From the NCBI RefSeq assembly GCF_006861795.1, contig NZ_VDGH01000004.1:62001-126000 (forward strand): DNA of 64,000 nt, given 5' to 3'. The position numbers and the translations under genes were made by a program. Shown here piece by piece: positions 1 to 64,000 of the stretch (positions within the stretch are counted from its first letter, which is position 1; every line of letters starts with the position of its first letter). Source of the stretch: Psychrobacillus lasiicapitis. GTDB taxonomy: Bacteria; Bacillota; Bacilli; Bacillales_A; Planococcaceae. Below the pieces are notes generated by a model. The model saw nothing but the letters and a program-made list of their open reading frames with translations, was not told the origin of the DNA and made no database searches.

Positions 1-1
1 A

Positions 2-160
2 AAGATTAGGGAACTGATTCAATCCATAATTAAAGGAAAATTACTAGATGGTCAATTTGATGAATGCGATCTATCTTTAAAAGAAATAAAGATAATGGAA
101 GAAAGTTTCTGTACGACGATGAATGGAACATTTCATTCGCGAATAGAATACCCAAAATAA
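2..160 (+). CDS. pgpH: PgpH (YqfF) cyclic-di-AMP phosphodiesterase, C-terminal end only
   Basis: This is the open 3' end of a gene that enters from the left edge, 52 residues before the stop. The tail contains DGQFDECDLSL and ends FHSRIEYPK, which resembles the C-terminus of the 7TM-HD phosphodiesterase PgpH that precedes ybeY in Bacillus. In that family the HD domain hydrolyses cyclic di-AMP at the membrane. No catalytic residue lies inside the window, so the call rests on the tail motif and gene order. Confidence 0.8.
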   Translation, partial: KIRELIQSIIKGKLLDGQFDECDLSLKEIKIMEESFCTTMNGTFHSRIEYPK

Positions 161-180
161 GGACGTAAGGGGCTAAAAAA

Positions 181-643
181 ATGCTAGAACTAGATTTAAT
201 GGACGAAACACAAACACTATCCGAGGAAGCAATTAAACTTGTTGAAAAAGTATTAACTTCTGCTGGAGAGCAGCTAGGTGTAAAAGAAGGCAGTGAAGTA
301 AGTGTTACATTTGTGACCAATGATGCTATTCAAGAAATCAATAAAACATACCGCAAAAAAGATATGCCAACAGACGTTATTTCCTTTGCAATGGAAGAGA
401 TGGGAGAAGGCGAAATCGAGATTAAAGATGCAGATTTACCGACATTACTTGGTGATATTATCATATCTGTTGAACGTACGACGGAACAAGCCGCATCTTA
501 TGGACATACTTTTGAACGTGAGCTTTGTTTTTTAGCAGTCCATGGTTTTTTACATCTACTCGGTTATGATCACGGGACAGAGGAAGAAGAGAAAGAAATG
601 TTCAGTATACAAGAAACGATTTTACAGGCTTTTGGTTTAAAGC

Positions 644-666
<23 letters not shown>
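181..666 (+). CDS. ybeY: YbeY endoribonuclease / 16S rRNA maturation factor
   Basis: This is a 161-residue zinc-dependent endoribonuclease involved in 16S rRNA 3' processing and 70S ribosome quality control. The family signature HGFLHLLGYDH is present, with zinc ligands H121, H125 and H131. TDVISFAMEE near residue 64 is also typical. The ATG at 181 follows a GGGG-type ribosome binding site, and 161 residues is normal for the family. It lies 20 bp after pgpH and its end overlaps the start of dgkA, so co-transcription in the pgpH-era operon is likely. Confidence 0.96.
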
Positions 667-2344
<1,678 letters not shown>

Positions 2345-2519
2345 GAAACGCATAAGCGCCTATGTTGAAGAAATACAGTCTAGGTTCGAAACGTTGTGGT
2401 GCTGCGAAAAGCTCATTACGTAATAAATAAACATTTTGCAACAGACTGTATGATCTGCTTTTGCAAACCACAGGCAGACAAGGCGCTAAAGCAAGACACT
2501 AAGAAGGAAGGGAAGGCTT

Positions 2520-3302
2520 TTGCTTCAAAAAGTAGAAGGCATCGTCTTACGGACTTCATCTTACGGAGAAACGGATAAAATAGTCACGATATTTTCACGA
2601 GAATTAGGAAAAAGAGCGGCGATGGCTCGAGGTGCTAAAAAACCTACGAGCCGTTTATCTTCGATATCTCAGCCTTTCACCTATGGCTATTTTTTAATTC
2701 AGCAAGGTAGAGGAATGGGCTCTTTACAGCAGGGAGAAATTATCGACTCTATGCGCTCCATTCGAGAGGATATTTTTACTACTGCATATGCTAGTTTTAT
2801 CATGGAGCTAGTGGATAAATTAATAGAAGATGAATCTCCGAAACCGCATATTTTTGCTATTTTGCAAGAAGCGCTGGAGGCAATTTCGGAAGGATATGAT
2901 CCAGAAGCAATTAGTTTATTTGTAGAATGGAAGATGCTGCCCATTGCTGGCATTTATCCGGTGTTGCACCAATGTGCCAACTGTGGAGCAACGGACGGGG
3001 AATTTGCCTTTTCTTTTGCTCAAATCGGTTTTCTTTGTCACAGGTGCTTCTCGGTCGATCCATATTTAATAAGGTTAACACCAGCACAGGTAAAGCTAAT
3101 CCGTACCTTTTATACTGTGCCGATTAGCCAGGTTGGTAAGCTTACATTGAAAAAAGAAACAAAAGGCTTTATCAAGAAAATTGTACGAACTATTTATAAC
3201 GAACAAGTGGGGATTCGATTAAAGTCCCAAGGGTTTTTAGATCAAATGGAAAAAACTCCAGAATTTTTTAACCCGAAAAAAGATCCAAGTTCAGAAGACT
3301 AA
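2520..3302 (+). CDS. recO: DNA repair protein RecO
   Basis: RecO works with RecF and RecR to load RecA on SSB-coated single-stranded DNA. The protein is 260 residues, with an N-terminal OB fold beginning LQKVEGIVLRTSSYGE. A C4 zinc module is visible at C152, C155, C173 and C176 (CANC, CHRC). Translation appears to start at TTG 2520 behind a GGAAGGGAAGG purine stretch. No ATG is available nearby in frame. The last codons form the left arm of the terminator hairpin. Confidence 0.95.
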   Translation: MLQKVEGIVLRTSSYGETDKIVTIFSRELGKRAAMARGAKKPTSRLSSISQPFTYGYFLIQQGRGMGSLQQGEIIDSMRSIREDIFTTAYASFIMELVDKLIEDESPKPHIFAILQEALEAISEGYDPEAISLFVEWKMLPIAGIYPVLHQCANCGATDGEFAFSFAQIGFLCHRCFSVDPYLIRLTPAQVKLIRTFYTVPISQVGKLTLKKETKGFIKKIVRTIYNEQVGIRLKSQGFLDQMEKTPEFFNPKKDPSSED

Positions 3303-3325
3303 TTCTTCGAACTTGGATCTTTTTG
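3277..3325 (+). terminator. Rho-independent terminator of the pgpH-recO operon
   Basis: Left arm AGATCCAAGTTC (3281-3292) pairs perfectly with GAACTTGGATCT (3309-3320), and an inner GAAG/CTTC extends the stem. A T-run follows. The left arm lies inside the recO coding sequence. Confidence 0.9.
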
Positions 3326-3361
3326 CTTATAGAAAACTATTTTGAAGAGTGAGGAGCTATC

Positions 3362-3510
3362 AGAACAATGAAGATGCGTAAGCGAGCATAGATTCCTGGG
3401 AAACGAGCAAATAGATTCCCCCGAGCATAAAACTAAGACAAGCGAGCAATGAAATGACTTAAGGAAGCATAAATTCCTACTATCCGAGCAAAGGAATTTC
3501 AGTCTGAACA
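3362..3510. repeat. Degenerate tandem array with about 21-bp period (CGAGCA core)
   Basis: A hexamer close to CGAGCA recurs at 3362, 3383, 3404, 3422, 3443, 3464, 3485 and 3505. The spacings are 21, 21, 18, 21, 21, 21 and 20 bp. The sequence between the hexamers is diverged. On the minus strand the 21-bp period gives a seven-codon repeat rich in Leu-Cys-Ser, so an apparent 70-residue frame here is probably a by-product. It lies between the convergent recO and glyQS terminators. Confidence 0.6.
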
Positions 3511-3559
3511 ATTGATTGAGCTAATCCCAACACAAATCGGTTTCTCTAACCCTAAACAA

Positions 3560-3592
3560 AAAACCAAATTAGACAAACGTCTAATTTGGTTA
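3560..3592 (-). terminator. Rho-independent terminator of glyQS
   Basis: AACCAAATTAGA (3562-3573) and TCTAATTTGGTT (3580-3591) form a 12-bp perfect stem with a 6-nt loop. The T-run lies on the minus strand beyond 3561, so it serves glyQS. Confidence 0.9.
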
Positions 3593-3598
3593 AAAAAA

Positions 3599-4981
3599 TT
3601 AAAACTGTAATTGTTCTTCAATATAAGCTTTTACATCAGCAATCGGCATTCTTGTTTGTTCCATTGAATCACGGTGGCGAACCGTTACTTGGCCATCTGT
3701 TTCTGAATCGAAATCGTATGTGATACAGAATGGTGTTCCGATTTCGTCTTGGCGACGGTAACGTTTACCGATTGATTGTGACTCGTCATAGTCAACCATG
3801 AAATGTTTACTTAAATCAGAGAATAACGCAGTTGCGCCTTCTGATAGTTTTTTGGACAATGGTAAAATTGCCGCTTTCACAGGAGCTAGAGCAGGGTGGA
3901 AGCGTAATACAGTACGTTTATCATCACCCTCAAGCATTTCTTCGTCGTATGCCTCGCAAAGGAATGCTAGTGTAACACGGTCTGCACCAAGAGATGGTTC
4001 GATGCAATAAGGTACATAGCGCTCATTCGTAATAGGGTCTATATAGTTAAAGTCTTCTCCTGAATGCTCCATATGTTGCTTTAAGTCAAAATCAGTTCGG
4101 TCTGCGATACCCCATAACTCGCCCCAACCAAATGGGAATTTATATTCGATATCTGTTGTTGCATTCGAATAGTGGGAAAGTTCATCTTCTGAGTGGTCGC
4201 GTAAACGAATGCTGTCTTCTGCAACACCTAAATTTAATAACCAATCTTTACAGTAGTTACGCCAGAATTCAAACCATTCCATATCTTCGCCTGGTTTACA
4301 GAAGAATTCTAATTCCATTTGTTCGAATTCTCTCGTACGGAAAGTAAAGTTACCAGGAGTAATTTCATTTCGGAAGCTTTTCCCAACCTGTGCAATACCG
4401 AATGGCATTTTTTTACGCATAGAACGTTGTACATTTTTGTAGTTAACGAAGATACCTTGTGCTGTTTCAGGACGTAAGAAAATTTCGTTCGTAGAAGATT
4501 CTGTTACCCCTTGGAAAGTTTTGAACATTAAGTTGAACTGACGAATATCTGTATAGTCGAATTCTCCACAAGTAGGACATACTACATTATGTTCTTTCAT
4601 GATTTCTTCCATTTTTTCAAATGAAAGTCCATCAATAACCATTTCAATTCCTTTTTTCTCAAGTGCATCTTCGATAATTTTGTCCACACGATGACGAGAT
4701 TTACATTTTTTACAGTCAATCATTGGATCGTTAAAATTGCCGATATGCCCAGATGCTACCCATGTTTTTGGGTTCATTAGAATGGCTGCATCCAAACCTA
4801 CATTGTACGGTGATTCTTGAACGAATTTTTTCCACCATGCTTTTTTAACATTGTTTTTTAATTCTACACCTAGTGGACCGTAATCCCATGTGTTGGCAAG
4901 TCCGCCATAAATTTCAGACCCTGGGAATACAAATCCTCTTTGTTTTGCTAGACTTACGACTGTTTCCATTGAAAATTCCAT
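3599..4981 (-). CDS. glyQS: Glycyl-tRNA synthetase, single-chain (alpha2, class II) type
   Basis: This 460-residue class II synthetase charges tRNA-Gly. It is the homodimeric archaeal/eukaryote-like form found in some Firmicutes, not the separate GlyQ and GlyS chains of B. subtilis. Visible elements are [17 protein letters not shown] near residue 33, motif 2 [21 protein letters not shown], motif 3 [14 protein letters not shown] and a C-terminal anticodon-binding domain. The ATG at 4981 follows a GGAGGG ribosome binding site. A T-box leader lies far upstream (5262-5457), with a repeat element between leader and gene. Confidence 0.96.
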
Positions 4982-5110
4982 AACAAACCCTCCTATTTTG
5001 ACTTTATTCAGCAGAAGCCCCTCGCTTCTACAAATGCTGGATAATGCAATAATTTCTTCTATTCAAAGGGGATTACCCTAGCTGAATGTCGAAGAACTCT
5101 GGCTAAGATC

Positions 5111-5247
5111 GCCGCGTCGTGCGGCAACGCCTGAGTGACCAACATCCTGTTGGCCCAAAGCCTCCGGCGGATGCCACAGATTTTTAGGGGAGTTAATTGA
5201 GCAAGCTCAATTCAAAATCTGGGCGCAATCACGTCGAGACGTGATTG
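5111..5247. repeat. GC-rich chain of hairpins between the T-box terminator and glyQS
   Basis: Four hairpins lie in series. They are GCCGC/GCGGC at 5111-5125, CCAAC/GTTGG at 5139-5153, a long arm pair CAGATTTT...AAAATCTG enclosing ATTGAGC/GCTCAAT at 5177-5221, and a 22-bp near-continuous palindrome at 5226-5247. The base composition is much richer in GC than neighbouring intergenic DNA. The look is that of a dispersed intergenic repeat. It occupies the untranslated leader of glyQS, about 130 bp upstream of its start. Confidence 0.6.
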
Positions 5248-5261
5248 ATTAGTGCTTTCAA

Positions 5262-5457
5262 AAAGAAAAAACTCGTCTCCGGGCTAATTTAGCCCGGGGA
5301 CGAGTTTTATAACCCGCGGTTCCACCCCGATTGATTGTACAATACAATCCTCTTTAAAAGCATAAGCTCCAAGCTGCCGTTTCCTGTTTTGTGGTCTTTC
5401 ACCGTCACCACTCGCTACATTACAGTACTTATAATGCTCTTCAACGCTTTATTATTT
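5262..5457 (-). promoter_or_regulatory. T-box riboswitch (tRNA-Gly sensing) of glyQS
   Basis: On the minus strand the T-box core TGGAACCGCG (complement of 5315-5324) is followed by a strong terminator. Its stem is ACTCGTC(T/C)CCGGGCT at about 5270-5307, and it ends in a T-run from 5269 downward. The core would pair with the uncharged tRNA acceptor end and form the antiterminator, as known for the family. I did not resolve the specifier loop codon. Glycine is inferred from the downstream synthetase. The ATG lies about 280 bp beyond the terminator, which is unusually far. Confidence 0.88.
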
Positions 5458-5463
5458 GTTGTT

Positions 5464-5492
5464 ATTGTAACATGAGCCAGTTTACTTCGCAA
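5464..5492 (-). promoter_or_regulatory. Sigma-A promoter of the glyQS leader
   Basis: On the minus strand, TTGCGA (5487-5492) and TACAAT (5464-5469) are separated by 17 bp. Transcription would begin near 5457, just ahead of the T-box structures. Confidence 0.7.
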
Positions 5493-5545
5493 TAAAGGAG
5501 TAAGTAGTATATAATAATTTAGTATATGCATAACTATTTGAGGCG

Positions 5546-6184
5546 GTGATTCCAATCGAACTCAACAAACGGCAAAACGAAATTTTGGACATTGTTAAAG
5601 GAAATGGCCCTATTACAGGGGAGCAAATTGCAGAACGTTTAAAGCTAACCAGATCTACGTTACGACCAGATCTTGCAATTTTAACAATGGCTGGCTTTTT
5701 AGATGCCAGACCGCGCGTTGGTTATTTTTATTCTGGTAAAAAAACGAGTCAAGCTATCTCAGATAATATAGCCCAGATGGTAGTAAAAGACTTCCAATCT
5801 ATTCCGGTTGTTGTAGAAGAAAGCATGACAGTGTATGATGCTATATGTCATATGTTTTTAGAAGATGTAGGATCTTTATTCGTAGTGGATAAACAATCTC
5901 TATTGTCTGGTGTACTTTCAAGAAAAGATTTCTTACGAACGAGCATTGGAAATCAAGATTTAAATAAAATGCCAGTACATATGATTATGACGAGAATGCC
6001 CAATATTACGTATTGTATGAAAGAAGATACGCTTATTGAAGTGGCAAATAAACTAATGAGTCGTCAGATTGATTCATTACCTGTAGTAAAAGAACGAAAA
6101 GATGGTTTAGAGGTAGTTGGAAGAATTACGAAAACGAATATTACACGTGCTTTCTTGTCTTTAGCCGATGACCATGACTTATAA
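5546..6184 (+). CDS. ccpN: CcpN (YqzB) repressor of gluconeogenic genes
   Basis: This protein of about 212 residues has an N-terminal winged helix-turn-helix (roughly residues 5-60, RLKLTRSTLRPDLAILTMAG) followed by two CBS domains (about 80-140 and 145-205). In B. subtilis CcpN represses gapB, pckA and the small RNA sr1 under glycolytic conditions. Start choice is awkward. GTG 5546 is the only standard codon, but it lies inside the ribosome binding site GAGGCGGTGA, so a rare ATT or ATC at 5549 or 5555 is possible. yqfL follows 11 bp downstream, the usual pairing. Confidence 0.92.
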   Translation: MIPIELNKRQNEILDIVKGNGPITGEQIAERLKLTRSTLRPDLAILTMAGFLDARPRVGYFYSGKKTSQAISDNIAQMVVKDFQSIPVVVEESMTVYDAICHMFLEDVGSLFVVDKQSLLSGVLSRKDFLRTSIGNQDLNKMPVHMIMTRMPNITYCMKEDTLIEVANKLMSRQIDSLPVVKERKDGLEVVGRITKTNITRAFLSLADDHDL

Positions 6185-6195
6185 GGAGTGACACA

Positions 6196-7005
6196 ATGAA
6201 AATGTTAAACCTATTTATTGTCTCAGATTCAATCGGTGAAACGGGAGAACTGGTGGCAAAAGCGGCGGTAAGTCAGTTTAGACCAGGTCTACAGCATACC
6301 AAGTTAAAAAGATTTACTCATATTGATTCATTGGATCATATTAAAGAAATTACGGAACTAGCGAAAGAACAAAATGCTATTATTTTATATACGCTTGTAC
6401 AAACAAAGATGCGTGATGCGTTGATAGAAAACTGTAGGGCATATGGATTAGATTCAGTTGACCTGATTGGTCCTGTAATTCATCTTTTAGAACGAAATTT
6501 AGATGAAAAGCCATTTGAAGAGCCAGGTTTAGTTCGCAAGCTGGATGAAGATTATTTCAAAAAAATTGAGGCAATCGAATTTGCGGTAAAATATGATGAT
6601 GGAAGAGATCCAAGAGGCTTATTGCAAGCAGACATCGTATTAATCGGGGTTTCTAGAACTTCTAAAACGCCATTGTCCCAATACTTGGCACATAAAAGAT
6701 ATAAAGTGGCAAACGTCCCATTAGTTCCGGAAGTGGAGCCTCCCGAAGAATTGTTTCTGGTCGATCCGGCAAAATGCTTTGGACTAGTAATCACACCAGA
6801 AAAACTAAATTCCATTCGAAAAGAAAGATTAATAGCTATTGGTTTAAATGACGATGCTAGTTATGCTAAAATAGAACGGATAAATGAAGAAATAGCTCAT
6901 TTTGAAAAAATAGTAAATAAAATAGGGTGTACAGTCATTGAAGTGACAAATAGGGCAGTAGAAGAAACGGCCAATCTAGTAATCAATCACATTCAACAAA
7001 AATAA
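6196..7005 (+). CDS. yqfL: Pyruvate phosphate dikinase regulatory protein (DUF299/PSRP family)
   Basis: This 269-residue protein belongs to the family of bifunctional ADP-dependent kinases and Pi-dependent pyrophosphorylases that switch PPDK or PEP synthase off and on by phosphorylating a threonine. It shows N-terminal VSDSIGETGE and the P-loop GVSRTSKTPLS at about residues 152-162. ATG 6196 follows AAGGAGTGAC. Pairing with ccpN ties it to control of PEP metabolism. Its target enzyme is not in the window. Confidence 0.93.
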   Translation: MKMLNLFIVSDSIGETGELVAKAAVSQFRPGLQHTKLKRFTHIDSLDHIKEITELAKEQNAIILYTLVQTKMRDALIENCRAYGLDSVDLIGPVIHLLERNLDEKPFEEPGLVRKLDEDYFKKIEAIEFAVKYDDGRDPRGLLQADIVLIGVSRTSKTPLSQYLAHKRYKVANVPLVPEVEPPEELFLVDPAKCFGLVITPEKLNSIRKERLIAIGLNDDASYAKIERINEEIAHFEKIVNKIGCTVIEVTNRAVEETANLVINHIQQK

Positions 7006-7014
7006 TTATAAAAA

Positions 7015-7050
7015 AATGAACCGATTCACATTTGTGAAAAGGTTTTTTTG
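7015..7050 (+). terminator. Probable terminator after yqfL
   Basis: AACC-x-TTCAC pairs with GTGAA-xx-GGTT around an ATTT loop and is followed by TTTTTTT. The stem is interrupted, so this is a moderate call. Confidence 0.6.
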
Positions 7051-7222
7051 TATTGCGAATCGAATAAACTATAGATTAATAATATGAAATGTTTTATAAT
7101 AGTTAATTGTGGAAAAAATAATTACTATATGAAACTTTTTTTATGAATTATTTTGTCGTTTCTTGCAGGATTTTTCTTGTTTATCTCGAATTAATAAAGT
7201 AGCGAGTAAAGATGGTGAAATA

Positions 7223-9052
7223 ATGACAAATCGTATAGAAGAAGAAGTTATCGAACAAGTTAGGAATAACACAGATATTGTCGATGTTATTAGCGAATAT
7301 GTTCAACTAACGAAAAGAGGTAGAAATTATTTTGGTTTATGCCCTTTTCACGGAGAACAAACACCATCTTTTTCAGTAACGCAAGAGAAACAGATTTTTC
7401 ATTGTTTCGGGTGTGGTGCTGGTGGAAATGTAATTACATTTTTAATGGATATCGAAAATCTTTCGTTCCAAGATGCAGTAAGTAAACTTGGAAGCCGGAT
7501 TGGACTTTCGATTGAAGAGAGCTCCTCCAATCATTCAGAAGCAAAAGCACCTGTATCAAAAGAAGTAGCTATTATGAAAAAGGCGCATGAATTTGCGAGC
7601 GATTATTTTCATCATTTGTTACTTCATACGGAGGAAGGAGAAAATGCATTACATTACTTAGAAGAAAGAGGGTTTTCTACTGAAGTCATCGAAAAGTATA
7701 AAATCGGGTGGTCTTTACCTAATTGGGACGCCTTAACAACATTATTAGCAAGAAAAGGTATGGATTTACAAGAAATAGAGAAAACTGGGCTTATTATCCG
7801 AAAAGAAAATGAATTAAAGTATTTTGACCGATTTAGAGGAAGAATCATGTTTCCGGTTTTCGATGAAACGGGACAGGTAATAGCCTTTTCAGGGAGAATA
7901 CTGGAAAAAAGTGAAAATGAAGCAAAATATTTAAACAGTCCAGAATCACCAATATTCCAGAAAAGTCAGGTACTTTATAATCTAGATAAAGCTCGTCTAG
8001 AAATTCGTAAACAACGAAATGTAATAATCTTCGAAGGCTTCCTAGATGTCATTGCAGCATCTACTGCTGGAATTTCTAATGGAATTGCAACAATGGGGAC
8101 GGCTTTGACGTCTCAACATATAACAAAACTGAATAGATTGACATCAAACGTCACATTATGTTATGACGGGGATAAAGCTGGTATGGAAGCAGCTAAAAGA
8201 GCAGCAATTGCTTTGCAGGCTCAAAACATTCAAACCGAAGTAGCAATTATTCCGGATGCTATGGATCCAGATGATTATATTAAAAACTACGGAGAAGAAG
8301 CTTTTCGCGCAAAAATTATAGAAAAGCCCCATTCGTATTTATCCTTTATGATGATTGTTTCTAAACGTGATAAGAATTTTAACAATGAAAATGATACTTT
8401 ACAGTATATTCAAGAAATATTGGAAATACTGAGTGAGAGAAATTCTTCTGTAGAGCGTGATTTATACATTCGACAACTTTCACAAGAAACAAATGTTTCT
8501 GAGGAAGCAATCTATCAGCATTTGCGAAAGCTTCAAGGAAAAAAAGCAAAACAATTTAAAAGTGAACCAACCATACCTCTTCCAAACAATCAAGAATTGA
8601 CTAAAAAGAAGAGGACTATTTCAGCAGATGAGAGAGCAGAACGAATGCTACTTGCTCATATGTTGCACAATGCACAAATAATCGATATAGCCAGAAATAA
8701 TGCTGGAGAACAATGTTTTATAAGGGATGCATACGAGGCAGTTTATGTACGCTTAACCGGATTTTATGAACAGTATCCAGACGGAGATTATCAACGATTT
8801 TTGGAAGTATTAAATGATGCACAACTTAGAAATATAGTTATGGAAGCTGCGCTCTCAGAACGTGATCCAGAACATGAAACTGAGGAAGTCATGGACTGCT
8901 TGCGCCATATTCGAAAATACCGGATAGAGCAACAAATTGAGCGAAAGTTACATGAAGCAAAAGAAGCAGAGAAAATGACGGATATGACAAAAGCTTTGCA
9001 ACTCGCTCAAGAAGCTATTCAGTTAAAAAAGTCGTTAGCAACTTTTGAATAA
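7223..9052 (+). CDS. dnaG: DNA primase DnaG
   Basis: Primase of 609 residues synthesises RNA primers for replication. The N-terminal CHC2 zinc finger shows C40, H43, C61 and C64. The TOPRIM core has EGFLDVIAA and [13 protein letters not shown], and a DnaB-interacting C-terminal domain follows. ATG 7223 is chosen because the family begins MTNRIPEEVIE-like. The open frame extends 20 codons further upstream to 7163 without a credible ribosome binding site. sigA follows 28 bp later, as in the Bacillus dnaG-sigA operon. Confidence 0.96.
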
Positions 9053-9080
9053 ACATCCGGTAGTAAAAGGAGGATTTCTT

Positions 9081-10205
9081 ATGGCGGACAAGTCTGAACG
9101 TACAAAAGAAACGGATATTGAATTATCATTAGAAGAGGCAAAAAAACAATTAATCGAATTAGGTAAAAAAAATGGAGAGTTAACGTATCACGATATTGCG
9201 GAAAAACTCGCTCATTTTGAATTGGAATCGGATCAGATTGAAGAATTTATCGATCATCTAGAAGGCAAAGAAATTGAACTTAGCCGTAAAGATGGAGATG
9301 AAGAAGATTTAGATCGTTTAATGAAAGGGAAAGAAGAAACTTTCGATTTAAATGATTTAAGTGTGCCGCCTGGTGTGAAGATTAATGACCCTGTTCGTAT
9401 GTATTTAAAGGAAATCGGACGTGTAGACCTTTTGAAAGCGTCTGAAGAAATTGCGCTTGCAGAAAGAATAGAACAAGGGGATGAAGAAGCTAGAAAACGT
9501 CTAGCAGAAGCAAACCTTCGTTTAGTTGTAAGTATTGCAAAGCGTTATGTAGGTCGCGGAATGCTATTCTTAGATTTAATCCAAGAAGGAAATATGGGAC
9601 TTATCAAAGCAGTAGAGAAGTTTGATCACCGTAAAGGGTTCAAATTTAGTACGTATGCTACTTGGTGGATTAGACAAGCTATTACTCGTGCAATCGCAGA
9701 CCAAGCCCGTACGATACGTATCCCGGTGCATATGGTGGAAACGATTAATAAATTAATTCGTGTACAAAGACAATTATTACAAGACTTGGGCCGTGAACCT
9801 TCTCCAGAAGAAATTGGAGAAGAAATGGATTTGCCTCCAGAAAAGGTTCGTGAAATCCTAAAAATTGCACAAGAACCGGTTTCTTTGGAAACACCTATTG
9901 GAGAAGAAGATGACTCTCATTTAGGCGATTTTATCGAAGATGCGGATGCACAATCCCCTTCAGATCATGCTGCATATGAATTATTAAAAGAACAATTAGA
10001 AGATGTTTTAGATACTTTAACAGACCGAGAAGAAAATGTACTACGTCTTCGCTTCGGGTTAGATGATGGCCGTACGAGAACACTGGAAGAAGTAGGTAAA
10101 GTGTTTGGTGTCACACGCGAGCGTATTCGTCAAATTGAAGCGAAAGCACTACGTAAACTTCGTCATCCTTCTCGCAGCAAGCGTCTAAAGGATTTCTTAG
10201 AATAA
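9081..10205 (+). CDS. sigA: Primary sigma factor SigA (RpoD)
   Basis: Housekeeping sigma-70 of 374 residues. Regions visible in order are 1.1 at the N-terminus, 1.2 ([13 protein letters not shown]), 2.1-2.4 ([48 protein letters not shown]), 3 and 4.2 ([25 protein letters not shown]). AGGAGG at 9069-9074 fixes ATG 9081. Length and motifs are standard. It closes the dnaG operon and is followed by a terminator. Confidence 0.98.
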
Positions 10206-10214
10206 GATTAGGAA

Positions 10215-10241
10215 GAGACATCCTTGTAGGGTGTCTTTTTC
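10215..10241 (+). terminator. Terminator of dnaG-sigA
   Basis: AGACATCC (10216-10223) pairs with GGGTGTCT (10229-10236) with one G-T pair, and is followed by TTTTT. Confidence 0.85.
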
Positions 10242-10286
10242 TGCTTTATACTTAAGGATGACTGCTAGATGAAATGAGGACGAGAC

Positions 10287-10850
10287 ATGTCAGTTCAACG
10301 TAAGCAAATTATCCTAAATGAAATAGCATTTTGGAAGAAAAACAAACTACTTCCAGAACATTATTGTGACTTTCTAATAGCTCTTTATGCCCGAGGAGAA
10401 GAGGTAGAGGATGAAAGGAAAGAAAAGTCATCCCAAGCTTTATTAGCGAAGAAAAAAGTAAATAAAACTTTTTTATATGTAACACTTGGATTCCTTACTG
10501 CTCTATTAATAGTATCACTCATAATCATTACTACCGCTGCATTTATTCCCATTATTGCAGCAGGAATGGCGATATGCTTATTTTTATACATAGCTATTAA
10601 ACTAGCAAAAACTAAATCGATGATGATGCCCTTATTATTCGTTTTTTCGGCACTATTACTATTAGGCGTTTCTTTTAAAGTGTGGGATGTTTATTTTGTT
10701 GATTACCCATTAGTGTTAATTGGACTAATGATTGGGAATTGTTTATTGTGGTTATTTTCCGGTTTGCTTATGAAACTCGTATATTTTAGTATATCCGGTA
10801 TTATTGGAACAGCACTTATTTTATTTTACTTATTTAAATTTTATCTTTAA
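10287..10850 (+). CDS. Conserved-looking membrane protein of unknown function
   Basis: I do not recognise a characterised family. The protein has 187 residues. The N-terminal 55 or so are soluble and charged (NEIAFWKKNKLLPEHYCDFLIALY), with a mild resemblance to the N-terminus of DUF2157 proteins. About five transmembrane segments follow near residues 62-80, 84-106, 113-130, 136-157 and 162-185. ATG 10287 follows GAGGACGAG. It stands alone between the sigA terminator and its own terminator, immediately left of the inserted catabolic cluster. Confidence 0.7.
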   Translation: MSVQRKQIILNEIAFWKKNKLLPEHYCDFLIALYARGEEVEDERKEKSSQALLAKKKVNKTFLYVTLGFLTALLIVSLIIITTAAFIPIIAAGMAICLFLYIAIKLAKTKSMMMPLLFVFSALLLLGVSFKVWDVYFVDYPLVLIGLMIGNCLLWLFSGLLMKLVYFSISGIIGTALILFYLFKFYL

Positions 10851-10856
10851 TCATAC

Positions 10857-10891
10857 AAACGTCAACATACAACCTGTTGGCGTTTTTTTTG
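10857..10891 (+). terminator. Terminator after the membrane protein gene
   Basis: AACGTCAACA (10858-10867) pairs with TGTTGGCGTT (10875-10884) and is followed by a run of eight T. Confidence 0.88.
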
Positions 10892-11137
10892 TTGGCGCTT
10901 TTGAATGATCTGAACGAAATGGTTGGTCCATTATTAATATGACTTCCTGATGGGGGGATGCGAATTATTGCATTCCTATCTATTTTTTGGGTGGATGTAT
11001 AATAGTCGTTTGTCAGCTATACATCAGCTATGATTCATCAGTTGAATATAATATTAGATAATTATAGCTATAATTCCCCTGTTTTATATGTTAAAAAAGC
11101 ATCTATGAAAAAAATAACTTACTATTTTAAATTTAAC

Positions 11138-11167
11138 TTGAAATTGAAAACCCTTTCAGATTATAAT
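11138..11167 (+). promoter_or_regulatory. Sigma-A promoter of the kdgK-uxuB operon
   Basis: TTGAAA (11138-11143) and TATAAT (11162-11167) are separated by 18 bp. The stretch from 10891 to 11137 before it holds no gene that I see. Confidence 0.75.
11145..11158 (+). promoter_or_regulatory. Candidate cre site (CcpA catabolite repression)
   Basis: TGAAAACCCTTTCA matches the cre consensus TGWNANCGNTNWCA at all positions but one (C for the central G). It lies between -35 and -10, where CcpA binding would block RNA polymerase. Confidence 0.7.
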
Positions 11168-11172
11168 CTATA

Positions 11173-11197
11173 TAAACCGATTTACTAAACCGGTTTA
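11173..11197 (+). promoter_or_regulatory. Tandem operators for a LacI-family repressor
   Basis: TAAACCGATTTA (11173-11184) and the perfect palindrome TAAACCGGTTTA (11186-11197) repeat at 13-bp spacing just after the -10 box. The central CG and palindromic form suit LacI-family binding, and the local candidate is the regulator at 15928-16953. Confidence 0.7.
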
Positions 11198-11276
11198 TAA
11201 ACAAACATATACATATTTATTACTAATTTAGTTGTTAACTAGAGTAGAAAAAGTTCTGTTCATGTGAAAGGAGTAT

Positions 11277-12239
11277 ATGATTTTGGTTTCGAATTTTGGT
11301 GTTTTCACACTAGGGGATGCTCTGATTACATTTAATCCATCTGATACTGGGCCTCTAAGATATGTTTCAACTTTCTCACGAAAAGTGGGAGGTGCTGAAT
11401 TGAACTTTGCAATCGGTTGCGCACGCTTAGGACTTAGTTCGAAGTGGATGAGCCGATTAGGTGGGGATGAATTCGGTCGAGTAATTTATAATTTTGCACG
11501 TGGTGAAGGAATTGATGTTTCGGAAGTGAAGCTTATGGATGGTTATCCTACTTCTTTAAACTTTAAAGAAATTAGGGAAGATGGTTCCGGAAAAACATTT
11601 TACTACCGTTATCAATCACCCATTTTAACAATGGAACCAAGCGATATTACAGAAGCAGTACTTAAAGATGTGGATCTTGTTCATTTAACAGGCGTTTTCT
11701 TAGCAATAGATCCAAAGAATCTTGATATTACGATGCAAGTGTTAAAGCTTGCAAAGAAAAATAACATTCCGGTTTCATTTGACCCAAATATTCGGTTGAA
11801 GCTCTGGACGATAGAAGAAGCAAAAGCTGCGTATATGAAAGTTTTTCCCTATGTTGATATTTTACTAACCGGTAAAGATGAAATTGAGTTGATACATGGA
11901 GATTCTTCGAACGAATCGTTAGAGGAATTAGCAGAAGAATTCAAAATCGCTCATCTGGTTATTAAAGATGGTGGAAACGGTGCGAAAGTATTTATAAACG
12001 GCCAATGGCATGAAAAAGAAGCATTTAAAGTACAGCCAATTGATACGGTCGGTGCGGGTGACGGCTTTGATGCAGGTTATGTTTATTCTTATCTACATAA
12101 TTATTCTCCACTAGAGAGCTTACAATTTGCCAATGGAGTAGGGGCACTTGTTACAACAGTTTCAGGTGACAATGAAGGACTTCCTGAACTCGATGAAGTA
12201 TTTGCTTTTATTCGAAATGAAAAAATTATTGAGAGATGA
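11277..12239 (+). CDS. kdgK: 2-keto-3-deoxygluconate kinase (PfkB family)
   Basis: Ribokinase-fold sugar kinase of about 320 residues, predicted to phosphorylate KDG to KDPG. The PfkB signature DTVGAGDGF begins at D256, with catalytic D262 and the GAGD anion hole. The N-terminal half has GGAELNFAIGCARLG. ATG 11277 lies only three bases after AAAGGAG, and TTG 11283 in frame is better spaced, so the start may be two codons later. It is first in an operon with zinc dehydrogenase, kdgA, uxuA and uxuB. Substrate is inferred from context. Confidence 0.88.
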   Translation: MILVSNFGVFTLGDALITFNPSDTGPLRYVSTFSRKVGGAELNFAIGCARLGLSSKWMSRLGGDEFGRVIYNFARGEGIDVSEVKLMDGYPTSLNFKEIREDGSGKTFYYRYQSPILTMEPSDITEAVLKDVDLVHLTGVFLAIDPKNLDITMQVLKLAKKNNIPVSFDPNIRLKLWTIEEAKAAYMKVFPYVDILLTGKDEIELIHGDSSNESLEELAEEFKIAHLVIKDGGNGAKVFINGQWHEKEAFKVQPIDTVGAGDGFDAGYVYSYLHNYSPLESLQFANGVGALVTTVSGDNEGLPELDEVFAFIRNEKIIER

Positions 12240-12248
12240 GGGGAAATA

Positions 12249-13268
12249 ATGAAAGCGGTTCAAGTAAGAAAAGCTTATGACTTAGTCATTAATGAAATAG
12301 AAAAACCCCAGATTTCTTCTGATACAGATGTTCTCGTGCAAGTGAAACGTGTTGGCATTTGTGGTTCAGATATGCATATTTATCATGGAACGAACCCACT
12401 CGCAACTTTACCGAGAGTTGTCGGACACGAAGTAGCTGGTGAAGTAGTAGAAGTTGGAAATGCGGTAACGAAATTGAAGGTTGGAGATCACGTAGTAGTA
12501 GAGCCAATCAGGTACTGCGGCGAATGTTATGCATGCCGTAAAGGACGCCAAAATGTGTGTGAAAATCTATCCGTTTTTGGTGTGCACGAAGATGGTGGAA
12601 TGCGAGAATACTTTGTACTTCCAGAAAAACAGCTGCATGCCGTGGATTCTTCAATCGACTGGAACGAAATAGTAATGGCAGAACCATATTCAATCGGCGC
12701 ACAGGCTACTTGGAGAGGACAAGTGGAACAAGGGGATACAGTTCTTATTCAAGGTGCAGGACCAATTGGTATATGTATATTAAAATTTGCTAAATTGCGC
12801 GGCGCTACTGTAATGGTTTCTGACTTAAGTGAAGAACGATTGGCATTTGCTCGAGAAAATGGAGCAGATGTGACGGTGAATGCGGGAACTGAGAATGTGA
12901 AAGAGCAAGTGGCAAAATGGACAAATGATGAAGGTGTTAACAAAGTAATAGACGCTGTATGTTTACCGTCTACATTTGAACTCTCCGTAGATGTTGTTTC
13001 GCCTGCAGGAACTGTAGTTGTACTTGGTTTTGATGAAAGACCATCACAAATACCTCAGATGCCTATTACGAAAAAAGAAATAACAATTGTTGGATCTAGA
13101 TTACAAACTAATCAGTTTGCTCAAGTAGTTGAATTTTTAAATGACGGAAAACTTAGACATAACGGCTTAGTTACCCATACATTTGCATTAGCTGACGTCC
13201 AAGAAGCATTTACATTCGTTGAAAATAATCCGGATAAAGTTCGTAAAGCTGTCATTGTTTTTGACTAA
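12249..13268 (+). CDS. Zinc-dependent medium-chain dehydrogenase (L-gulonate/L-galactonate 5-dehydrogenase-like), branch 1
   Basis: MDR-family oxidoreductase of 339 residues. Catalytic zinc ligands are C38, H60 and E61. The structural zinc set is C90, C93, C96 and C104. The Rossmann motif [20 protein letters not shown] lies near residue 165. It resembles E. coli LgoD/RspB-type enzymes that oxidise hexonates at C5. It sits between kdgK and kdgA and upstream of uxuA-uxuB. I infer oxidation of L-gulonate to D-fructuronate, the UxuB substrate. An L-idonate or other polyol substrate cannot be excluded from sequence. A paralogue lies at 21331-22344. Confidence 0.8.
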
Positions 13269-13282
13269 GGAGGTTCCTACAG

Positions 13283-13903
13283 ATGAAAAAACATGAAATA
13301 TTAAACCAACTAACCGAATCCACAGTAGTTGCTGTTATTAGAGGGGAAAGTGCGGAAGAAGCCGTACAACTTACTAAAGCAGCAGTAGATGGGGGCATTC
13401 GAGCAATTGAGTTAACGTATACAACACCACAGGTACAAAAAGTGTTTGAAGAATTGCATAACGCAGATGCGCTTTTAGGTGCAGGAACGGTTCTTGATCC
13501 AGAGACCGCAAGACATGCAATCTTATACGGTGCCAAATTTGTTGTAAGCCCTCATTTCAATGCAGAAGTCGCAACTGTTTGTAATCGATATGGAATTCCT
13601 TATTTACCAGGTTGTATGACAATTAGAGAAATGGTACTTGCATTAGAAGCTGGCTGTGACATATTAAAACTTTTCCCTGCCAACAATTTCAGTCCATCTT
13701 TCATTAAGTCAGTTAAAGGTCCACTTCCACATGTACAAATTATGCCAACAGGTGGGATAAACGCTGGGAATATGAAGGAATGGATCGATGCTGGGGCAGT
13801 AGCAGTTGGAGTAGGTAGTGATTTGAACAAAGCTTATAAAACAGGTGGCTACGATGCTGTTGTAGAGGCTAGCAAAAAGTATATAGAAGCTAGTACAAAC
13901 TAA
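13283..13903 (+). CDS. kdgA: KDPG (2-keto-3-deoxy-6-phosphogluconate) aldolase
   Basis: Class I aldolase of 206 residues, which cleaves KDPG to pyruvate and glyceraldehyde 3-phosphate. The general base glutamate is E43 (AIELTYTTP). The Schiff-base lysine is K129 in DILKLFPAN. The phosphate-binding end is PTGGINAGNMKEWIDAGAVAVGVGSDL. It starts at ATG 13283 after AAGGAGG and overlaps nothing. It completes the lower part of the pathway with kdgK. Confidence 0.94.
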   Translation: MKKHEILNQLTESTVVAVIRGESAEEAVQLTKAAVDGGIRAIELTYTTPQVQKVFEELHNADALLGAGTVLDPETARHAILYGAKFVVSPHFNAEVATVCNRYGIPYLPGCMTIREMVLALEAGCDILKLFPANNFSPSFIKSVKGPLPHVQIMPTGGINAGNMKEWIDAGAVAVGVGSDLNKAYKTGGYDAVVEASKKYIEASTN

Positions 13904-13921
13904 GAAGGAGTGGTAGTTAAG

Positions 13922-14998
13922 ATGAATATTACATTTCGCTGGTATGGTAGAGACAATGACACAGTAACACTCGATCAAGTAAAACAAATTCCAGGCACAA
14001 AAGGGATTGTATGGGCACTTCATCAAAAGCCTGTTGGAGAAGTTTGGGAAAAAGATGAGATTAAATCGGAAATCGATTATATCCACTCATTCGGTTTTCA
14101 TGCCGACGTTGTGGAAAGTGTCAACGTTCATGAAGCGATTAAATTAGGTAATAGTGAACGAGATCAATATATTGAGAACTATAAAGAAACGATTCGTAAT
14201 CTTAGTGAATTTGGCGTTAAAGTCATTTGCTATAATTTCATGCCAATTTTCGACTGGACGCGTACAGAAATGTTCCATCCATTGGAAGATGGCTCTACAG
14301 CTTTGTTTTTTGAAAAATCGAAAGTGGAAAATTTAGATCCACAAGAGCTTGTGAAAACAGTGAGTGAGGCATCTGACTTAACTTTACCTGGTTGGGAACC
14401 AGAAAAAATGGCTCGCATTGCCGAATTGTTTGAAGCTTATAAAGAAGTAGATGAAGAAAAGCTTTGGGAAAATCTTGCGTACTTCTTAAACGCAATATTG
14501 CCGGTTGCCGAATCAGTAGGTATCAAAATGGCTATTCATCCGGATGATCCTCCGTATTCAATTTTCGGACTTCCAAGAATTATTACTGGTGAATCAAGCT
14601 ATGAAAAGCTAATCGCAATTTCTGATTCTGCTGCAAACGGCTTCACCATGTGTACTGGTTCAATGGGTGCAAATCCAGATAATGATATGGTTCAAGTAGC
14701 TAGAAAATATGCTTATCGTTCACCTTTCTCTCATATCCGTAATGTGAAAATTTCAGATAATGGAGACTTTGTAGAAACGTCTCACTACACAAGTGATGGC
14801 TCAATAGATGTAAAAGGTGTAGTACAAGAGCTACATAAACAAAACTACGATGGCTATGTAAGACCAGACCATGGACGTCATATTTGGGGAGAAGTTTGTC
14901 GCCCAGGATACGGGTTATATGACCGTGGATTAGGGATTATGTACTTACTTGGTTTATGGGATGCATATGAAGCGAACAAGGTGGGGGAGTCCCAATGA
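13922..14998 (+). CDS. uxuA: Mannonate dehydratase UxuA
   Basis: Dehydratase of 358 residues converting D-mannonate to 2-keto-3-deoxygluconate in a TIM barrel that needs a divalent metal. It starts MNITFRWYGRDNDTVTLDQVKQIPG and carries KMAIHPDDPP, CTGSMGANPDND and VRPDHGRHIWGE, all typical of UxuA. ATG 13922 is placed 11 nt after AAGGAG. GTG 13910 in frame overlaps that ribosome binding site. Its stop overlaps the next start as ATGA, so uxuB is translationally coupled. Confidence 0.95.
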   Translation: MNITFRWYGRDNDTVTLDQVKQIPGTKGIVWALHQKPVGEVWEKDEIKSEIDYIHSFGFHADVVESVNVHEAIKLGNSERDQYIENYKETIRNLSEFGVKVICYNFMPIFDWTRTEMFHPLEDGSTALFFEKSKVENLDPQELVKTVSEASDLTLPGWEPEKMARIAELFEAYKEVDEEKLWENLAYFLNAILPVAESVGIKMAIHPDDPPYSIFGLPRIITGESSYEKLIAISDSAANGFTMCTGSMGANPDNDMVQVARKYAYRSPFSHIRNVKISDNGDFVETSHYTSDGSIDVKGVVQELHKQNYDGYVRPDHGRHIWGEVCRPGYGLYDRGLGIMYLLGLWDAYEANKVGESQ

Positions 14999-15831
14999 TT
15001 CCAATACATGAAAATTTAAAAGACCGTGTAGCAGTTATTACTGGTGGCAGTGGTGTTTTATGTTCAGAAATGGCGCGCGAACTTGCGCGCCAAGGCGTGA
15101 AAGTAGCCGTTTTAAATAGAACTGCTGAAAAAGGGCAAGAAGTAGTTGCTGATATAGTGGTAGCTGGTGGCTCTGCTATTGCTTTACAGGCCGATGTGCT
15201 TGATCGAATTTCTCTAGAGAAAGCAAAAGAAGAAACATTAAAGGCTTTTGGACGAATTGACATGCTTATTAATGGAGCGGGTGGAAATCATCCAGATGCC
15301 ATTACAGACGGCGAAATTTTTGAGGAAGAAACAGAGGGAAAATCTTTTTTTGACCTAGAGGAAACAGGATTTTCTACTGTATTCGCAACGAATTTCACGG
15401 GAACGTTCCTGGCAAGCCAAGTGTTTGGAAAAGAATTATTGAAATCGACATCTCCAGTTATTATTAATCTGTCATCCATGAGTTCTTATGCACCGATGAC
15501 AAAGGTACCTGCTTATAGTGCGGCAAAAGCATCGATCAATAATTTTACCATGTGGATGGCAGTTCATTTTGCCGAAACAGGATTAAGAGTCAATGCAATT
15601 GCTCCAGGATTTTTCTTAACAACACAAAATAGAAATTTACTCTTGGATGAAGAAGGAAACTATACAGCAAGATCCTCTAAAATTATAGCTGGGACACCGA
15701 TGAAACGATTTGGTAAACCAATAGATTTATTAGGAACTTTACTCTATCTTGTAGACGAAACATGTTCCGGATTTGTCACTGGAACTACTATTCCAGTGGA
15801 TGGCGGATTTATGGCTTATTCTGGTGTATAA
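14995..15831 (+). CDS. uxuB: D-mannonate oxidoreductase, SDR type (UxuB/YjmF-like)
   Basis: Short-chain dehydrogenase of 278 residues, predicted to reduce D-fructuronate to D-mannonate with NAD(P)H. The Rossmann motif is TGGSGVLCSEMA near residue 18. The catalytic set is S (NLSSMSS), then YSAAK. The C-terminus PVDGGFMAYSGV is typical. It matches the Bacillus YjmF type of fructuronate reductase, not the long-chain E. coli UxuB. It is the last gene of the first operon and overlaps uxuA by 4 bp. Confidence 0.88.
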   Translation: MIPIHENLKDRVAVITGGSGVLCSEMARELARQGVKVAVLNRTAEKGQEVVADIVVAGGSAIALQADVLDRISLEKAKEETLKAFGRIDMLINGAGGNHPDAITDGEIFEEETEGKSFFDLEETGFSTVFATNFTGTFLASQVFGKELLKSTSPVIINLSSMSSYAPMTKVPAYSAAKASINNFTMWMAVHFAETGLRVNAIAPGFFLTTQNRNLLLDEEGNYTARSSKIIAGTPMKRFGKPIDLLGTLLYLVDETCSGFVTGTTIPVDGGFMAYSGV

Positions 15832-15927
15832 TTTTCAAGTGGATAGAGCCTTAAAGAACTTTTCTCATATAAAGTATTTAAAGGCAGTCTAAGCAATAAA
15901 AGAGAATAGTAAATGGGGTTCTGAAAA

Positions 15928-16953
15928 TTGAAACATATTACAATAGCAGATGTAGCAGAGCATGCAAAAGTATCTAAAAGTACCGTCTCTCAATATTTAA
16001 ATAAGCGGTACGAGTATATGAGTGAACAAACACGTAAGAGAATTGAAACTACTATTGAAGAATTGAATTATATTCCTAACAGTGTAGCGAGAAGCTTAAA
16101 GCAAAAATCGACCTTCACTGTTGGGGTAATAGTAGCTAATATTTTGCACTCATTTTCTACGCAAGTAATTCGAGCAATTGAAAACTATTTTCATGAAAAC
16201 GATTTTCATATTATCGTATGTAATGCTGATGATGAACCAAAAAAGGAAAGAAAGTATATTGAAATGTTACTTGCTAAACAAGTAGATGGCTTTATCATTT
16301 TTCCTACAGGCGGAAATCTTGATTTATATGAAAGTATAAAGAAGCAACATATACCAATTGTTTTCATGGATAGAAAGATAGACGGTATGAATATTGCCAC
16401 GGTCATGCTAGATAATGAAATGGCAACCTCGCTTGCGATTGATCGTTTCGTTGAAAGCGGTTTCGATAGAATTGCAATTATTACAATGTCTATTATTCGG
16501 AATATTAGCCCTCGGGTGGAACGTATTGAAGGGTATAAAAAAGCACTTAGTCGACATGGATTGCAGGTAAACCCAGCTTATATTAAAACGGCTGATGTAC
16601 ATGATATTCAGCAAGTAATCCATGAACTTTTTATAACCGAAAAACCACCAGAAGCAATTATTGCAGGGAATGACATTGTACTAGCAGCTTTGTTGAAATA
16701 TATGAAAGAAAATAATTTAAAAATACCAGACGATGTTGCGGTTATTGGGATTGATGAAGTACAATTTGCAAGTTTCTTTTCGCCACCCGTTACTACTATT
16801 TCACAGCCTGCGGTAGAAATGGCGAATAGGACGGTAAAATTATTATTAGATCAAATAAATAACAAAGTTAACACAAATGAAACAGGTGTCGTCAGATTAC
16901 AACCTAGTTTAATAAAAAGAGAATCATGTTCACGTATAGATAAATCGTTTTAG
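15928..16953 (+). CDS. kdgR: LacI-family transcriptional regulator (KdgR-like)
   Basis: This 341-residue regulator has an N-terminal LacI helix-turn-helix (ITIADVAEHAKVSKSTVSQYLNKRYEYMSEQTRKRI) and a periplasmic-binding-protein-like sensor domain. It likely starts at TTG 15928 after GGGG at 15914. It lies between the uxu and uxa halves of the island, and it is the natural candidate to bind the TAAACCGGTTTA operators at 11173-11197. The inducer is probably KDG or a hexuronate intermediate, by analogy with B. subtilis KdgR. The symbol is by analogy. Confidence 0.82.
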   Translation: MKHITIADVAEHAKVSKSTVSQYLNKRYEYMSEQTRKRIETTIEELNYIPNSVARSLKQKSTFTVGVIVANILHSFSTQVIRAIENYFHENDFHIIVCNADDEPKKERKYIEMLLAKQVDGFIIFPTGGNLDLYESIKKQHIPIVFMDRKIDGMNIATVMLDNEMATSLAIDRFVESGFDRIAIITMSIIRNISPRVERIEGYKKALSRHGLQVNPAYIKTADVHDIQQVIHELFITEKPPEAIIAGNDIVLAALLKYMKENNLKIPDDVAVIGIDEVQFASFFSPPVTTISQPAVEMANRTVKLLLDQINNKVNTNETGVVRLQPSLIKRESCSRIDKSF

Positions 16954-16987
16954 TTAAAAATCATTCAAATGGTAAGGGGCAAAATAT

Positions 16988-18241
16988 ATGTTTTCTAAAG
17001 ATAAACGTGCTGTGCTTATTCTATTATTTTTAGCAGGAGTTATAAACTATTTAGATAGATCGGCTCTTTCTATTGCAGCACCATATATTAAAGATGATTT
17101 AACATTAACTGCTACGCAAATGGGGATTATTTTTAGTAGTTTCTCTGTTGGGTATGCTATCTTTAACTTTTTAGGTGGAGTTGCATCTGATAAATTCGGT
17201 GCAAAAATGACATTGCTCGTAGCAATGATTGTTTGGTCACTTTTCAGTGGTGCTATTGCACTTGCAGTTGGTTTTGTAAGTTTAATCGTTATTCGTATTT
17301 TGTTTGGTATGGGAGAAGGTCCGCTTTCTGCGACGATTAATAAAATGGTAAACAACTGGTTCCCAGCGGATCAACGGGCTACTGCAGTTGGTTTAACTAA
17401 TAGTGGAACTCCACTCGGTGGAGCTATTGCAGGTCCTATTGTTGGATTTATCGCTATTTCGTACGGTTGGAGAGTTTCATTCGTTATTATCATGTTAATC
17501 GGACTTATTTGGGCATTTTTCTGGTGGAAATTTGCTAAAGAAAAGCCAGCAGCAAAAGCGAAGGAAAAAGAAATAAAAGAAGTAAAAGAAATTGCTGCTA
17601 CTACAGTGAGAAAAGTGCCACTTACATTTTATTTAAAACGTCGCACAATATTGTTTACTGCTTTTGCATTCTTTGCTTATAACTATGTATTGTTTTTCTT
17701 TTTAACATGGTTCCCAAGCTATTTAATCGATGCACGTGGTTTAAGTGTAGAAGACATGAGTATTATTACGGTTATCCCTTGGATTGTCGGTTTTATCGGT
17801 CTTGCAGCAGGTGGATTTGTTTCCGATCTATTCTTCAAAAAGTTTGCTGGTAAAGGCGTTCTTTTTGCACGTAAAGCTGTCTTAGTCCCTTGTTTGTTCG
17901 TCTCTGCGGTATGTATTGGTTTTGCAGGGCTTGTTACTACAACGGTGGGGGCAGTTACCTTGGTTGCTCTTTCGGTATTCTTCCTATACTTAACGGGAGC
18001 AATTTACTGGGCAGTTGTACAAGATGTTGTTGACCAAAGCAATGTTGGTTCTGTGGGAGGATTCATGCACTTCTTAGCGAACACAGCTGGTATCATTGGA
18101 CCAACATTAACAGGATATCTAATCGACACTACTGGTACATATACAGCAGCATTCTTATTAGCTGGTGGGTTAGCAGTATTTGCATCTATTGCGGTAATCT
18201 TCTTTGTTAAGCCAATCATGAAAAAGGCTGCTGTTGCGTAA
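16988..18241 (+). CDS. MFS hexonate/hexuronate transporter (ACS family, ExuT/GudP-like)
   Basis: Transporter of 417 residues with 12 predicted transmembrane segments. It carries ACS-family hallmarks: LDRSALSIAAPYIKDDL near residue 20, GVASDKFGAK in loop 2-3, FGMGEGPLSATINKMVNNWFP and a charged central loop around residue 190. Members import hexuronates, galactonate, glucarate or related acids with protons. By context it imports the acid that feeds this pathway. ATG 16988 follows AAGGGGC. It is followed by a terminator, so uxaA may need its own promoter or read-through. Confidence 0.85.
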   Translation: MFSKDKRAVLILLFLAGVINYLDRSALSIAAPYIKDDLTLTATQMGIIFSSFSVGYAIFNFLGGVASDKFGAKMTLLVAMIVWSLFSGAIALAVGFVSLIVIRILFGMGEGPLSATINKMVNNWFPADQRATAVGLTNSGTPLGGAIAGPIVGFIAISYGWRVSFVIIMLIGLIWAFFWWKFAKEKPAAKAKEKEIKEVKEIAATTVRKVPLTFYLKRRTILFTAFAFFAYNYVLFFFLTWFPSYLIDARGLSVEDMSIITVIPWIVGFIGLAAGGFVSDLFFKKFAGKGVLFARKAVLVPCLFVSAVCIGFAGLVTTTVGAVTLVALSVFFLYLTGAIYWAVVQDVVDQSNVGSVGGFMHFLANTAGIIGPTLTGYLIDTTGTYTAAFLLAGGLAVFASIAVIFFVKPIMKKAAVA

Positions 18242-18250
18242 TAACTTTTC

Positions 18251-18284
18251 AAAGGAACAGCGATCAAGCTGTTCCTTTTCTTTA
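18251..18284 (+). terminator. Terminator between the MFS gene and uxaA
   Basis: AAGGAACAGC and GCTGTTCCTT form a 10-bp perfect stem with a 6-nt loop, followed by TTCTTT. Confidence 0.8.
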
Positions 18285-18318
18285 ATACAAAATACAAGTG
18301 AAAGAGGTATGCTTTAAT

Positions 18319-19830
18319 ATGACTGTTAACCAATCTATCATCCAAATACATCCTTCTGACAATGTGTGGATTGCGCTAAGAGATTTTGAAAAAGGGGAAT
18401 GTATCGAAAAAGAACAGGTGAAAATCACACTTCAAGAGAATGTTCTTCGAGGACACAAAATAGCAGTAAGTCCGATAAAAAAGGGAGAAAATATTCTCAA
18501 GTATGGTTTTCCGATAGGGCATGCTACAAAAGATATCGCAATCGGTGAATTTGTTCACTCGCATAATGTAAAGACAAATTTAGAAGGTGAATTGAATTAT
18601 TCATATAAACCAAAAAAGAGCAGTTCAATCGATAATCATAATCCTTCAACAGAGACACCTACGTTTCTGGGATATAAACGTGAAAACGGGGATGTTGGGG
18701 TAAGAAATGAATTATGGCTCATTAATACAGTTGGTTGTATTAATAAAGTTGCTGAAAACTTAGCGAAAATGGGTAACAACGTGCTAAAAGCATCGAATTT
18801 CGATGGTGTGCAGTACTTCGCGCATCCATACGGCTGCTCTCAGTTAGGGGATGACTTAGAATATACACAAAAAATATTAGCAAATTTAATCCATCATCCG
18901 AATGCCGGAGGAGTAGTAGTACTTGGACTCGGTTGTGAAAATAATTATATTGATTTGTTTAAAGAAGCAATCGGAGAATATAACCCAAACCGAGTAAAGT
19001 TTATGAGTGTTCAAGCGGAAGAAGATGAAATGGAAAAAGGCCTTGAATTAATGCAAGAGGTATTTGACTATGTAACTTCATTTGAACGAGAGGAAGTTCC
19101 TGTTTCCGCCCTAAGAATTGGACTTAAGTGTGGTGGAAGTGATGGACTTTCTGGTATTACAGCTAATCCATTATTAGGGTCTTTTTCTGACCGCCTGATT
19201 AGCTATGGTGGTTCTACTGCATTAACGGAAGTACCTGAAATGTTCGGTGCGGAAACCATTTTAATGGAACGTGCAAGAGATGAAGAAACATTTCAGGACA
19301 TCGTTCATCTTATCAATGATTTCAAAAACTATTTCATAAAATACGACCAACCAGTTTATGAAAATCCATCTCCTGGAAACAAAGAGGGTGGAATTACTAC
19401 ACTAGAAGAAAAATCATTAGGCTGCGTACAAAAAGGCGGATTTTCTACCGTACAAGATGTGATTCCTTATGGCTCTCGTATAAATAAGGACGGCCTCACC
19501 TTGATCCAAGGACCAGGAAATGACTTGGTATCGGTAACAGCGCTTGCAACATCAGGATGTCAAATTGTTCTTTTTACAACAGGAAGAGGAACTCCATTTG
19601 GGGGCCCAACACCAACTGTGAAAATTTCTACTAACACACCTTTAGCAGAGAAAAAGAAAAACTGGATTGATTTTAACGCAGGTAAGCTTGTAGAAGACGC
19701 TTCGATGGAACAAATGACAGATGCATTTTTCGACTATATTGTCGATTTGGCATCTGGAAAGAAATTAACAAACAATGAAGTATTCGGATTCAAAGAAATT
19801 GCCATTTTCAAAGACGGAGTCACTATGTAA
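18319..19830 (+). CDS. uxaA: Altronate dehydratase UxaA
   Basis: Enzyme of 503 residues that dehydrates D-altronate to 2-keto-3-deoxygluconate. It has an N-terminal SAF-like domain (about residues 1-90) and a long C-terminal altronate/galactarate dehydratase domain with YGCSQLGDD, GLGCENN, LKCGGSDGLSGITANP and TGRGTPFGGPTPTVKISTN. The cysteines in these motifs fit the iron site of the family. ATG 18319 is preferred. GTG 18298 is in frame without a good ribosome binding site. uxaB follows 12 bp later. Confidence 0.93.
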   Translation: MTVNQSIIQIHPSDNVWIALRDFEKGECIEKEQVKITLQENVLRGHKIAVSPIKKGENILKYGFPIGHATKDIAIGEFVHSHNVKTNLEGELNYSYKPKKSSSIDNHNPSTETPTFLGYKRENGDVGVRNELWLINTVGCINKVAENLAKMGNNVLKASNFDGVQYFAHPYGCSQLGDDLEYTQKILANLIHHPNAGGVVVLGLGCENNYIDLFKEAIGEYNPNRVKFMSVQAEEDEMEKGLELMQEVFDYVTSFEREEVPVSALRIGLKCGGSDGLSGITANPLLGSFSDRLISYGGSTALTEVPEMFGAETILMERARDEETFQDIVHLINDFKNYFIKYDQPVYENPSPGNKEGGITTLEEKSLGCVQKGGFSTVQDVIPYGSRINKDGLTLIQGPGNDLVSVTALATSGCQIVLFTTGRGTPFGGPTPTVKISTNTPLAEKKKNWIDFNAGKLVEDASMEQMTDAFFDYIVDLASGKKLTNNEVFGFKEIAIFKDGVTM

Positions 19831-19842
19831 GGGGGCAAACAG

Positions 19843-21327
19843 ATGAATATACTGCCTGATTTAAATCTAGCAACTTATAAAGAGTTAACGAGTCAATCAG
19901 TTAAAAGGGAATATCCAAAACGAGTGTTGCAAATAGGCGATGGAAACTTTATTCGTGGGTTTGTAGATTGGATGATTTATGAATTAAATAGAAAAACAGA
20001 CTTTCAAGGAAGTATTGTTTCGATGCAAGCGACACCTAGAGGAAAAACGGTCCCAAAACTTCAAAAACAAAATGGTTTGTTTACTTTGCTATTAAGAGGT
20101 ATTCAAGATGGGGAAGAAGTGAATGAAAGACATGTAGTAGATTCGATTGCGCAAGCGATTAATCCATATGAAGACTGGGCAGAAGCATTAAAGGTAGCGG
20201 AGTTAGACGAGGTAGAGTTTTTATTTTCTAATACGACAGAAGCAGGGATTCAATATGAAAAGGAGACATTTGTAAAAGAAGTTTCTCCTATGTCATTTCC
20301 TGCAAAAGTGGTTTCGCTTCTTTACCATCGTTATAACCATTTTCAAGGAGCTGTAAATAAAGGATGGATTATTATCCCGTGTGAGCTCATTGAAAATAAC
20401 GGGGACCAGTTAAAAAATATTTGCTTGAAGATTGCAGATGACTGGGAGCTTCCTGCTGACTTTACTAATTGGATGAACTCGGCTTGTACTTTTTGTAATA
20501 CACTTGTAGATCGAATCGTACCTGGTTATCCAAAACAGGAAGATACATTACTATTTGAACAATTTGGCTATAAGGATGTCCTGTTAACGGTTGGCGAACC
20601 ATATCACCTCTTTGTTATAGATGGACCAGATTTTATACAACAGAAACTTTCTTTTAAAGAAGCTGGTTTAAATGTTCAATTTGACAAGATAGAGACTTAT
20701 CGAGAATTAAAGGTGAAGCTACTTAATGCACCGCATACGATGCTAGCTGCTATTGGATTACTATTAGAAATTGAAAGTGTAAAAGAAGGTATGGAAAATC
20801 CTTTGGTGTCTTCCTTTATTCAAAAAACCTTAAAAGAAGAAATCAGAGAAACTTTACCGCCAATTGGAAAAGATAAAGCTCTTCCTTATATGGAACAAGT
20901 ATTTGATCGGTTTGCGAACCCAACGATCCATCATCGTTTAGCGGATATTAGTTTAAATAGTTATGCTAAATTTAAAGCAAGAATATGGCCAAGTTTATAT
21001 ACATATTATACTGAATTTGGTTACCCACCCACAAGATTAGTATTTGCGTTTGCAGCGCTGCTCCAATACTTTGCAGGGGTAAAAACCACTAGTAAATATG
21101 AAGTGAAAGATGATCAGAATGTTATCCAAAAGTTTCAAGCATTTATTAGTGTACCAACTCCTTCGTTAGAGGAAATGGCAAAATTTGTTGAGTCTATTAT
21201 AAAAGAAGATTTTCTACAAACAAACGAAGACATGGAGAACATATCTTTAGCTGTAGCAAAAGAATGGCAGTTTATCCGTGAAGTAGGAATGAAAGTAGCA
21301 TTAGAAAAAATCGAAGATGGAGTGTGA
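19843..21327 (+). CDS. uxaB: Tagaturonate reductase (altronate oxidoreductase) UxaB
   Basis: Long-chain polyol-dehydrogenase family protein of 494 residues, reducing D-tagaturonate to D-altronate with NADH. The N-terminal nucleotide site is VLQIGDGNFIRGFVDWMIYELN. The active-site region is KVKLLNAPHTMLAAIG with the conserved lysine-asparagine-histidine arrangement. AAGGGGGC precedes ATG 19843. It pairs with uxaA on one side and with a zinc dehydrogenase 3 bp downstream on the other. Confidence 0.92.
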   Translation: MNILPDLNLATYKELTSQSVKREYPKRVLQIGDGNFIRGFVDWMIYELNRKTDFQGSIVSMQATPRGKTVPKLQKQNGLFTLLLRGIQDGEEVNERHVVDSIAQAINPYEDWAEALKVAELDEVEFLFSNTTEAGIQYEKETFVKEVSPMSFPAKVVSLLYHRYNHFQGAVNKGWIIIPCELIENNGDQLKNICLKIADDWELPADFTNWMNSACTFCNTLVDRIVPGYPKQEDTLLFEQFGYKDVLLTVGEPYHLFVIDGPDFIQQKLSFKEAGLNVQFDKIETYRELKVKLLNAPHTMLAAIGLLLEIESVKEGMENPLVSSFIQKTLKEEIRETLPPIGKDKALPYMEQVFDRFANPTIHHRLADISLNSYAKFKARIWPSLYTYYTEFGYPPTRLVFAFAALLQYFAGVKTTSKYEVKDDQNVIQKFQAFISVPTPSLEEMAKFVESIIKEDFLQTNEDMENISLAVAKEWQFIREVGMKVALEKIEDGV

Positions 21328-21330
21328 CTT

Positions 21331-22344
21331 ATGAAAGCAATCACATGTACAGAACCTGGAAAAATGGATGAAATTACATTAGATAAACCGGAAAACCTTG
21401 CAAATGGAGAAGTATTAGTTGCGATAAAACGAGTTGGTATTTGTGGTACGGATATACATGCGTTTGGTGGCAACCAACCTTTTTTTAGTTATCCACGAGT
21501 ATTAGGGCATGAACTATCAGGAGTGGTTGAAGCTATATCAAATAATGTAGAAAACGTGCAAGTTGGAGATACAGTAACGATTATTCCATATTTACATTGT
21601 GGGAAATGCTTAGCATGTACTATCGGTAAAACAAATTGTTGTACCGAGATGCAAGTGTTAGGTGTGCATGTGGATGGAGGAATGGCTGAATATTTGAAAG
21701 TTCCTGCTAGTCATGTGTTTGCGGTTAACGAATTATCCTTAGATGACGCAGCCATGGTTGAACCTTTGAGTATTGGAGCACATGCAGTTCGAAGAGCAGC
21801 TATAAAAGAAGGGGAAACAGTATTAATCATTGGTGCAGGTCCGATCGGGCTAGGTGCCGCTCGTTTTGCAAAATTACAAGGAGCAAAAACGATCATGATG
21901 GACATTAGTGAAGAGCGTTTACAATTCTCCAAGGAATGGGCAGACTGTGACTTAACGGTAACTGCCTCTGAGAACGCAATCGATCAATTGAAAGAAGTAA
22001 ACAATGGGCCCCTACCTTCAATTGTAATGGATGCAACTGGCAATAAACAATCGATGACGAACGCATTTAACTATGTGAATCATGGAGGAAAACTAGTTTA
22101 TGTGGGGCTTGTCAAAGATACAATTACATTCTTCGATCCAGATTTCCATGCAAAAGAACTAACCCTTCTTGGAAGTCGTAATGCAACCAAAGAAGACTTC
22201 GAATATGTAATCAATTGCTTACAAAAAGGCCAGGTTAAATCTAGTTATGTGACAAATAAAATCACCTTCGATGAAGTAAATGCTTATTTCCAAGCTGGAA
22301 ATTTCCGAACAAACAAAACATTAATCACCGTTACGGAATCTTAA
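21331..22344 (+). CDS. Zinc-dependent medium-chain dehydrogenase (L-galactonate 5-dehydrogenase/LgoD-like), branch 2
   Basis: Paralogue of the dehydrogenase at 12249-13268, with 337 residues and zinc ligands at the same positions: C38, H60, E61 and structural C90, C93, C96, C104. The Rossmann motif is IGAGPIGLGAARFAKLQGA. It is the last gene after uxaA-uxaB, starting 3 bp past the uxaB stop. I infer oxidation of L-galactonate to D-tagaturonate, the UxaB substrate. The family resemblance is visible in sequence, and the exact substrate is inference from the pairing. Confidence 0.8.
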   Translation: MKAITCTEPGKMDEITLDKPENLANGEVLVAIKRVGICGTDIHAFGGNQPFFSYPRVLGHELSGVVEAISNNVENVQVGDTVTIIPYLHCGKCLACTIGKTNCCTEMQVLGVHVDGGMAEYLKVPASHVFAVNELSLDDAAMVEPLSIGAHAVRRAAIKEGETVLIIGAGPIGLGAARFAKLQGAKTIMMDISEERLQFSKEWADCDLTVTASENAIDQLKEVNNGPLPSIVMDATGNKQSMTNAFNYVNHGGKLVYVGLVKDTITFFDPDFHAKELTLLGSRNATKEDFEYVINCLQKGQVKSSYVTNKITFDEVNAYFQAGNFRTNKTLITVTES

Positions 22345-22386
22345 TGTATACACTGAATAACTTAACGAAAAGCAAGTAGAAATGGT

Positions 22387-22417
22387 GTCCTTATTACTTA
22401 TAAGGACGCTTTTTTTG
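22387..22417 (+). terminator. Terminator closing the catabolic island
   Basis: GTCCTTAT pairs with ATAAGGAC (22387-22407) and is followed by GCTTTTTTT. Confidence 0.88.
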
Positions 22418-22492
22418 TGCTTTAGGAAAACTTTTTACAATATAAGATATTGATCATTGGAGCTAAGGCTTTAGATTTATAATTAGTTCAAG

Positions 22493-22670
22493 CACATTAT
22501 AGAGAAACTGCGCGGTAAAGATCTCAAGATGTTCGCCATGATTTCCGCTCCAGGCGGACGCTTTCCGTGGGGCGAGCGGTGAGCCTCCTCCTCCGCTAAC
22601 GCTACGTGCGGGGTCTCACCTATCTCGCTAATCCCACAGGAGTCACCGCCTTGCACTCCAATCAATAGAA
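22493..22670 (+). repeat. Dispersed GC-rich intergenic repeat, copy A
   Basis: An element of about 175 bp with GC-rich blocks such as GGCGGACGCTTTCCGTGGGG and CAGGAGTCACCGCC. It aligns along its length with the reverse complement of copy B (22780-22959), including the ends CACATTATAGAGAAACTGCG and CACATTATAGGGAAACTGCG. The CTTTCCGCGGG...GCAGGAGTC architecture recalls repeats I know from Bacillaceae intergenic DNA. Short frames here are not credible genes. Confidence 0.7.
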
Positions 22671-22779
22671 CCTACTAATAATCACTATAAAGTATGTCTT
22701 ATTCTATTAATCATAGGTTTTCCCTATAGAAAAAACAATGTAGCACTAGATCTAGTGCATTATGTCTTAGTAATTAGCA

Positions 22780-22959
22780 AACTCTACTGGATTGTAGCGA
22801 AAGGGTGGCGACTCCAGCGGGAACAGCACGAGCTGAAAGCCCCGCAGGAGCGTGAGCGACGAGGAGATTGAAGCCGTGCCCGCGGAAAGCGTCCACCCTG
22901 TAGCGAAAATCACGGCGGATACCTAATAAAGCCTTACCACGCAGTTTCCCTATAATGTG
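22780..22959 (-). repeat. Dispersed GC-rich intergenic repeat, copy B (inverted)
   Basis: This is an inverted, diverged copy of the element at 22493-22670. GACGCTTTCC and GGTGGCGACTCC-type blocks are shared on opposite strands. Between the copies lie about 110 AT-rich bases containing the palindrome GCACTAGATCTAGTGC (22743-22758). The rest of the gap, 22960-23125, holds only the likely promoter region of the acyl-CoA dehydrogenase gene. Confidence 0.7.
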
Positions 22960-23125
22960 AAGTATCACCCTGCATTATTATCCAGTTAAAGGTACTAACA
23001 TTTTTTTATGCGTGAAGTGCTAGCCCGAGACTATTTCCAATTCTTTTTCATATTAAACTGCAAAACTTTCGTATTTTCAGTATAATAAGAAAGTAAGCGT
23101 TTTTATTTACAAAGGGGATGAAGAA

Positions 23126-24265
23126 ATGAATTTCGATTTAACACAAGAACAACAAATGATTCGCAAGACAATTCATGAATTTGCGGATGAAGTAGTCGCA
23201 CCAGGTGCAATCGAACGAGACAAAACGAAAGAGTTTCCAAAAGAAATCTTTAAACAGCTAGCCGACATGGGGATGATGGGCTTGCCGTTTGCAGAAGAGT
23301 ACGAGGGAGCAGGAGCAGATACTGTTAGTTTTGCGATTGTAACAGAGGAGCTAAGTCGTGCATGTGCATCAACAGGTATTACTTATTCTGCACATATTTC
23401 ACTTGGTGGAGCTCCACTAAATTTATTTGGGACAGAAGAACAGAAACAAAAATATCTAGTGCCAATCTGTACAGGAGAGTCGTTCGGAGCATTTGGTCTA
23501 ACAGAACCTAACGCTGGCTCGGATGCAGGAGGAACTCAAACTACCGCTAAAGAAGATGGCGGGGACTTTGTTATCAATGGAAATAAATCATTTATCACAA
23601 ATGCCAGTCATGCGAAGCATCTAGCTTTAACGGCTATAACAGATGTAAAAGATGGAAAAAAAGAAATATCAGCGATTATTGTACCAACTGATGCTGAAGG
23701 TTTTACCGTCATCGATAATTACGAAAAAATGGGCTTAAATGCATCTAATACAACAGAATTAGTGCTTGAAAATGTGCGAGTACCGCAGGAAAACTTGCTT
23801 GGAAAACGTGGAAATGGGTTTAGACAATTTTTAGTGACGCTTGATGGAGGACGGATTGGTATAGGTGCAATGGCAGTTGGAATTGCACAGGCTGCATTTG
23901 ACCGTGCATTACGCTATTCAAAGGAACGGAAACAATTTGGAAAAACCCTTTCTGAATTTCAAATAACCCAATTTAAGCTAGCAGATATGGCGATGAAAAT
24001 AGAATTGGCTCGAACAATGGTTTATAAAGCGGCATGGCTAAAAGATCAAGGACGAGCATTTGGAAAAGAAGCTGCTATGTGTAAACTGTATGCATCCGAA
24101 ATTGCGATGGAAGTGGCAGATCAAGCCATCCAAATTCATGGTGGATATGGGTATATGAAAGAATATGAAGTAGAACGTTTCATGAGAGATGCAAAACTGC
24201 TTGAAATTGGAGAAGGAACATCTGAAGTTCAACGCATGGTTATCGCAAGACATATCGGTTGCTAA
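23126..24265 (+). CDS. Acyl-CoA dehydrogenase
   Basis: FAD enzyme of 379 residues for the first step of fatty or branched-chain acyl-CoA oxidation. Visible motifs are AFGLTEPNAGSDAGG (flavin contact), RKQFGKTLSEFQ, IQIHGGYGYMKEYEVERFMRDAK and IGEGTSEVQR, which carries the family catalytic-glutamate neighbourhood. It resembles short-chain or butyryl-CoA types such as MmgC or AcdA, but the chain length cannot be decided here. ATG 23126 follows AAAGGGGATG. It stands alone between the repeat pair and cccA and is not part of the conserved B. subtilis order. Confidence 0.9.
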   Translation: MNFDLTQEQQMIRKTIHEFADEVVAPGAIERDKTKEFPKEIFKQLADMGMMGLPFAEEYEGAGADTVSFAIVTEELSRACASTGITYSAHISLGGAPLNLFGTEEQKQKYLVPICTGESFGAFGLTEPNAGSDAGGTQTTAKEDGGDFVINGNKSFITNASHAKHLALTAITDVKDGKKEISAIIVPTDAEGFTVIDNYEKMGLNASNTTELVLENVRVPQENLLGKRGNGFRQFLVTLDGGRIGIGAMAVGIAQAAFDRALRYSKERKQFGKTLSEFQITQFKLADMAMKIELARTMVYKAAWLKDQGRAFGKEAAMCKLYASEIAMEVADQAIQIHGGYGYMKEYEVERFMRDAKLLEIGEGTSEVQRMVIARHIGC

Positions 24266-24401
24266 GTCGAAATTATGTCTAAAATGTCACAAAGAAATAA
24301 AACTTCCTCTTTAAGACTTTTCGTTTTCGTTAGAATGCAGTACAATATTAGTGTTGACTAATTCTATTTAGAAAAGTATATAGCAAGAGGGAGGGTAAAT
24401 T

Positions 24402-24776
24402 ATGAAAAAGAATCCAATTATTCCGTTTTTATTAATTATGGGATTTGGTATTGGTTTAATTTTCTTCTTATCAATTCAAGGTGTAAATAACAAAGAAGAA
24501 ATTGCTGCTACAGAAGAAGCTGCTGAAGGCGGTGCAGCTGAAGGAGAAGCGACTGCTGGTGAATTTGATCCAGCTGAGTTTGCACAAGGGAAATGTATTA
24601 GCTGTCACGGTGCCAATTTTGAAGGACAAGGCAATTTCCCATCATTAGTAGGGACTGCTCTTTCAGAAGATGAGGTTAAAGACGTATTAGCTAATGGTAG
24701 AGGTGCAATGCCAGGTGGTTTAGTACCAGCTGAAAACATCGATGCTATGGCTGCATGGGTTAAATCTTTAGAATAG
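24402..24776 (+). CDS. cccA: Membrane-anchored cytochrome c (c550-type)
   Basis: Protein of 124 residues with an uncleaved-looking N-terminal membrane helix (residues 8-28), an acidic Ala-Glu linker (about 33-58) and one heme-binding site CISCH near residue 65. The likely axial methionine is in GAMPGGL. The domain faces outside the membrane and shuttles electrons to a terminal oxidase. In B. subtilis cccA lies directly after sigA. Here the catabolic island and the acyl-CoA dehydrogenase intervene. Confidence 0.92.
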   Translation: MKKNPIIPFLLIMGFGIGLIFFLSIQGVNNKEEIAATEEAAEGGAAEGEATAGEFDPAEFAQGKCISCHGANFEGQGNFPSLVGTALSEDEVKDVLANGRGAMPGGLVPAENIDAMAAWVKSLE

Positions 24777-24789
24777 TATCATATTTTTT

Positions 24790-24833
24790 TCAAAAAGACC
24801 TTTGATTCTACAAAAGAATCGAGGTCTTTTTTA
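24790..24833 (+). terminator. Terminator after cccA
   Basis: AAAAGACC-TTGATTCT pairs with AGAATC-GAGGTCTTTT around ACAAA and is followed by a T-run. Confidence 0.85.
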
Positions 24834-24872
24834 CTTTTTGATATAATGAGATGTAGAAGAGGTGTTTACAAT

Positions 24873-25565
24873 ATGAATGCAAAAAATTTATCGGAAAGAC
24901 TAAAAATAGTTGCTTCCTTTGTAGAAAAAAATAAAACTTTGGCGGACATCGGAAGTGATCATGCTTATTTGCCTTGTTACTTAGTACATACAGGTATTAT
25001 TAAAAAAGGAATTGCAGGCGAAGTGGTAAAAGGCCCATTTGAATCTGCGCAAAAGCAAGTGAGAAGTGAAGGTTTAGAACAACAAATAGATGTACGTTTT
25101 GGAAATGGACTAGAAGTAATTAAAGAGTCAGATCATGTCCAAACAATTACAATAGCTGGTATGGGTGGTCCGCTTATTGCCTCTATTTTAGAAGCTGGAA
25201 AAGACAAACTTGATGCGGTAGAAACGTTAATCTTACAGCCGAATATTCATGCAAAGGCAATACGTGAATGGGCGATCAAAGAAAACTGGAAAATTACTAA
25301 CGAAACTATACTAGAAGAGCATGATAAAATTTATGAAATTGTTGTTCTTCAAAAAGGGAATATGGAGCTTACTGATCAAGAACTACTTGTTGGACCTTAT
25401 TTGATGAAAGAAAAATCAACTGTTTACCATAAAAAATGGTCCAATGAATTGCGGGAATGGCAACGAATCATGGATCAGTTAGATAAAACCGCACTGTCCC
25501 AGGAAGTACAAAATAAGAAAGAAGAACTCGAAAGAAAAATAGCTTTAGTAGAGGAGTCGTTATAA
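24873..25565 (+). CDS. trmK: tRNA (adenine(22)-N(1))-methyltransferase TrmK
   Basis: SAM-dependent methyltransferase of 230 residues forming m1A22 in tRNA. The SAM-binding loop is LADIGSDHAYLPCYLV near residue 22, followed by ITIAGMGGPLIASIL, the family's catalytic-site motif. A C-terminal coiled-coil helix (about 185-230) is typical. ATG 24873 follows AGAGGTG. Nine further in-frame codons upstream lack a ribosome binding site. Its stop lies 3 bp before yqfO, as in Bacillus. Confidence 0.94.
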   Translation: MNAKNLSERLKIVASFVEKNKTLADIGSDHAYLPCYLVHTGIIKKGIAGEVVKGPFESAQKQVRSEGLEQQIDVRFGNGLEVIKESDHVQTITIAGMGGPLIASILEAGKDKLDAVETLILQPNIHAKAIREWAIKENWKITNETILEEHDKIYEIVVLQKGNMELTDQELLVGPYLMKEKSTVYHKKWSNELREWQRIMDQLDKTALSQEVQNKKEELERKIALVEESL

Positions 25566-25568
25566 TAA

Positions 25569-26687
25569 ATGAAGCAACCAAATGGTCAACAGATCATCTC
25601 TCTTTTTGAACAATGGGCACCAAAATCACTAGCTGTCGAAGGTGACTCGATTGGACTACAAATCGGTACGCTAAATAAGTCAGTGTCAAAAGTACTTGTT
25701 ACACTTGATGTAAATCCAAAAGTCGTGCAAGAAGCAGTAGAACTCGGCTGTGAGTTAATTATCGCGCATCATCCTCCAATATACCGCAAAATGAAAAATA
25801 TGCGGACAGATTTGCCACAAGGAAGACTAGTAGAACAACTGATCAAACATGATATCGCGGTATATGCTGCACATACAAATCTTGATATAGCCACTGGTGG
25901 AGTAAATGATTTGTTAGCAGATGCATTACATCTAAAAAATGTCGAAATAATGGAGCAAACAACTGCTGAAAAGTTAATGAAGTTAGCGGTATACACACCT
26001 AAAGAATCGACGGAACAAGTAAGAGATGCTCTAGCTAACGCAGGGGCTGGACAAATTGGTGATTACACTAATTGTAGCTTTACCTCGCCAGGTGAAGGAC
26101 GTTTCAAACCTTCAGCAAGTGCAGATCCTTATATCGGAAAAGCAAATGAGCTTGCCGTTGTCGAGGAAGATAAACTAGAAGTAGTGTTTCCTATTTCTAT
26201 TAAAAATCGAGTGCTGAAAGCTTTGCTTACGTCGCATCCATATGAAGAGCCTGCATATGATCTTCTATTAATGGATCTAGAAGTGAATGAAAAAGGTCTT
26301 GGAAGAATTGGAACATTACCAAACCCAGTTACGCTTTCTGAATATGCGCAAACTGTAAAGCAGCAACTACAGGTTCCATTTGTTCGTGTAGTTGGACCTT
26401 TGGATAAAACGATTCAGAAGGTTGCAGTATTGGGCGGGGATGGCAATAAATATATACAAACTGCAAAAAGAGCAGGGGCAGATGTATTTATTACTGGTGA
26501 CCTGTACTTTCATGTGGCACAAGATGCTGAGGCAATCGAATTAGCGGTAATCGATCCTGGTCATCATATCGAATCTATTATGAAAACAGGTGTGGCAGAT
26601 TATATGAATACAGCATGTATCGAAAAGAAGCTTACTTGTTCATTCATTCCATCTAAACTTTCGACAGAACCATTCCAACTTATATAA
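25569..26687 (+). CDS. yqfO: Nif3-like dinuclear metal-centre protein YqfO
   Basis: NIF3-family protein of 372 residues with a central CutA-like insert (about residues 130-235). The metal-binding motifs are IIAHHPPIYR near residue 65, HTNLDIA and a C-terminal DPGHHIES. The family often acts as a GTP cyclohydrolase I type 2 or metal chaperone, but its physiological role is not settled. It is co-transcribed with trmK and ends in a bidirectional terminator shared with ispH. Confidence 0.92.
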   Translation: MKQPNGQQIISLFEQWAPKSLAVEGDSIGLQIGTLNKSVSKVLVTLDVNPKVVQEAVELGCELIIAHHPPIYRKMKNMRTDLPQGRLVEQLIKHDIAVYAAHTNLDIATGGVNDLLADALHLKNVEIMEQTTAEKLMKLAVYTPKESTEQVRDALANAGAGQIGDYTNCSFTSPGEGRFKPSASADPYIGKANELAVVEEDKLEVVFPISIKNRVLKALLTSHPYEEPAYDLLLMDLEVNEKGLGRIGTLPNPVTLSEYAQTVKQQLQVPFVRVVGPLDKTIQKVAVLGGDGNKYIQTAKRAGADVFITGDLYFHVAQDAEAIELAVIDPGHHIESIMKTGVADYMNTACIEKKLTCSFIPSKLSTEPFQLI

Positions 26688-26727
26688 AAAGAAGCTGCTT
26701 CCGGTGAAGAGAAGCAGCTTCTTTTTA
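26685..26727. terminator. Bidirectional terminator between yqfO and ispH
   Basis: AAAAAGAAGCTGCTT (ending 26700) pairs with AAGCAGCTTCTTTTT (ending 26726). T-runs on both strands serve both convergent genes. Confidence 0.92.
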
Positions 26728-27708
26728 TTAGTTATTTACTGGGTATGGTTCAATTCGTTCTACCGGTTTTGGAACTTTGATTTTTGGTAATATTTTTTCG
26801 TGTATAACTTTTTTCGTTGTGTCGTGTGTAGTAGGATCTTTCGGATCATACTTCTCAAGAAACTGAATTACTTCTTTCACAATTGGAGTAGGAGTGGATG
26901 CTCCAGCGGTAACTGCTACATGATTTATATTATCTAACCATTCTAGCTTTAAATCCGAAATGTCCCCGATGCGATAAGAAGGAGTACCTGCTATTTCCTC
27001 TGAAACTTGTGTCAGTCTATTAGAGTTGTTACTCATCGGATCTCCTACAACTATTAATAGCTCCGCTTCACCTGCTTGTTCGGCAACTGCTTCTTGTCTA
27101 ACTTGTGTCGCAAGACAAATTTCTTTATGCACATCAATATGTGGATATTTTTCTTTTAATTTTTCCATTAAATGTACAACATCCCATTGAGACATTGTTG
27201 TTTGGTTTGTTACAAGTAATTTATCTGTTTGGAGGTTTAAATTTTCAACATCCTCTAAAGTTTGAACAAGGTGCACTTTATCCGGTGCAACTCCAATTGC
27301 ACCTTCTGGCTCTGGATGACCTTTTTTACCAATATAAATAATGTCATAGCCTTCCGCTGTTTTTTCTCTAATCAGATCATGAGTGACAGTAACATCCGGA
27401 CAAGTTGCATCAATTGATACTAATCCTTTTTTACGTGCTAATTCCTTTACTTCAGGGGATACCCCATGGGCCGTAAAAATAACAGTACCTTCGTCCACTT
27501 TAGATAGAATGTCTAAACGGTTTTCACCATCTAATGTAATAATTCCATCTTGTTCAAAAGCATCTGTTACATGTTTGTTATGGACAATCATTCCTAATAT
27601 ATATATTGGCCGTGGAAGAGAAGTATCAAGTGCAGCATTGCGGGCAATAATCATTGCATCCACTACACCATAGCAATATCCTCTTGGCGAAATTTTTTGT
27701 ACAATCAT
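26728..27708 (-). CDS. ispH: HMBPP reductase IspH (LytB)
   Basis: Fe-S enzyme of 326 residues for the last MEP-pathway step, giving IPP and DMAPP. The three cluster cysteines are visible in [21 protein letters not shown] and EICLATQVR. The substrate motifs TAHGVSP and [11 protein letters not shown] are also present. The ATG at 27708 follows AAGGGAG. The open frame extends eight codons upstream but without support. ispG, the preceding pathway enzyme, lies at 34752-35882 in this window. Confidence 0.95.
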
Positions 27709-27825
27709 TTCAGAAACTCCCTTCTGGTGCAAACATACATCTATTATAACGGAGCCCTAACATGAATACAAAAGTTTAACTTTTTTCACTATACAGAGTA
27801 TCGGCTTTTTACTTATAATCGATCC

Positions 27826-28035
27826 AACTGCACCGCCAGCCCCTGGGGGTCAAATGTGAAAAAGCTGCTCCTGCGCAAGCTCGTCGCAAACAAAAAAGCT
27901 TGTGGTGGCTGGGGAGCTGCCTCCTTGGCCCGCACGATACGGGTTATGTCTGCCTTGCCACACGATGTGGCGCACTTGGCAGACCTCCCCCGTCCCCATT
28001 TGCCTGTCGGGGCTAACATAGGCGCTTCCGCTTTT
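27826..28035. repeat. GC-rich dispersed-repeat-like block between ispH and yqfQ
   Basis: About 210 bp of markedly GC-rich sequence in an AT-rich region, with CCAGCCCCTGGGGG, TTGCCACACGATGTGGC and CCCGCACGATACGGG hairpins. An open frame runs through each strand, but both are compositionally odd and lack a ribosome binding site. I recall near-identical blocks annotated as spurious hypothetical proteins in Bacillales. It abuts the yqfQ stop. The 118 bp from 27709 to 27825 hold the ispH promoter region only. Confidence 0.6.
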
Positions 28036-28644
28036 CTAGAAAGGTGGTTGGAAGATACGTGGAAGAGAAACACCATTTGTACTTGCTGCGGCTGTTCTTG
28101 CTACATTTGAAGCTGCTGAAGCAGCCGAAGCGACATTTGCTGTGGCATTAGTTGCAGCAGCGGTATTTGGGACATTTTGAAACCCGCGGTATAGCTTTAA
28201 TAATGCAGGCACATTTTGAATCATAGGAGCGTACTGTCTAACCATAGGAGTGAGTTGTTGAGCAGTATTTAAAAACTTATCAGCTGTTTGCAAATAGGAC
28301 ATTGCTTTACTAGGACCTTGCGCTGCCTGTGCAGCTTGTGCTCCCTGGGCCATCCCTCCAAATGGGTTATTCGCTTGCATCCGACCAGCCATATTCCCGA
28401 TATTACCTAAAAAATTTCCAGTCGGACTATTAGGTCCCATATTAGAAGCTATATTTCCGAGATTACTAAGAAAGCCTCCACCTTGGCTAGGAGCGGCTGT
28501 AGGAGCAGAAAAGTTTCCTAGACCCCCGCCAAAAAATCCCCCAGCAGGTGAAGATGGTGGAATTTGAGGAGCTCCTGTCAAGTTAAAAAAACCACCTCCA
28601 CTATTTCCGCCTTGAGAAAACGGATAAAAAGATTCGTAGCGCAT
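28036..28644 (-). CDS. yqfQ: YqfQ-like Gly/Ala-rich protein
   Basis: Protein of 202 residues, low in complexity. The N-terminal half is rich in Gly, Phe, Pro and Asn (GGGFFNLTGAPQIPP, GGGFLSNLGNIASNMG). A helical stretch follows (SYLQTADKFLNTAQQLTPMVRQYAPMIQNVPALLKLYRG, about 120-158), then an Ala/Asn/Thr-rich tail. The helical block and the position between ispH and cshB match YqfQ/VrrA-type proteins of Bacillus, whose function is unknown. ATG 28644 follows GAAAGGAGATG. The stop lies at the edge of the GC-rich repeat, so the C-terminus may have been altered by it. Confidence 0.8.
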   Translation of the reverse strand: MRYESFYPFSQGGNSGGGFFNLTGAPQIPPSSPAGGFFGGGLGNFSAPTAAPSQGGGFLSNLGNIASNMGPNSPTGNFLGNIGNMAGRMQANNPFGGMAQGAQAAQAAQGPSKAMSYLQTADKFLNTAQQLTPMVRQYAPMIQNVPALLKLYRGFQNVPNTAAATNATANVASAASAASNVARTAAASTNGVSLPRIFQPPF

Positions 28645-28748
28645 GTTTTCATCTCCTTTCGAACAAATAAAGTCTAATCTATTCTATGCAAATTATACGT
28701 TTTATGTACAATCGTGGTACAATAAAGAAATGTGAGGGAGGGACTAAA

Positions 28749-30047
28749 ATGTCCAAATATACAGATTATAATTTTCAGCCTTTTTTGCAAAATGCAATTG
28801 ATAAATTAGGCTTCCAAGAACCAACGCCAATTCAAAAAGAAATGATTCCTTTAGTGTTAAAAGGGAAAAGTGCGATTGGTCAAGCACATACTGGAACAGG
28901 AAAAACACATAGTTTTTTGATCCCAATTGTTGAAAAAATAGATGCGAGTAAACAAGAAGTACAAGCAATTATTACATCACCAACAAGAGAGCTTGCAACT
29001 CAAATATACAATGAGTTGAACAAGCTAGTAGAAGGTACAGAAATCCAGACGAAATTATTTATCGGTGGAACGGATAAAGCACGTGCGATTGAAAAACTAA
29101 AAACACAACCCCAAATCGTCGTAGGTACACCCGGAAGACTTCGTGATTTAACTGTAGAGCAAGCATTACTAGTGCATACATCGAATATTCTAGTAGTCGA
29201 CGAAGCGGACTTGGCATTCGACTTAGGATTTATAAATGAAATCGATCAGTTTGCTTCCCGTATGCCAGAGAAACTTGAAATGTTTGTATTCTCCGCAACG
29301 ATTCCTGAAAAGTTACAACCATTCCTGAAAAAATATATGGATGCACCTGTTCATATTAAAATTGGAGACAAGCGTCCGGTTGCAGAAGGAATCGACTTCA
29401 CTGTCGTGCCAGTTCGTAGTAAATCACGTAAAAAACGCTTGCTTGAAGTTATGGAAGGGATTAATCCATATTTAGCAATTATTTTCGCCAATACAAAGCA
29501 ACATGCAAACGAAGTAGCGGGCTTCTTGCAAGAAAATGGGATTAAAGTCGGCGTTGTGCACGGAGATATCGCCCCACGTGAACGTACACGTGTGATGAAA
29601 CAAATTCATGATTTGGAGTTTCAGTATATTGTCGCAACTGACTTGGCGGCGCGTGGGATTGATATTCCAGGTGTAAGCCATGTCATTAACTATGAGATTC
29701 CAGATGATTTAGAGTTCTTCATCCATCGTGTTGGAAGAACTGCACGTGCAGGTCTTACTGGTTTAGCGATCACTTTGTATGAGCCATCGGATGAAGATGC
29801 ATTAAATCGTATTGAGAAGATGGGGATTACATTTGAACATAAAGATGTGACAAACGGCGAATGGTCCGAGTTAAAAGAAAGACATGCTCGTAAAAACCGT
29901 CCAAAAATGGAAAATGAAATAGATGCGAAAGCGAAAGCATTAGTACGTAAGCCTAAAAAAGTAAAACCAGGTTATAAACGTAATATGAAATGGGAAATGG
30001 AAAAAGTAAAGAAAAAAGAACGTCGTATTAAAAACCGTAAGAAATAA
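28749..30047 (+). CDS. cshB: DEAD-box RNA helicase CshB
   Basis: ATP-dependent RNA helicase of 432 residues. Motifs in order are Q ([10 protein letters not shown]), I ([11 protein letters not shown]), Ia (PTRELATQ), II (DEAD as [10 protein letters not shown]), III (FSATIP), V ([13 protein letters not shown]) and VI ([10 protein letters not shown]). A basic C-terminal tail (about 385-432) probably binds RNA. In B. subtilis CshB acts in cold adaptation. ATG 28749 follows GGGAGGG. The frame upstream has no translational signal. nfo follows 13 bp after the stop. Confidence 0.94.
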
Positions 30048-30060
30048 GGGGGACATACCA

Positions 30061-30945
30061 ATGCTATTAGGGTCACATGTTTCGATGAGTGGAAAAGAAA
30101 TGCTGCTTGCATCAAGTAAAGAAGCAGCATCATATAGTGCAAACACCTTTATGATTTATACAGGTGCACCTCAAAATACTCGTAGAAAACCTATAGAAGA
30201 ATTGAATATAGAAGCCGGATTACAACATATGAAAGAAAATGGATTATCTAATATTGTTGTACATGCCCCGTATATTATTAATCTTGGTAATACAACAAAA
30301 CCAGAGACATTCGCACTGGGCGTAGATTTTTTACAAAAAGAAGTAGAACGGACTGCTGCTATTGGAGCAACGCAAATTGTTTTGCATCCTGGAGCGCATG
30401 TTAGTGCAGGAGCAGAAGCTGGAATTGCTAAAATTATCGAAGGCTTAAATGAAGTGCTGACACAGGATTACCCGGTTCAAATTGCATTAGAAACAATGGC
30501 TGGAAAGGGTTCTGAATGTGGCCGCACTTTTGAAGAACTTGCTCAAATAATAGATGGGGTTACAAATAATCATCGTCTCTCTATTTGTTTAGATACTTGC
30601 CATATTCATGATGCTGGATATGATATCGTGAATGATTTTGACGGTGTTTTAAACGAGTTCGATAAAATCATTGGGCTAGATCGTTTAAAAGTACTGCATA
30701 TTAATGACAGTAAAAATGTATGCGGTGCAGCGAAGGACCGACATGAGAATATTGGTTTCGGAGAAATTGGATTTGAAACCTTACTAAAGGTTGTGCATCA
30801 TCCGCAGTTAACGGAAATCCCTAAGATTTTAGAAACGCCTTTTGTAGGAGTAGATGCGAAAACAAAACAAGCTCCTTATAAAGTGGAAATTGACATGCTT
30901 CGTTCAAAATCATTTAATCCAGAAGCAATTGATGCATTGAGATAA
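30061..30945 (+). CDS. nfo: Endonuclease IV (apurinic/apyrimidinic)
   Basis: Zinc-dependent AP endonuclease of 294 residues in base-excision repair. It begins [22 protein letters not shown]. Metal-ligand motifs are [55 protein letters not shown] and a late LETPF. ATG 30061 follows AAGGGGG. Order and spacing with cshB match B. subtilis yqfR-yqfS. Confidence 0.96.
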
Positions 30946-30948
30946 TAA

Positions 30949-30990
30949 GAAAAAGTACCCTCTTTAGCGAAAAGAAGAGGGTGCTTTTTC
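30949..30990. terminator. Bidirectional terminator between nfo and yqfT
   Basis: AAAAAGTACCCTCTT pairs with AAGAGGGTGCTTTTT with one wobble. It has A/T runs on both sides and serves the convergent pair. Confidence 0.88.
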
Positions 30991-31224
30991 AATTATTTCT
31001 TTATATAAGGCTGTTGCACGTTGTTCACCAAGCAATTGAATAAGTTTTTGCTGGATGGATACAGGTACCCCTAATACAAGCCAGGATAACGAAATCTCCT
31101 GTAATAGGGGATGCACTCCATCTAATTCTTTATCGGATAATTTAATATCAAACCCTTTTAAAATTGTCTTAAATTCCTTTTTAGAGCAGTTTTGTAGCTG
31201 CCCAATAAACTTCGCTATATCCAT
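30964..31224 (-). CDS. yqfT: DUF2624 protein YqfT
   Basis: Soluble helical protein of 86 residues (AKFIGQLQNCSKKEFKTILKGFDIKLSDKEL). It matches the DUF2624/YqfT family by size, pattern and place after nfo. Function is unknown. ATG 31224 follows GAAAGGAAG. The terminator hairpin overlaps its last codons. Confidence 0.8.
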   Translation of the reverse strand: MDIAKFIGQLQNCSKKEFKTILKGFDIKLSDKELDGVHPLLQEISLSWLVLGVPVSIQQKLIQLLGEQRATALYKEIIEKAPSSFR

Positions 31225-31250
31225 TTAAACTTCCTTTCAAGTAATATTTA

Positions 31251-31307
31251 TTTACAGAAGCCAGATTTTCCACTATACTTGAATATTGTAAATCGTAACG
31301 ATTATGA
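31251..31307 (+). promoter_or_regulatory. Promoter with Zur box for znuC-znuB-zur
   Basis: TTTACA (31251-31256) and TATACT (31274-31279) are separated by 17 bp. TCGTAACGATTATGA (31293-31307) matches the Zur consensus TCGTAATNATTACGA at all but two positions and lies just past the expected start point. Zinc-bound Zur would repress this operon, including its own gene. Confidence 0.85.
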
Positions 31308-31329
31308 ATTAGAATAGAGGAAATTATAT

Positions 31330-32097
31330 ATGGCCACACCATTAATACAATTAGATAACGTATCTTATCAATATGAACAAACAAAAGCGTTAAAGGATAT
31401 AAATTTAAAGATTGAAGAAGGAGATTTTTTAGCCATTATTGGTCCCAATGGATCTGGGAAATCTACTTTATTAAAAATAATTCTTGGTTTATTAAAACCT
31501 ACAAGTGGAAGAGTCCAATTATTGGGGCAACCAGTGGATCAATTTAAAGAAAAAGAGCAAATCGGTTATGTTTCTCAAAAATCAAATGCATTTAATACAG
31601 GTTTTCCTGCTACAGTAGCCGAAGTCGTACGAAGTGGGCTGGTGAAAAAAATTGGTTTATTTCACCGTTATCCTAAAAATGTTCATCTAGAAGTTCGACA
31701 AGCACTTAAATCGGTAGGGATGGAACAGTTCGCACATCGTAATATTGGAGAACTTTCCGGTGGGCAACAGCAACGTGTATTTATTGCAAGAGCATTGATA
31801 AGCAATCCAAAGGTGTTAATACTTGATGAGCCGACGGTAGGTATAGACAGTAAAAATGTTCGTTCGTTTTATCTTATGTTATCTCATTTGAATCGGGAAC
31901 ATAATATTACAATTGTTTTAGTAACGCATGATGTCGACGCTGTGTCAAAAAGTATTAGTCATGTAGCCTGTTTGAATCGGACAATTCATTTTCATGGGTT
32001 TAAAAACGATATGGATACAATGAGTGATGAGCAACTAGAAGCTTGGTATGGACATGCAGTTCGAAAAGTGGATCATCGAAGTGAGGTGCAAGTATGA
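31330..32097 (+). CDS. znuC: Zinc ABC transporter ATP-binding protein
   Basis: ATPase of 255 residues. Walker A is GPNGSGKST at 38-46. The signature is [15 protein letters not shown], Walker B is VLILDEP, and the switch histidine is in VTHDVD. The preceding Zur box and the following zur gene identify zinc as substrate. ATG 31330 is preceded by a weak AGAGGAAATT. It overlaps the permease start by 4 bp. No substrate-binding lipoprotein gene is adjacent, so that subunit must be encoded elsewhere. Confidence 0.9.
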   Translation: MATPLIQLDNVSYQYEQTKALKDINLKIEEGDFLAIIGPNGSGKSTLLKIILGLLKPTSGRVQLLGQPVDQFKEKEQIGYVSQKSNAFNTGFPATVAEVVRSGLVKKIGLFHRYPKNVHLEVRQALKSVGMEQFAHRNIGELSGGQQQRVFIARALISNPKVLILDEPTVGIDSKNVRSFYLMLSHLNREHNITIVLVTHDVDAVSKSISHVACLNRTIHFHGFKNDMDTMSDEQLEAWYGHAVRKVDHRSEVQV

Positions 32098-32939
32098 TAG
32101 AATCAATACTTCGTTATGAGTTTCTACAAAACGCCTTTGCAGCCGGATTGATCATTGGCGTGATTGCACCACTTCTAGGGGTGTTTATCGTGGTACGTAG
32201 ACTATCGCTAATTGCTGATGCACTTAGTCATGTGACACTTGCAGGAATTGCAGGGAGTTTGTACTTAAGCCAATCTATTAGTGCATTGGGATTGTTAAAT
32301 CCATTATATTTAGGTATTACTGCTTCTGTGACGGGGTCGTTGTTTATCGAACGTCTTCGCAGACTGTATAAGCATTATGAAGAACTGGCAATTCCTATCA
32401 TTATGTCAGCTGGTCTTGGCTTTGGGGCAATTTTCATCTCGCTTGCCGAAGGATTTAGCTCTGATTTATTTAGTTACTTATTTGGTTCTGTTTCAGCGGT
32501 AAGTAGACAAGATTTGTGGATTGTCGTCATTATTGCATGCATCGTTGTGGTATTTTTGAGTTTCTTTTTTAAAGAATTATTTGTTTTGTCTTTCGACGAG
32601 GAGTATGCCAAAGCATCGGGACTACCTGCAAAATGGGTTCATGTGCTGTTTATGATAGTGACAGCATTAGTTATTGCAGGCTCCATGCGCATTGTTGGTA
32701 TATTGCTAGTGTCTTCTTTAATCACGTTACCAGTCGCAGCAGCGATGCGTATTTCCAAAAGTTTTAAACAAGCAATTTTTTTCTCTATTGTTTTTGGAGA
32801 ACTGGCAGTTATTGTTGGCCTAGCAAGCGCATTTTATTTGGATTTAGCGCCCGGTGGTACAATTGTTGTCGTTTCTATTATTATCTTACTTCTGACGATA
32901 TACCTTAAAAAATGGACGAAGAAGGGAGTTCCTGCCTAA
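32094..32939 (+). CDS. znuB: Zinc ABC transporter permease
   Basis: Membrane protein of 281 residues in the ABC-3 family (manganese/zinc/iron importers) with about eight or nine transmembrane segments. It shows RRLSLIADALSHVTLAGIA near residue 35 and FDEEYAKASGLPAKWVH as the coupling region. Start and stop overlap its neighbours (ATGA-type with znuC, TAATG with zur), which suggests a tightly coupled operon. Confidence 0.9.
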   Translation: MIESILRYEFLQNAFAAGLIIGVIAPLLGVFIVVRRLSLIADALSHVTLAGIAGSLYLSQSISALGLLNPLYLGITASVTGSLFIERLRRLYKHYEELAIPIIMSAGLGFGAIFISLAEGFSSDLFSYLFGSVSAVSRQDLWIVVIIACIVVVFLSFFFKELFVLSFDEEYAKASGLPAKWVHVLFMIVTALVIAGSMRIVGILLVSSLITLPVAAAMRISKSFKQAIFFSIVFGELAVIVGLASAFYLDLAPGGTIVVVSIIILLLTIYLKKWTKKGVPA

Positions 32940-33349
32940 TGAATATAGAAAAAGCATGGGAAATTCTTAAAAAAGAAGGCTTTAAAAAAACGGACAAGCG
33001 TGAACAAATATTAGAGATTTTTTCGCAAACGGAAAAATATATTACAGCAAGAGATATTTTAGATGTGATGATGGCAGAGCATCCGGGGATGAGCTATGAT
33101 ACGATCTATCGAAACTTAAGTACCTTTGTTGATTTAGGTATTTTAGAAGAAACAGAGCTTACTGGAGAAAAGCATTTTAGAATGCAATGTGAAGCGGATC
33201 ATCATCACCATCATTTTATATGTATGTCTTGTGGGAATATTAAAGAAATTAACTATTGTCCGATGGAGACGCTGCAAAATGCGATTCCTGGATATGAAAT
33301 TGAAAATCATAAATTTGAAATATACGGTAATTGTCCGAATTGCCATTAA
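32939..33349 (+). CDS. zur: Zinc uptake regulator Zur (Fur family)
   Basis: Fur-family repressor of 136 residues with an N-terminal winged helix (KKTDKREQILEIFSQTEKYITARDI). The dimerisation domain has EADHHHHHFICMSCGNIKEI, and a final structural-zinc CPNC pair. ATG 32939 follows GGGAG and overlaps the znuB stop. Fur and PerR paralogues are alternatives, but the Zur box upstream and linkage to znuCB support Zur. Confidence 0.93.
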   Translation: MNIEKAWEILKKEGFKKTDKREQILEIFSQTEKYITARDILDVMMAEHPGMSYDTIYRNLSTFVDLGILEETELTGEKHFRMQCEADHHHHHFICMSCGNIKEINYCPMETLQNAIPGYEIENHKFEIYGNCPNCH

Positions 33350-33350
33350 A

Positions 33351-33386
33351 TAAACCTCGCCAAATCAATGTTTGGCGAGGTTTAAT
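33351..33386 (+). terminator. Terminator of the zinc operon
   Basis: TAAACCTCGCCAAA pairs with TTTGGCGAGGTTTA over 14 bp with a 6-nt loop. A TTTTA run follows. Confidence 0.88.
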
Positions 33387-33483
33387 TTTATTCCATACAT
33401 ATAAACTATGTCATCACTTTATATTTTATCCGACATACGAATTCACTCATGGAAGTTACTGAGAATAGGTAAAGATTATAAGA

Positions 33484-34014
33484 TTAATGACTTGGATTGA
33501 TTATTGCCAACATCTGATGATCTTCCCAGTGGCCGTTTATCTCTACATTTTTCTTAGCAATTCCTTCTTTATGAAAACCAACTTTTTCTAATACTCGAAT
33601 GGAACCAATGTTATGGGGCATAACCCCAGCTTCAATTCGATGCAAGTGAAGAGTATCAAAAGCATAATTAACGACTAACTTTGCAGCTTCGGTTGTGTAA
33701 CCTTTGCCGTTTTGTTCTTGATCTAATGAATACCCAAGAATCGCACATTGACGAGGTCCACGCATCACTTGAAATAATCCGATGGTTCCGATGAGGAAAT
33801 CATCATTAGATCTAAATATTCCGAAACGATACTCCATATCTTTATCTGTATTCTGTTGCCATTTTTCGATTAATTCTTTTTGGGCTTCTATAGTAAAAAA
33901 ATTAGATGGACGAGTAATTGAATAGTTTTCAAAAAAAGCTTGATTTCTCTTTTCTAAATTCAATAACTCCTCTGCATCTGAAAGGGTGAGAGGGCGTATA
34001 TAAACGTTTGACAT
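33484..34014 (-). CDS. GNAT-family N-acetyltransferase (RimJ/RimL type)
   Basis: GNAT protein of 176 residues with acetyl-CoA motif A around LDQEQNGKGYTTEAAKLVVNYAFD and the end motif HNIGSIRVLEKVGFHKEGI. This is the RimJ/RimL subclass that acetylates ribosomal protein N-termini, but many members act on other amines. ATG 34014 follows AAAGGAAG. The open frame extends 24 codons upstream without a ribosome binding site. It stands alone and is absent from the B. subtilis order. Confidence 0.85.
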   Translation of the reverse strand: MSNVYIRPLTLSDAEELLNLEKRNQAFFENYSITRPSNFFTIEAQKELIEKWQQNTDKDMEYRFGIFRSNDDFLIGTIGLFQVMRGPRQCAILGYSLDQEQNGKGYTTEAAKLVVNYAFDTLHLHRIEAGVMPHNIGSIRVLEKVGFHKEGIAKKNVEINGHWEDHQMLAIINPSH

Positions 34015-34116
34015 GAAATCTTCCTTTCTGTGAGAAATAACCAACATAATTATATCATAAAGAATTAACCCGATTTCTAGATACAACCTCTAGTTTAAGT
34101 ATAAAATAAATAGATA

Positions 34117-34149
34117 GAAAAAAGACCTTGTCTTCTATTGACAAGGTCT
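34117..34149 (-). terminator. Terminator downstream of yqfW
   Basis: On the minus strand AGACCTTGTC and GACAAGGTCT form a 10-bp stem followed by TTTTTT. Confidence 0.88.
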
Positions 34150-34157
34150 CTTGAAAA

Positions 34158-34739
34158 TTATTTATGCAAAGTAAGCGCAAATTCTTTTTCAATCCAGCTA
34201 TTTGCCTCAATCCAATTGTTTACTCGTATAACTCCTTTAGGAGAGGGTTGCTGATTATATGGTGTGTTAAATAATAACACGGGAATGTTTAATTCCTCAT
34301 TTATTTCAACCGCATTGTCATGCTTATCTTCAAAGAAAACGTGGACGCCATGCTTTCTAGCTGTTTCGATTTTGTTATGCGTACCGATCAATTCAATGTG
34401 ATCGTATAGCAGTTCTTGTTCTTTGAACCAGTTTAACGTTACATCCATCACATTTTCCCCACGAGCTGATATGAAGTATAATTCATATTTTTCTTTCCAA
34501 GCAGATAAGACAGCATGCGCATCGGCTTGAATAGGGGAAGTCGCATAAATAGTTGCTTCTGATTTTTTAAACCACTCATAAAATTCTTTTTCATTGACAG
34601 GAAAAGCTTTTGTTAAGTCATATTCTTTAATGTCACTTAACTGTAAATTACATTTAAATGCTTCATTAATATGTGGAAGCAAAGAAGTAGGGCAAGTTAC
34701 TGTCCCGTCTATATCGATTCCGAATCGAATATTCGTCAT
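34158..34739 (-). CDS. yqfW: Putative nucleotidase YqfW (HAD superfamily, NT5C-like)
   Basis: HAD phosphatase of 193 residues. Motif I is FGIDIDGTV near residue 6, with nucleophile and acid aspartates. Motif II is FISARGE, and motif III/IV includes FFEDKHDNAVEIN. The family resembles 5'(3')-deoxyribonucleotidases, but the substrate is not known. It lies 12 bp after ispG, as in B. subtilis, and ends at a terminator. Confidence 0.85.
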   Translation of the reverse strand: MTNIRFGIDIDGTVTCPTSLLPHINEAFKCNLQLSDIKEYDLTKAFPVNEKEFYEWFKKSEATIYATSPIQADAHAVLSAWKEKYELYFISARGENVMDVTLNWFKEQELLYDHIELIGTHNKIETARKHGVHVFFEDKHDNAVEINEELNIPVLLFNTPYNQQPSPKGVIRVNNWIEANSWIEKEFALTLHK

Positions 34740-34751
34740 ATTTCCGACCCC

Positions 34752-35882
34752 TTATGCCTTTTGTATTTCTTCTTGTTCTTTTTGTTTTTGTTCTAGTTCT
34801 TGCTGAGCAAAATATTCTGCAGCAATTTTATCGATTTCAATTTTTAACTCTTCTACCATTGTTTCTTCTGGTACTTTACGTACTGTTTTTCCTTTACGGA
34901 ACAAAAGACCTTCTCCGCGCGCTCCGGCAATTCCGATATCTGCTTCACGCGCTTCACCAGGACCATTTACTGCACAGCCTAAAACCGCTACTTTAATCGG
35001 TGCTTTAATATTGGAGATATATTCTTCTACCTCATTTGCAATGGAGATTAAGTCAATCTCAATACGTCCGCATGTAGGACATGAGATGAGTGTTGCTGCA
35101 TTGGAGGATAAGCCAAATACTTTTAACAATTCGCGTGCAACTTTTATTTCTTCTACTGGGTCAGCACTTAGTGAAACACGAAGCGTATTCCCGATACCCA
35201 TGGATAGTAGTGTACCAAGACCAGCCGCACTCTTTATTGATCCAGCAAAAAGTGTTCCAGATTCTGTGATACCTAAATGCAATGGGTAGTCAAAAGCTTG
35301 AGAAGCCTTTTTGTATGCTTCCACTGCTAAGTTAACGTCTGAAGCCTTCATTGACACGATAATATCGTGAAAATCTAAGTCTTCTAATATTTTAATATGG
35401 TGCAGTGCGCTTTCTACCATACCATCTGCAGTTGGATAACCGTATTTCTCTAAAATTTTCTTTTCTAAAGAACCAGCATTTACACCAATGCGGATAGGAA
35501 TACCTTTCGCTTTTGCGGCGTTTACTACTGCCTCTACTTTTTCTTTACGTCCGATGTTACCTGGATTAATACGAATTTTATCTGCACCTTGCTCAATCGC
35601 AATTAGCGCTAGTTTATAGTCAAAATGGATATCCACAACTAGTGGTATATTAATTCGTTTTTTTATCTCTCCGATCGAATACGCGGCACGTTCATCAGGA
35701 CAAGCGACACGAACGACTTGACAACCAGCTTCCTCTAGTCGCAAAATTTCTGCAACTGTTGCTTCCACATCATGTGTTTTTGTTGTCGTCATACTTTGGA
35801 TAAATAGTTCGTTACTTCCACCTATAGTTAAGTTTCCTACTCGAACTGGACGAGTTTTGGAACGATGAATTATTTCACTCAT
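34752..35882 (-). CDS. ispG: HMBPP synthase IspG (GcpE)
   Basis: Fe-S enzyme of 376 residues in the MEP isoprenoid pathway, making HMBPP from MEcPP. It begins [22 protein letters not shown]. Cluster ligands are in ISCPTCGR and [21 protein letters not shown] 35882 follows AAGGAGAG. Fifteen further in-frame codons upstream are not needed. The C-terminal Gln/Glu/Lys-rich tail (last about 15 residues) is a low-complexity addition. Confidence 0.95.
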
Positions 35883-35973
35883 GTAATTCTCTCCTTCTCG
35901 AGGCTTTTTGCCATCACTATCCACCATTTTATCAGTCTTTCGAAGGTATTGACAAGGAAGAAACCTCTATTTG

Positions 35974-36300
35974 TTAATTTTTACATTGTGCAGGTGATAT
36001 ATATACGGGTAAAAGTACTTGCTCACCTGCTAGAAAGCTTTGGTTGCTAAGATGCGGATTCAATGTATAGAAATCATTTAATCTCTCTGTAAAGGTTACG
36101 GATTTTGCTGCTGGATACATGGAAAATAACGAATAAATAGTATCTCCTCCAACAATTTCAACTGCAATATAATCGAGTGTTTCTATACATTCTTCTTCAG
36201 CCGGGTAATATGCAAGTGGGATTGTACCTTCGAATAAATCTACTTTCACTATATAGAACGAGATTAAGAGTAAGATAGTTGCTAAGAATATTTTCATCAT
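35974..36300 (-). CDS. yqfZ: YqfZ-like protein with membrane anchor and LysM-like domain
   Basis: Protein of about 108 residues with an N-terminal membrane segment (residues 3-18), then an extracytoplasmic region. VEIVGGDTIYSLFSMYPAAKSVTFTERLNDFYTLNPHL and a final LLPVYI look like a diverged LysM peptidoglycan-binding motif. Position between ispG and yqgB matches B. subtilis yqfZ. Two adjacent ATG codons (36300 and 36297) follow AAGGGGG, so the exact start is ambiguous by one residue. Confidence 0.65.
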   Translation of the reverse strand: MMKIFLATILLLISFYIVKVDLFEGTIPLAYYPAEEECIETLDYIAVEIVGGDTIYSLFSMYPAAKSVTFTERLNDFYTLNPHLSNQSFLAGEQVLLPVYISPAQCKN

Positions 36301-36345
36301 AAAACCCCCTTGTCCTAATCTATGCATAAGTAAGGGGGCGTATGA

Positions 36346-36846
36346 TTATCTTTTTATAGGATAATACTTAGTAGCGAGTAGTAAATAGACTAAAGTTATT
36401 ACATAAATGGCAATCTGTACATAACTGCTCGTCCATTGTAATAATATCGCCAAAATAGCTATGAGCATTGGAACCGTACTAGCAAAGAGGGTTGTCCGCC
36501 ATATATGCCTGTATTCTCCTTTTCGTTTTCTTAAATAGAGAATAATCGATCCAATATAAGCGAATATACTAATTTGTACAAAGATTATGAGCGTATTAAA
36601 TACAAATAAAAATAGAAATGCAAAAGGATAGAGAAGCCACTGAATTTCTGAAAAGTACTCAAGCAAGCCCTCCATACTTGTTTGCTGATCTGATATTCCG
36701 TTCATAAAAAAAATGAATGATATCACTGTCATGATGAAAATATAACTAAATATGTATTGCATCACTTTTCCTATAGGAATTAGTCGAAAAGCCGCAATTT
36801 TTTTAGGACTATGTAAACTTGCCTTAAAAATCTGGAATAAATTCAC
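36346..36846 (-). CDS. yqgB: DUF1189 membrane protein YqgB
   Basis: Integral membrane protein of about 166 residues with four or five hydrophobic segments. Its N-terminus (LFQIFKASLHSPKKIAAFRLIPIGKVMQYIF) is typical of DUF1189. It is shorter than the usual family member because the extracytoplasmic region between the first and second helices is brief. GTG 36846 is preferred because AAAGGGTGA lies before it. GTG 36855 falls inside that signal. Function unknown. Confidence 0.75.
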   Translation of the reverse strand: MNLFQIFKASLHSPKKIAAFRLIPIGKVMQYIFSYIFIMTVISFIFFMNGISDQQTSMEGLLEYFSEIQWLLYPFAFLFLFVFNTLIIFVQISIFAYIGSIILYLRKRKGEYRHIWRTTLFASTVPMLIAILAILLQWTSSYVQIAIYVITLVYLLLATKYYPIKR

Positions 36847-36905
36847 GAATGTCACCCTTTCCTACTTATATTAGCATTTTACAACAGAAGAGGACAAAAA
36901 AAGCC

Positions 36906-36974
36906 ATGAAAATCGTAAAGAAATTATTATTATGTATACTTTCGCTTTATATTTCCTTTATACTTTATCCATAA
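36906..36974 (+). CDS. Possible 22-residue hydrophobic peptide
   Basis: ATG 36906 opens a 22-codon frame, MKIVKKLLLCILSLYISFIL-Y-P, ending in TAA. AGAAGAGG lies about 11 bases before it. The peptide has a basic N-terminus and one membrane segment, like a small membrane peptide or a broken signal peptide. No family is recognised and the length makes chance likely. Confidence 0.25.
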   Translation: MKIVKKLLLCILSLYISFILYP

Positions 36975-37012
36975 TACTTTCCTTTTTCATGGGAAAATTG
37001 TCGAAATAGGAG

Positions 37013-38656
37013 TTGAATTACAACGTGGAGCTGAATTGGCAAGAGATGCTCTTTGAGTTTTTTGGTGGATTAGGGATTTTCTTATTCTCCATTAAGTTTA
37101 TGGGTGAAGGCTTACAAAAAGCTGCGGGAAATAAGTTGCGGGATATACTTGATCGGTATACAACAAATCCACTAATGGGGGTTATTGCAGGATTACTCTT
37201 TACTGTATTAATCCAATCTAGTGCCGGGACTATTGTAATCATAATTGGACTTGTCAGTGCCGGCTTTATGACTCTCCGTCAATCAATTGGAGTGATCATG
37301 GGTGCAAATATAGGGACAACAATGAAAGCATTTATATTTGGCTTTGAAATTGGAGACTTTGCCTTACCGATAATGGCGATAGGTGCATTTATTATATTTT
37401 TATTTAAGAAGAAAATGGTACAGCATATTGGGGAAGTGGCTTTTGGATTTGGAGGTTTGTTTTTAGGATTAGAGTTAATGATGAGTGGGATGAGCCCTCT
37501 GCAGAGATTATCCTCCTTTACTGATTTCACCTTGCAAATGAGTGATCAACCATTATTGGGTGTAATAGCAGGGACAGCTATGACAATACTCATTCAAAGT
37601 TCTAGTGCTTCTGTGGCAATCTTACAAGGAATTTATGCAGAGGATTTAGTTTCTTTACATGGTGCTTTACCTATTTTATTTGGTGATAATATTGGTACTA
37701 CTATTACAGCAATTCTTGCTTCTATAGGAGCCTCAGTCAGTGCAAGGCGGGCAGCTGTTGCGCACGTCTTGTTTAATGTTGTAGGATCCATTGTATTTCT
37801 GATTTTCTTAACACCTTTCACTTTATATATGGAATGGATAGCTGATGTGTTTTCATTGGAAAATAAAATGCAAATCGCATTTGCGCATGGAACGTTTAAT
37901 GTAGTAAATGTCATTTTACAGTTTCCTTTGATAGGAGCATGGGTATATTTATTAGTGAAATTTTTACCTGGCGAAGATGTGAATATTAAATATAAACCGA
38001 AACATTTAGAGGAAGATTTGATAGAGGATTTTCCATCGATAGCAATTGGACAAGCAAAAGAAGAGATATTGCGTATGGGCAATTTTAGTATTCAAGGATT
38101 AGAGAAAACATTTGAATATTTAAAAACTGGAAATAAGCAAAATGCGGATGATGCATATCATTTAGAAGATGCCATTAATCATCTCGATACAAAAATAACA
38201 AATTATTTAGTGAAAATATCATCTCAACCTCTTTCAAGCCAAGACTCTACGAGGCACTTTATGTTGCTGGGTACAACTAGAGACCTAGAAAGAATAGGCG
38301 ATCATTTTGAAAATATTATAGAGCTAATAGATTATCAAGAAGAACAACACTTCCACTTGACGCAAGATGCTTTAGAGGATATTTCGGCGATGTTTGAGTT
38401 AACCATTAACACGGTAAAAAAAGCAGTAGAAGCATTGGATTTAAATGACGATTTCTTAGCGCAAGAAGTAGCTGAACAAGAACATGTTATTGATCGAATG
38501 GAGCGTCAATTTAGAAAGAACCATATTATTCGATTGAATGAGGGCTTATGTAGCGGTCATGCAGGAGTTATGTTTGTAGATATATTAAGTAATCTTGAAA
38601 GGATAGGTGATCACTCTGTGAATATTGCGGATGCGATTTTAGGTAAACGTATATGA
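37013..38656 (+). CDS. Na/Pi cotransporter family protein with C-terminal PhoU-like domain
   Basis: Protein of about 547 residues. The membrane half contains the duplicated family motif, TVLIQSSAGTIVIIIGL and TILIQSSSASVAILQGI, among about nine transmembrane segments. The C-terminal region (about 345-547) is a helical PhoU-like domain with DLERIGDHFENI and NLERIGDHSVNIAD. It probably exchanges phosphate with sodium, in or out. Start is unclear: TTG 37013 touches AGGAG, and GTG 37025 in frame is 12 bases past it. It overlaps yqgC by 4 bp and is additional to the B. subtilis order. Confidence 0.88.
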   Translation: MNYNVELNWQEMLFEFFGGLGIFLFSIKFMGEGLQKAAGNKLRDILDRYTTNPLMGVIAGLLFTVLIQSSAGTIVIIIGLVSAGFMTLRQSIGVIMGANIGTTMKAFIFGFEIGDFALPIMAIGAFIIFLFKKKMVQHIGEVAFGFGGLFLGLELMMSGMSPLQRLSSFTDFTLQMSDQPLLGVIAGTAMTILIQSSSASVAILQGIYAEDLVSLHGALPILFGDNIGTTITAILASIGASVSARRAAVAHVLFNVVGSIVFLIFLTPFTLYMEWIADVFSLENKMQIAFAHGTFNVVNVILQFPLIGAWVYLLVKFLPGEDVNIKYKPKHLEEDLIEDFPSIAIGQAKEEILRMGNFSIQGLEKTFEYLKTGNKQNADDAYHLEDAINHLDTKITNYLVKISSQPLSSQDSTRHFMLLGTTRDLERIGDHFENIIELIDYQEEQHFHLTQDALEDISAMFELTINTVKKAVEALDLNDDFLAQEVAEQEHVIDRMERQFRKNHIIRLNEGLCSGHAGVMFVDILSNLERIGDHSVNIADAILGKRI

Positions 38657-39141
38657 TAGAGATTCTTGGATGGATTCTGATAATTCTTAGTTTTATTGTT
38701 GCGTTTGTCGGTACATTTTATCCGATAATTCCTTCTGTAGTCTTTATGCTGCTTGGTTTTGTGTTATATGGACTGTTTTTCTCTTTTGAAGAGTTAAACT
38801 GGATGTTTTGGATTATTCAAGTGCTGTTTGTTGTGTTGTTATTTAGTGCAGACATGGCTGCTAATGCTTTTGGAGTAAAGAAGTTTGGAGGTACAAAGGC
38901 GGGCGTATGGGGAAGTACAATAGGTTTACTCTTGGGACCTTTTGTTATTCCGGTCGCAGGAATATTAATCGGACCATTTCTTGGAGCAGTGCTTGCAGAG
39001 CTTATTGTAACGAGAGAAGGCTTTAAACAAGCAGTAAAATCGGGAGTCGGTTCTTTGATCGGCTTTCTGACATCTTCCGTTGTGAAAATTATCATTTTAT
39101 GTGCAATGCTTGTTATTTTTATCTTATTTATTTCGAATTAA
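38653..39141 (+). CDS. yqgC: DUF456 membrane protein YqgC
   Basis: Protein of 162 residues with four or five transmembrane segments. Glycine-rich motifs GGTKAGVWGSTIGLLLGPF and GILIGPFLGAVLAEL are typical of DUF456. Function unknown. It starts at ATG 38653 inside the end of the phosphate transporter gene, suggesting coupling. It precedes sodA as in B. subtilis. Confidence 0.82.
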   Translation: MIEILGWILIILSFIVAFVGTFYPIIPSVVFMLLGFVLYGLFFSFEELNWMFWIIQVLFVVLLFSADMAANAFGVKKFGGTKAGVWGSTIGLLLGPFVIPVAGILIGPFLGAVLAELIVTREGFKQAVKSGVGSLIGFLTSSVVKIIILCAMLVIFILFISN

Positions 39142-39233
39142 CGGTCAGTAAGACACCTCGCTTCAAAGTTATGGACTTTTGGGAAGCTTAAGGGAAAAAT
39201 CCGCTGCTGTAAATGCTCGAATGGTTCTTCTAA

Positions 39234-39265
39234 CAATCAGTGGGGATTGAACCCTCCACAGATTG
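39234..39265. repeat. Hairpin in the yqgC-sodA gap
   Basis: CAATC-A-GTGGGG pairs with CCCTCCAC-A-GATTG around ATTGAA. No T-run follows directly, so it is not a clear terminator. Its GC content stands out against the flanks. It may be a small dispersed repeat. Confidence 0.45.
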
Positions 39266-39396
39266 AAATTCAGTTTTTATAGTTCAGTCAAAAGTATGAG
39301 AATATATTAGGTTCTTTTCGTTGAAGGTTTTCTTTAATTTTGATACGCTATTATACGGAAAGAATTTTCTAAAATATTCTTTAGGAGGAAACAAAC

Positions 39397-40005
39397 ATGG
39401 CATACGAATTACCACAATTACCTTACGCGTACGACGCACTAGAACCACATATTGATAAAGAGACGATGAATATTCATCATACGAAACACCATAACACATA
39501 TGTAACAAACTTAAACAATGCAGTAGCAGGTAAAGCTGACCTAGAAAGCAAATCAGTAGAAGAGCTAATCGCTGATTTAGACGCTCTTCCAGAAGATATT
39601 AAAACAGCAGTACGTAACAATGGTGGCGGACATGCTAACCACTCATTATTCTGGGAAATCCTTTCACCAAACGGTGGCGGAAATCCAACTGGTGAACTAG
39701 CTTCAGCAATCGATGCTAAATTCGGTAGCTTTGACGCTTTTAAAGAAGAGTTCGCAAAAGCTGCAACAACTCGTTTCGGATCAGGTTGGGCTTGGTTATC
39801 CGTTGCTAATGGAGAATTAGAAGTTTCTTCAACTGCTAACCAAGATTCACCAATCATGGAAGGCAAAACACCATTATTAGGATTAGACGTTTGGGAGCAT
39901 GCTTACTACTTAAACTATCAAAACCGTCGTCCTGACTACATCGGTTCATTCTGGAATGTAGTAAATTGGGATGAAGTTTCTAAACGTTACGAAGCTGCAA
40001 AATAA
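39397..40005 (+). CDS. sodA: Superoxide dismutase (Mn/Fe)
   Basis: Cytosolic dismutase of 202 residues. Metal ligands appear in [25 protein letters not shown] and [19 protein letters not shown]. The residues around GSGWAWL favour the manganese form as in other Bacillales. ATG 39397 follows TTAGGAGG, a strong site fitting high expression. It ends at a strong hairpin terminator. Confidence 0.97.
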
Positions 40006-40025
40006 TCTCATACAAAAAAGAAACT

Positions 40026-40062
40026 TAGCACACACTTTTACGTCTAAAAGTGTGTGCTTTTT
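40026..40062 (+). terminator. Terminator of sodA
   Basis: AGCACACACTTTTA pairs with TAAAAGTGTGTGCT over 14 perfect base pairs with a 4-nt loop, then TTTTT. Confidence 0.93.
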
Positions 40063-40100
40063 ATGTTACAATAAAAGCTAATAATGAAGTAGGTGAACTT

Positions 40101-42335
40101 ATGCGAAAAACCCCAAACAAACGTGCACAAAGTGTAAAAGCAAAACAACGAGCTAATATCACTTTTCGTATGAATATACTTTTCTTTTCGATATTCATAC
40201 TTTTTACAATTCTAATTTTACGTCTAGGTTATTTACAAATAGTCAAAGGCGAAGATTATACAAGAGATTTAGAAAGAAAAGAAGAAGTACCTGTCAATAC
40301 TAGTGTACCTCGAGGCCGTATCTTTGATAGCGAAGGTAGAATTTTAGTAGATAATAAACCGCAAAAAGCAATTACATACACAAAAATGCAAACAACTACC
40401 GCAAAAGATATGTATGAAATAGCAGAAGATTTAAGTTTGCTGATTGAAAAGGATACAAACGCTATAACAAAAAGTGACTTACAAGATTTTTGGTTATTTA
40501 AACATAGCGAAGAAGCGAATGATTTAGTAACAACTAAAGAACGCAATGAAATTGAAAGCGACGAAGACTTGTCGAAAAAAGATAAAAATGCTGCGATTAA
40601 TCGGCTGATACGAAGCAAAATCACAGAGGAACAATTAAATTCATTCACACCAGAGGAGTTAGAAATAATTGCGATTTACCGAGAAATGGCATCTGGATAC
40701 GCTTTATCCCCGCAAATTATTAAAGGGGGAGACGTTGCTAACAAAGCACTTAAACCTGGTCAAATTTCAGAAGAAGTAACGGTAGAAGAATTTGCACGAG
40801 TATCCGAACGTTTAGGAGATTTAAAAGGGGTCAATACCACGACGGACTGGAGAAGAGTTAAAAATTCTACACTTGCTATTTTAGGAACAACCACCTTGCC
40901 AAAAGAAGGTATACCTAAAAATCGGTTAGATTATTTCTTATCGAGAGACTATTCTCGTAACGATCGTGTTGGAAAAAGTTATATTGAACAGCAGTATGAG
41001 GAAGTGCTACAAGGACAAAAAAGTGTTGTTAAAAATATCACGGATGGAAAAGGTCGTGTAGTTGACGTCCAAACTGTTTATGAGGGAGAGCCTGGGAAAG
41101 ACCTCGTCTTAACAATAGATAGCGAACTCCAAACTGAAATGGAAGCTATATTAGAAAAGAAATTAGTAGAAATGAAAAATAAAAACAAGGGTACAAAATA
41201 TTTAGATAGAGCATTTTTAGTAATGTTAGATCCTTATACAGGAGAAGTTTTGACAATGGTAGGAAAGCAAATTGTAAAAGACTCCGAAACAGGGAAACAG
41301 ACGGTACGAGATTACGCGTTTGCAGCTTTTACAACAGCATATGAAGTTGGTTCTACTATAAAGCCCGGTACAGTACTTACAGGGTATCGCGAAAATGCAT
41401 TGTCTCCAGGAGACGTATTAATAGATCAACCCATTCGTATAAAAGGCTCTAACCCTAAAAGTTCCGTGTTTAACCGATATGGCAGAATTCCTATGAGTGA
41501 TTTAGAAGCACTTGAACGTTCTTCCAACTCTTATATGTTCCAAATTGCATATCGTGTAGCCGGCAGAACTTATCAACCAAATCAAGGGATAAATTTTGGT
41601 CCAGAAGCGTTTCAGAAAATGCGCAATGGCTACGCGCAAATGGGACTTGGCGTTCCAACAGGCATTGATTTACCTGGAGAAGTGTCAGGAGTAGTGGGCG
41701 GTATAGAAATGGGGAAACTACTTGACTTAAGTATTGGTCAGTATGATACATATACACCTTTGCAACTTGGCCAATTCGCTGCGACACTTGCGAACGGGGG
41801 GAATAGAATTCAACCTCACGTTGTGAAAGAAATTAGAGAACCATCTCCTGATGGTGTACAGTTAGGGAAAATTGTAAAAGAGATTACGCCGAATATATTA
41901 AATACAGTAGATAATACAAGAGCTGAAATTGAGCGGGTTCGTCAAGGGATGCAACGAGTGTATTTTGGCAATAAAGGATCTGCACGGTCTGCTTTTTCAA
42001 GTGCACCTTATACTGCTGCTGGTAAAACAGGTACAGCACAATCTTTTTATACAGATCCCGAATTAAAGAAAAGAGTCGCTACTGTCAATTTAACTCATAT
42101 TGGATTTGCTCCATTTGATAATCCAGAAATAGCATATGCAATCGTCGTTCCACAGGCATCAATAGAATCTAGTTATAAAACTAACTTTGTCACTCCAATC
42201 GCTCGAGAATTAGTTGACAAATATTTTGAGATAAAACAAAAAAATAATGCATTAAAAGATAATGATTCTTCTGCAACACCACTCATTAAAGCTCCATATA
42301 CAAATGATTCAATTGATGAAAAAAATGCCGAATGA
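40101..42335 (+). CDS. pbpA: Class B penicillin-binding protein (PbpA, PBP2A-like)
   Basis: Elongation-type transpeptidase of 744 residues. An N-terminal membrane anchor (about residues 24-44) is followed by a dimerisation domain (PVNTSVPRGRIFDSEGRIL). The transpeptidase domain has active-site STIK (VGSTIKPGT), the SSN triad and KTG (AGKTGTAQSF). Members cross-link lateral wall peptidoglycan during rod growth. ATG 40101 follows AGTAGGTGAA. The gene sits between sodA and pst as in B. subtilis. Confidence 0.94.
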   Translation: MRKTPNKRAQSVKAKQRANITFRMNILFFSIFILFTILILRLGYLQIVKGEDYTRDLERKEEVPVNTSVPRGRIFDSEGRILVDNKPQKAITYTKMQTTTAKDMYEIAEDLSLLIEKDTNAITKSDLQDFWLFKHSEEANDLVTTKERNEIESDEDLSKKDKNAAINRLIRSKITEEQLNSFTPEELEIIAIYREMASGYALSPQIIKGGDVANKALKPGQISEEVTVEEFARVSERLGDLKGVNTTTDWRRVKNSTLAILGTTTLPKEGIPKNRLDYFLSRDYSRNDRVGKSYIEQQYEEVLQGQKSVVKNITDGKGRVVDVQTVYEGEPGKDLVLTIDSELQTEMEAILEKKLVEMKNKNKGTKYLDRAFLVMLDPYTGEVLTMVGKQIVKDSETGKQTVRDYAFAAFTTAYEVGSTIKPGTVLTGYRENALSPGDVLIDQPIRIKGSNPKSSVFNRYGRIPMSDLEALERSSNSYMFQIAYRVAGRTYQPNQGINFGPEAFQKMRNGYAQMGLGVPTGIDLPGEVSGVVGGIEMGKLLDLSIGQYDTYTPLQLGQFAATLANGGNRIQPHVVKEIREPSPDGVQLGKIVKEITPNILNTVDNTRAEIERVRQGMQRVYFGNKGSARSAFSSAPYTAAGKTGTAQSFYTDPELKKRVATVNLTHIGFAPFDNPEIAYAIVVPQASIESSYKTNFVTPIARELVDKYFEIKQKNNALKDNDSSATPLIKAPYTNDSIDEKNAE

Positions 42336-42342
42336 TATTCTA

Positions 42343-42389
42343 AAAAACCGATTAGCCTATTAATAGAATAGGCTGGCCGGTTTTTTTTA
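42343..42389 (+). terminator. Terminator of pbpA
   Basis: AAAACCG-AT-TAGCCTATT pairs with AATAGGCT-GG-CCGGTTTT with a small internal mismatch. A run of eight T follows. Confidence 0.88.
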
Positions 42390-42410
42390 TTCTAATCATT
42401 TTTTGTACAG

Positions 42411-42449
42411 TTTACAAAAGCTTTACATTACATTCATACCGACTCAACA
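42411..42449 (+). promoter_or_regulatory. PhoP boxes of the pst operon
   Basis: Four hexamers at exact 11-bp intervals are TTTACA (42411), TTTACA (42422), TTCATA (42433) and TCAACA (42444). This is the direct-repeat layout of PhoP~P binding sites (TT[A/C/T]ACA with 5-bp spacers) seen in Bacillus Pho promoters. It places pst under phosphate starvation control. Confidence 0.85.
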
Positions 42450-42514
42450 TGAAACCTTTAAAGTAGTTTTTGTAAGAAAGAAAAGAAAAACATAATTTTA
42501 GGGGGATTTACCTG

Positions 42515-43510
42515 ATGAAAAGCTGGAAGTATTTAATGATGACGACAATGATTGGCTCAGCGCTTGCGCTTGCGGCATGTGGAGATGATTCTGACACAGA
42601 GACAACGGAAGAAACTCCTACTGAAGAAACAGCATCAGAAGCAGGGACAGAAACAGAAACTCCTGCAGCTGAAGAAGCAGCAATTGAAGGAACAGTATCT
42701 GGTGACGGTTCAAGTACTGTAGCGCCAATTACAGAAGCACTTGTTGAAGAATATGCAGGAGTACAACCTAAAGTTCAAGTAACAGCTGGTGTATCTGGAA
42801 CAGGTGGCGGTTTCGAAAAATTTATCGCTGGCGAAACTGATTTCTCTAACGCATCACGTCCTATTAAAGAAGAGGAAGCTACAGCACTTGCAGATGCAGG
42901 TATTGACTTCACTGAATTCCAACTTGCGAATGACGGCTTAACAGTAGTAGTTAGCCAAGAAAACGACTGGGTGGAAGATATGACAGTAGAAGATCTAAAA
43001 AAATTATGGATTGAAGATGGAACTGCTAAAAAATGGTCTGATATTAACCCAGAATGGCCAGCAGAAGAAGTAGTATTCTATTCACCAGGTACAGATTCAG
43101 GAACATACGATTACTTTGATGAAGTAATTCTTGATGGAGAAGATCTGGTTAAATCTGCAACTCTTTCTGAAGATGACAACGTATTAGTACAAGGTGTACA
43201 AGCTGATAAAAATGCAATTGCATTCTTTGGTTATGCATACTACTTAGCAAACCAAGATACTTTAAAAGCTGTAAAAATTGGTGGGGTTGAACCTAACAAT
43301 GAAACAATTGAATCTGGAGAATACTCTCCACTATCACGTCCATTATTCGTTTATGCAAGTAATAAAGCACTTTCTGAAAACCCAGCATTCTATGATTTTA
43401 TGAAATATTCACTTGAAAATGCAGGTGAGATGGCTGAAGCAGTTGGATATGTAAGTCTTCCAGCTGAAAAGTATGAAGAAGGTCTATCTACTTTAGAAGG
43501 TTTAAAATAA
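42515..43510 (+). CDS. pstS: Phosphate-binding lipoprotein PstS
   Basis: Substrate-binding protein of 331 residues. It has a lipoprotein signal peptide with lipobox L-A-A-C at about residues 19-22, then an acidic Thr/Glu-rich linker. The phosphate-binding motifs are SGDGSSTVAPITEAL, GVSGTGGGFEKFIAGETDFSNASRPI and SPGTDSGTYDYF. ATG 42515 follows GGGGGAT. A hairpin after it could raise PstS over the membrane subunits. Confidence 0.95.
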   Translation: MKSWKYLMMTTMIGSALALAACGDDSDTETTEETPTEETASEAGTETETPAAEEAAIEGTVSGDGSSTVAPITEALVEEYAGVQPKVQVTAGVSGTGGGFEKFIAGETDFSNASRPIKEEEATALADAGIDFTEFQLANDGLTVVVSQENDWVEDMTVEDLKKLWIEDGTAKKWSDINPEWPAEEVVFYSPGTDSGTYDYFDEVILDGEDLVKSATLSEDDNVLVQGVQADKNAIAFFGYAYYLANQDTLKAVKIGGVEPNNETIESGEYSPLSRPLFVYASNKALSENPAFYDFMKYSLENAGEMAEAVGYVSLPAEKYEEGLSTLEGLK

Positions 43511-43540
43511 GTTTAAAAGGTAAACCGGGTGTAAGTGAAT

Positions 43541-43567
43541 GAGTAGCATAACTGCTACTCTTTTCTT
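43541..43567 (+). terminator. Intra-operon hairpin between pstS and pstC
   Basis: GAGTAGC and GCTACTC pair over 7 bp with a 6-nt loop, followed by TTTTCTT. It probably gives partial termination or 3' protection of the pstS message. Confidence 0.7.
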
Positions 43568-43593
43568 ACGTTTTGGTAAAAGGGGGATTCACC

Positions 43594-44541
43594 GTGGCTC
43601 AAAAACAAGTATCTGATCAACCATCAGTGCAAGAGCTAATTGCAAAATCAAGCAATAAAAAGCAAAAACAACTGGTAGAAAAATTAATTCCAATTATTTT
43701 GTTCATAATTGCCTCTATCTCTGTATTAACGACAATCGGAATTGTTTTAACTTTGATTGTTGAAACAATAATTTTCTTTAAAGATATTCCTGTGTTTAGC
43801 TTCTTATTCGGTACTGAATGGTATCCATTTGCTAATAAGGAACCTGCTTTTGGAATTCTTCCATTGATCGCTGGAACGTTAAAGGTCACGATCATAGCAG
43901 TAATTGTGGCAGTACCTTTTGGTATTGGATCCGCTATATTCCTAAGTGAATATGCTTCTGACACTACAAGAAGAATTATTAAACCCATTTTAGAAATTTT
44001 AGCCGGAATTCCAACGATTGTTTATGGTTTCTTTGCGTTAACATTTGTAACGCCGTTATTGCAACAATTTATTCCAGATTTAAAAATATTCAATGCATTA
44101 AGTCCAGGTATTGTTGTTGGAATAATGATTTTACCAATGATTGCGTCTTTATCGGAAGATGCAATGTCATCTGTACCAAATTCAATTCGTGAAGGTGCAC
44201 TTGCAATGGGGTCAACCAAGTTGGAAGTTGCGCTTAAAGTAGTAGTTCCAGCCGCTTTATCGGGAATTGTTGCTTCTGTTGTACTTGCCATTTCTCGAGC
44301 AATTGGAGAAACAATGATTGTTTCACTTGCCGGAGGGTCTACGCCAAAATTCGATTTCGATGTAACAGGATCGATTCAAACAATGACTGCCTATATTGTA
44401 CAGGTATCATCTGGTGATGCGGGCTATGGAACCACTATCTACTATTCAATTTACTCTGTCGGTTTTACATTGTTCTTATTTACACTAGTGATGAACCTTA
44501 TTGCTCACGCTATTTCGAAAAAATATCGGGAGGAATATTAA
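43594..44541 (+). CDS. pstC: Phosphate ABC transporter permease PstC
   Basis: Permease of about 315 residues with six transmembrane segments. The EAA loop is visible in SVPNSIREGALAMGSTKLEVALKVVVPAALSGI. The N-terminus is a charged cytoplasmic tail. GTG 43594 is chosen because AAAGGGGG precedes it. Seven earlier in-frame codons overlap that signal. The end is separated from pstA by one base. Confidence 0.92.
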   Translation: MAQKQVSDQPSVQELIAKSSNKKQKQLVEKLIPIILFIIASISVLTTIGIVLTLIVETIIFFKDIPVFSFLFGTEWYPFANKEPAFGILPLIAGTLKVTIIAVIVAVPFGIGSAIFLSEYASDTTRRIIKPILEILAGIPTIVYGFFALTFVTPLLQQFIPDLKIFNALSPGIVVGIMILPMIASLSEDAMSSVPNSIREGALAMGSTKLEVALKVVVPAALSGIVASVVLAISRAIGETMIVSLAGGSTPKFDFDVTGSIQTMTAYIVQVSSGDAGYGTTIYYSIYSVGFTLFLFTLVMNLIAHAISKKYREEY

Positions 44542-44542
44542 A

Positions 44543-45421
44543 ATGAAATATATCAATCATGAATCAGTTGTAAAAAGAATGATGAGTCGTCTCACTATTA
44601 ATAAGGTTTTTAAAGTAATTTTCTTCTTTGCTACCTTATTCGCGTTACTCACATTAGCTATATTGTTTTATAGAATTATTACACAAGGTATCGGTTATTT
44701 GACGCCAGAATTTTTCCAAAACTTCAGCTCTCGTTTTCCTGCAAAAGCAGGAATTAAAGCTGCGCTTATTGGATCTATTTGGTTAATGTTTGTAGTTGCT
44801 CCTGTATCTATTATTTTAGGAGTAGGGACTGCCATTTACTTAGAAGAATATGCGAAGAAAAATAAATTAAGTGATTTTATTCGAATGAATATCTCTAACC
44901 TTGCTGGTGTTCCGTCTGTTGTATTCGGATTACTTGGGTTGACAATTTTTGTCCGTGCTTTGTCACTAGGAAATAGCGTTTTAGCTGCAGGATTTACAAT
45001 GAGTTTATTAATACTTCCTGTTATTATCGTTGCGTCCCAAGAAGCAATTAGAGCTGTACCAAACGATGTTAGGGAAGCGTCATATGGAATGGGTGCTACA
45101 AAGTGGCAAACAGTTGTAAAAATTGTATTGCCATCTGCGATTCCTGGGATATTAACAGGTGCTATTTTGGCACTGTCAAGAGCTGTAGGAGAAACAGCAC
45201 CACTGATCGTAATAGGGATTCCTGTTATAATTCAGTTCCTTCCGACTGGATTACTTAGCCAATTCACCGCATTGCCTATGCAAATTTACGATTGGGCAAA
45301 ACGTCCACAGCAGGATTTTCAATTTGTAGCGGCTGCTGGAATTCTTGTTTTAATGATCTTTTTATTGATTATGAACTCAATTGCTATATTTATTCGTAAC
45401 AAATTCTCAAAAAGGTATTAA
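44543..45421 (+). CDS. pstA: Phosphate ABC transporter permease PstA
   Basis: Second permease, 292 residues with six transmembrane segments. The coupling loop is AVPNDVREASYGMGATKWQTVVKIVLPSAIPGI. ATG 44543 follows GGGAGG located in the last codons of pstC, so translation is probably coupled. Confidence 0.93.
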   Translation: MKYINHESVVKRMMSRLTINKVFKVIFFFATLFALLTLAILFYRIITQGIGYLTPEFFQNFSSRFPAKAGIKAALIGSIWLMFVVAPVSIILGVGTAIYLEEYAKKNKLSDFIRMNISNLAGVPSVVFGLLGLTIFVRALSLGNSVLAAGFTMSLLILPVIIVASQEAIRAVPNDVREASYGMGATKWQTVVKIVLPSAIPGILTGAILALSRAVGETAPLIVIGIPVIIQFLPTGLLSQFTALPMQIYDWAKRPQQDFQFVAAAGILVLMIFLLIMNSIAIFIRNKFSKRY

Positions 45422-45441
45422 CATAACTAGGGGGAAGTAAA

Positions 45442-46242
45442 ATGGTACAGTCGTTAGAAAATGGGTCAAATACGTTAAATGGTGCATCCAATATTGTTTA
45501 TAATACAAAGCAGTTGAATTTATGGTATGGGAATCACCATGCATTGAAAGATATTAACTTGCAAATCAAGGAAAATGAAGTAACTGCAATCATCGGGCCT
45601 TCAGGCTGTGGAAAATCAACCTATATTAAAACACTAAACTGTATGGTAGAATTAGTACCAACAGTAAAAACTTCTGGACAAATTTTATATCGTGAACGTA
45701 ATATTTTCGACAATGATTATGGTGTGGAAGAGTTGCGTACAAAAGTAGGGATGGTGTTCCAGAAACCGAATCCTTTTCCTAAATCTATTTACGATAATAT
45801 TGCATATGGTCCTAGAATCCATGGCATTAAAAACAAAAAGATTTTAGATCAAATTGTGGAAAAAAGTTTGCGAGGAGCGGCGATATGGGATGAAGTAAAG
45901 GATCGTCTTCAGACAAATGCATACAGTTTATCCGGTGGACAACAACAACGTATTTGTATTGCTCGTTGTTTGGCAATTGAACCAGATGTTATCCTAATGG
46001 ATGAACCTACATCGGCGCTAGATCCTATTTCAACTTTAAAAGTAGAGGAACTTATTCAAGAACTAAAAGCAGATTATTCAATCATTATTGTTACACATAA
46101 CATGCAACAAGCTGCTCGTATCTCCGATAAAACTGCATTCTTTTTAAATGGAGAAGTAGTAGAATTTGATAATACGGATGTTATATTTTCAACTCCTGAA
46201 GATAAGCGTACAGAAGATTATATTTCAGGTCGTTTCGGATAA
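45442..46242 (+). CDS. pstB: Phosphate ABC transporter ATPase PstB
   Basis: ATPase of 266 residues. Walker A is GPSGCGKST at 52-60. The signature is [15 protein letters not shown], Walker B is VILMDEP, and the switch histidine is in [10 protein letters not shown]. PstB-specific features are [29 protein letters not shown]. Only one pstB is present here, whereas B. subtilis has two (pstBA, pstBB). Confidence 0.95.
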
Positions 46243-46261
46243 GGAAAGGGGTAAAGGGAAG

Positions 46262-46921
46262 ATGGTAGGAAGAGAAAAGTTCGATGCAGAACTACGAAAA
46301 GTGCAAGACTTGCTATTGGAGTTAAGTAATACCGCTATTGATACATTGGATAAATCAATGGATTATTTATTAGGAAATGATATTGAAGGTGCCTTAACAG
46401 TCATTAATAACGATATTCATATTAACCATATGGAAGAGGAGATTAATGACCGTGTCATTTTATTAATTGCCAAACAGCAACCAGTTGCTACTGATTTAAG
46501 AAGATTGATGGTGCTTGTAAAAATAGCTTCCGATATGGAACGTATCGGCGATTATGCAGTTAATATAGCCAAAGAAACAATTCGTATTGGAAAAGATGAA
46601 CATATTGAGCCAATTCATTTGTTGGATGAAATGCGAGTTAAGACAATTTCAATGTTAAAGCAAATACTAGACGCGTTTATCCATGAAAATATGGAGGATG
46701 CTAAGAAAATTGCGAAACAAGATGATGAAGTAGATGAGTTATACGGGCATGCTATTCGAACACTTTTAAATGTAGGTGTAAAAAAACCAGAGCAGCTTAG
46801 CCAAGTTACCCAACTATCATTCGTATGTCGTTATTTAGAGAGATCAGCCGATCATGCTACAAATTTAGCGGAGCGTTTACTGTATTTACTAAAAGGAAAG
46901 CATTATGAGCTGAATAATTAA
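46262..46921 (+). CDS. phoU: Phosphate signalling protein PhoU
   Basis: All-helical protein of 219 residues with two PhoU repeats. Metal-cluster motifs are SDMERIGDYAVNIA and RYLERSADHATNLAER. It links PstSCAB activity to the PhoR-PhoP kinase pair. ATG 46262 follows AAAGGG. The open frame begins inside pstB but without a ribosome binding site. B. subtilis lacks phoU at this place. Confidence 0.93.
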   Translation: MVGREKFDAELRKVQDLLLELSNTAIDTLDKSMDYLLGNDIEGALTVINNDIHINHMEEEINDRVILLIAKQQPVATDLRRLMVLVKIASDMERIGDYAVNIAKETIRIGKDEHIEPIHLLDEMRVKTISMLKQILDAFIHENMEDAKKIAKQDDEVDELYGHAIRTLLNVGVKKPEQLSQVTQLSFVCRYLERSADHATNLAERLLYLLKGKHYELNN

Positions 46922-46925
46922 AAGA

Positions 46926-46965
46926 AAGCACAGTGTCCTGTCACTCAGGGACCTGTGCTTTTTCA
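46926..46965 (+). terminator. Terminator of pst-phoU
   Basis: AGCACAG pairs with CTGTGCT, with an inner TCC/GGA pairing, followed by TTTT. Confidence 0.75.
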
Positions 46966-47061
46966 TATAAAGTGGTAGAAGAAGGTAAATTCGGTTCCGC
47001 TATAATTTTCGCTTCGAGACGGAACGATGAGCCTTCATCTCTCCTTTAAAGAAGAATCACT

Positions 47062-47529
47062 TTACTTGGTGATTATTTCCGCAATTTGTTTGATGGTCAT
47101 CGTAGAATTAAGTTCAAATTGCCCGATTTGAATTTTACTGGATAAATCTTGAGCGATTAAATAATCTTCGAAATCCTGTTTATTTTGGATAATTCCTGCT
47201 TGCTCTAAGGAAGTACTAATATCCCTTGATGTCATACCTGATTGAATATGAAGAACACTATTTGTAGCTTCATTGGAAGCGGTGTCTGCAGTTTCTACCT
47301 TTTTTTCCGTTTCAGAAGCTGTTTGTTCTTGTTGCGCATTATCTAAATCGAGTTGCAATTGTGCTAATTGGTTCTTCACATTTTTTAATTCTGTTTGTGC
47401 TTGTTTATATGCTTGAGGTGTAATATCACCCTTTGCTTGGTCGTTTTCACCTACCATAAGATGTATTTGGAATGCTGCACCTGCTAAAAATAATCCAACC
47501 CCAAGAAAACGTATTGCTGCTTTATTCAC
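47062..47529 (-). CDS. Membrane-anchored protein with MltG/YceG-type LysM-like domain
   Basis: Protein of 155 residues. A membrane helix (about 6-24) is followed by a coiled coil (AQTELKNVKNQLAQLQLDLDNAQQE). The C-terminal SGMTSRDISTSLEQAGIIQNKQDFEDYLIAQDLSSKIQIGQFELNSTMTIKQI resembles the substrate-binding N-terminal domain of MltG. The catalytic lytic transglycosylase domain is absent, so it is not MltG itself. Size and place after pst suggest the counterpart of B. subtilis yqzC, which is inference. It overlaps its upstream partner by 4 bp. Confidence 0.65.
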   Translation of the reverse strand: MNKAAIRFLGVGLFLAGAAFQIHLMVGENDQAKGDITPQAYKQAQTELKNVKNQLAQLQLDLDNAQQEQTASETEKKVETADTASNEATNSVLHIQSGMTSRDISTSLEQAGIIQNKQDFEDYLIAQDLSSKIQIGQFELNSTMTIKQIAEIITK

Positions 47530-47879
47530 CTTTTGCCACCACCGATCACTGATTGTACTTCTTCTACAGTAAGAGAGGAGCGGCTGCTAATTTCTTTTAA
47601 TGAGTAGCCTTGCTTGTACAATTCAAGAACCTGACTTTTAATGATTTCATGAATGACTGGTTTTTTAATGTGTGTTTGGGGGCTTGCGATTTTCGTTGAT
47701 TCGATCAATAATTCTTCTTCGATTATTTTTAATCTGCGTTTTAATGCACTTGTTTCTTGATACAAAGAGAAAGAAAGCTCTTCTACCTCAGCTTCTACTT
47801 TTTTGTTGGTATCCTTCAATAAAAAGGAAAGGATGATCAATAAAATACCTATAATCATTATTATGACAGAAAAATCCAT
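47526..47879 (-). CDS. Membrane-anchored coiled-coil protein with C-terminal HTH-like segment
   Basis: Protein of 117 residues with one N-terminal membrane helix (about 3-20) and a charged coiled coil (about 24-65). The C-terminal segment ELYKQGYSLKEISSRSSLTVEEVQSVIG reads like a helix-turn-helix. ATG 47879 is chosen because GAGGTGA precedes it. GTG 47888 falls inside that signal. It is translationally coupled to the MltG-like gene. It may be the counterpart of B. subtilis yqzD on size and place only. No function is assigned. Confidence 0.6.
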   Translation of the reverse strand: MDFSVIIMIIGILLIILSFLLKDTNKKVEAEVEELSFSLYQETSALKRRLKIIEEELLIESTKIASPQTHIKKPVIHEIIKSQVLELYKQGYSLKEISSRSSLTVEEVQSVIGGGKR

Positions 47880-47978
47880 TGCATTCACCTCTATACTAAA
47901 GTTCTTTACTTAATACTACCATATCCAAAAAAACTTTGAATAATTTATCGTGTTAATTGTAGATTTTCTTGAATAATA

Positions 47979-47987
47979 TGCTATAAT
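47979..47987 (+). promoter_or_regulatory. Extended -10 promoter of rpmG
   Basis: TGCTATAAT (47979-47987) is an extended -10 element about 65 bp before rpmG. No strong -35 is visible at 17 bp. Confidence 0.5.
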
Positions 47988-48053
47988 TGATTAGTCGTAT
48001 AAATCATGCTCAAGTTTTATATTTAATCCTGGCAAAGAGTGGGAGGGACAACC

Positions 48054-48203
48054 ATGCGCGTTAATATTACATTAGCTTGTACAGATTGCGGAGAGCGCAA
48101 CTATATTTCTAAGAAAAACAAGCGTAACAATCCAGAACGTCTTGAACTTAAAAAATATTGCTCACGTGAAAAGAAATCAACTCTTCATAGAGAAACGAAA
48201 TAA
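48054..48203 (+). CDS. rpmG: Ribosomal protein L33 (RpmG)
   Basis: A 49-residue large-subunit protein, [20 protein letters not shown] onward, ending LHRETK. The first CxxC (C9, C12) is intact. Only one cysteine (KKYC) remains of the second pair, so the zinc ribbon is incomplete, as in one common L33 variant. Such C-minus or partial forms are known to accompany zinc-independent paralogues. ATG 48054 follows GGGAGGG. It precedes yqgN, as in B. subtilis. Confidence 0.95.
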
Positions 48204-48208
48204 TAACT

Positions 48209-48243
48209 TAAACCAAAACCAAATATGGTTTTGGTTTTTTTCT
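48209..48243 (+). terminator. Terminator of rpmG
   Basis: AAACCAAAACCA pairs with TGGTTTTGGTTT over 12 bp with a 4-nt loop, followed by TTTT. Confidence 0.9.
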
Positions 48244-48262
48244 ATTGTTTGGAGGGAATAAC

Positions 48263-48847
48263 TTGTCAAAATCCATGCTAAGAAATGAGATGAAAACTCG
48301 ATTAGCATCTTTAAATCGAGAGTCCTATTTTACTTACTCAACAGAAATTAAAAATCGTCTTTTAATAGAAGAAAGTGTGCTGCATGCTTCTATTATTGGA
48401 ATTACTATTTCTGCTTTTCCGGAAGTAAATACAGAAGGAATTATAAAGCGTGTATGGGAAATAGGTAAAACTGTTGTAGTCCCAAAATGCAATCCTAAAG
48501 ACCGTTCCATGACTTTTTATAAAATAGACAGCTATGACCAACTAGAAACTGTATATATGAAGCTATTGGAGCCTAATCCTGATTTAACAGTAGGTGTTTT
48601 ATCTGAAGATATCGACTTGCTTATTGTACCCGGTGTTGTGTATAGTAAAACAGGTTACCGTATTGGCTACGGTGGGGGATACTATGACCGCTTTTTAACA
48701 AATTATACAGGACAAACAATCTCTTTAGCATTTGATTTTCAAATAGTGGATCAAGTGGAAACAGAGATGTTTGATATCCCAGTTGATAAAATAATAACAA
48801 ATAAAGGAATTATACCTTGTAAACAGAATCGCATAAAGGAAGTATAA
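48263..48847 (+). CDS. yqgN: 5-formyltetrahydrofolate cyclo-ligase (YqgN)
   Basis: ATP-dependent enzyme of about 194 residues converting 5-formyl-THF to 5,10-methenyl-THF. The signature VPGVVYSKTGYRIGYGGGYYDRFL near residue 120 includes the P-loop-like glycine-rich stretch. TTG 48263 is preferred because GGAGGG lies about seven bases upstream. ATG 48275 is the alternative. The terminator of rpmG separates it from the previous gene. yqgQ follows 1 bp later. Confidence 0.92.
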   Translation: MSKSMLRNEMKTRLASLNRESYFTYSTEIKNRLLIEESVLHASIIGITISAFPEVNTEGIIKRVWEIGKTVVVPKCNPKDRSMTFYKIDSYDQLETVYMKLLEPNPDLTVGVLSEDIDLLIVPGVVYSKTGYRIGYGGGYYDRFLTNYTGQTISLAFDFQIVDQVETEMFDIPVDKIITNKGIIPCKQNRIKEV

Positions 48848-48848
48848 G

Positions 48849-49043
48849 ATGAATTCAGTATATGACGTTACGCAATTATTAAAACGTTTTGGTATTTTTG
48901 TCTACACAAAAGATCGATTAGCTGATTTAGAAATGATGGAAGAGGAAATAAAAGAGCTTTATCGCATGCAAATGATTGAAGTAAAAGAATATCAATTAGC
49001 TTTACTTTTATTAAGGCAAGAGCAAAGTAAATATAAGCAATAA
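48849..49043 (+). CDS. yqgQ: DUF910 protein YqgQ
   Basis: Small helical protein of 64 residues (VYDVTQLLKRFGIFVYTKDRLADLEMMEEEIKELYRMQMI), matching the YqgQ/DUF910 family in size, pattern and neighbourhood. Function is unknown, and the fold has been linked to single-stranded nucleic acid binding. In B. subtilis yqgO and gluP lie before it and glcK after it. Those three are missing here. Confidence 0.85.
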   Translation: MNSVYDVTQLLKRFGIFVYTKDRLADLEMMEEEIKELYRMQMIEVKEYQLALLLLRQEQSKYKQ

Positions 49044-49044
49044 C

Positions 49045-49077
49045 AACGGCAGATACGTAGGATATCTGTCGTTTTTT
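49045..49077 (+). terminator. Terminator after yqgQ
   Basis: AACGGCAGATA pairs with TATCTGTCGTT with one wobble, followed by TTTTT. Confidence 0.85.
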
Positions 49078-49265
49078 AATTTTGTAAATAAAATGAAACT
49101 TTTTGGATTGTACAACCGTCTATATAAAGAGTGTAAGAATAAGAGACACATTATATAATAACATCAATCATATCCATTATTGTTGATTTATTGTGAAGAA
49201 AGTATTAAGATATACTCTGTGACTTTTACTTATTTTTAAGAGTGAAAAAAGGGGAGGATGTAGGC

Positions 49266-51170
49266 GTGAGAAAGAAAAACTGGCCAACACATTCTATTCT
49301 TGTATTAGCTATTGTGGCCACATGGATAAAAACCTATATTGTTTACCACACAAGCTTTGATATGAAAATCGAGAATATAATGCAACAAGTAATACTATTT
49401 ATTAATCCGCTCAGTTTTATATTGTTTATTTATGGGATTTCATTATTTTTTAAAAATCCTAAATTTAAAAATAGATATATCCTAGTTACAAGTATTATCC
49501 TTTCTGTAGTGTTATATGCAAATGCTGTATTTTATCGTTTCTTTACAGATTTCATTACTCTACCGGTCTTATTCCAAACAAGTAATTTTGGAGATCTAGG
49601 TACATCGGCAGCAGAAAGCATTTATTGGTCGGATATTTTCTATTTTACAGATGTGGCAATTATTATCCTTGCAATGAAATGGTTAAAAATTAGAGAAGCA
49701 ACCTCTGTTATTAAACCTACTGTCCGAAGAGCATACTTTGTATTAACGGCAGCAATATTATTTTTAAACTTAGGGTTATCTGAAATCGAAAGACCACAAT
49801 TATTAACAAGAAGCTTCGACCGGGAAATGTTAGTGAAAAACATAGGCTCTTACAATTATCATCTGTATGACTTGTATATCCAATCGAAATCGCACGCACA
49901 GCGGGCGCTTGCTGATGGAAGTGAGCTTGTTGAGGTAAATAACTATGTTCGTTCGAACCAAGCAGAACCAAACGCAGAAATGTTCGGTCTTGCAAATGGT
50001 CGTAATTTAATTGTTATTTCTATGGAATCATTACAAAATTTTGTGATTAATAATGATATGAATGGGCATGAAGTAACGCCGTTTTTAAATTCATTAACAC
50101 AAGATAAAGATACATTTTATTTTTCAAATTTCTATCATCAGACTGGTTTAGGAAAAACATCCGATTCTGAATTCCTTGTAGAAAATTCACTCTATCCTTT
50201 AAGTGGGGGAGCAGTATTCTTTACGCATAGTGGAAATAAATTTCATTCGATGTCTGAGAGCTTGAATGAGCAAGGTTATTTTACGAATGTCATGCATCCG
50301 AATAATAAGAGCTTCTGGAATCGGGATATGATGTATCAAGCGCTTTCTATACAAAAGTATTATGATGTGAATAGCTATGTGGTAAATGAAGGAGATGCAG
50401 TAAACTGGGGAATGAAAGATATTCCATTCTTTGAACAATCCGTTTCGCATATGAAAGAAATGCCACAGCCGTTTTATTCACGTTTAATCACATTAACGAA
50501 TCATTATCCTTTCGACTTAGATGAAGAGGATCAATTAATACCTCCATATGATTCTAATTCACGAACGCTAAATAAATATTTTCAATCTGTTCGTTATATG
50601 GATGAGGCTTTGAAAACATTATTTGACGAATTGAAGGAACAAGGGTTATATGATAATTCTATTATTGTTATGTATGGTGACCACTATGGTATTTCCGAAA
50701 ATCATAATAAAGCAATGTCCCAATATTTAGGGACAGAAATTACACCATATGTATCTGCAAAATTACAACGTGTACCTTTCTTTGTTCATATTCCGAATAG
50801 CGGAAAAGGCGGAGAAATTACAGAGACTGCTGGTCAAATAGATATTCGACCGACGATTTTGCATTTGCTTGGTGTAGAAACTGCTAAAGACATGCAATTA
50901 GGTGCAGATGTATTTTCTGATGAACATGAAGATTTCGTTATTTTCCGAAATGGTGGATTTGTTACGGATAAGCTGGTATTTGCAAATAATGCTTGTTATG
51001 ACAATGCTACTGGAGAAGAAATCGCAATCGATAGTTGTCAGCCATATATAGATCGGACTACACAAGAACTCGGCTACTCTGACCAAATCATTAATGGGGA
51101 TTTACTCAGATTCTACGATTTAAAAACAGGTAATCTGTTATTAGATCAGGCAGAAACAAAAAATCCATAA
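49266..51170 (+). CDS. yqgS: Lipoteichoic acid synthase-family protein (YqgS/LtaS)
   Basis: Protein of about 634 residues. Five N-terminal transmembrane segments (to about residue 185) precede an extracellular sulfatase-fold domain. The nucleophile threonine is T298 in GLGKTSDSEF. Other metal or substrate residues appear in ISMESLQNF, TLTNHYPFD and YGDHYGIS. It adds glycerol phosphate from phosphatidylglycerol during LTA synthesis. GTG 49266 follows GGGGAGG. Paralogues such as LtaS, YfnI and YvgJ exist in Bacillus. Gene order points to YqgS. Confidence 0.9.
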   Translation: MRKKNWPTHSILVLAIVATWIKTYIVYHTSFDMKIENIMQQVILFINPLSFILFIYGISLFFKNPKFKNRYILVTSIILSVVLYANAVFYRFFTDFITLPVLFQTSNFGDLGTSAAESIYWSDIFYFTDVAIIILAMKWLKIREATSVIKPTVRRAYFVLTAAILFLNLGLSEIERPQLLTRSFDREMLVKNIGSYNYHLYDLYIQSKSHAQRALADGSELVEVNNYVRSNQAEPNAEMFGLANGRNLIVISMESLQNFVINNDMNGHEVTPFLNSLTQDKDTFYFSNFYHQTGLGKTSDSEFLVENSLYPLSGGAVFFTHSGNKFHSMSESLNEQGYFTNVMHPNNKSFWNRDMMYQALSIQKYYDVNSYVVNEGDAVNWGMKDIPFFEQSVSHMKEMPQPFYSRLITLTNHYPFDLDEEDQLIPPYDSNSRTLNKYFQSVRYMDEALKTLFDELKEQGLYDNSIIVMYGDHYGISENHNKAMSQYLGTEITPYVSAKLQRVPFFVHIPNSGKGGEITETAGQIDIRPTILHLLGVETAKDMQLGADVFSDEHEDFVIFRNGGFVTDKLVFANNACYDNATGEEIAIDSCQPYIDRTTQELGYSDQIINGDLLRFYDLKTGNLLLDQAETKNP

Positions 51171-51171
51171 G

Positions 51172-51207
51172 AAAAAGCACAGACATTTGTCGTCTGTGCT
51201 TTTTTTG
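51172..51207 (+). terminator. Terminator of yqgS
   Basis: AAAAGCACAGAC pairs with GTCTGTGCTTTT around ATTTGTC, followed by TTTT. Confidence 0.9.
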
Positions 51208-51285
51208 TGAAACAAATAGCAAACTAAGACGTCTAATGATGTGAGCATAATTTTAGTATACAGAAATGGTGAAGGGGGGAGTATA

Positions 51286-52398
51286 TTGAAGAGGGTCGTC
51301 ATACTAATTTTGTGCCTATTTTTTCTACAAGCGTGCAAAGAAAAAAATATTCAAATTGAAATTCCAGATTCTACAGGTAATGTAGAAGCACCACAATCTT
51401 TACCATCAGATGTTGATAATGCTCCCTCTAAAAAGATACCGACCTTGCAATTTGATCGTTCTGTCTTTCATAGTGTCATTGGATGGTTGTCAGATGATGA
51501 AATACTTTTTATTTTAATGGAAAATGGAGAGTGGACGGTTCAATCTTATACATTGTCAACGGAGACGTGGAAAAGTATCTATGCAACAAAGACCCCAATT
51601 ATTCAAGGTGAGATTCATCCTGGTAAAGAAATGATTCTTTTACATACATCAAGTAATTCCTCCTCTGCAGAAGTTATTTTATTACATAAGGATGGTTATG
51701 TATTGCAAAGTTTACTTTTCGAATCTGCCGAAATTTATATGAATTGGCACCCAGAAAATCCAAATCTAATCGCATTTACGACTTTTTACGAGGATTGGAC
51801 ATATGATACGTTTATTTATGATGGAACAACCCAAAACTTGAAAACAATTGAAGTAGATAACCCATTTATCAAATGGTATGATGACAATCGTTTAATGGTA
51901 TTTAAATGGAATGAAAGTAGTCTGGATGGAAGTGATTTATTATTATATTCCATAAAGGATGAGGTTTTGGAAGAAACTGATTGGAATCATTTATTGGATG
52001 TTCAGAATTTAGGGAAAAGCATGCTTTATATAACGATAAACGAGCAAAAGGATCTATTTGAATATCGATTAGAAGAGAAGGAAACGAGTCGTGTTTTTGA
52101 ATGGACCTCTCCTGCCGTTAGCAATTATTCGGAATGGGTTGTGCCGAATATGTCTGTAGTTCAGCCTGACAAGTTAATAATCCTTCAATCGAAAAAGGCC
52201 GGTAATTTGGATGAATATACAGATAAAAGTGTACTTTCTAGCATTTCACTTGATGGGGCAAAGCAATTTGGTGAATTAGGTGATGGGCCAATTGACTGTT
52301 CTCCGAATGGAGCGGTTTGTCTTGGTGGATATGAAAAAGAAAATTGGATTCAATTAGATCCATTCCAAGAACAGGCTTGGTTAGAGCTGAAAGAATAG
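51286..52398 (+). CDS. yqgU: YqgU-like lipoprotein, probable beta-propeller
   Basis: Lipoprotein of about 370 residues. The signal peptide LKRVVILILCLFFLQAC ends in lipobox L-Q-A-C. The rest has repeated blades such as GWLSDDEILFILMENGEWTVQSYTL and WHPENPNLIAFTTFYEDWTYDTFIYD, which suggest a beta-propeller. TTG 51286 follows AAGGGGGGAG. Its position after yqgS supports YqgU. Function unknown. Confidence 0.8.
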   Translation: MKRVVILILCLFFLQACKEKNIQIEIPDSTGNVEAPQSLPSDVDNAPSKKIPTLQFDRSVFHSVIGWLSDDEILFILMENGEWTVQSYTLSTETWKSIYATKTPIIQGEIHPGKEMILLHTSSNSSSAEVILLHKDGYVLQSLLFESAEIYMNWHPENPNLIAFTTFYEDWTYDTFIYDGTTQNLKTIEVDNPFIKWYDDNRLMVFKWNESSLDGSDLLLYSIKDEVLEETDWNHLLDVQNLGKSMLYITINEQKDLFEYRLEEKETSRVFEWTSPAVSNYSEWVVPNMSVVQPDKLIILQSKKAGNLDEYTDKSVLSSISLDGAKQFGELGDGPIDCSPNGAVCLGGYEKENWIQLDPFQEQAWLELKE

Positions 52399-52437
52399 AA
52401 AAAAGCTGCCATACATATAGTATGACAGCTTTTTTCA
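52396..52437. terminator. Bidirectional terminator between yqgU and yqgW
   Basis: AAAAAAGCTGCCATAC and GTATGACAGCTTTTTT pair with one mismatch across a short loop, serving both convergent genes. Confidence 0.88.
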
Positions 52438-52445
52438 TGTACGTT

Positions 52446-52625
52446 TTAGTGTAAACTTGGTGGAAAGCCTTGGTTCAAAATAGTCATGACTGTAAAGAAG
52501 CCAAAAACTGCAAAAGTACCAAAGTTAAATAGAACTCCTAGCACATTCTTTTCTTTGAAAGCTTGGAAAGTGCCGATTACAGCTAAAACTGTAACTAGTC
52601 CAAAAATAACCATTAATAAGTTCAT
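52446..52625 (-). CDS. yqgW: DUF2759 membrane protein YqgW
   Basis: Small membrane protein of 59 residues with two hydrophobic segments (MNLLMVIFGLVTVLAVIGTF and VLFNFGTFAVFGFFTVMTI). It matches DUF2759/YqgW in size and place. ATG 52625 follows GAAAGGAGTG. Function unknown. Confidence 0.82.
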   Translation of the reverse strand: MNLLMVIFGLVTVLAVIGTFQAFKEKNVLGVLFNFGTFAVFGFFTVMTILNQGFPPSLH

Positions 52626-52778
52626 GAAAGACACTCCTTTCGACATCAGAAAATGAATGTCGCTTTACATATTCCTCTTCTATTGTAATTGTATTCTCCA
52701 AATTTGTCGAGTGAAAATAGTGGCGAAACATTGAACAACAGATGGATTATCGTTTAAACTAAGAATGAGGTGATTTAA

Positions 52779-52820
52779 ATGTTGAATATACGTAGCTATC
52801 CATTACAAAACGTTCTGTAA
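52779..52820 (+). pseudogene. yqgX: yqgX 5' remnant, interrupted by prophage insertion
   Basis: GAGGTGA and ATG 52779 open a frame MLNIRSYPL-QNVL that stops at 52818. MLNIRSYPL resembles the start of the YqgX-type MBL-fold hydrolase, which normally continues GPxQTNxY. This gene would follow yqgW in the conserved order. The frame departs from the family at about codon 10, next to the recombinase gene. The remaining portion should lie past the right end of the prophage. Confidence 0.65.
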
Positions 52821-52835
52821 AAACAAGTAATACAG
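52803..52835. other. Presumed attL of the prophage
   Basis: The junction between yqgX codons and phage DNA falls here, beside the recombinase stop at 52836. TTACAAAACGTTCTGTAA (52803-52820) is an 18-bp palindrome with one mismatched pair, a form often found at serine-integrase sites. The exact core cannot be set without attR. Confidence 0.5.
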
Positions 52836-54248
52836 TCAATAAAATTCAACTTCTAATATCTCTACAGTAGCCTGGCCTTTCTTAGGATTTCTAGACAATT
52901 TTGAAGGGGGATGTTCAACATATCGGAAATATATTTTTCGTATGAAACGTTGTACAAACTCTTGTTGCTTTTCGATATCTAAACCGGAAAAAAGTTGATT
53001 AAAAGTAAATACAAGATTTTTTAGGGATTCAACATCCATTTTCTTAACAGGTTTAATTTCACTAATTTTATTTTGTAATTCTTCGTAAAATTCCTTTGTT
53101 TCATCCATCAACTTGTCAAATTCTTCATCTGTCATTTTATCGCTAGCCCAAGCTCGTTGATATTTTTCACGTCTGTTTTTTATTTTATTAAGTTGATTTG
53201 TAAGTTCTTCTAACTCATTATTTTTTGGTTCAACAACTTCAATGTTGTTAAAGGTGACCACTTTCATATACTCAATCAATGCCTCTTTATACTTAAGTTC
53301 CCCGAGGTTCCTTACTTCTGCCTTATTTTTCGCGCATGGTGCACAGCGGTACATTGCTCCTTGCTTTTTAGAACCATCTTTTTGTTCATAGAAGAATCTG
53401 TTGACTGATAACGTTTTACCACAATTAGAGCAAGCCAAAACACCTTGGAATAGATAAGTACTTTCAACATTTTTTCTAGGGGTTTGCGATCGATCATCCA
53501 GAATCGATTGTACTTTTTCAAAATGATCTTCTGTAATGTAACCTTTATGGGTATTTTTATATAGTTTATCCTTCCATCGGGTGTGACCACAAAGAGCTGG
53601 ATTTCTTAAAATGCGGATTACAGTAGCGTGCACCCAAAGCCTATCGTCGTTTATCAAAGCCATGTAATCTGCTATTCTCGATGCTGACCATCCTTTCTCA
53701 AGCTTATCGATCATATCCATTATAAATTTTCCTTCATCCGGCTCTATAAGCAATCTTTCGTCAACTGATTTAAAACCATAGGGCACAACGCCGACATGCT
53801 CGCCGTCAGATACTTTTTTATCAAGTGCGAAGATAATTCGTTCTGACATGTTTTCTGTTTCCCATTGAGCTAATAATGCTACAAGGCCTATAAACATACG
53901 ACCCATTGCAGTGGAGGTATCATACATCTCTGTTGCAGACCTGAATTTACAATTGTAATTTTCCAGAATGTCTAACATTGTATGAAGGTCACGAACTGAA
54001 CGTGTAAAACGATCAAGTCGATATACTAATATCATTTTTATTTTACCTGTTTTGACATCATCCATAAGAAACTGCAGCTTTGGCCGGTCAGTGCTTTTTC
54101 CTGATATCCCTTCATCCACGTATAATTTGTATTCATCCCAACCTTGTGCTTTACAGTAAGCAATCAAGCGTTCTTTTTGAGCTGGTACTGAGTATCCTTC
54201 TTCTGCTTGTTCTAATGTACTGACACGGATATAAATGCCAACAACCAT
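52836..54248 (-). CDS. Large serine recombinase (phage integrase)
   Basis: Site-specific recombinase of 470 residues. The N-terminal resolvase domain begins VVGIYIRVSTLEQ with catalytic S10. The arginines of YRLDRFTRS complete the active site. A recombinase domain follows, then a zinc ribbon (LACSNCGKTLS...YRCAPCAKN, near residues 270-300) and a coiled-coil segment (about 355-400) of the kind that controls integration versus excision. ATG 54248 follows GAAAGGAAG. It is transcribed toward attL, the usual place for this class. Confidence 0.95.
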   Translation of the reverse strand: MVVGIYIRVSTLEQAEEGYSVPAQKERLIAYCKAQGWDEYKLYVDEGISGKSTDRPKLQFLMDDVKTGKIKMILVYRLDRFTRSVRDLHTMLDILENYNCKFRSATEMYDTSTAMGRMFIGLVALLAQWETENMSERIIFALDKKVSDGEHVGVVPYGFKSVDERLLIEPDEGKFIMDMIDKLEKGWSASRIADYMALINDDRLWVHATVIRILRNPALCGHTRWKDKLYKNTHKGYITEDHFEKVQSILDDRSQTPRKNVESTYLFQGVLACSNCGKTLSVNRFFYEQKDGSKKQGAMYRCAPCAKNKAEVRNLGELKYKEALIEYMKVVTFNNIEVVEPKNNELEELTNQLNKIKNRREKYQRAWASDKMTDEEFDKLMDETKEFYEELQNKISEIKPVKKMDVESLKNLVFTFNQLFSGLDIEKQQEFVQRFIRKIYFRYVEHPPSKLSRNPKKGQATVEILEVEFY

Positions 54249-54271
54249 AGGTATCTTCCTTTCTGTATAAG

Positions 54272-54301
54272 AAAAGAGTAAGCAAATGAGCCTACTCTTT
54301 A
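54272..54301 (-). terminator. Terminator after the CI-type repressor
   Basis: On the minus strand AAAGAGTA and TACTCTTT pair around a 12-nt loop, followed by TCTT. It is a moderate stem between repressor and recombinase. Confidence 0.65.
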
Positions 54302-54325
54302 AGGTTTAATCACTAGCGCTAGGAA

Positions 54326-55240
54326 TTAATCATTTACTACGACATAAACTACTACTTTTCCGTAAATTTTTAAATTTTCGTTATCAATGGTAGTAATATA
54401 ATCAGTAAATCTTTTGTCACTTGATGCAGGTCTAAATATTAATCTGTCGTTATCTCTATAAAATTGTTTGACAGAATAAGAATTATCATCACTATATACC
54501 ACTACATCGCCATCTATTAAATTCGATAAATCTGTCCGCTTTACGGCAATTAATGAATCGTCCGGAATAATTTCATTCATTGACTCTCCATTTATCCTCA
54601 TCATATAAATGTCTTTATTGTTTGCCCATTTCCCCATTACAATATCAGGTATTTCAATTCTTTCGAAATCCATTACTGCATCAACATCTTGTGGGAGTCC
54701 TGCTGAAATAGAAACCGGAAAATAAGGATAAGTTGAATTTTTAATTTTATAATTAGTTACTTTTTCACTTACAACCATATCGGATTCTTCTATACCTTGT
54801 TGCATAATTTCTAACTCGGAAGTGTAATTAAGAGAGCGTATAAATTCAAATAATTCATCTTGGGTTGAATCAGAAATAAATTCATCAAGCTCTTTCTTTT
54901 CGTCACCGCTGAGATTCTTATATCTTTCCTCTATATCTGGATGCAGGGCAAGGTATATCGGATTTTCTTTCATTAGGTACATTTTTTTAGCTCTTATTTT
55001 TTCACTTTCTTCTAATGAAAGAATATGTCCTGCTGCAGCCATCAGTTCTCCATAGCTGACATCCCTCGCGGTATCAGCTATCTTTTTGATTATGGCTGGA
55101 CTAGGTGCTGTTTCGTACAATCCTCTTATTAATTTGGATATGTAGGCTGATGAAACCCCACTGTCTTTTGCAAAAGCATTTAGAGAACGTGTACCTTGTC
55201 CCTTTATAAGTAGTTCTGCAAATTTCTCCTTATCATACAT
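54326..55240 (-). CDS. CI-like prophage repressor (XRE HTH + S24 peptidase)
   Basis: Repressor of 304 residues. A helix-turn-helix occupies about residues 16-45 (RSLNAFAKDSGVSSAYISKLIRG). A LexA/CI-type self-cleavage domain follows, with Ala-Gly at 180-181 (SISAGLP), nucleophile S220 in INGESM and lysine K258 in YSVKQF. RecA-stimulated autocleavage on DNA damage is therefore expected. ATG 55240 follows AGAGGTGAT. Its promoter faces left inside the operator region, opposite the Cro-like gene. Confidence 0.93.
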   Translation of the reverse strand: MYDKEKFAELLIKGQGTRSLNAFAKDSGVSSAYISKLIRGLYETAPSPAIIKKIADTARDVSYGELMAAAGHILSLEESEKIRAKKMYLMKENPIYLALHPDIEERYKNLSGDEKKELDEFISDSTQDELFEFIRSLNYTSELEIMQQGIEESDMVVSEKVTNYKIKNSTYPYFPVSISAGLPQDVDAVMDFERIEIPDIVMGKWANNKDIYMMRINGESMNEIIPDDSLIAVKRTDLSNLIDGDVVVYSDDNSYSVKQFYRDNDRLIFRPASSDKRFTDYITTIDNENLKIYGKVVVYVVVND

Positions 55241-55265
55241 TGTTATCACCTCTTTTCCTAAGTAA

Positions 55266-55294
55266 ATAATACCAAAATCGTTGACTATAGTCAA
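55266..55294 (-). promoter_or_regulatory. Repressor promoter
   Basis: On the minus strand TTGACT (55289-55294) and TATTAT (55266-55271) are spaced exactly 17 bp. The -35 lies inside operator O1. Confidence 0.8.
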
Positions 55295-55295
55295 C
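55280..55295. promoter_or_regulatory. Phage operator O1
   Basis: GTTGACTATAGTCAAC is a perfect 16-bp palindrome that covers the -35 of the repressor promoter. It is one of four sites with the form GTTRAC-N4-GTYAAC. Confidence 0.85.
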
Positions 55296-55350
55296 GTTAA
55301 ATGACATTAACATTTATTATAATTAATATTTAAAAAATTTAACGAAAGAT

Positions 55351-55366
55351 GTTGACAACAGTTAAC
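55351..55366. promoter_or_regulatory. Phage operator O2
   Basis: GTTGACAACAGTTAAC contains the TTGACA -35 of the rightward promoter, so occupancy would block early lytic transcription. Confidence 0.85.
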
Positions 55367-55380
55367 AGATGGTTTAATGT
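55352..55380 (+). promoter_or_regulatory. Rightward early (PR-like) promoter
   Basis: TTGACA (55352-55357) and TAATGT (55375-55380) are spaced 17 bp. Transcription would start near 55387, at the edge of operator O3. Confidence 0.75.
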
Positions 55381-55387
55381 TTAAAGT

Positions 55388-55403
55388 GTTAACACCAGTC
55401 AAC
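55388..55403. promoter_or_regulatory. Phage operator O3
   Basis: GTTAACACCAGTCAAC lies at the start point of the rightward transcript, before the Cro-like gene's ribosome binding site. Confidence 0.8.
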
Positions 55404-55421
55404 AGTCGAGGAGGTGAAAAC

Positions 55422-55652
55422 ATGTATTTGAATAAAGGAATATTAGAGAAGTACATGAAAGATAATTATGATGGTAGTTATAGAAAATTTGCTCGAGATC
55501 TCCAAGTTGAGCCTGCACAATTACATCGGATTTTAAACAGTGAGGCTCAAGCTGGAGTAGTTTTTTTAGGAAGACTTCATAATTTCTGTAAATCAAAGAA
55601 TATAGACTATAATCAGTTCATTTTTTTTGAAGAAAGTGTTAACAACAGTTAA
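55422..55652 (+). CDS. Cro-like small DNA-binding protein
   Basis: Protein of 76 residues with a helix-turn-helix pattern (GSYRKFARDLQVEPAQLHRILNSEAQAG). It is divergent from the repressor and surrounded by its operators, the classic Cro place. ATG 55422 follows GAGGAGGTGA. Its stop lies within operator O4, so binding there could affect genes downstream. Confidence 0.8.
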   Translation: MYLNKGILEKYMKDNYDGSYRKFARDLQVEPAQLHRILNSEAQAGVVFLGRLHNFCKSKNIDYNQFIFFEESVNNS

Positions 55653-55653
55653 T
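55638..55653. promoter_or_regulatory. Phage operator O4
   Basis: GTTAACAACAGTTAAT matches the other operators with one terminal change. It overlaps the last codons of the Cro-like gene, about 235 bp from O3, a distant auxiliary site. Confidence 0.7.
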
Positions 55654-55667
55654 GGGAGGGGTTAATT

Positions 55668-55817
55668 ATGAATAAGGATATCGTTCAACCACCTAATATT
55701 ACACCGGAAACAAAACAAGCTATGCTTGATTTCTTTGTAAAACATTCATTACCAAACATCATTGCAAAAATGGATTTAGGTAATGTAGAAGATAAACAAT
55801 TAGAGGTAGTTAAATGA
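55668..55817 (+). CDS. Small phage protein, 49 residues, unknown function
   Basis: ATG 55668 follows GGGAGGGG. The product begins MNKDIVQPPNITPETKQAML and has a helical middle (LDFFVKHSLPNIIAKMD). Its TGA overlaps the next ATG. No family is recognised. The strong ribosome binding site and ATGA overlap support translation. Confidence 0.7.
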   Translation: MNKDIVQPPNITPETKQAMLDFFVKHSLPNIIAKMDLGNVEDKQLEVVK

Positions 55818-55948
55818 ACCTATACAGAAAACTCAACTTCTATTTCTTCGGATCATCCAGAGTTCACTGGTCAGATGCAGTCTTGTTCTACGGAACATAC
55901 ATCGTAATCACTATTATCTGTTTAGCAATTTTCATTTGGTCTAAGTAA
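55814..55948 (+). CDS. Small phage membrane protein, 44 residues
   Basis: This frame starts inside the stop of the previous gene (ATGA). The N-terminal half is polar (NLYRKLNFYFFGSSRVHWSD) and the C-terminal half is one transmembrane helix (YIVITIICLAIFIW). Coupled translation makes it credible. Function unknown. Confidence 0.6.
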   Translation: MNLYRKLNFYFFGSSRVHWSDAVLFYGTYIVITIICLAIFIWSK

Positions 55949-55963
55949 CCAAAACAACAACCA

Positions 55964-56076
55964 TCACACCCAACAGTAAATATTCGAAGAGCGGAGTACG
56001 CCAAGACGGACCGATTAAATCCCGAGCGACAGCAATAGCCAACGCCATGACCTCGAATTTTTACTGGTGGGTGTGA
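55964..56076 (+). ncRNA. Long inverted repeat, candidate structured RNA
   Basis: A 24-nt left arm (55964-55987) pairs with 56053-56076 with two mismatches. The arms begin TCACACCCAACAGTAAAT and end GGTGGGTGTGA. The 65-nt apex (55988-56052) is GC-rich and contains no credible gene. The right arm ends five bases before the ribosome binding site of the next small gene. I cannot match it to a known RNA family. Confidence 0.5.
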
Positions 56077-56086
56077 GCGAAGAGAG

Positions 56087-56197
56087 GTGAGACTGATAAA
56101 TTACGAGTGTCCAAGATGTAACAATACAGAGCATACACCAGGTGCTAACTTCTGCAAGATTTGCGGAAAAGAAATCGTAAGGGAGGAATGGAAATGA
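56087..56197 (+). CDS. Small zinc-ribbon phage protein
   Basis: Frame of about 36 codons, RLINYECPRCNNTEH onward, with FCKICGKEI. Two CxxC pairs (CPRC, CKIC) 17 residues apart form a rubredoxin-like zinc ribbon. The start is uncertain: GTG 56087 overlaps the purine signal GAGAGGTGA, and CTG 56093 is a possible non-standard start. The stop overlaps the rha start by ATGA. The perfect four-cysteine pattern argues for a real gene. Confidence 0.6.
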   Translation: MRLINYECPRCNNTEHTPGANFCKICGKEIVREEWK

Positions 56198-56955
56198 ATC
56201 AATTAGTAATCATGCACGATCAACAAGCAGTAACTACCTCTTTACAAGTTGCAGAGGACTTTGGTAAACGGCATGACAATGTTTTAAGGGATATTGAGGG
56301 CTTAAAAGAAGATGTCCTCAATTTTGAGGAGATGTTTTTTCAAACGGAAACTCCAGATGCATATGGTCGACCAAGAAAGACTTATTTCATGAATCGTGAC
56401 GGTTTCACATTATTGGCAATGGGCTTCAATGGAAAAGAAGCAATCCTATTCAAACTAAAGTACATCGAAGCATTTAACCAAATGGAAAAACAACTTACTC
56501 AACCATTAAGTCCACTTGAAATCATGCAAATGCAAATCAAACAGTTAGTGGAGCAAGAAAAAAGAATGAATGAACAAGATAATCGAATCGAAAAAATCGA
56601 AACCGAACAACAAAACATCACAGAAATTATCGGTTTATCCATTGTCGAATGGCGTAAGAAAGTCACCAACGTTCTAAATCGTATCGCTAAGAATAATGGC
56701 GGTTATCAGATGTATCAAGAGATCCGAAATGAAAGTTATAAAATGCTCGAAGAAAGAGCTAAGTGCAAACTAAACATTCGTGTAACGAATAAGCAAAAAG
56801 TGATGGCATTAAACGGAGTGCCGAAATCTACCGTTAACAAAGTTTCTAAGTTAGATGCTATTTCAGAAGATGCTAGATTAACAGAAATCTATCTAGCAAT
56901 CGTAAAAGAGCTTGCTATAAAATACCGTGTTTCCATTACAGATTTGGAGGTCTAA
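56194..56955 (+). CDS. Rha-family phage regulatory protein with ORF6C domain
   Basis: Protein of 253 residues. The N-terminal Rha/pRha domain (QVAEDFGKRHDNVLRDIEGL, YFMNRDGFTLLAMGFNGKEA) is followed by a coiled coil (QMQIKQLVEQEKRMNEQDNRIEKIE) and a C-terminal ORF6C domain (SIVEWRKKVTNVLNRIAKNNGG onward). Such proteins act as antirepressors or early regulators. ATG 56194 follows GGGAGG. Confidence 0.9.
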   Translation: MNQLVIMHDQQAVTTSLQVAEDFGKRHDNVLRDIEGLKEDVLNFEEMFFQTETPDAYGRPRKTYFMNRDGFTLLAMGFNGKEAILFKLKYIEAFNQMEKQLTQPLSPLEIMQMQIKQLVEQEKRMNEQDNRIEKIETEQQNITEIIGLSIVEWRKKVTNVLNRIAKNNGGYQMYQEIRNESYKMLEERAKCKLNIRVTNKQKVMALNGVPKSTVNKVSKLDAISEDARLTEIYLAIVKELAIKYRVSITDLEV

Positions 56956-56957
56956 TT

Positions 56958-57194
56958 ATGAATATCAAAAAAGTTGAATTTTGCACAGAATACCTATCTT
57001 TGGAGACTGAAAGTGACGTCGAGCAAGGTGTAATTCATTTTACTCTAAGAGAATTTGGTCAAAAAAGTGAAACAGAAGGGGAATTTGTTTTCGAAGAAAA
57101 AGGCGCTACAGGGGTCGTACTCACGGTAGAAGAATTGTATGAAATACACCAACTTATAGGTGAAGTTCTTTCTCATCAAGCTCGCAGTATTTAG
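56958..57194 (+). CDS. Phage protein, 78 residues, unknown function
   Basis: It starts at ATG 56958, two bases after the rha stop, with GGAGG in the last rha codons. Acidic protein (KKVEFCTEYLSLETESDVEQGVIHF...VEELYEIHQLIGEVL), probably alpha/beta. No family recognised. Confidence 0.65.
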   Translation: MNIKKVEFCTEYLSLETESDVEQGVIHFTLREFGQKSETEGEFVFEEKGATGVVLTVEELYEIHQLIGEVLSHQARSI

Positions 57195-57209
57195 TGAGGA
57201 GGTAAAATT

Positions 57210-57425
57210 TTGGCTGAAAGCAAATCTAAGAAGCTAAAGCGCTTCAAGGCTACGCAACATAAAGCAAGACTCAAATTTATTGAGCTGTCCGTAAAAAAGG
57301 AAATCACACCATATTTAAGGATGGACCAAAGAATTCAAATGAATGGGCAGATTAAAAAACTGGGCAATAAAATCCAAATGTACGATCGCAAGATAAAAGA
57401 ACTCGAAGGGAGATTAAGAGGATGA
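57210..57425 (+). CDS. Phage protein, 71 residues, basic, unknown function
   Basis: TTG 57210 follows GAGGAGG. Lysine-rich helical protein (ESKSKKLKRFKATQHKARLKFIE...RKIKELEGRLRG), possibly nucleic-acid binding on charge alone. It overlaps the next gene by 4 bp. Confidence 0.6.
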   Translation: MAESKSKKLKRFKATQHKARLKFIELSVKKEITPYLRMDQRIQMNGQIKKLGNKIQMYDRKIKELEGRLRG

Positions 57426-57631
57426 ATAACCTATTACAAAAGATTTCGCAATGGTACTCAGATGAGCAAGAAATACTAAACGACTTAGCTCATGACGTAG
57501 CAACATCGGACACTGTAGAGGATATGGTAACTGCTAAACAAGCTTACTCCATTCAAGAAAATAAATTGAACACAATTCAAGAAGCTCTTCGATTTGTTGA
57601 ATTAGAAGTAGAAGAAAATGAACAAAATTAA
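57422..57631 (+). CDS. Phage protein, 69 residues, unknown function
   Basis: ATG 57422 overlaps the previous stop, with AAGGGAGATTAAGAGG before it. Acidic helical protein (KISQWYSDEQEILNDLAHDVATSDTVEDMVTAKQAY). The 92 bp that follow contain short inverted repeats but no gene. Confidence 0.6.
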   Translation: MNNLLQKISQWYSDEQEILNDLAHDVATSDTVEDMVTAKQAYSIQENKLNTIQEALRFVELEVEENEQN

Positions 57632-57723
57632 AACCCGTTGTTGGCGCAACGAGTTCGGGTCCTACTATAAATACACACCTTCATTTTAGTACAGGACCTC
57701 TTAAAAAACAAGGAGGGTACATT

Positions 57724-59718
57724 TTGAAAAACGTAAAACTGCTATCTATGACTCTTGAAAACTTCAAGGGAGTTAAAAATTTCTCACTAACTACAAATGG
57801 TGAAAGTGTCCGTGTTTTCGGTGACAATGCAACAGGGAAAACCTCTCTTTTCGATGCGTTCTTGTGGCTCCTATTCGATAAGGATTCACAAAACAAAAAG
57901 GACTTTGCAATAAAGTCATTAGACGCTGCTGGAGATGAAGCGCATAACCTAAATCATACAGTTGAAGCTGTATTTGAAATTGACGGAACAGAAGTCACTT
58001 TGAAAAAAGTCTACTTCGAGGATTGGGTACAAAAGCGTGGTGCTGCTAATAAAGAATTTAGCGGTCACAAGACTAAATATTATATCGATGAAGTCCCGAA
58101 GAAAAAGAAAGAATACGTCGATACTGTTGCAGAAATTGTAGAGGAAGAGATATTCAAGCTTATCACTAGCCCAACGTATTTTAACGAACAAATCAAATGG
58201 CAGGATCGCCGTAAATTATTGATTGATATCTGTGGGGATATATCGGACGAAGATGTATTTGCATCGGATAACCAATTGAAAGGCTTAGAGCTAATCTTGA
58301 AAGGACGTTCACTTGAGGATCACAAGAAAGTAATTGCTGAACGTAGAAAAGCAATAAATGAAGACCTTCGAATGATTCCTGTTCGAATAGATGAGATCAA
58401 CAAATCCATTCCAGAAGAAGCTATCGATATTGAAAATCTACGTGAAGAATTCATACATGTTGAAACACAAATAGATGAGAACAAAGCACTGATCAACAAT
58501 ATTCAAAATGGACAAGCTTTGCAATCGAAAGAATTGGAATTGAAGAAAGTCGAGAATGATATAGAAACGGTGAAGCGTACTTTTGAATCGGACACTAAGG
58601 ACAAGCTTTATCAGCTGCAGGCGAAGCTACAAGAGGAACAAGGAAACTTGAAAATCCTTGAGATGAAGGTTGCTGAGCATAATCGTGCAACTGAATATGC
58701 TAATAGCAATATAAAACTCATTGAAGAAGACTTAGTCAAATTACGTAGCGATTGGACAGAGGTTGATAGTAGCCTGTTTGAACATGTTGATGCATGCGTT
58801 TGCCCAACTTGTGATCAAGAGCTACCAACAGATCAAGTAGAAGCTGCACGTCAAAAAGCGCTTGAATCATTTAACGCAAAAAAGGCTACCAATTTGTCGG
58901 AAATTGATAGCAAAGGTAAAGCTCTTGCTCAAAAGAAGAATCAGTTCCATGAAGAAATCAAAATGATCACATCAAAAATTGAAAAAACTGAGGGTATTCG
59001 TAGTGAGAAAACAAAACAGATAGAGAAACTTGCTAGTGAGATAGACTCGCTAAAAAGTAGTTTAAAAGATGTTTCCGAATCACCTGAATACAACAAGTTT
59101 ATGAACCTTAGACAAGCTTTAGAACAAGAAACTGCAACTATTAAAAATCAGTCTGTAAAGGCTGTACAAGATATCAAAGATGCCAATGCGCAACTGGAAG
59201 CGAAGAAGCGTGAGTTGAATGCAGAAATAGCGAAGTATGCAAACATCGATAATCTGAAAGCTCGTATCACTGAGTATGAGGATCAAGAGGAAATGCTCAC
59301 TAAAGAGCATCAAAAGCTCGAGCACCAGTTGTTTTTAACAGAAGAATTCACCCGCCGAAAAGTGGATCTCTTAACTGAAAAGATTAACGCTAAATTCAAA
59401 TTAGCCCGTTTTAAATTGTTTGATAACCAAATCAATGGCGGTCTCCAAGAAGTATGTGAAACAACGTATAACGGGGTTCCATATAGCTCATTAAACAATG
59501 CAATGCGAATCAATGCAGGATTGGATATCATCGAAGCCTTATCAAATCATTTCGGCATTGTAGCGCCGATATTCGTGGACAATGCAGAAGCTGTTACTAA
59601 GCTGAATGAAATAGATGCACAGATTATTAGTTTGGTAGTTTCCGAACAGGACAAGCAACTGCGCGTTGAATCAAAAGATAATGACGATTCAATGGTCCTG
59701 AACATGGAGGTTGTCTGA
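57724..59718 (+). CDS. Rad50/SbcC-like AAA ATPase
   Basis: SMC-family ATPase of 664 residues. Walker A is GDNATGKT (33-40). Two coiled-coil arms (about 205-355 and 370-560) flank a zinc hook CPTC (C360, C363) near the middle, and the C-terminal Walker B region is IFVDNAEA. It is shorter than SbcC. TTG 57724 follows AGGAGG. No Mre11/SbcD-type nuclease is next to it. The recT gene and an MBL-fold gene follow, so a role in phage recombination is likely. Confidence 0.88.
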   Translation: MKNVKLLSMTLENFKGVKNFSLTTNGESVRVFGDNATGKTSLFDAFLWLLFDKDSQNKKDFAIKSLDAAGDEAHNLNHTVEAVFEIDGTEVTLKKVYFEDWVQKRGAANKEFSGHKTKYYIDEVPKKKKEYVDTVAEIVEEEIFKLITSPTYFNEQIKWQDRRKLLIDICGDISDEDVFASDNQLKGLELILKGRSLEDHKKVIAERRKAINEDLRMIPVRIDEINKSIPEEAIDIENLREEFIHVETQIDENKALINNIQNGQALQSKELELKKVENDIETVKRTFESDTKDKLYQLQAKLQEEQGNLKILEMKVAEHNRATEYANSNIKLIEEDLVKLRSDWTEVDSSLFEHVDACVCPTCDQELPTDQVEAARQKALESFNAKKATNLSEIDSKGKALAQKKNQFHEEIKMITSKIEKTEGIRSEKTKQIEKLASEIDSLKSSLKDVSESPEYNKFMNLRQALEQETATIKNQSVKAVQDIKDANAQLEAKKRELNAEIAKYANIDNLKARITEYEDQEEMLTKEHQKLEHQLFLTEEFTRRKVDLLTEKINAKFKLARFKLFDNQINGGLQEVCETTYNGVPYSSLNNAMRINAGLDIIEALSNHFGIVAPIFVDNAEAVTKLNEIDAQIISLVVSEQDKQLRVESKDNDDSMVLNMEVV

Positions 59719-59719
59719 T

Positions 59720-59968
59720 ATGCCTGAAACAGTTGTGATCAAAGTAGAATCTTGCGCTGGGTGGGAAGGTTTACGCAGAGAACGACTTCTTATTACCGGT
59801 TCTGAGGTGATGGATGTTGGACCATTAAGCGAATGTCCAGAGGATGCAATATTAGAACGTGATTTAGTTGGTCCTATTTACTTCGTGCATCTTTTTGAAA
59901 GAATAATCAAAGATCACAACGGCAAAAAAGTCAAATTCGAGTACGAAGAAGTTGAGGATTTCGATTGA
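59720..59968 (+). CDS. Phage protein, 82 residues, unknown function
   Basis: ATG 59720 lies nine bases after GGAGG, which sits in the end of the ATPase gene. The product starts MPETVVIKVESCAGWEGLRR and ends in an acidic tail (KFEYEEVEDFD). No family recognised. It overlaps the next TTG start by 4 bp. Confidence 0.65.
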   Translation: MPETVVIKVESCAGWEGLRRERLLITGSEVMDVGPLSECPEDAILERDLVGPIYFVHLFERIIKDHNGKKVKFEYEEVEDFD

Positions 59969-60141
59969 ACTGTACTCCAAATTGGAAAGATCTCAAACTT
60001 TCAAATCAGTGCGGAGTTTGCATTCATTATGAACGAAAAGTAAAAGAGAAAAAACAGACCGCTCGAGGACATTGTCTTCTTAGAAATATATATAAACAAC
60101 GAACAGAATCATGCTTGAAATTCCAAGCGAAGGAGATGTGA
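59965..60141 (+). CDS. Small cysteine-rich phage protein, 58 residues
   Basis: TTG 59965 lies seven bases after GAGG and overlaps the previous stop. The product has five cysteines (NCTPNW, QCGVC, GHC, ESC) on a basic background, suggesting a metal site. It ends two bases before the next gene. No family recognised. It is easy to miss because of its TTG start. Confidence 0.55.
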   Translation: MNCTPNWKDLKLSNQCGVCIHYERKVKEKKQTARGHCLLRNIYKQRTESCLKFQAKEM

Positions 60142-60143
60142 AT

Positions 60144-60296
60144 ATGACAGACAAAGAGAAGTTGAAAGAAGCCCAAGACTTTATCAAATATCTTTATTTG
60201 TCAATGGGAGCAAGCGCGGAAGGTGATTTTCAACTATGGCATGAAACAAAGAAATACGTTACCAAATACAACCTCATGAATGGAGATAAAAAATAA
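60144..60296 (+). CDS. Phage protein, 50 residues, unknown function
   Basis: ATG 60144 follows AAGGAG. Helical product (DKEKLKEAQDFIKYLYLSMGASAEGDF). Its stop shares one base with the recT start. Unknown function, probably translated with recT. Confidence 0.6.
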   Translation: MTDKEKLKEAQDFIKYLYLSMGASAEGDFQLWHETKKYVTKYNLMNGDKK

Positions 60297-61192
60297 TGAC
60301 TACTCAAAATCAAGAAGTAGCTTTAATCCAGAAAGATATTACGGACGAAGTCAATAAGAGTCTAGAAAGGCTACAAGAAGGTGGTTTAGTACTACCACCC
60401 AATTACAACCACAGTAACGCTCTAAAAAGCGCATTCTTTGCACTAAGTAATAATTCGGGTGGGAACCTTTTAAGTGTTTGCTCAAAAGCATCCGTAGCCA
60501 ACGCATTACTGGACATGGTTACACAGGGGTTAAGCCCAGCTAAAACGCAATGTTATTTCATCAAATACGGAGACGTATGTAAATTAAATCGTTCTTACTT
60601 CGGGACACAGGCGGTATTAAAGCGATTATCCAATGTTAAAGATATCTGGGCAAACGTAATCTTTGAAGGTGATGAATTTCTTTATGAAATAGAAGATGGT
60701 CGTGACAAATTTGTGAGCCATGGAACTAAGTTCGAGAACAGAGATAACAATATATTAGGTGCTTATGCAATTATCAAAACAAATGAAGACGAGTTGCTAT
60801 TGACGGTAATGACGAAAAAAGAGATTGATACAGCGTGGAGCCAAGGAAAGACAAAAAATGTCCAAGATAAATTCCCGCAAGAAATGGCGAAACGTACTGT
60901 CATTAATAGAGCTGCTAAAGCCTTCATTAATACGAGTGATGATAGTGATTTATTAATAGAATCTATCAATAATACAACTGAAAACGAGTATGAAGAAAGA
61001 AAAGAAATTAATCCGCAACATGAAGTTGATGAGAATGCAAATACCGAAGAGTTGGATATTAAGCCGGACAAGCCAATCATCGAAATGCCTGTTGAGAATA
61101 CCAACTCTGAACCAGAACCCGAGCCTGTGACTGTACAGAAACAAGAACCTGCACCATCACAACAAACTGTTAATAACGGACCTACTTGGTAA
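60296..61192 (+). CDS. recT: RecT single-strand annealing recombinase
   Basis: RecT-family protein of 298 residues that anneals complementary single strands in phage recombination. Typical stretches are ANALLDMVTQGLSPAKTQCYFIKYGD, LNRSYFGTQAVLKRLSNV and PQEMAKRTVINRAAKAFINTSDDSDLL. The C-terminus is a Pro/Glu-rich linker (about 240-298). No YqaJ/RecE exonuclease gene is nearby in the window. Confidence 0.93.
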   Translation: MTTQNQEVALIQKDITDEVNKSLERLQEGGLVLPPNYNHSNALKSAFFALSNNSGGNLLSVCSKASVANALLDMVTQGLSPAKTQCYFIKYGDVCKLNRSYFGTQAVLKRLSNVKDIWANVIFEGDEFLYEIEDGRDKFVSHGTKFENRDNNILGAYAIIKTNEDELLLTVMTKKEIDTAWSQGKTKNVQDKFPQEMAKRTVINRAAKAFINTSDDSDLLIESINNTTENEYEERKEINPQHEVDENANTEELDIKPDKPIIEMPVENTNSEPEPEPVTVQKQEPAPSQQTVNNGPTW

Positions 61193-61893
61193 TGATTGAG
61201 ATTCAAACATTAGCTACTGGAAGCACAGGAAACTGCTATTACGTGACGGATGGGGTAACCCCCATCTTGATCGAGTGCGGTATCTCATTCAAAAAGATAC
61301 AACGGAAATTAAACTTTGAAACATTAGATATTGCAGCTTGTTTAGTGACACATGAGCATAAAGATCATTGTGCTGGAATAAGTGGTGTATTAGGTGCAGG
61401 AATTAGATGCTACATGTCACGAGGAACAAAAATAGCGATTGGTATCAATCACCATCGAATTAAGACAGTCGAAAATAAAAAACAATTCATTATCGGTACA
61501 TGGACCATATTGCCATTCGATGTACAGCATGATGTAGCTGAGCCGTTCGGGTTCCTCTTGGTAAATCAAAAAGGGGACAAGCTTCTCTTCGCTACAGACA
61601 CGTATTACATCAAATATCGATTCAGTGGTATTACTCATTTGATGATTGAATGTAACTACTGTCAATCGGTATTGGATCTAAACGAACAGGCTGGCCGTAT
61701 TCATCCATCGATGAGAAAACGTGTCATGCAGTCGCATTTTAGCATGGAGAATGTACTCGAATTTTTGAAAGCAAACGATTTATCCAAGCTACAAGAAATA
61801 TGGTTGCTGCATCTTTCAGATACTAATAGTGATGAATTTCTAATAAGACAAGAAGTTGCTAGAGCCACAGGTAAATTGATTCATATTCCATGA
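61192..61893 (+). CDS. MBL-fold metallohydrolase (phage)
   Basis: Metallo-beta-lactamase fold protein of 233 residues. The metal motif is THEHKDH near residue 51, with later FATDTYYI and MQSHFSMENV. The type resembles YycJ/WalJ-like nucleases more than hydrolases such as glyoxalase II. It starts at ATG 61192, overlapping the recT stop. It may supply a nuclease for RecT-mediated recombination, which is inference from place. Confidence 0.85.
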   Translation: MIEIQTLATGSTGNCYYVTDGVTPILIECGISFKKIQRKLNFETLDIAACLVTHEHKDHCAGISGVLGAGIRCYMSRGTKIAIGINHHRIKTVENKKQFIIGTWTILPFDVQHDVAEPFGFLLVNQKGDKLLFATDTYYIKYRFSGITHLMIECNYCQSVLDLNEQAGRIHPSMRKRVMQSHFSMENVLEFLKANDLSKLQEIWLLHLSDTNSDEFLIRQEVARATGKLIHIP

Positions 61894-61907
61894 CAGGAGG
61901 AAGTGTA

Positions 61908-62885
61908 ATGGCAAGACCTAGAAAGCAGGGGCTGGATTACTTTCCACTTGATGTAGATATCGACCAAGATGACAAAATCCAGTTGGTTGAAGCCGTACAT
62001 GGACCAGTCGGGTTTGCAATAGTAATCAAATTATTAATGCGCATTTATAAAGACGGTTATTACTCTAAGTGGACAGAAACGGAACAATTACTCTTCTCGA
62101 AGAGAGTTAATGTTGACATTAACTTAATTAATGTATGCATTAATGATTGTGTAAAGTGGGATTTGTTCGACAAGAAAGTGTTCGAATCCCATGCTGTTCT
62201 TACATCCAGTGGAATACAAAAGAGGTTTTTAGAAGCTGTAGGACGTAGGCAAAAAGTTGAAATGGTGCAAGAATACCTACTTTTAGAGTCGAAAGACATT
62301 ATTGCGTACAAAAACCTAACGACTAGGAGTATTAATGTAAACATTAACTTGATTAATGTCGACATTAATCCCCAAAGCATAGCAAAGCATAGTAAAGAAA
62401 AGAATAGTAAAGAACAGCATACTACGGAAAGTAAAAATGTAGTTGTTGATGATCATCCAAAAAGTAATGAAATGAATAATAATGATTTCGCTAAAATCAC
62501 TCAATTTTATCAAGAGAACATAGGTCCTTTAGTTCCTCATATCGGGGAAGAGTTAGGCTACATGATTGATACACATCCGGTAGAGCTAATCTTAGAAGCT
62601 TTTAAAAGAGCACTAGAGGCTAATGCAACCAACAAGGTTAGATATGCTAACTCTATTTTAATCAACTGGAAGAACCAATTATTAAAAACATTAGACGATG
62701 TGAAGGCTGCTGATCAACGTAGAGCAAACTCTTCACCTAAGAAAAATACTATGAGATCGGAAATGGTTCCTGATTGGTTTGGGAAAGAGGACAAGCCTAC
62801 AGCACCAGTTGAAGAAAATGTAGATATTGCAACAGAACGCGAGAAGTTACTAAAAGACTTAGGGAGGCTGAACAAGAATGACTGA
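61908..62885 (+). CDS. Phage replisome organizer (DUF4373 + DnaD-like C-terminus)
   Basis: Protein of 325 residues. The N-terminal DUF4373/Lin1244-type domain begins RKQGLDYFPLDVDIDQDDKIQLVEA. A low-complexity Ser/Lys/Glu linker (about 155-195) follows, then a DnaD/DnaB_2-like helical domain (YMIDTHPVELILEAFKRALE...YANSILINWKNQLL). Such proteins open the phage origin and load helicase. ATG 61908 follows AGGAGG. Two pairs of DNA palindromes lie inside the gene (62107-62144, 62331-62369). Confidence 0.88.
   Translation: MARPRKQGLDYFPLDVDIDQDDKIQLVEAVHGPVGFAIVIKLLMRIYKDGYYSKWTETEQLLFSKRVNVDINLINVCINDCVKWDLFDKKVFESHAVLTSSGIQKRFLEAVGRRQKVEMVQEYLLLESKDIIAYKNLTTRSINVNINLINVDINPQSIAKHSKEKNSKEQHTTESKNVVVDDHPKSNEMNNNDFAKITQFYQENIGPLVPHIGEELGYMIDTHPVELILEAFKRALEANATNKVRYANSILINWKNQLLKTLDDVKAADQRRANSSPKKNTMRSEMVPDWFGKEDKPTAPVEENVDIATEREKLLKDLGRLNKND
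62107..62144. repeat. Palindrome pair 1 in the replisome gene (candidate origin iterons)
   Basis: TTAATGTTGACATTAA (62107-62122) and ATTAATGTATGCATTAAT (62127-62144) lie with cores 21 bp apart. Both share TTAATGT-NN-(A/G)CATTAA. Confidence 0.6.
62331..62369. repeat. Palindrome pair 2 in the replisome gene (candidate origin iterons)
   Basis: TTAATGTAAACATTAA (62332-62347) and ATTAATGTCGACATTAAT (62352-62369) repeat the motif of pair 1 with the same 21-bp core spacing. This pair lies in the poorly conserved linker part of the gene. Confidence 0.65.
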
Positions 62886-63465
62886 GAAAGTGAAATTGAC
62901 GCAGGAACAGGATGCTAGATTAAAAGAAATGATGATGGATGTCATGTATTCGAAAAATTCTATCCTGTTGCAACAAGCGAAGGGATGGAGATGTGCATCT
63001 AATGTTTGTTTGAACACACTTTCGTTAGGACAATTGGCAAGGGTTTTATTTGAACCAAACAGTTACGAAGTCGAACCGCAGTTCAAACCGGGGGATATGG
63101 TTATGGTTCGTTGGATGAATAAAGATAAAGAACAACTATACGAAATACTCAAAGTAAATTTTGTTGAAGGTGCAGCTTATGAAGTTGAAATTACAGGTGA
63201 ATTTGGCTTCAATGTAGCACCAGTAAGTATAGTTCGTCAGGCTACTCCAGAAGAAATCAAAACTGAAAAAGAACGCCTACTGTGGAAGAAGATTGGTCGT
63301 AAGGTTGGAGAGTTTCATGTAGGAGATATCACGTTAGATCAAAACTACTATCCTATCAGAGTGGTGAACGTTGAAATGGCAAAAACATTCTATCAACAAA
63401 GCAAAAGAATAGGCTTCTACCCAGCCGAATCTTTTATCAGCTTCGAGGAGGTCGATTCTGAATGA
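62878..63465 (+). CDS. Phage protein, 195 residues, unknown function
   Basis: ATG 62878 overlaps the replisome gene stop, with GGGAGG ahead. The N-terminus is helical (LTQEQDARLKEMMMDVMYSKNSIL). The middle, FKPGDMVMVRWMNKDKEQLYEILKVN, resembles a small SH3-like barrel, and a second similar stretch occurs near residue 145 (FHVGDITLDQNYYPIRVVNV). No named family is recognised. Confidence 0.65.
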   Translation: MTEKVKLTQEQDARLKEMMMDVMYSKNSILLQQAKGWRCASNVCLNTLSLGQLARVLFEPNSYEVEPQFKPGDMVMVRWMNKDKEQLYEILKVNFVEGAAYEVEITGEFGFNVAPVSIVRQATPEEIKTEKERLLWKKIGRKVGEFHVGDITLDQNYYPIRVVNVEMAKTFYQQSKRIGFYPAESFISFEEVDSE

Positions 63466-63629
63466 TCAAAAAGCCTATTAAACTATCACGAGAATCGGAG
63501 CGATTGGTACTCATTCGTGAATTACAAATCCGCGGGATCCAAGAAAATAACGATGGACAGGCTTTAGAAAACCTCGATTACTTTTCACTACTGAGTATGC
63601 TTGCACTTAAAAAGGCGGTGGAGTCCTAA
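63462..63629 (+). CDS. Small phage protein, 55 residues
   Basis: ATG 63462 overlaps the previous stop (ATGA) with GAGGAGG upstream. Basic helical product (KLSRESERLVLIRELQIRGIQEN...LSMLALKKAVES). It ends TAATG into the next gene. Unknown function, but the spacing and signals are good. Confidence 0.65.
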   Translation: MIKKPIKLSRESERLVLIRELQIRGIQENNDGQALENLDYFSLLSMLALKKAVES

Positions 63630-63889
63630 TGTGGAATCGTGAAGGCTATACAAACACCAAGTCCAAGTCTCAGAAAGAAGTTAAACAGGATGCACGAATC
63701 ATTAATGTGATTGAATCCTGTGATGTCACTTTAAAGGATCCCCATGAAATTGCTTTTGTGGTGTCAAAGCGTCGTGGGTTCGAAGAGTATAAACAAGTAG
63801 TACGGCAAACCAATAATTTTAATCGAAAAAATTACAGTCTCACACCTTATTCAGAAAGCTTGATAACATCGATGTTCGGAGGTTGGTAA
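63629..63889 (+). CDS. Phage protein, 86 residues, unknown function
   Basis: ATG 63629 follows AAAAGGCGGTGGAG and overlaps the previous stop. Basic product (MWNREGYTNTKSKSQKEVKQ...VSKRRGFEEYKQVVRQTNNFNRKNYS). No family recognised. Confidence 0.65.
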   Translation: MWNREGYTNTKSKSQKEVKQDARIINVIESCDVTLKDPHEIAFVVSKRRGFEEYKQVVRQTNNFNRKNYSLTPYSESLITSMFGGW

Positions 63890-63890
63890 T

Positions 63891-64000
63891 ATGACTCCAG
63901 GAGAACGGAAAAGGTTGAAACAAGAGCGTACCAAACTGAAAGGCTATCGTAGTCAGTTAATTGCCATGAAGGAATATGTACCAAATATGGATGAACTGAT
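63891..64000 (+). CDS. Phage protein, N-terminal part only (runs off the right edge)
   Basis: ATG 63891 follows GGAGGTTGG in the end of the previous gene. The visible 36 codons give MTPGERKRLKQERTKLKGYR onward, a basic helical start. The rest lies outside the window, so no function can be given. Confidence 0.6.
   Translation, partial: MTPGERKRLKQERTKLKGYRSQLIAMKEYVPNMDEL

Follow-up and report, generated by a model that had tools for sequence, protein, structure and literature searches.

A cluster of ten open reading frames (11277–22344) in Psychrobacillus lasiicapitis probably encodes the catabolism of two L-hexonates, L-gulonate and L-galactonate; we put the probability of this reading at roughly 0.8. 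It lies in a window of 64,000 nucleotides, the whole stretch of DNA analysed here, and comprises a KDG kinase, a KDPG aldolase, UxuA, an SDR-type UxuB, UxaA, UxaB, two zinc dehydrogenases (ADH1 and ADH2), a LacI regulator and an ExuT-like MFS carrier (Table 1). A dedicated pathway for these two acids had been proposed in the first-pass annotation, and comparative sequence evidence supports it: LgoD-type residues in ADH2, relatives of ADH2 next to genes for an L-galactose dehydrogenase-like aldo/keto reductase and an amidohydrolase, related loci that join ADH1 to a TRAP transporter and uxuA, and the absence of a recognisable uronate isomerase.

Gene content, predicted route and control

All ten genes lie where they had been annotated and each is an intact open frame. 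The frames, together with family and domain matches, confirm the earlier claim that both KDG-forming branches, a KDG kinase and a KDPG aldolase are encoded, and ADH1 sits within the uxuA-uxuB group and ADH2 starts 3 bp past uxaB, also as annotated. Curated cut-offs of NCBIfam/PRK models were passed by UxuA, UxuB, UxaB and the aldolase, and no equivalog cut-off was reached by kdgK, ADH1 or ADH2. The sole NCBIfam match of uxaA, to galactarate dehydratase, falls far short of its cut-off (286 against 731). ATG starts were chosen for uxuA and uxaA; the frame list also offers GTG starts at 13910 and 18298, respectively. The carrier of the B. spizizenii operon with which the MFS protein is compared in Table 1 goes by the name ExuT.

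Table 1. Features of the cluster and its flanks (positions in the window)
Feature	Position	Strand	Basis or remark
Promoter-like site, TTGAAA-18-TATAAT	11138..11167	+	Consensus matches only
Predicted LacI operator 1, TAAACCGATTTA	11173..11184	unstranded	Operator conservation across loci
Predicted LacI operator 2, TAAACCGGTTTA	11186..11197	unstranded	13 bp from operator 1
kdgK, PfkB-family kinase, predicted 2-keto-3-deoxygluconate kinase	11277..12239	+	Best NCBIfam model KDG/KDGal kinase, score below cut-off
ADH1, zinc dehydrogenase, B. subtilis-group YjmD orthologue, predicted L-gulonate 5-dehydrogenase	12249..13268	+	
kdgA, KDPG/KHG aldolase	13283..13903	+	PRK06552, 282 bits (cut-off 238)
uxuA, D-mannonate dehydratase	13922..14998	+	TIGR00695, 532 bits (cut-off 199.6)
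uxuB, SDR-type D-mannonate oxidoreductase (fructuronate reductase)	14995..15831	+	PRK08277, 427 (cut-off 281)
LacI-family regulator, predicted to control the cluster	15928..16953	+	
Weak operator-like site, TAAATCGTTTTA	16941..16952	unstranded	2 mismatches; before MFS gene
MFS transporter	16988..18241	+	78% identity to B. spizizenii operon carrier
Terminator-like hairpin, first module/uxaA junction	18251..18278	+	
uxaA, D-altronate dehydratase	18319..19830	+	Pfam GD_AH domains; 54.2% identity to E. coli UxaA
uxaB, tagaturonate reductase	19843..21327	+	PRK03643, 561 (cut-off 359)
ADH2, zinc dehydrogenase, predicted LgoD-type L-galactonate 5-dehydrogenase	21331..22344	+	
Terminator-like hairpin behind cluster	22384..22410	+	

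In the proposed route, the MFS carrier, given the specificity we ascribe to it, would import both acids. ADH1, acting on its presumed substrate and cofactor, would oxidise L-gulonate at C5 to D-fructuronate, which UxuB would convert to D-mannonate and UxuA would dehydrate to KDG. In the second branch ADH2, likewise with presumed substrate and cofactor, would oxidise L-galactonate at C5 to D-tagaturonate, leaving UxaB to form D-altronate and UxaA to dehydrate it to KDG. Oxidation and re-reduction at C5 would thus amount to a net C5 epimerisation in each branch, followed by dehydration. KdgK and KdgA, common to both, would yield pyruvate and glyceraldehyde 3-phosphate.

The LacI protein is predicted to regulate the cluster. 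Position 11138, where the first-pass annotation had begun the cluster, coincides with the −35 box of the promoter-like site that scores highest (11/12) in the scanned region, where the number of such sites (25) is not above chance (shuffle mean 39). A cre-like box with one mismatch (11145–11158) lies between its hexamers. Predicted operators were found in all 56 loci with a linked lacI and in none of the 24 without one, and the 13-bp tandem recurred in 37 of the 56; Peribacillus loci carry a better operator copy at the position of the weak site before the MFS gene. A palindromic, CG-centred operator near the promoter that is conserved alongside the regulator is consistent with a LacI-type operon. 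LacI would presumably act as a repressor on the tandem operators just behind the promoter until released by a pathway inducer, and transcription would read through into uxaA-uxaB-ADH2.

The two zinc dehydrogenases

Among the proteins compared, ADH2 is closest to E. coli LgoD (43.4% identity), which is annotated as an L-galactonate oxidoreductase, and ADH1 is closest to RspB (41.0%). Thirty-four positions separate 20 ADH1 from 24 ADH2 sequences; at these, LgoD has the ADH2 residue 27 times and the ADH1 residue once, and the ADH1 residue appears at only 14 positions in RspB. In the tree, LgoD groups with ADH2 (SH-aLRT 90, unstarred and on a long branch) and RspB with ADH1 (SH-aLRT 99). These data support the assignment of ADH2 as a predicted LgoD-type L-galactonate 5-dehydrogenase. 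Its linkage to tagaturonate reductase and altronate dehydratase is present in the window, where uxaA, uxaB and ADH2 are consecutive; among the 43 genomes of the class sample that have ADH2, the majority do not place it within 10 kb of UxaB, and 11 UxaB places show such proximity. Recent duplication of one dehydrogenase within the cluster was rejected because ADH1 and ADH2 share only 35.8% identity and each falls in the tree with a different E. coli protein. The zinc-ligand numbering previously put forward as a mark of the pair (C38, H60, E61, C90, C93, C96, C104) is indeed shared, but it was dropped as evidence for pairing and is uninformative about substrate, because RspB (C37, 89, 92, 95, 103) and LgoD (C40, 92, 95, 98, 106) have the same cysteine spacing.

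Relatives of ADH2 occur in predicted L-galactose operons. They accompany an aldo/keto reductase, an amidohydrolase and uxaB in genomes G362 and G547 and in Catenovulum adriaticum; the reductase and amidohydrolase are also present in Paenibacillus cellulositrophicus, with uxaB not nearby. The G362 reductase best matches L-galactose dehydrogenase 9w6y (E 2.5e-102). L-galactose was rejected as the starting point in P. lasiicapitis: nothing in the genome closely resembles an L-galactose dehydrogenase (the best match to the G362 protein is 33% identical, E 2.3e-21), and a lactonase search that covered the SGL type had no match, so the route seems to begin at the acid.

ADH1 is 75% identical to B. 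spizizenii YjmD. A DctP/DctM-type TRAP transporter precedes ADH1 in 35 of 80 loci, 33 of which also have uxuA. This supports ADH1 as a predicted L-gulonate 5-dehydrogenase, whose tie to GulD is one of operon content. A Cetobacterium protein with TRAP and uxuA linkage is 50.9% identical to ADH1. Alternatively, ADH1 might chiefly be a 5-dehydrogenase for L-idonate, or oxidise a broad range of hexonates at C5, with the first branch serving L-idonate too or in place of L-gulonate, which we regard as unlikely. A GntP permease follows the ADH1-like gene, with no uxuA, in 14 of the 80 loci (12 with a GntR gene near; three, L066, L073 and L080, with an FGGY kinase), and these GntP-linked proteins differ from other ADH1 sequences at just 5 fixed positions (7 rows set against 20), which makes L-idonate a possible ADH1 substrate. 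However, 62 of the 80 loci have uxuA, and E. coli IdnD carries the ADH1 residue at only 3 of the 34 positions. GntP alone need not mean idonate, since it occurs with uxuA in L012 and L013 and, in E. coli, is annotated as a fructuronate transporter. L-idonate also counts less for this branch because its oxidation yields 5-keto-D-gluconate, which UxuB and UxuA do not take to KDG. With L-gulonate as the favoured substrate, we consider it reasonably likely that ADH1 and B. subtilis-group YjmD are the Gram-positive L-gulonate 5-dehydrogenase. The so-called "hexuronate" operon of B. subtilis, like related loci, would then serve uronates and L-hexonates together, and in Bacillales the L-gulonate and L-galactonate modules would behave as interchangeable units that were put together, separated and merged, whether UxaC was present or not.

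Search for uronate isomerase in the genome and its relatives

The rest of the genome was searched for uxaC, as the first-pass annotation had advised. UxaC had no match in the whole assembly (4,488,252 bases, 28 contigs, completeness 100, contamination 4.19); the same search was positive in 7 of 14 control genomes. KduI and UxaE were likewise unmatched anywhere in the 4.49 Mb. A conventional glucuronate/galacturonate pathway, in which the isomerase goes unrecognised and the dehydrogenases play an accessory part, is therefore improbable, and more so than the L-idonate alternative. In its favour, the carrier is ExuT-like, the matching B. subtilis-group operon begins with uxaC, and family searches would miss an isomerase that belongs to no known family. 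Against the two-hexonate reading, too, stands the likeness of the carrier to ExuT, a name used for transporters of hexuronates, together with its low identity to LgoT (28.3%). Two adjacent, conserved dehydrogenases would nevertheless stay unexplained. A TRAP cluster with uxaC, uxuA and uxuB in a same-genus genome (G096) has no ADH1/ADH2-type dehydrogenase, and uxaC is missing from within all 35 loci in which TRAP precedes ADH1.

Absence of uxaC had also been read as a trait of the pathway; it proves specific to this genome rather than to the system. Both dehydrogenases occur in 19 genomes, 12 without UxaC and 7 with it, and 31 of the 43 ADH2 genomes in the class sample have UxaC, which rules out its absence as a defining trait and means that UxaC and ADH2 are not mutually exclusive per genome. 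Among UxaB genomes of that sample, ADH2 is found in 12 of 37 without UxaC versus 28 of 55 with it. The 398 Bacilli genomes hold 99 UxaB places. UxaC lies no more than 10 kb away at 30 of them and ADH2 at 11; no place has both that close, and 58 have neither. Across 200 genomes sampled from the family, the 28 with UxaC and the 12 with ADH2 (E up to 1e-90) show no overlap when compared by eye, which says little alone because the chance expectation is only 1.7.

A decaying uronate locus, in which uxaC was lost from a B. subtilis-like exu operon, would account for the kinship of the genes, and B. subtilis-group ADH1 does share its operon with uxaC. Three of 18 same-genus relatives have uxaC, and in Fictibacillus enclensis (L044) it adjoins both dehydrogenases. 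Yet all ten genes here are open, the three same-genus uxaC genes sit in 18-kb stretches free of ADH1 and ADH2, and clusters with no uxaC nearby are common to Peribacillus, Viridibacillus, Scopulibacillus and others, so decay seems very improbable. For the two-hexonate pathway that we favour, the hexonates would be the sole possible feed into UxuA, UxuB, UxaA and UxaB, as far as the searched isomerase families go. The presence of these four enzymes should not be taken as proof of growth on glucuronate or galacturonate.

Modules and known systems

Operons with the order lacI-kdgK-TRAP-uxaA-uxaB-ADH2-kdgA, uxu-free within their stretch, occur in a same-genus genome (G123) and in G388 and G361. 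Such loci support the view that the window fuses two modules found separately elsewhere under one LacI regulator and a conserved operator. The underlying chemistry, that of each branch, is already known; among the matches listed in open-licence literature we found no description of the fused cluster or of YjmD function.

The B. subtilis-group exu operon, whose gene order was observed in B. spizizenii and whose names we take to be uxaC-yjmB-yjmC-yjmD-uxuA-uxuB-exuT-exuR-uxaB-uxaA, shares ADH1 (YjmD), uxuA, uxuB, the carrier, uxaA and uxaB with the window. In contrast, the window has no uxaC, yjmB, yjmC or exuR, and has ADH2, kdgK, kdgA and a different LacI regulator. If the assignment holds, a testable function follows for YjmD in B. 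subtilis, a model organism. With 0 genome matches to UxaC, the P. lasiicapitis cluster falls outside the UxaC hexuronate isomerase pathway.

The L-galactose/L-galactonate pathway of Luteolibacter (lguA-D) and Phocaeicola vulgatus, in the excerpted account, has an L-galactonate 5-dehydrogenase, D-tagaturonate reductase and D-altronate dehydratase in common with the window (PMC12632266), and differs in its earlier steps, for which the P. lasiicapitis genome offers neither a close dehydrogenase nor an SGL lactonase. An LgoD-type dehydrogenase feeds UxaB and UxaA in E. coli (lgoD-lgoT with uxaA/uxaB) and in the lgoD-uxaA-uxaB loci of Halomonas and Chromohalobacter, according to excerpts of PMC5507952, as it would here; the window adds uxuA and uxuB in one cluster and has an ExuT-like rather than LgoT-like carrier. 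The proven L-gulonate pathway of H. influenzae consists, in the extracts of PMC5788505, of GulPQM, GulD, UxuB, UxuA, KdgK and KdgA. Its mannonate-branch enzyme set is identical to that of the window, where a linked dehydrogenase, UxuB, UxuA, KdgK and KdgA are present together, and the combination of TRAP, ADH1 and uxuA recurs in 33 of the 80 related loci. The window has an MFS carrier in place of the GulPQM TRAP transporter and a second branch attached; we do not class it as a member of that pathway, but predict that it works in the same way, which would place the H. influenzae L-gulonate pathway in Bacillales as well.

Gene content and surroundings of the cluster

All ten genes of the cluster are open and lie on the forward strand in the order kdgK, ADH1, kdgA, uxuA, SDR-type uxuB, lacI, MFS carrier, uxaA, uxaB, ADH2, with intergenic gaps of -4 to 96 bp. 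This agrees with the first-pass annotation, which had proposed a dedicated L-gulonate and L-galactonate pathway with paired zinc dehydrogenases (ADH1, ADH2) and no uronate isomerase gene uxaC. Four of the proteins (UxuA, UxuB, UxaB and the aldolase) score above curated NCBIfam cut-offs, and UxaA shares 54.2% identity with E. coli UxaA. For the kinase, a member of the PfkB family, the top model is KDG/KDGal kinase, at a score below the cut-off of that model. The carrier is 78.0% identical to the B. spizizenii carrier and 28.3% to LgoT; since it is ExuT-like, its hexonate specificity is presumed.

Promoter-like sites numbered 25 against a shuffle mean of 39 and hairpins 10 against 8, neither kind clearly exceeding the shuffles. 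The flanking gene groups, recognized by eye, are neighbours in B. subtilis, which suggests that the cluster is an insertion within a conserved housekeeping region. The stretch directly 3' of the cluster resembles a small mobile element without coding capacity, with inverted copies of GGCGGACGCTTTCCG in its interior.

Features of the window and of compared loci (L numbers)
Sequence	Positions	Feature	Remark
Window	7163-10205	dnaG-sigA	Flanking group
Window	11138-11167	Promoter-like site, TTGAAA-18-TATAAT	Top-scoring of scanned region
Window	11145-11158	cre-like box	1 mismatch; not above chance in window
Window	11173-11184, 11186-11197	Predicted LacI operators TAAACCGATTTA and TAAACCGGTTTA	13 bp apart, directly downstream of -10 box
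Window	12249-13268	ADH1	
Window	18251-18278	Terminator-like hairpin	Between MFS carrier and uxaA
Window	21331-22344	ADH2	
Window	22384-22410	Terminator-like hairpin	3' of cluster
Window	22493-22959	MITE-like stretch, 467 bp	26-nt terminal inverted repeats, 92% complementary
Window	24402-26687	Cytochrome c / TrmK / YqfO	Flanking group
L025	5543-6091	SIS gene, 6-phospho-3-hexuloisomerase-like	Inside TRAP-type ADH1 operon; above TIGR03127 cut-off
L025	6030-7150	yjmC	Inside TRAP-type ADH1 operon
L142	4086-8915	Operon: amidohydrolase, uxaB, aldo/keto reductase, ADH2	With uxaA
L143	7404-11827	Operon: amidohydrolase, uxaB, aldo/keto reductase, ADH2	

Uronate entry in the genome and its relatives

A genome-wide search agreed with the lack of uxaC noted in the window: across all 4,488,252 bases of the assembly (28 contigs, completeness 100, contamination 4.19), neither UxaC nor KduI nor UxaE had a match, and the same searches matched 7, 6 and 1 of 14 control genomes, respectively. 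The absence is that of these three families, an isomerase of unknown family being invisible to such searches.

The 398 Bacilli genomes sampled contain 99 UxaB places. With a distance limit of 10 kb, UxaC is a neighbour of 30 of them and an ADH2-like gene (E up to 1e-85) of 11; no place has both as neighbours, and 58 have neither. Three genomes (G356, G362, G547) each carry one UxaB near UxaC and one near an ADH2-like gene. UxaC and ADH2 look like alternative entries at the operon level. There is no mutual exclusion at the genome level, UxaC being present in 31 of 43 ADH2 genomes of the Bacilli sample; ADH2 occurred in 12/37 UxaB genomes without UxaC versus 28/55 with it. In the family sample (200 genomes), UxaC was found in 28 and ADH2 in 12, with no overlap. 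Three of 18 same-genus relatives have uxaC (G096, G117, G141), and neither dehydrogenase occurs in the 18-kb stretches around it; that of G096 belongs to a TRAP-uxaC-uxuA-uxuB-kdgK-kdgA cluster. Nineteen named genomes have both dehydrogenases; 7 of these encode UxaC and 12 lack it. UxaC is also present in 9 of 29 further ADH1 genomes. These counts cover 48/80 loci and include many close relatives of unstated completeness.

The two dehydrogenases and their relatives

ADH1 and ADH2 share 35.8% identity. Identity is 43.4% between ADH2 and E. coli LgoD and 41.0% between ADH1 and RspB (cross pairs, 35.1 and 35.6%). In a 55-row tree LgoD joins the ADH2 group on a long branch (SH-aLRT 90), and RspB joins the ADH1 group (99). 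The zinc-ligand numbering stressed by the first-pass annotation is indeed equal at all seven positions, but RspB and LgoD have the same cysteine spacing. We defined 34 separating alignment positions, fixed at ≥90% in 20 ADH1 rows (without the GntP-linked clade described below) and in 24 ADH2 rows with differing letters. LgoD agrees with ADH2 at 27 of them and with ADH1 at 1; the corresponding counts are 29 and 0 for the Catenovulum adriaticum protein and 32 and 0 for the Paenibacillus cellulositrophicus protein. Conversely, RspB has 14 ADH1 letters and 1 ADH2 letter, and the Cetobacterium protein 24 and 3. The controls IdnD (3 ADH1, 7 ADH2) and Tdh (6 and 6) aligned with neither group. The LgoD biochemistry, reportedly from Kuivanen and Richard in 2014, is taken here from PMC5507952 and the RefSeq label.

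A separate ADH2 operon of the form lacI-kdgK-TRAP-uxaA-uxaB-ADH2-kdgA is present in three genomes, G123 (same genus), G388 and G361. Pfam identifies DctP in G123 and G361, and BLAST finds both DctP and DctM in each of the three. The G123 binding protein best matches 4ovt (E 1.1e-90) and 4o8m (1.4e-86). In G362 and G547, ADH2 lies beside uxaB, an amidohydrolase and an aldo/keto reductase, with uxaA also in G362, whose reductase best matches L-galactose dehydrogenases (9w6y, E 2.5e-102). Catenovulum adriaticum combines ADH2 with a mannitol-dehydrogenase family protein, an amidohydrolase and an aldo/keto reductase (altronate dehydratase on the opposite strand), and Paenibacillus cellulositrophicus combines the amidohydrolase, reductase and ADH2. 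The L142 and L143 operons, of which only that of L142 includes uxaA, are predicted to encode an L-galactose pathway in Bacilli.

For ADH1, we examined named loci, the best 80 of 150 confirmed; the closest named relative among the matches listed is that of Psychrobacillus sp. NEAU-3TGS (97%). On sequence grounds, ADH1 is the orthologue of B. spizizenii YjmD (75%), whose locus has the observed order uxaC-yjmB-yjmC-yjmD-uxuA-uxuB-exuT-exuR-uxaB-uxaA. The YjmC copy there passes the cut-off of PRK15025, ureidoglycolate dehydrogenase. Among these best 80 of 150 loci, 62 contain uxuA, 19 both dehydrogenases and five uxaC (L032, L036, L040, L042, L044). BLAST with the DctP and DctM proteins of L025 places a TRAP transporter directly ahead of ADH1 in 35 loci, and 33 of these also contain uxuA. 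The Pfam-checked order in Planococcus L025 is lacI-kdgK-SIS-yjmC-DctP-DctQ-DctM-ADH1-kdgA-uxuA-uxuB, and Cetobacterium somerae has TRAP, ADH1-like, uxuA and mannitol-dehydrogenase family genes.

Fourteen of the same best 80 of 150 loci (L066-L071, L073, L075, L076, L078-L080, L082, L083) lack uxuA and carry a GntP permease gene downstream of the ADH1-like gene; Pfam supports GntP in L069 and L076, GntR in L076 and an FGGY kinase in L066. The seven such proteins placed in the tree form a nested clade (SH-aLRT 100), which may have shifted to L-idonate. Because only 5 fixed positions separate the GntP-linked proteins from other ADH1, and L-gulonate and L-idonate differ at C2 only, ADH1 may accept both. 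GntP is no marker of idonate, since it accompanies uxuA in L012 and L013.

Regulation and comparison with known pathways

Single operator-like sites are uninformative within the window, since 6 with up to 2 mismatches were found against 4.06 expected. Ahead of cluster genes, such sites occur in 56/56 loci with linked lacI and 0/24 without (best 80 of 150 loci); with at most 1 mismatch they occur in 53/56, versus 0.2 in letter shuffles, and the 13-bp tandem in 37/56. Although related loci are not independent, this pattern ties the predicted operator to the LacI regulator. Of the 19 loci that carry both dehydrogenases, 10 have an AraC-type gene like that 5' of uxaA in L024 and L016. No such gene lies between MFS carrier and uxaA in the window, so the galactonate branch would probably rely on read-through from the LacI-controlled promoter.

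Given the separate ADH1 and ADH2 modules in relatives, the window looks like a fusion of L-gulonate and L-galactonate modules with kdgK, kdgA, regulator and carrier in common. The L-gulonate and L-galactonate pathway first proposed is, judged from sequence, the best explanation, with a probability of roughly 0.8.

Both half-pathways are already known. As described in PMC5788505, the H. influenzae L-gulonate pathway was demonstrated by kinetics, knock-outs, expression and labelling, and the TRAP, ADH1 and uxuA loci have the same enzyme and transporter set. For the L025 binding protein, 4pc9 is the best match (E 3.8e-91); 4pbq, the L-gulonate-binding protein of H. influenzae, ranks fourth (E 7.1e-41). 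What would be new relative to these systems is the fused, UxaC-free, LacI-linked Gram-positive form, together with the predicted YjmD assignment.
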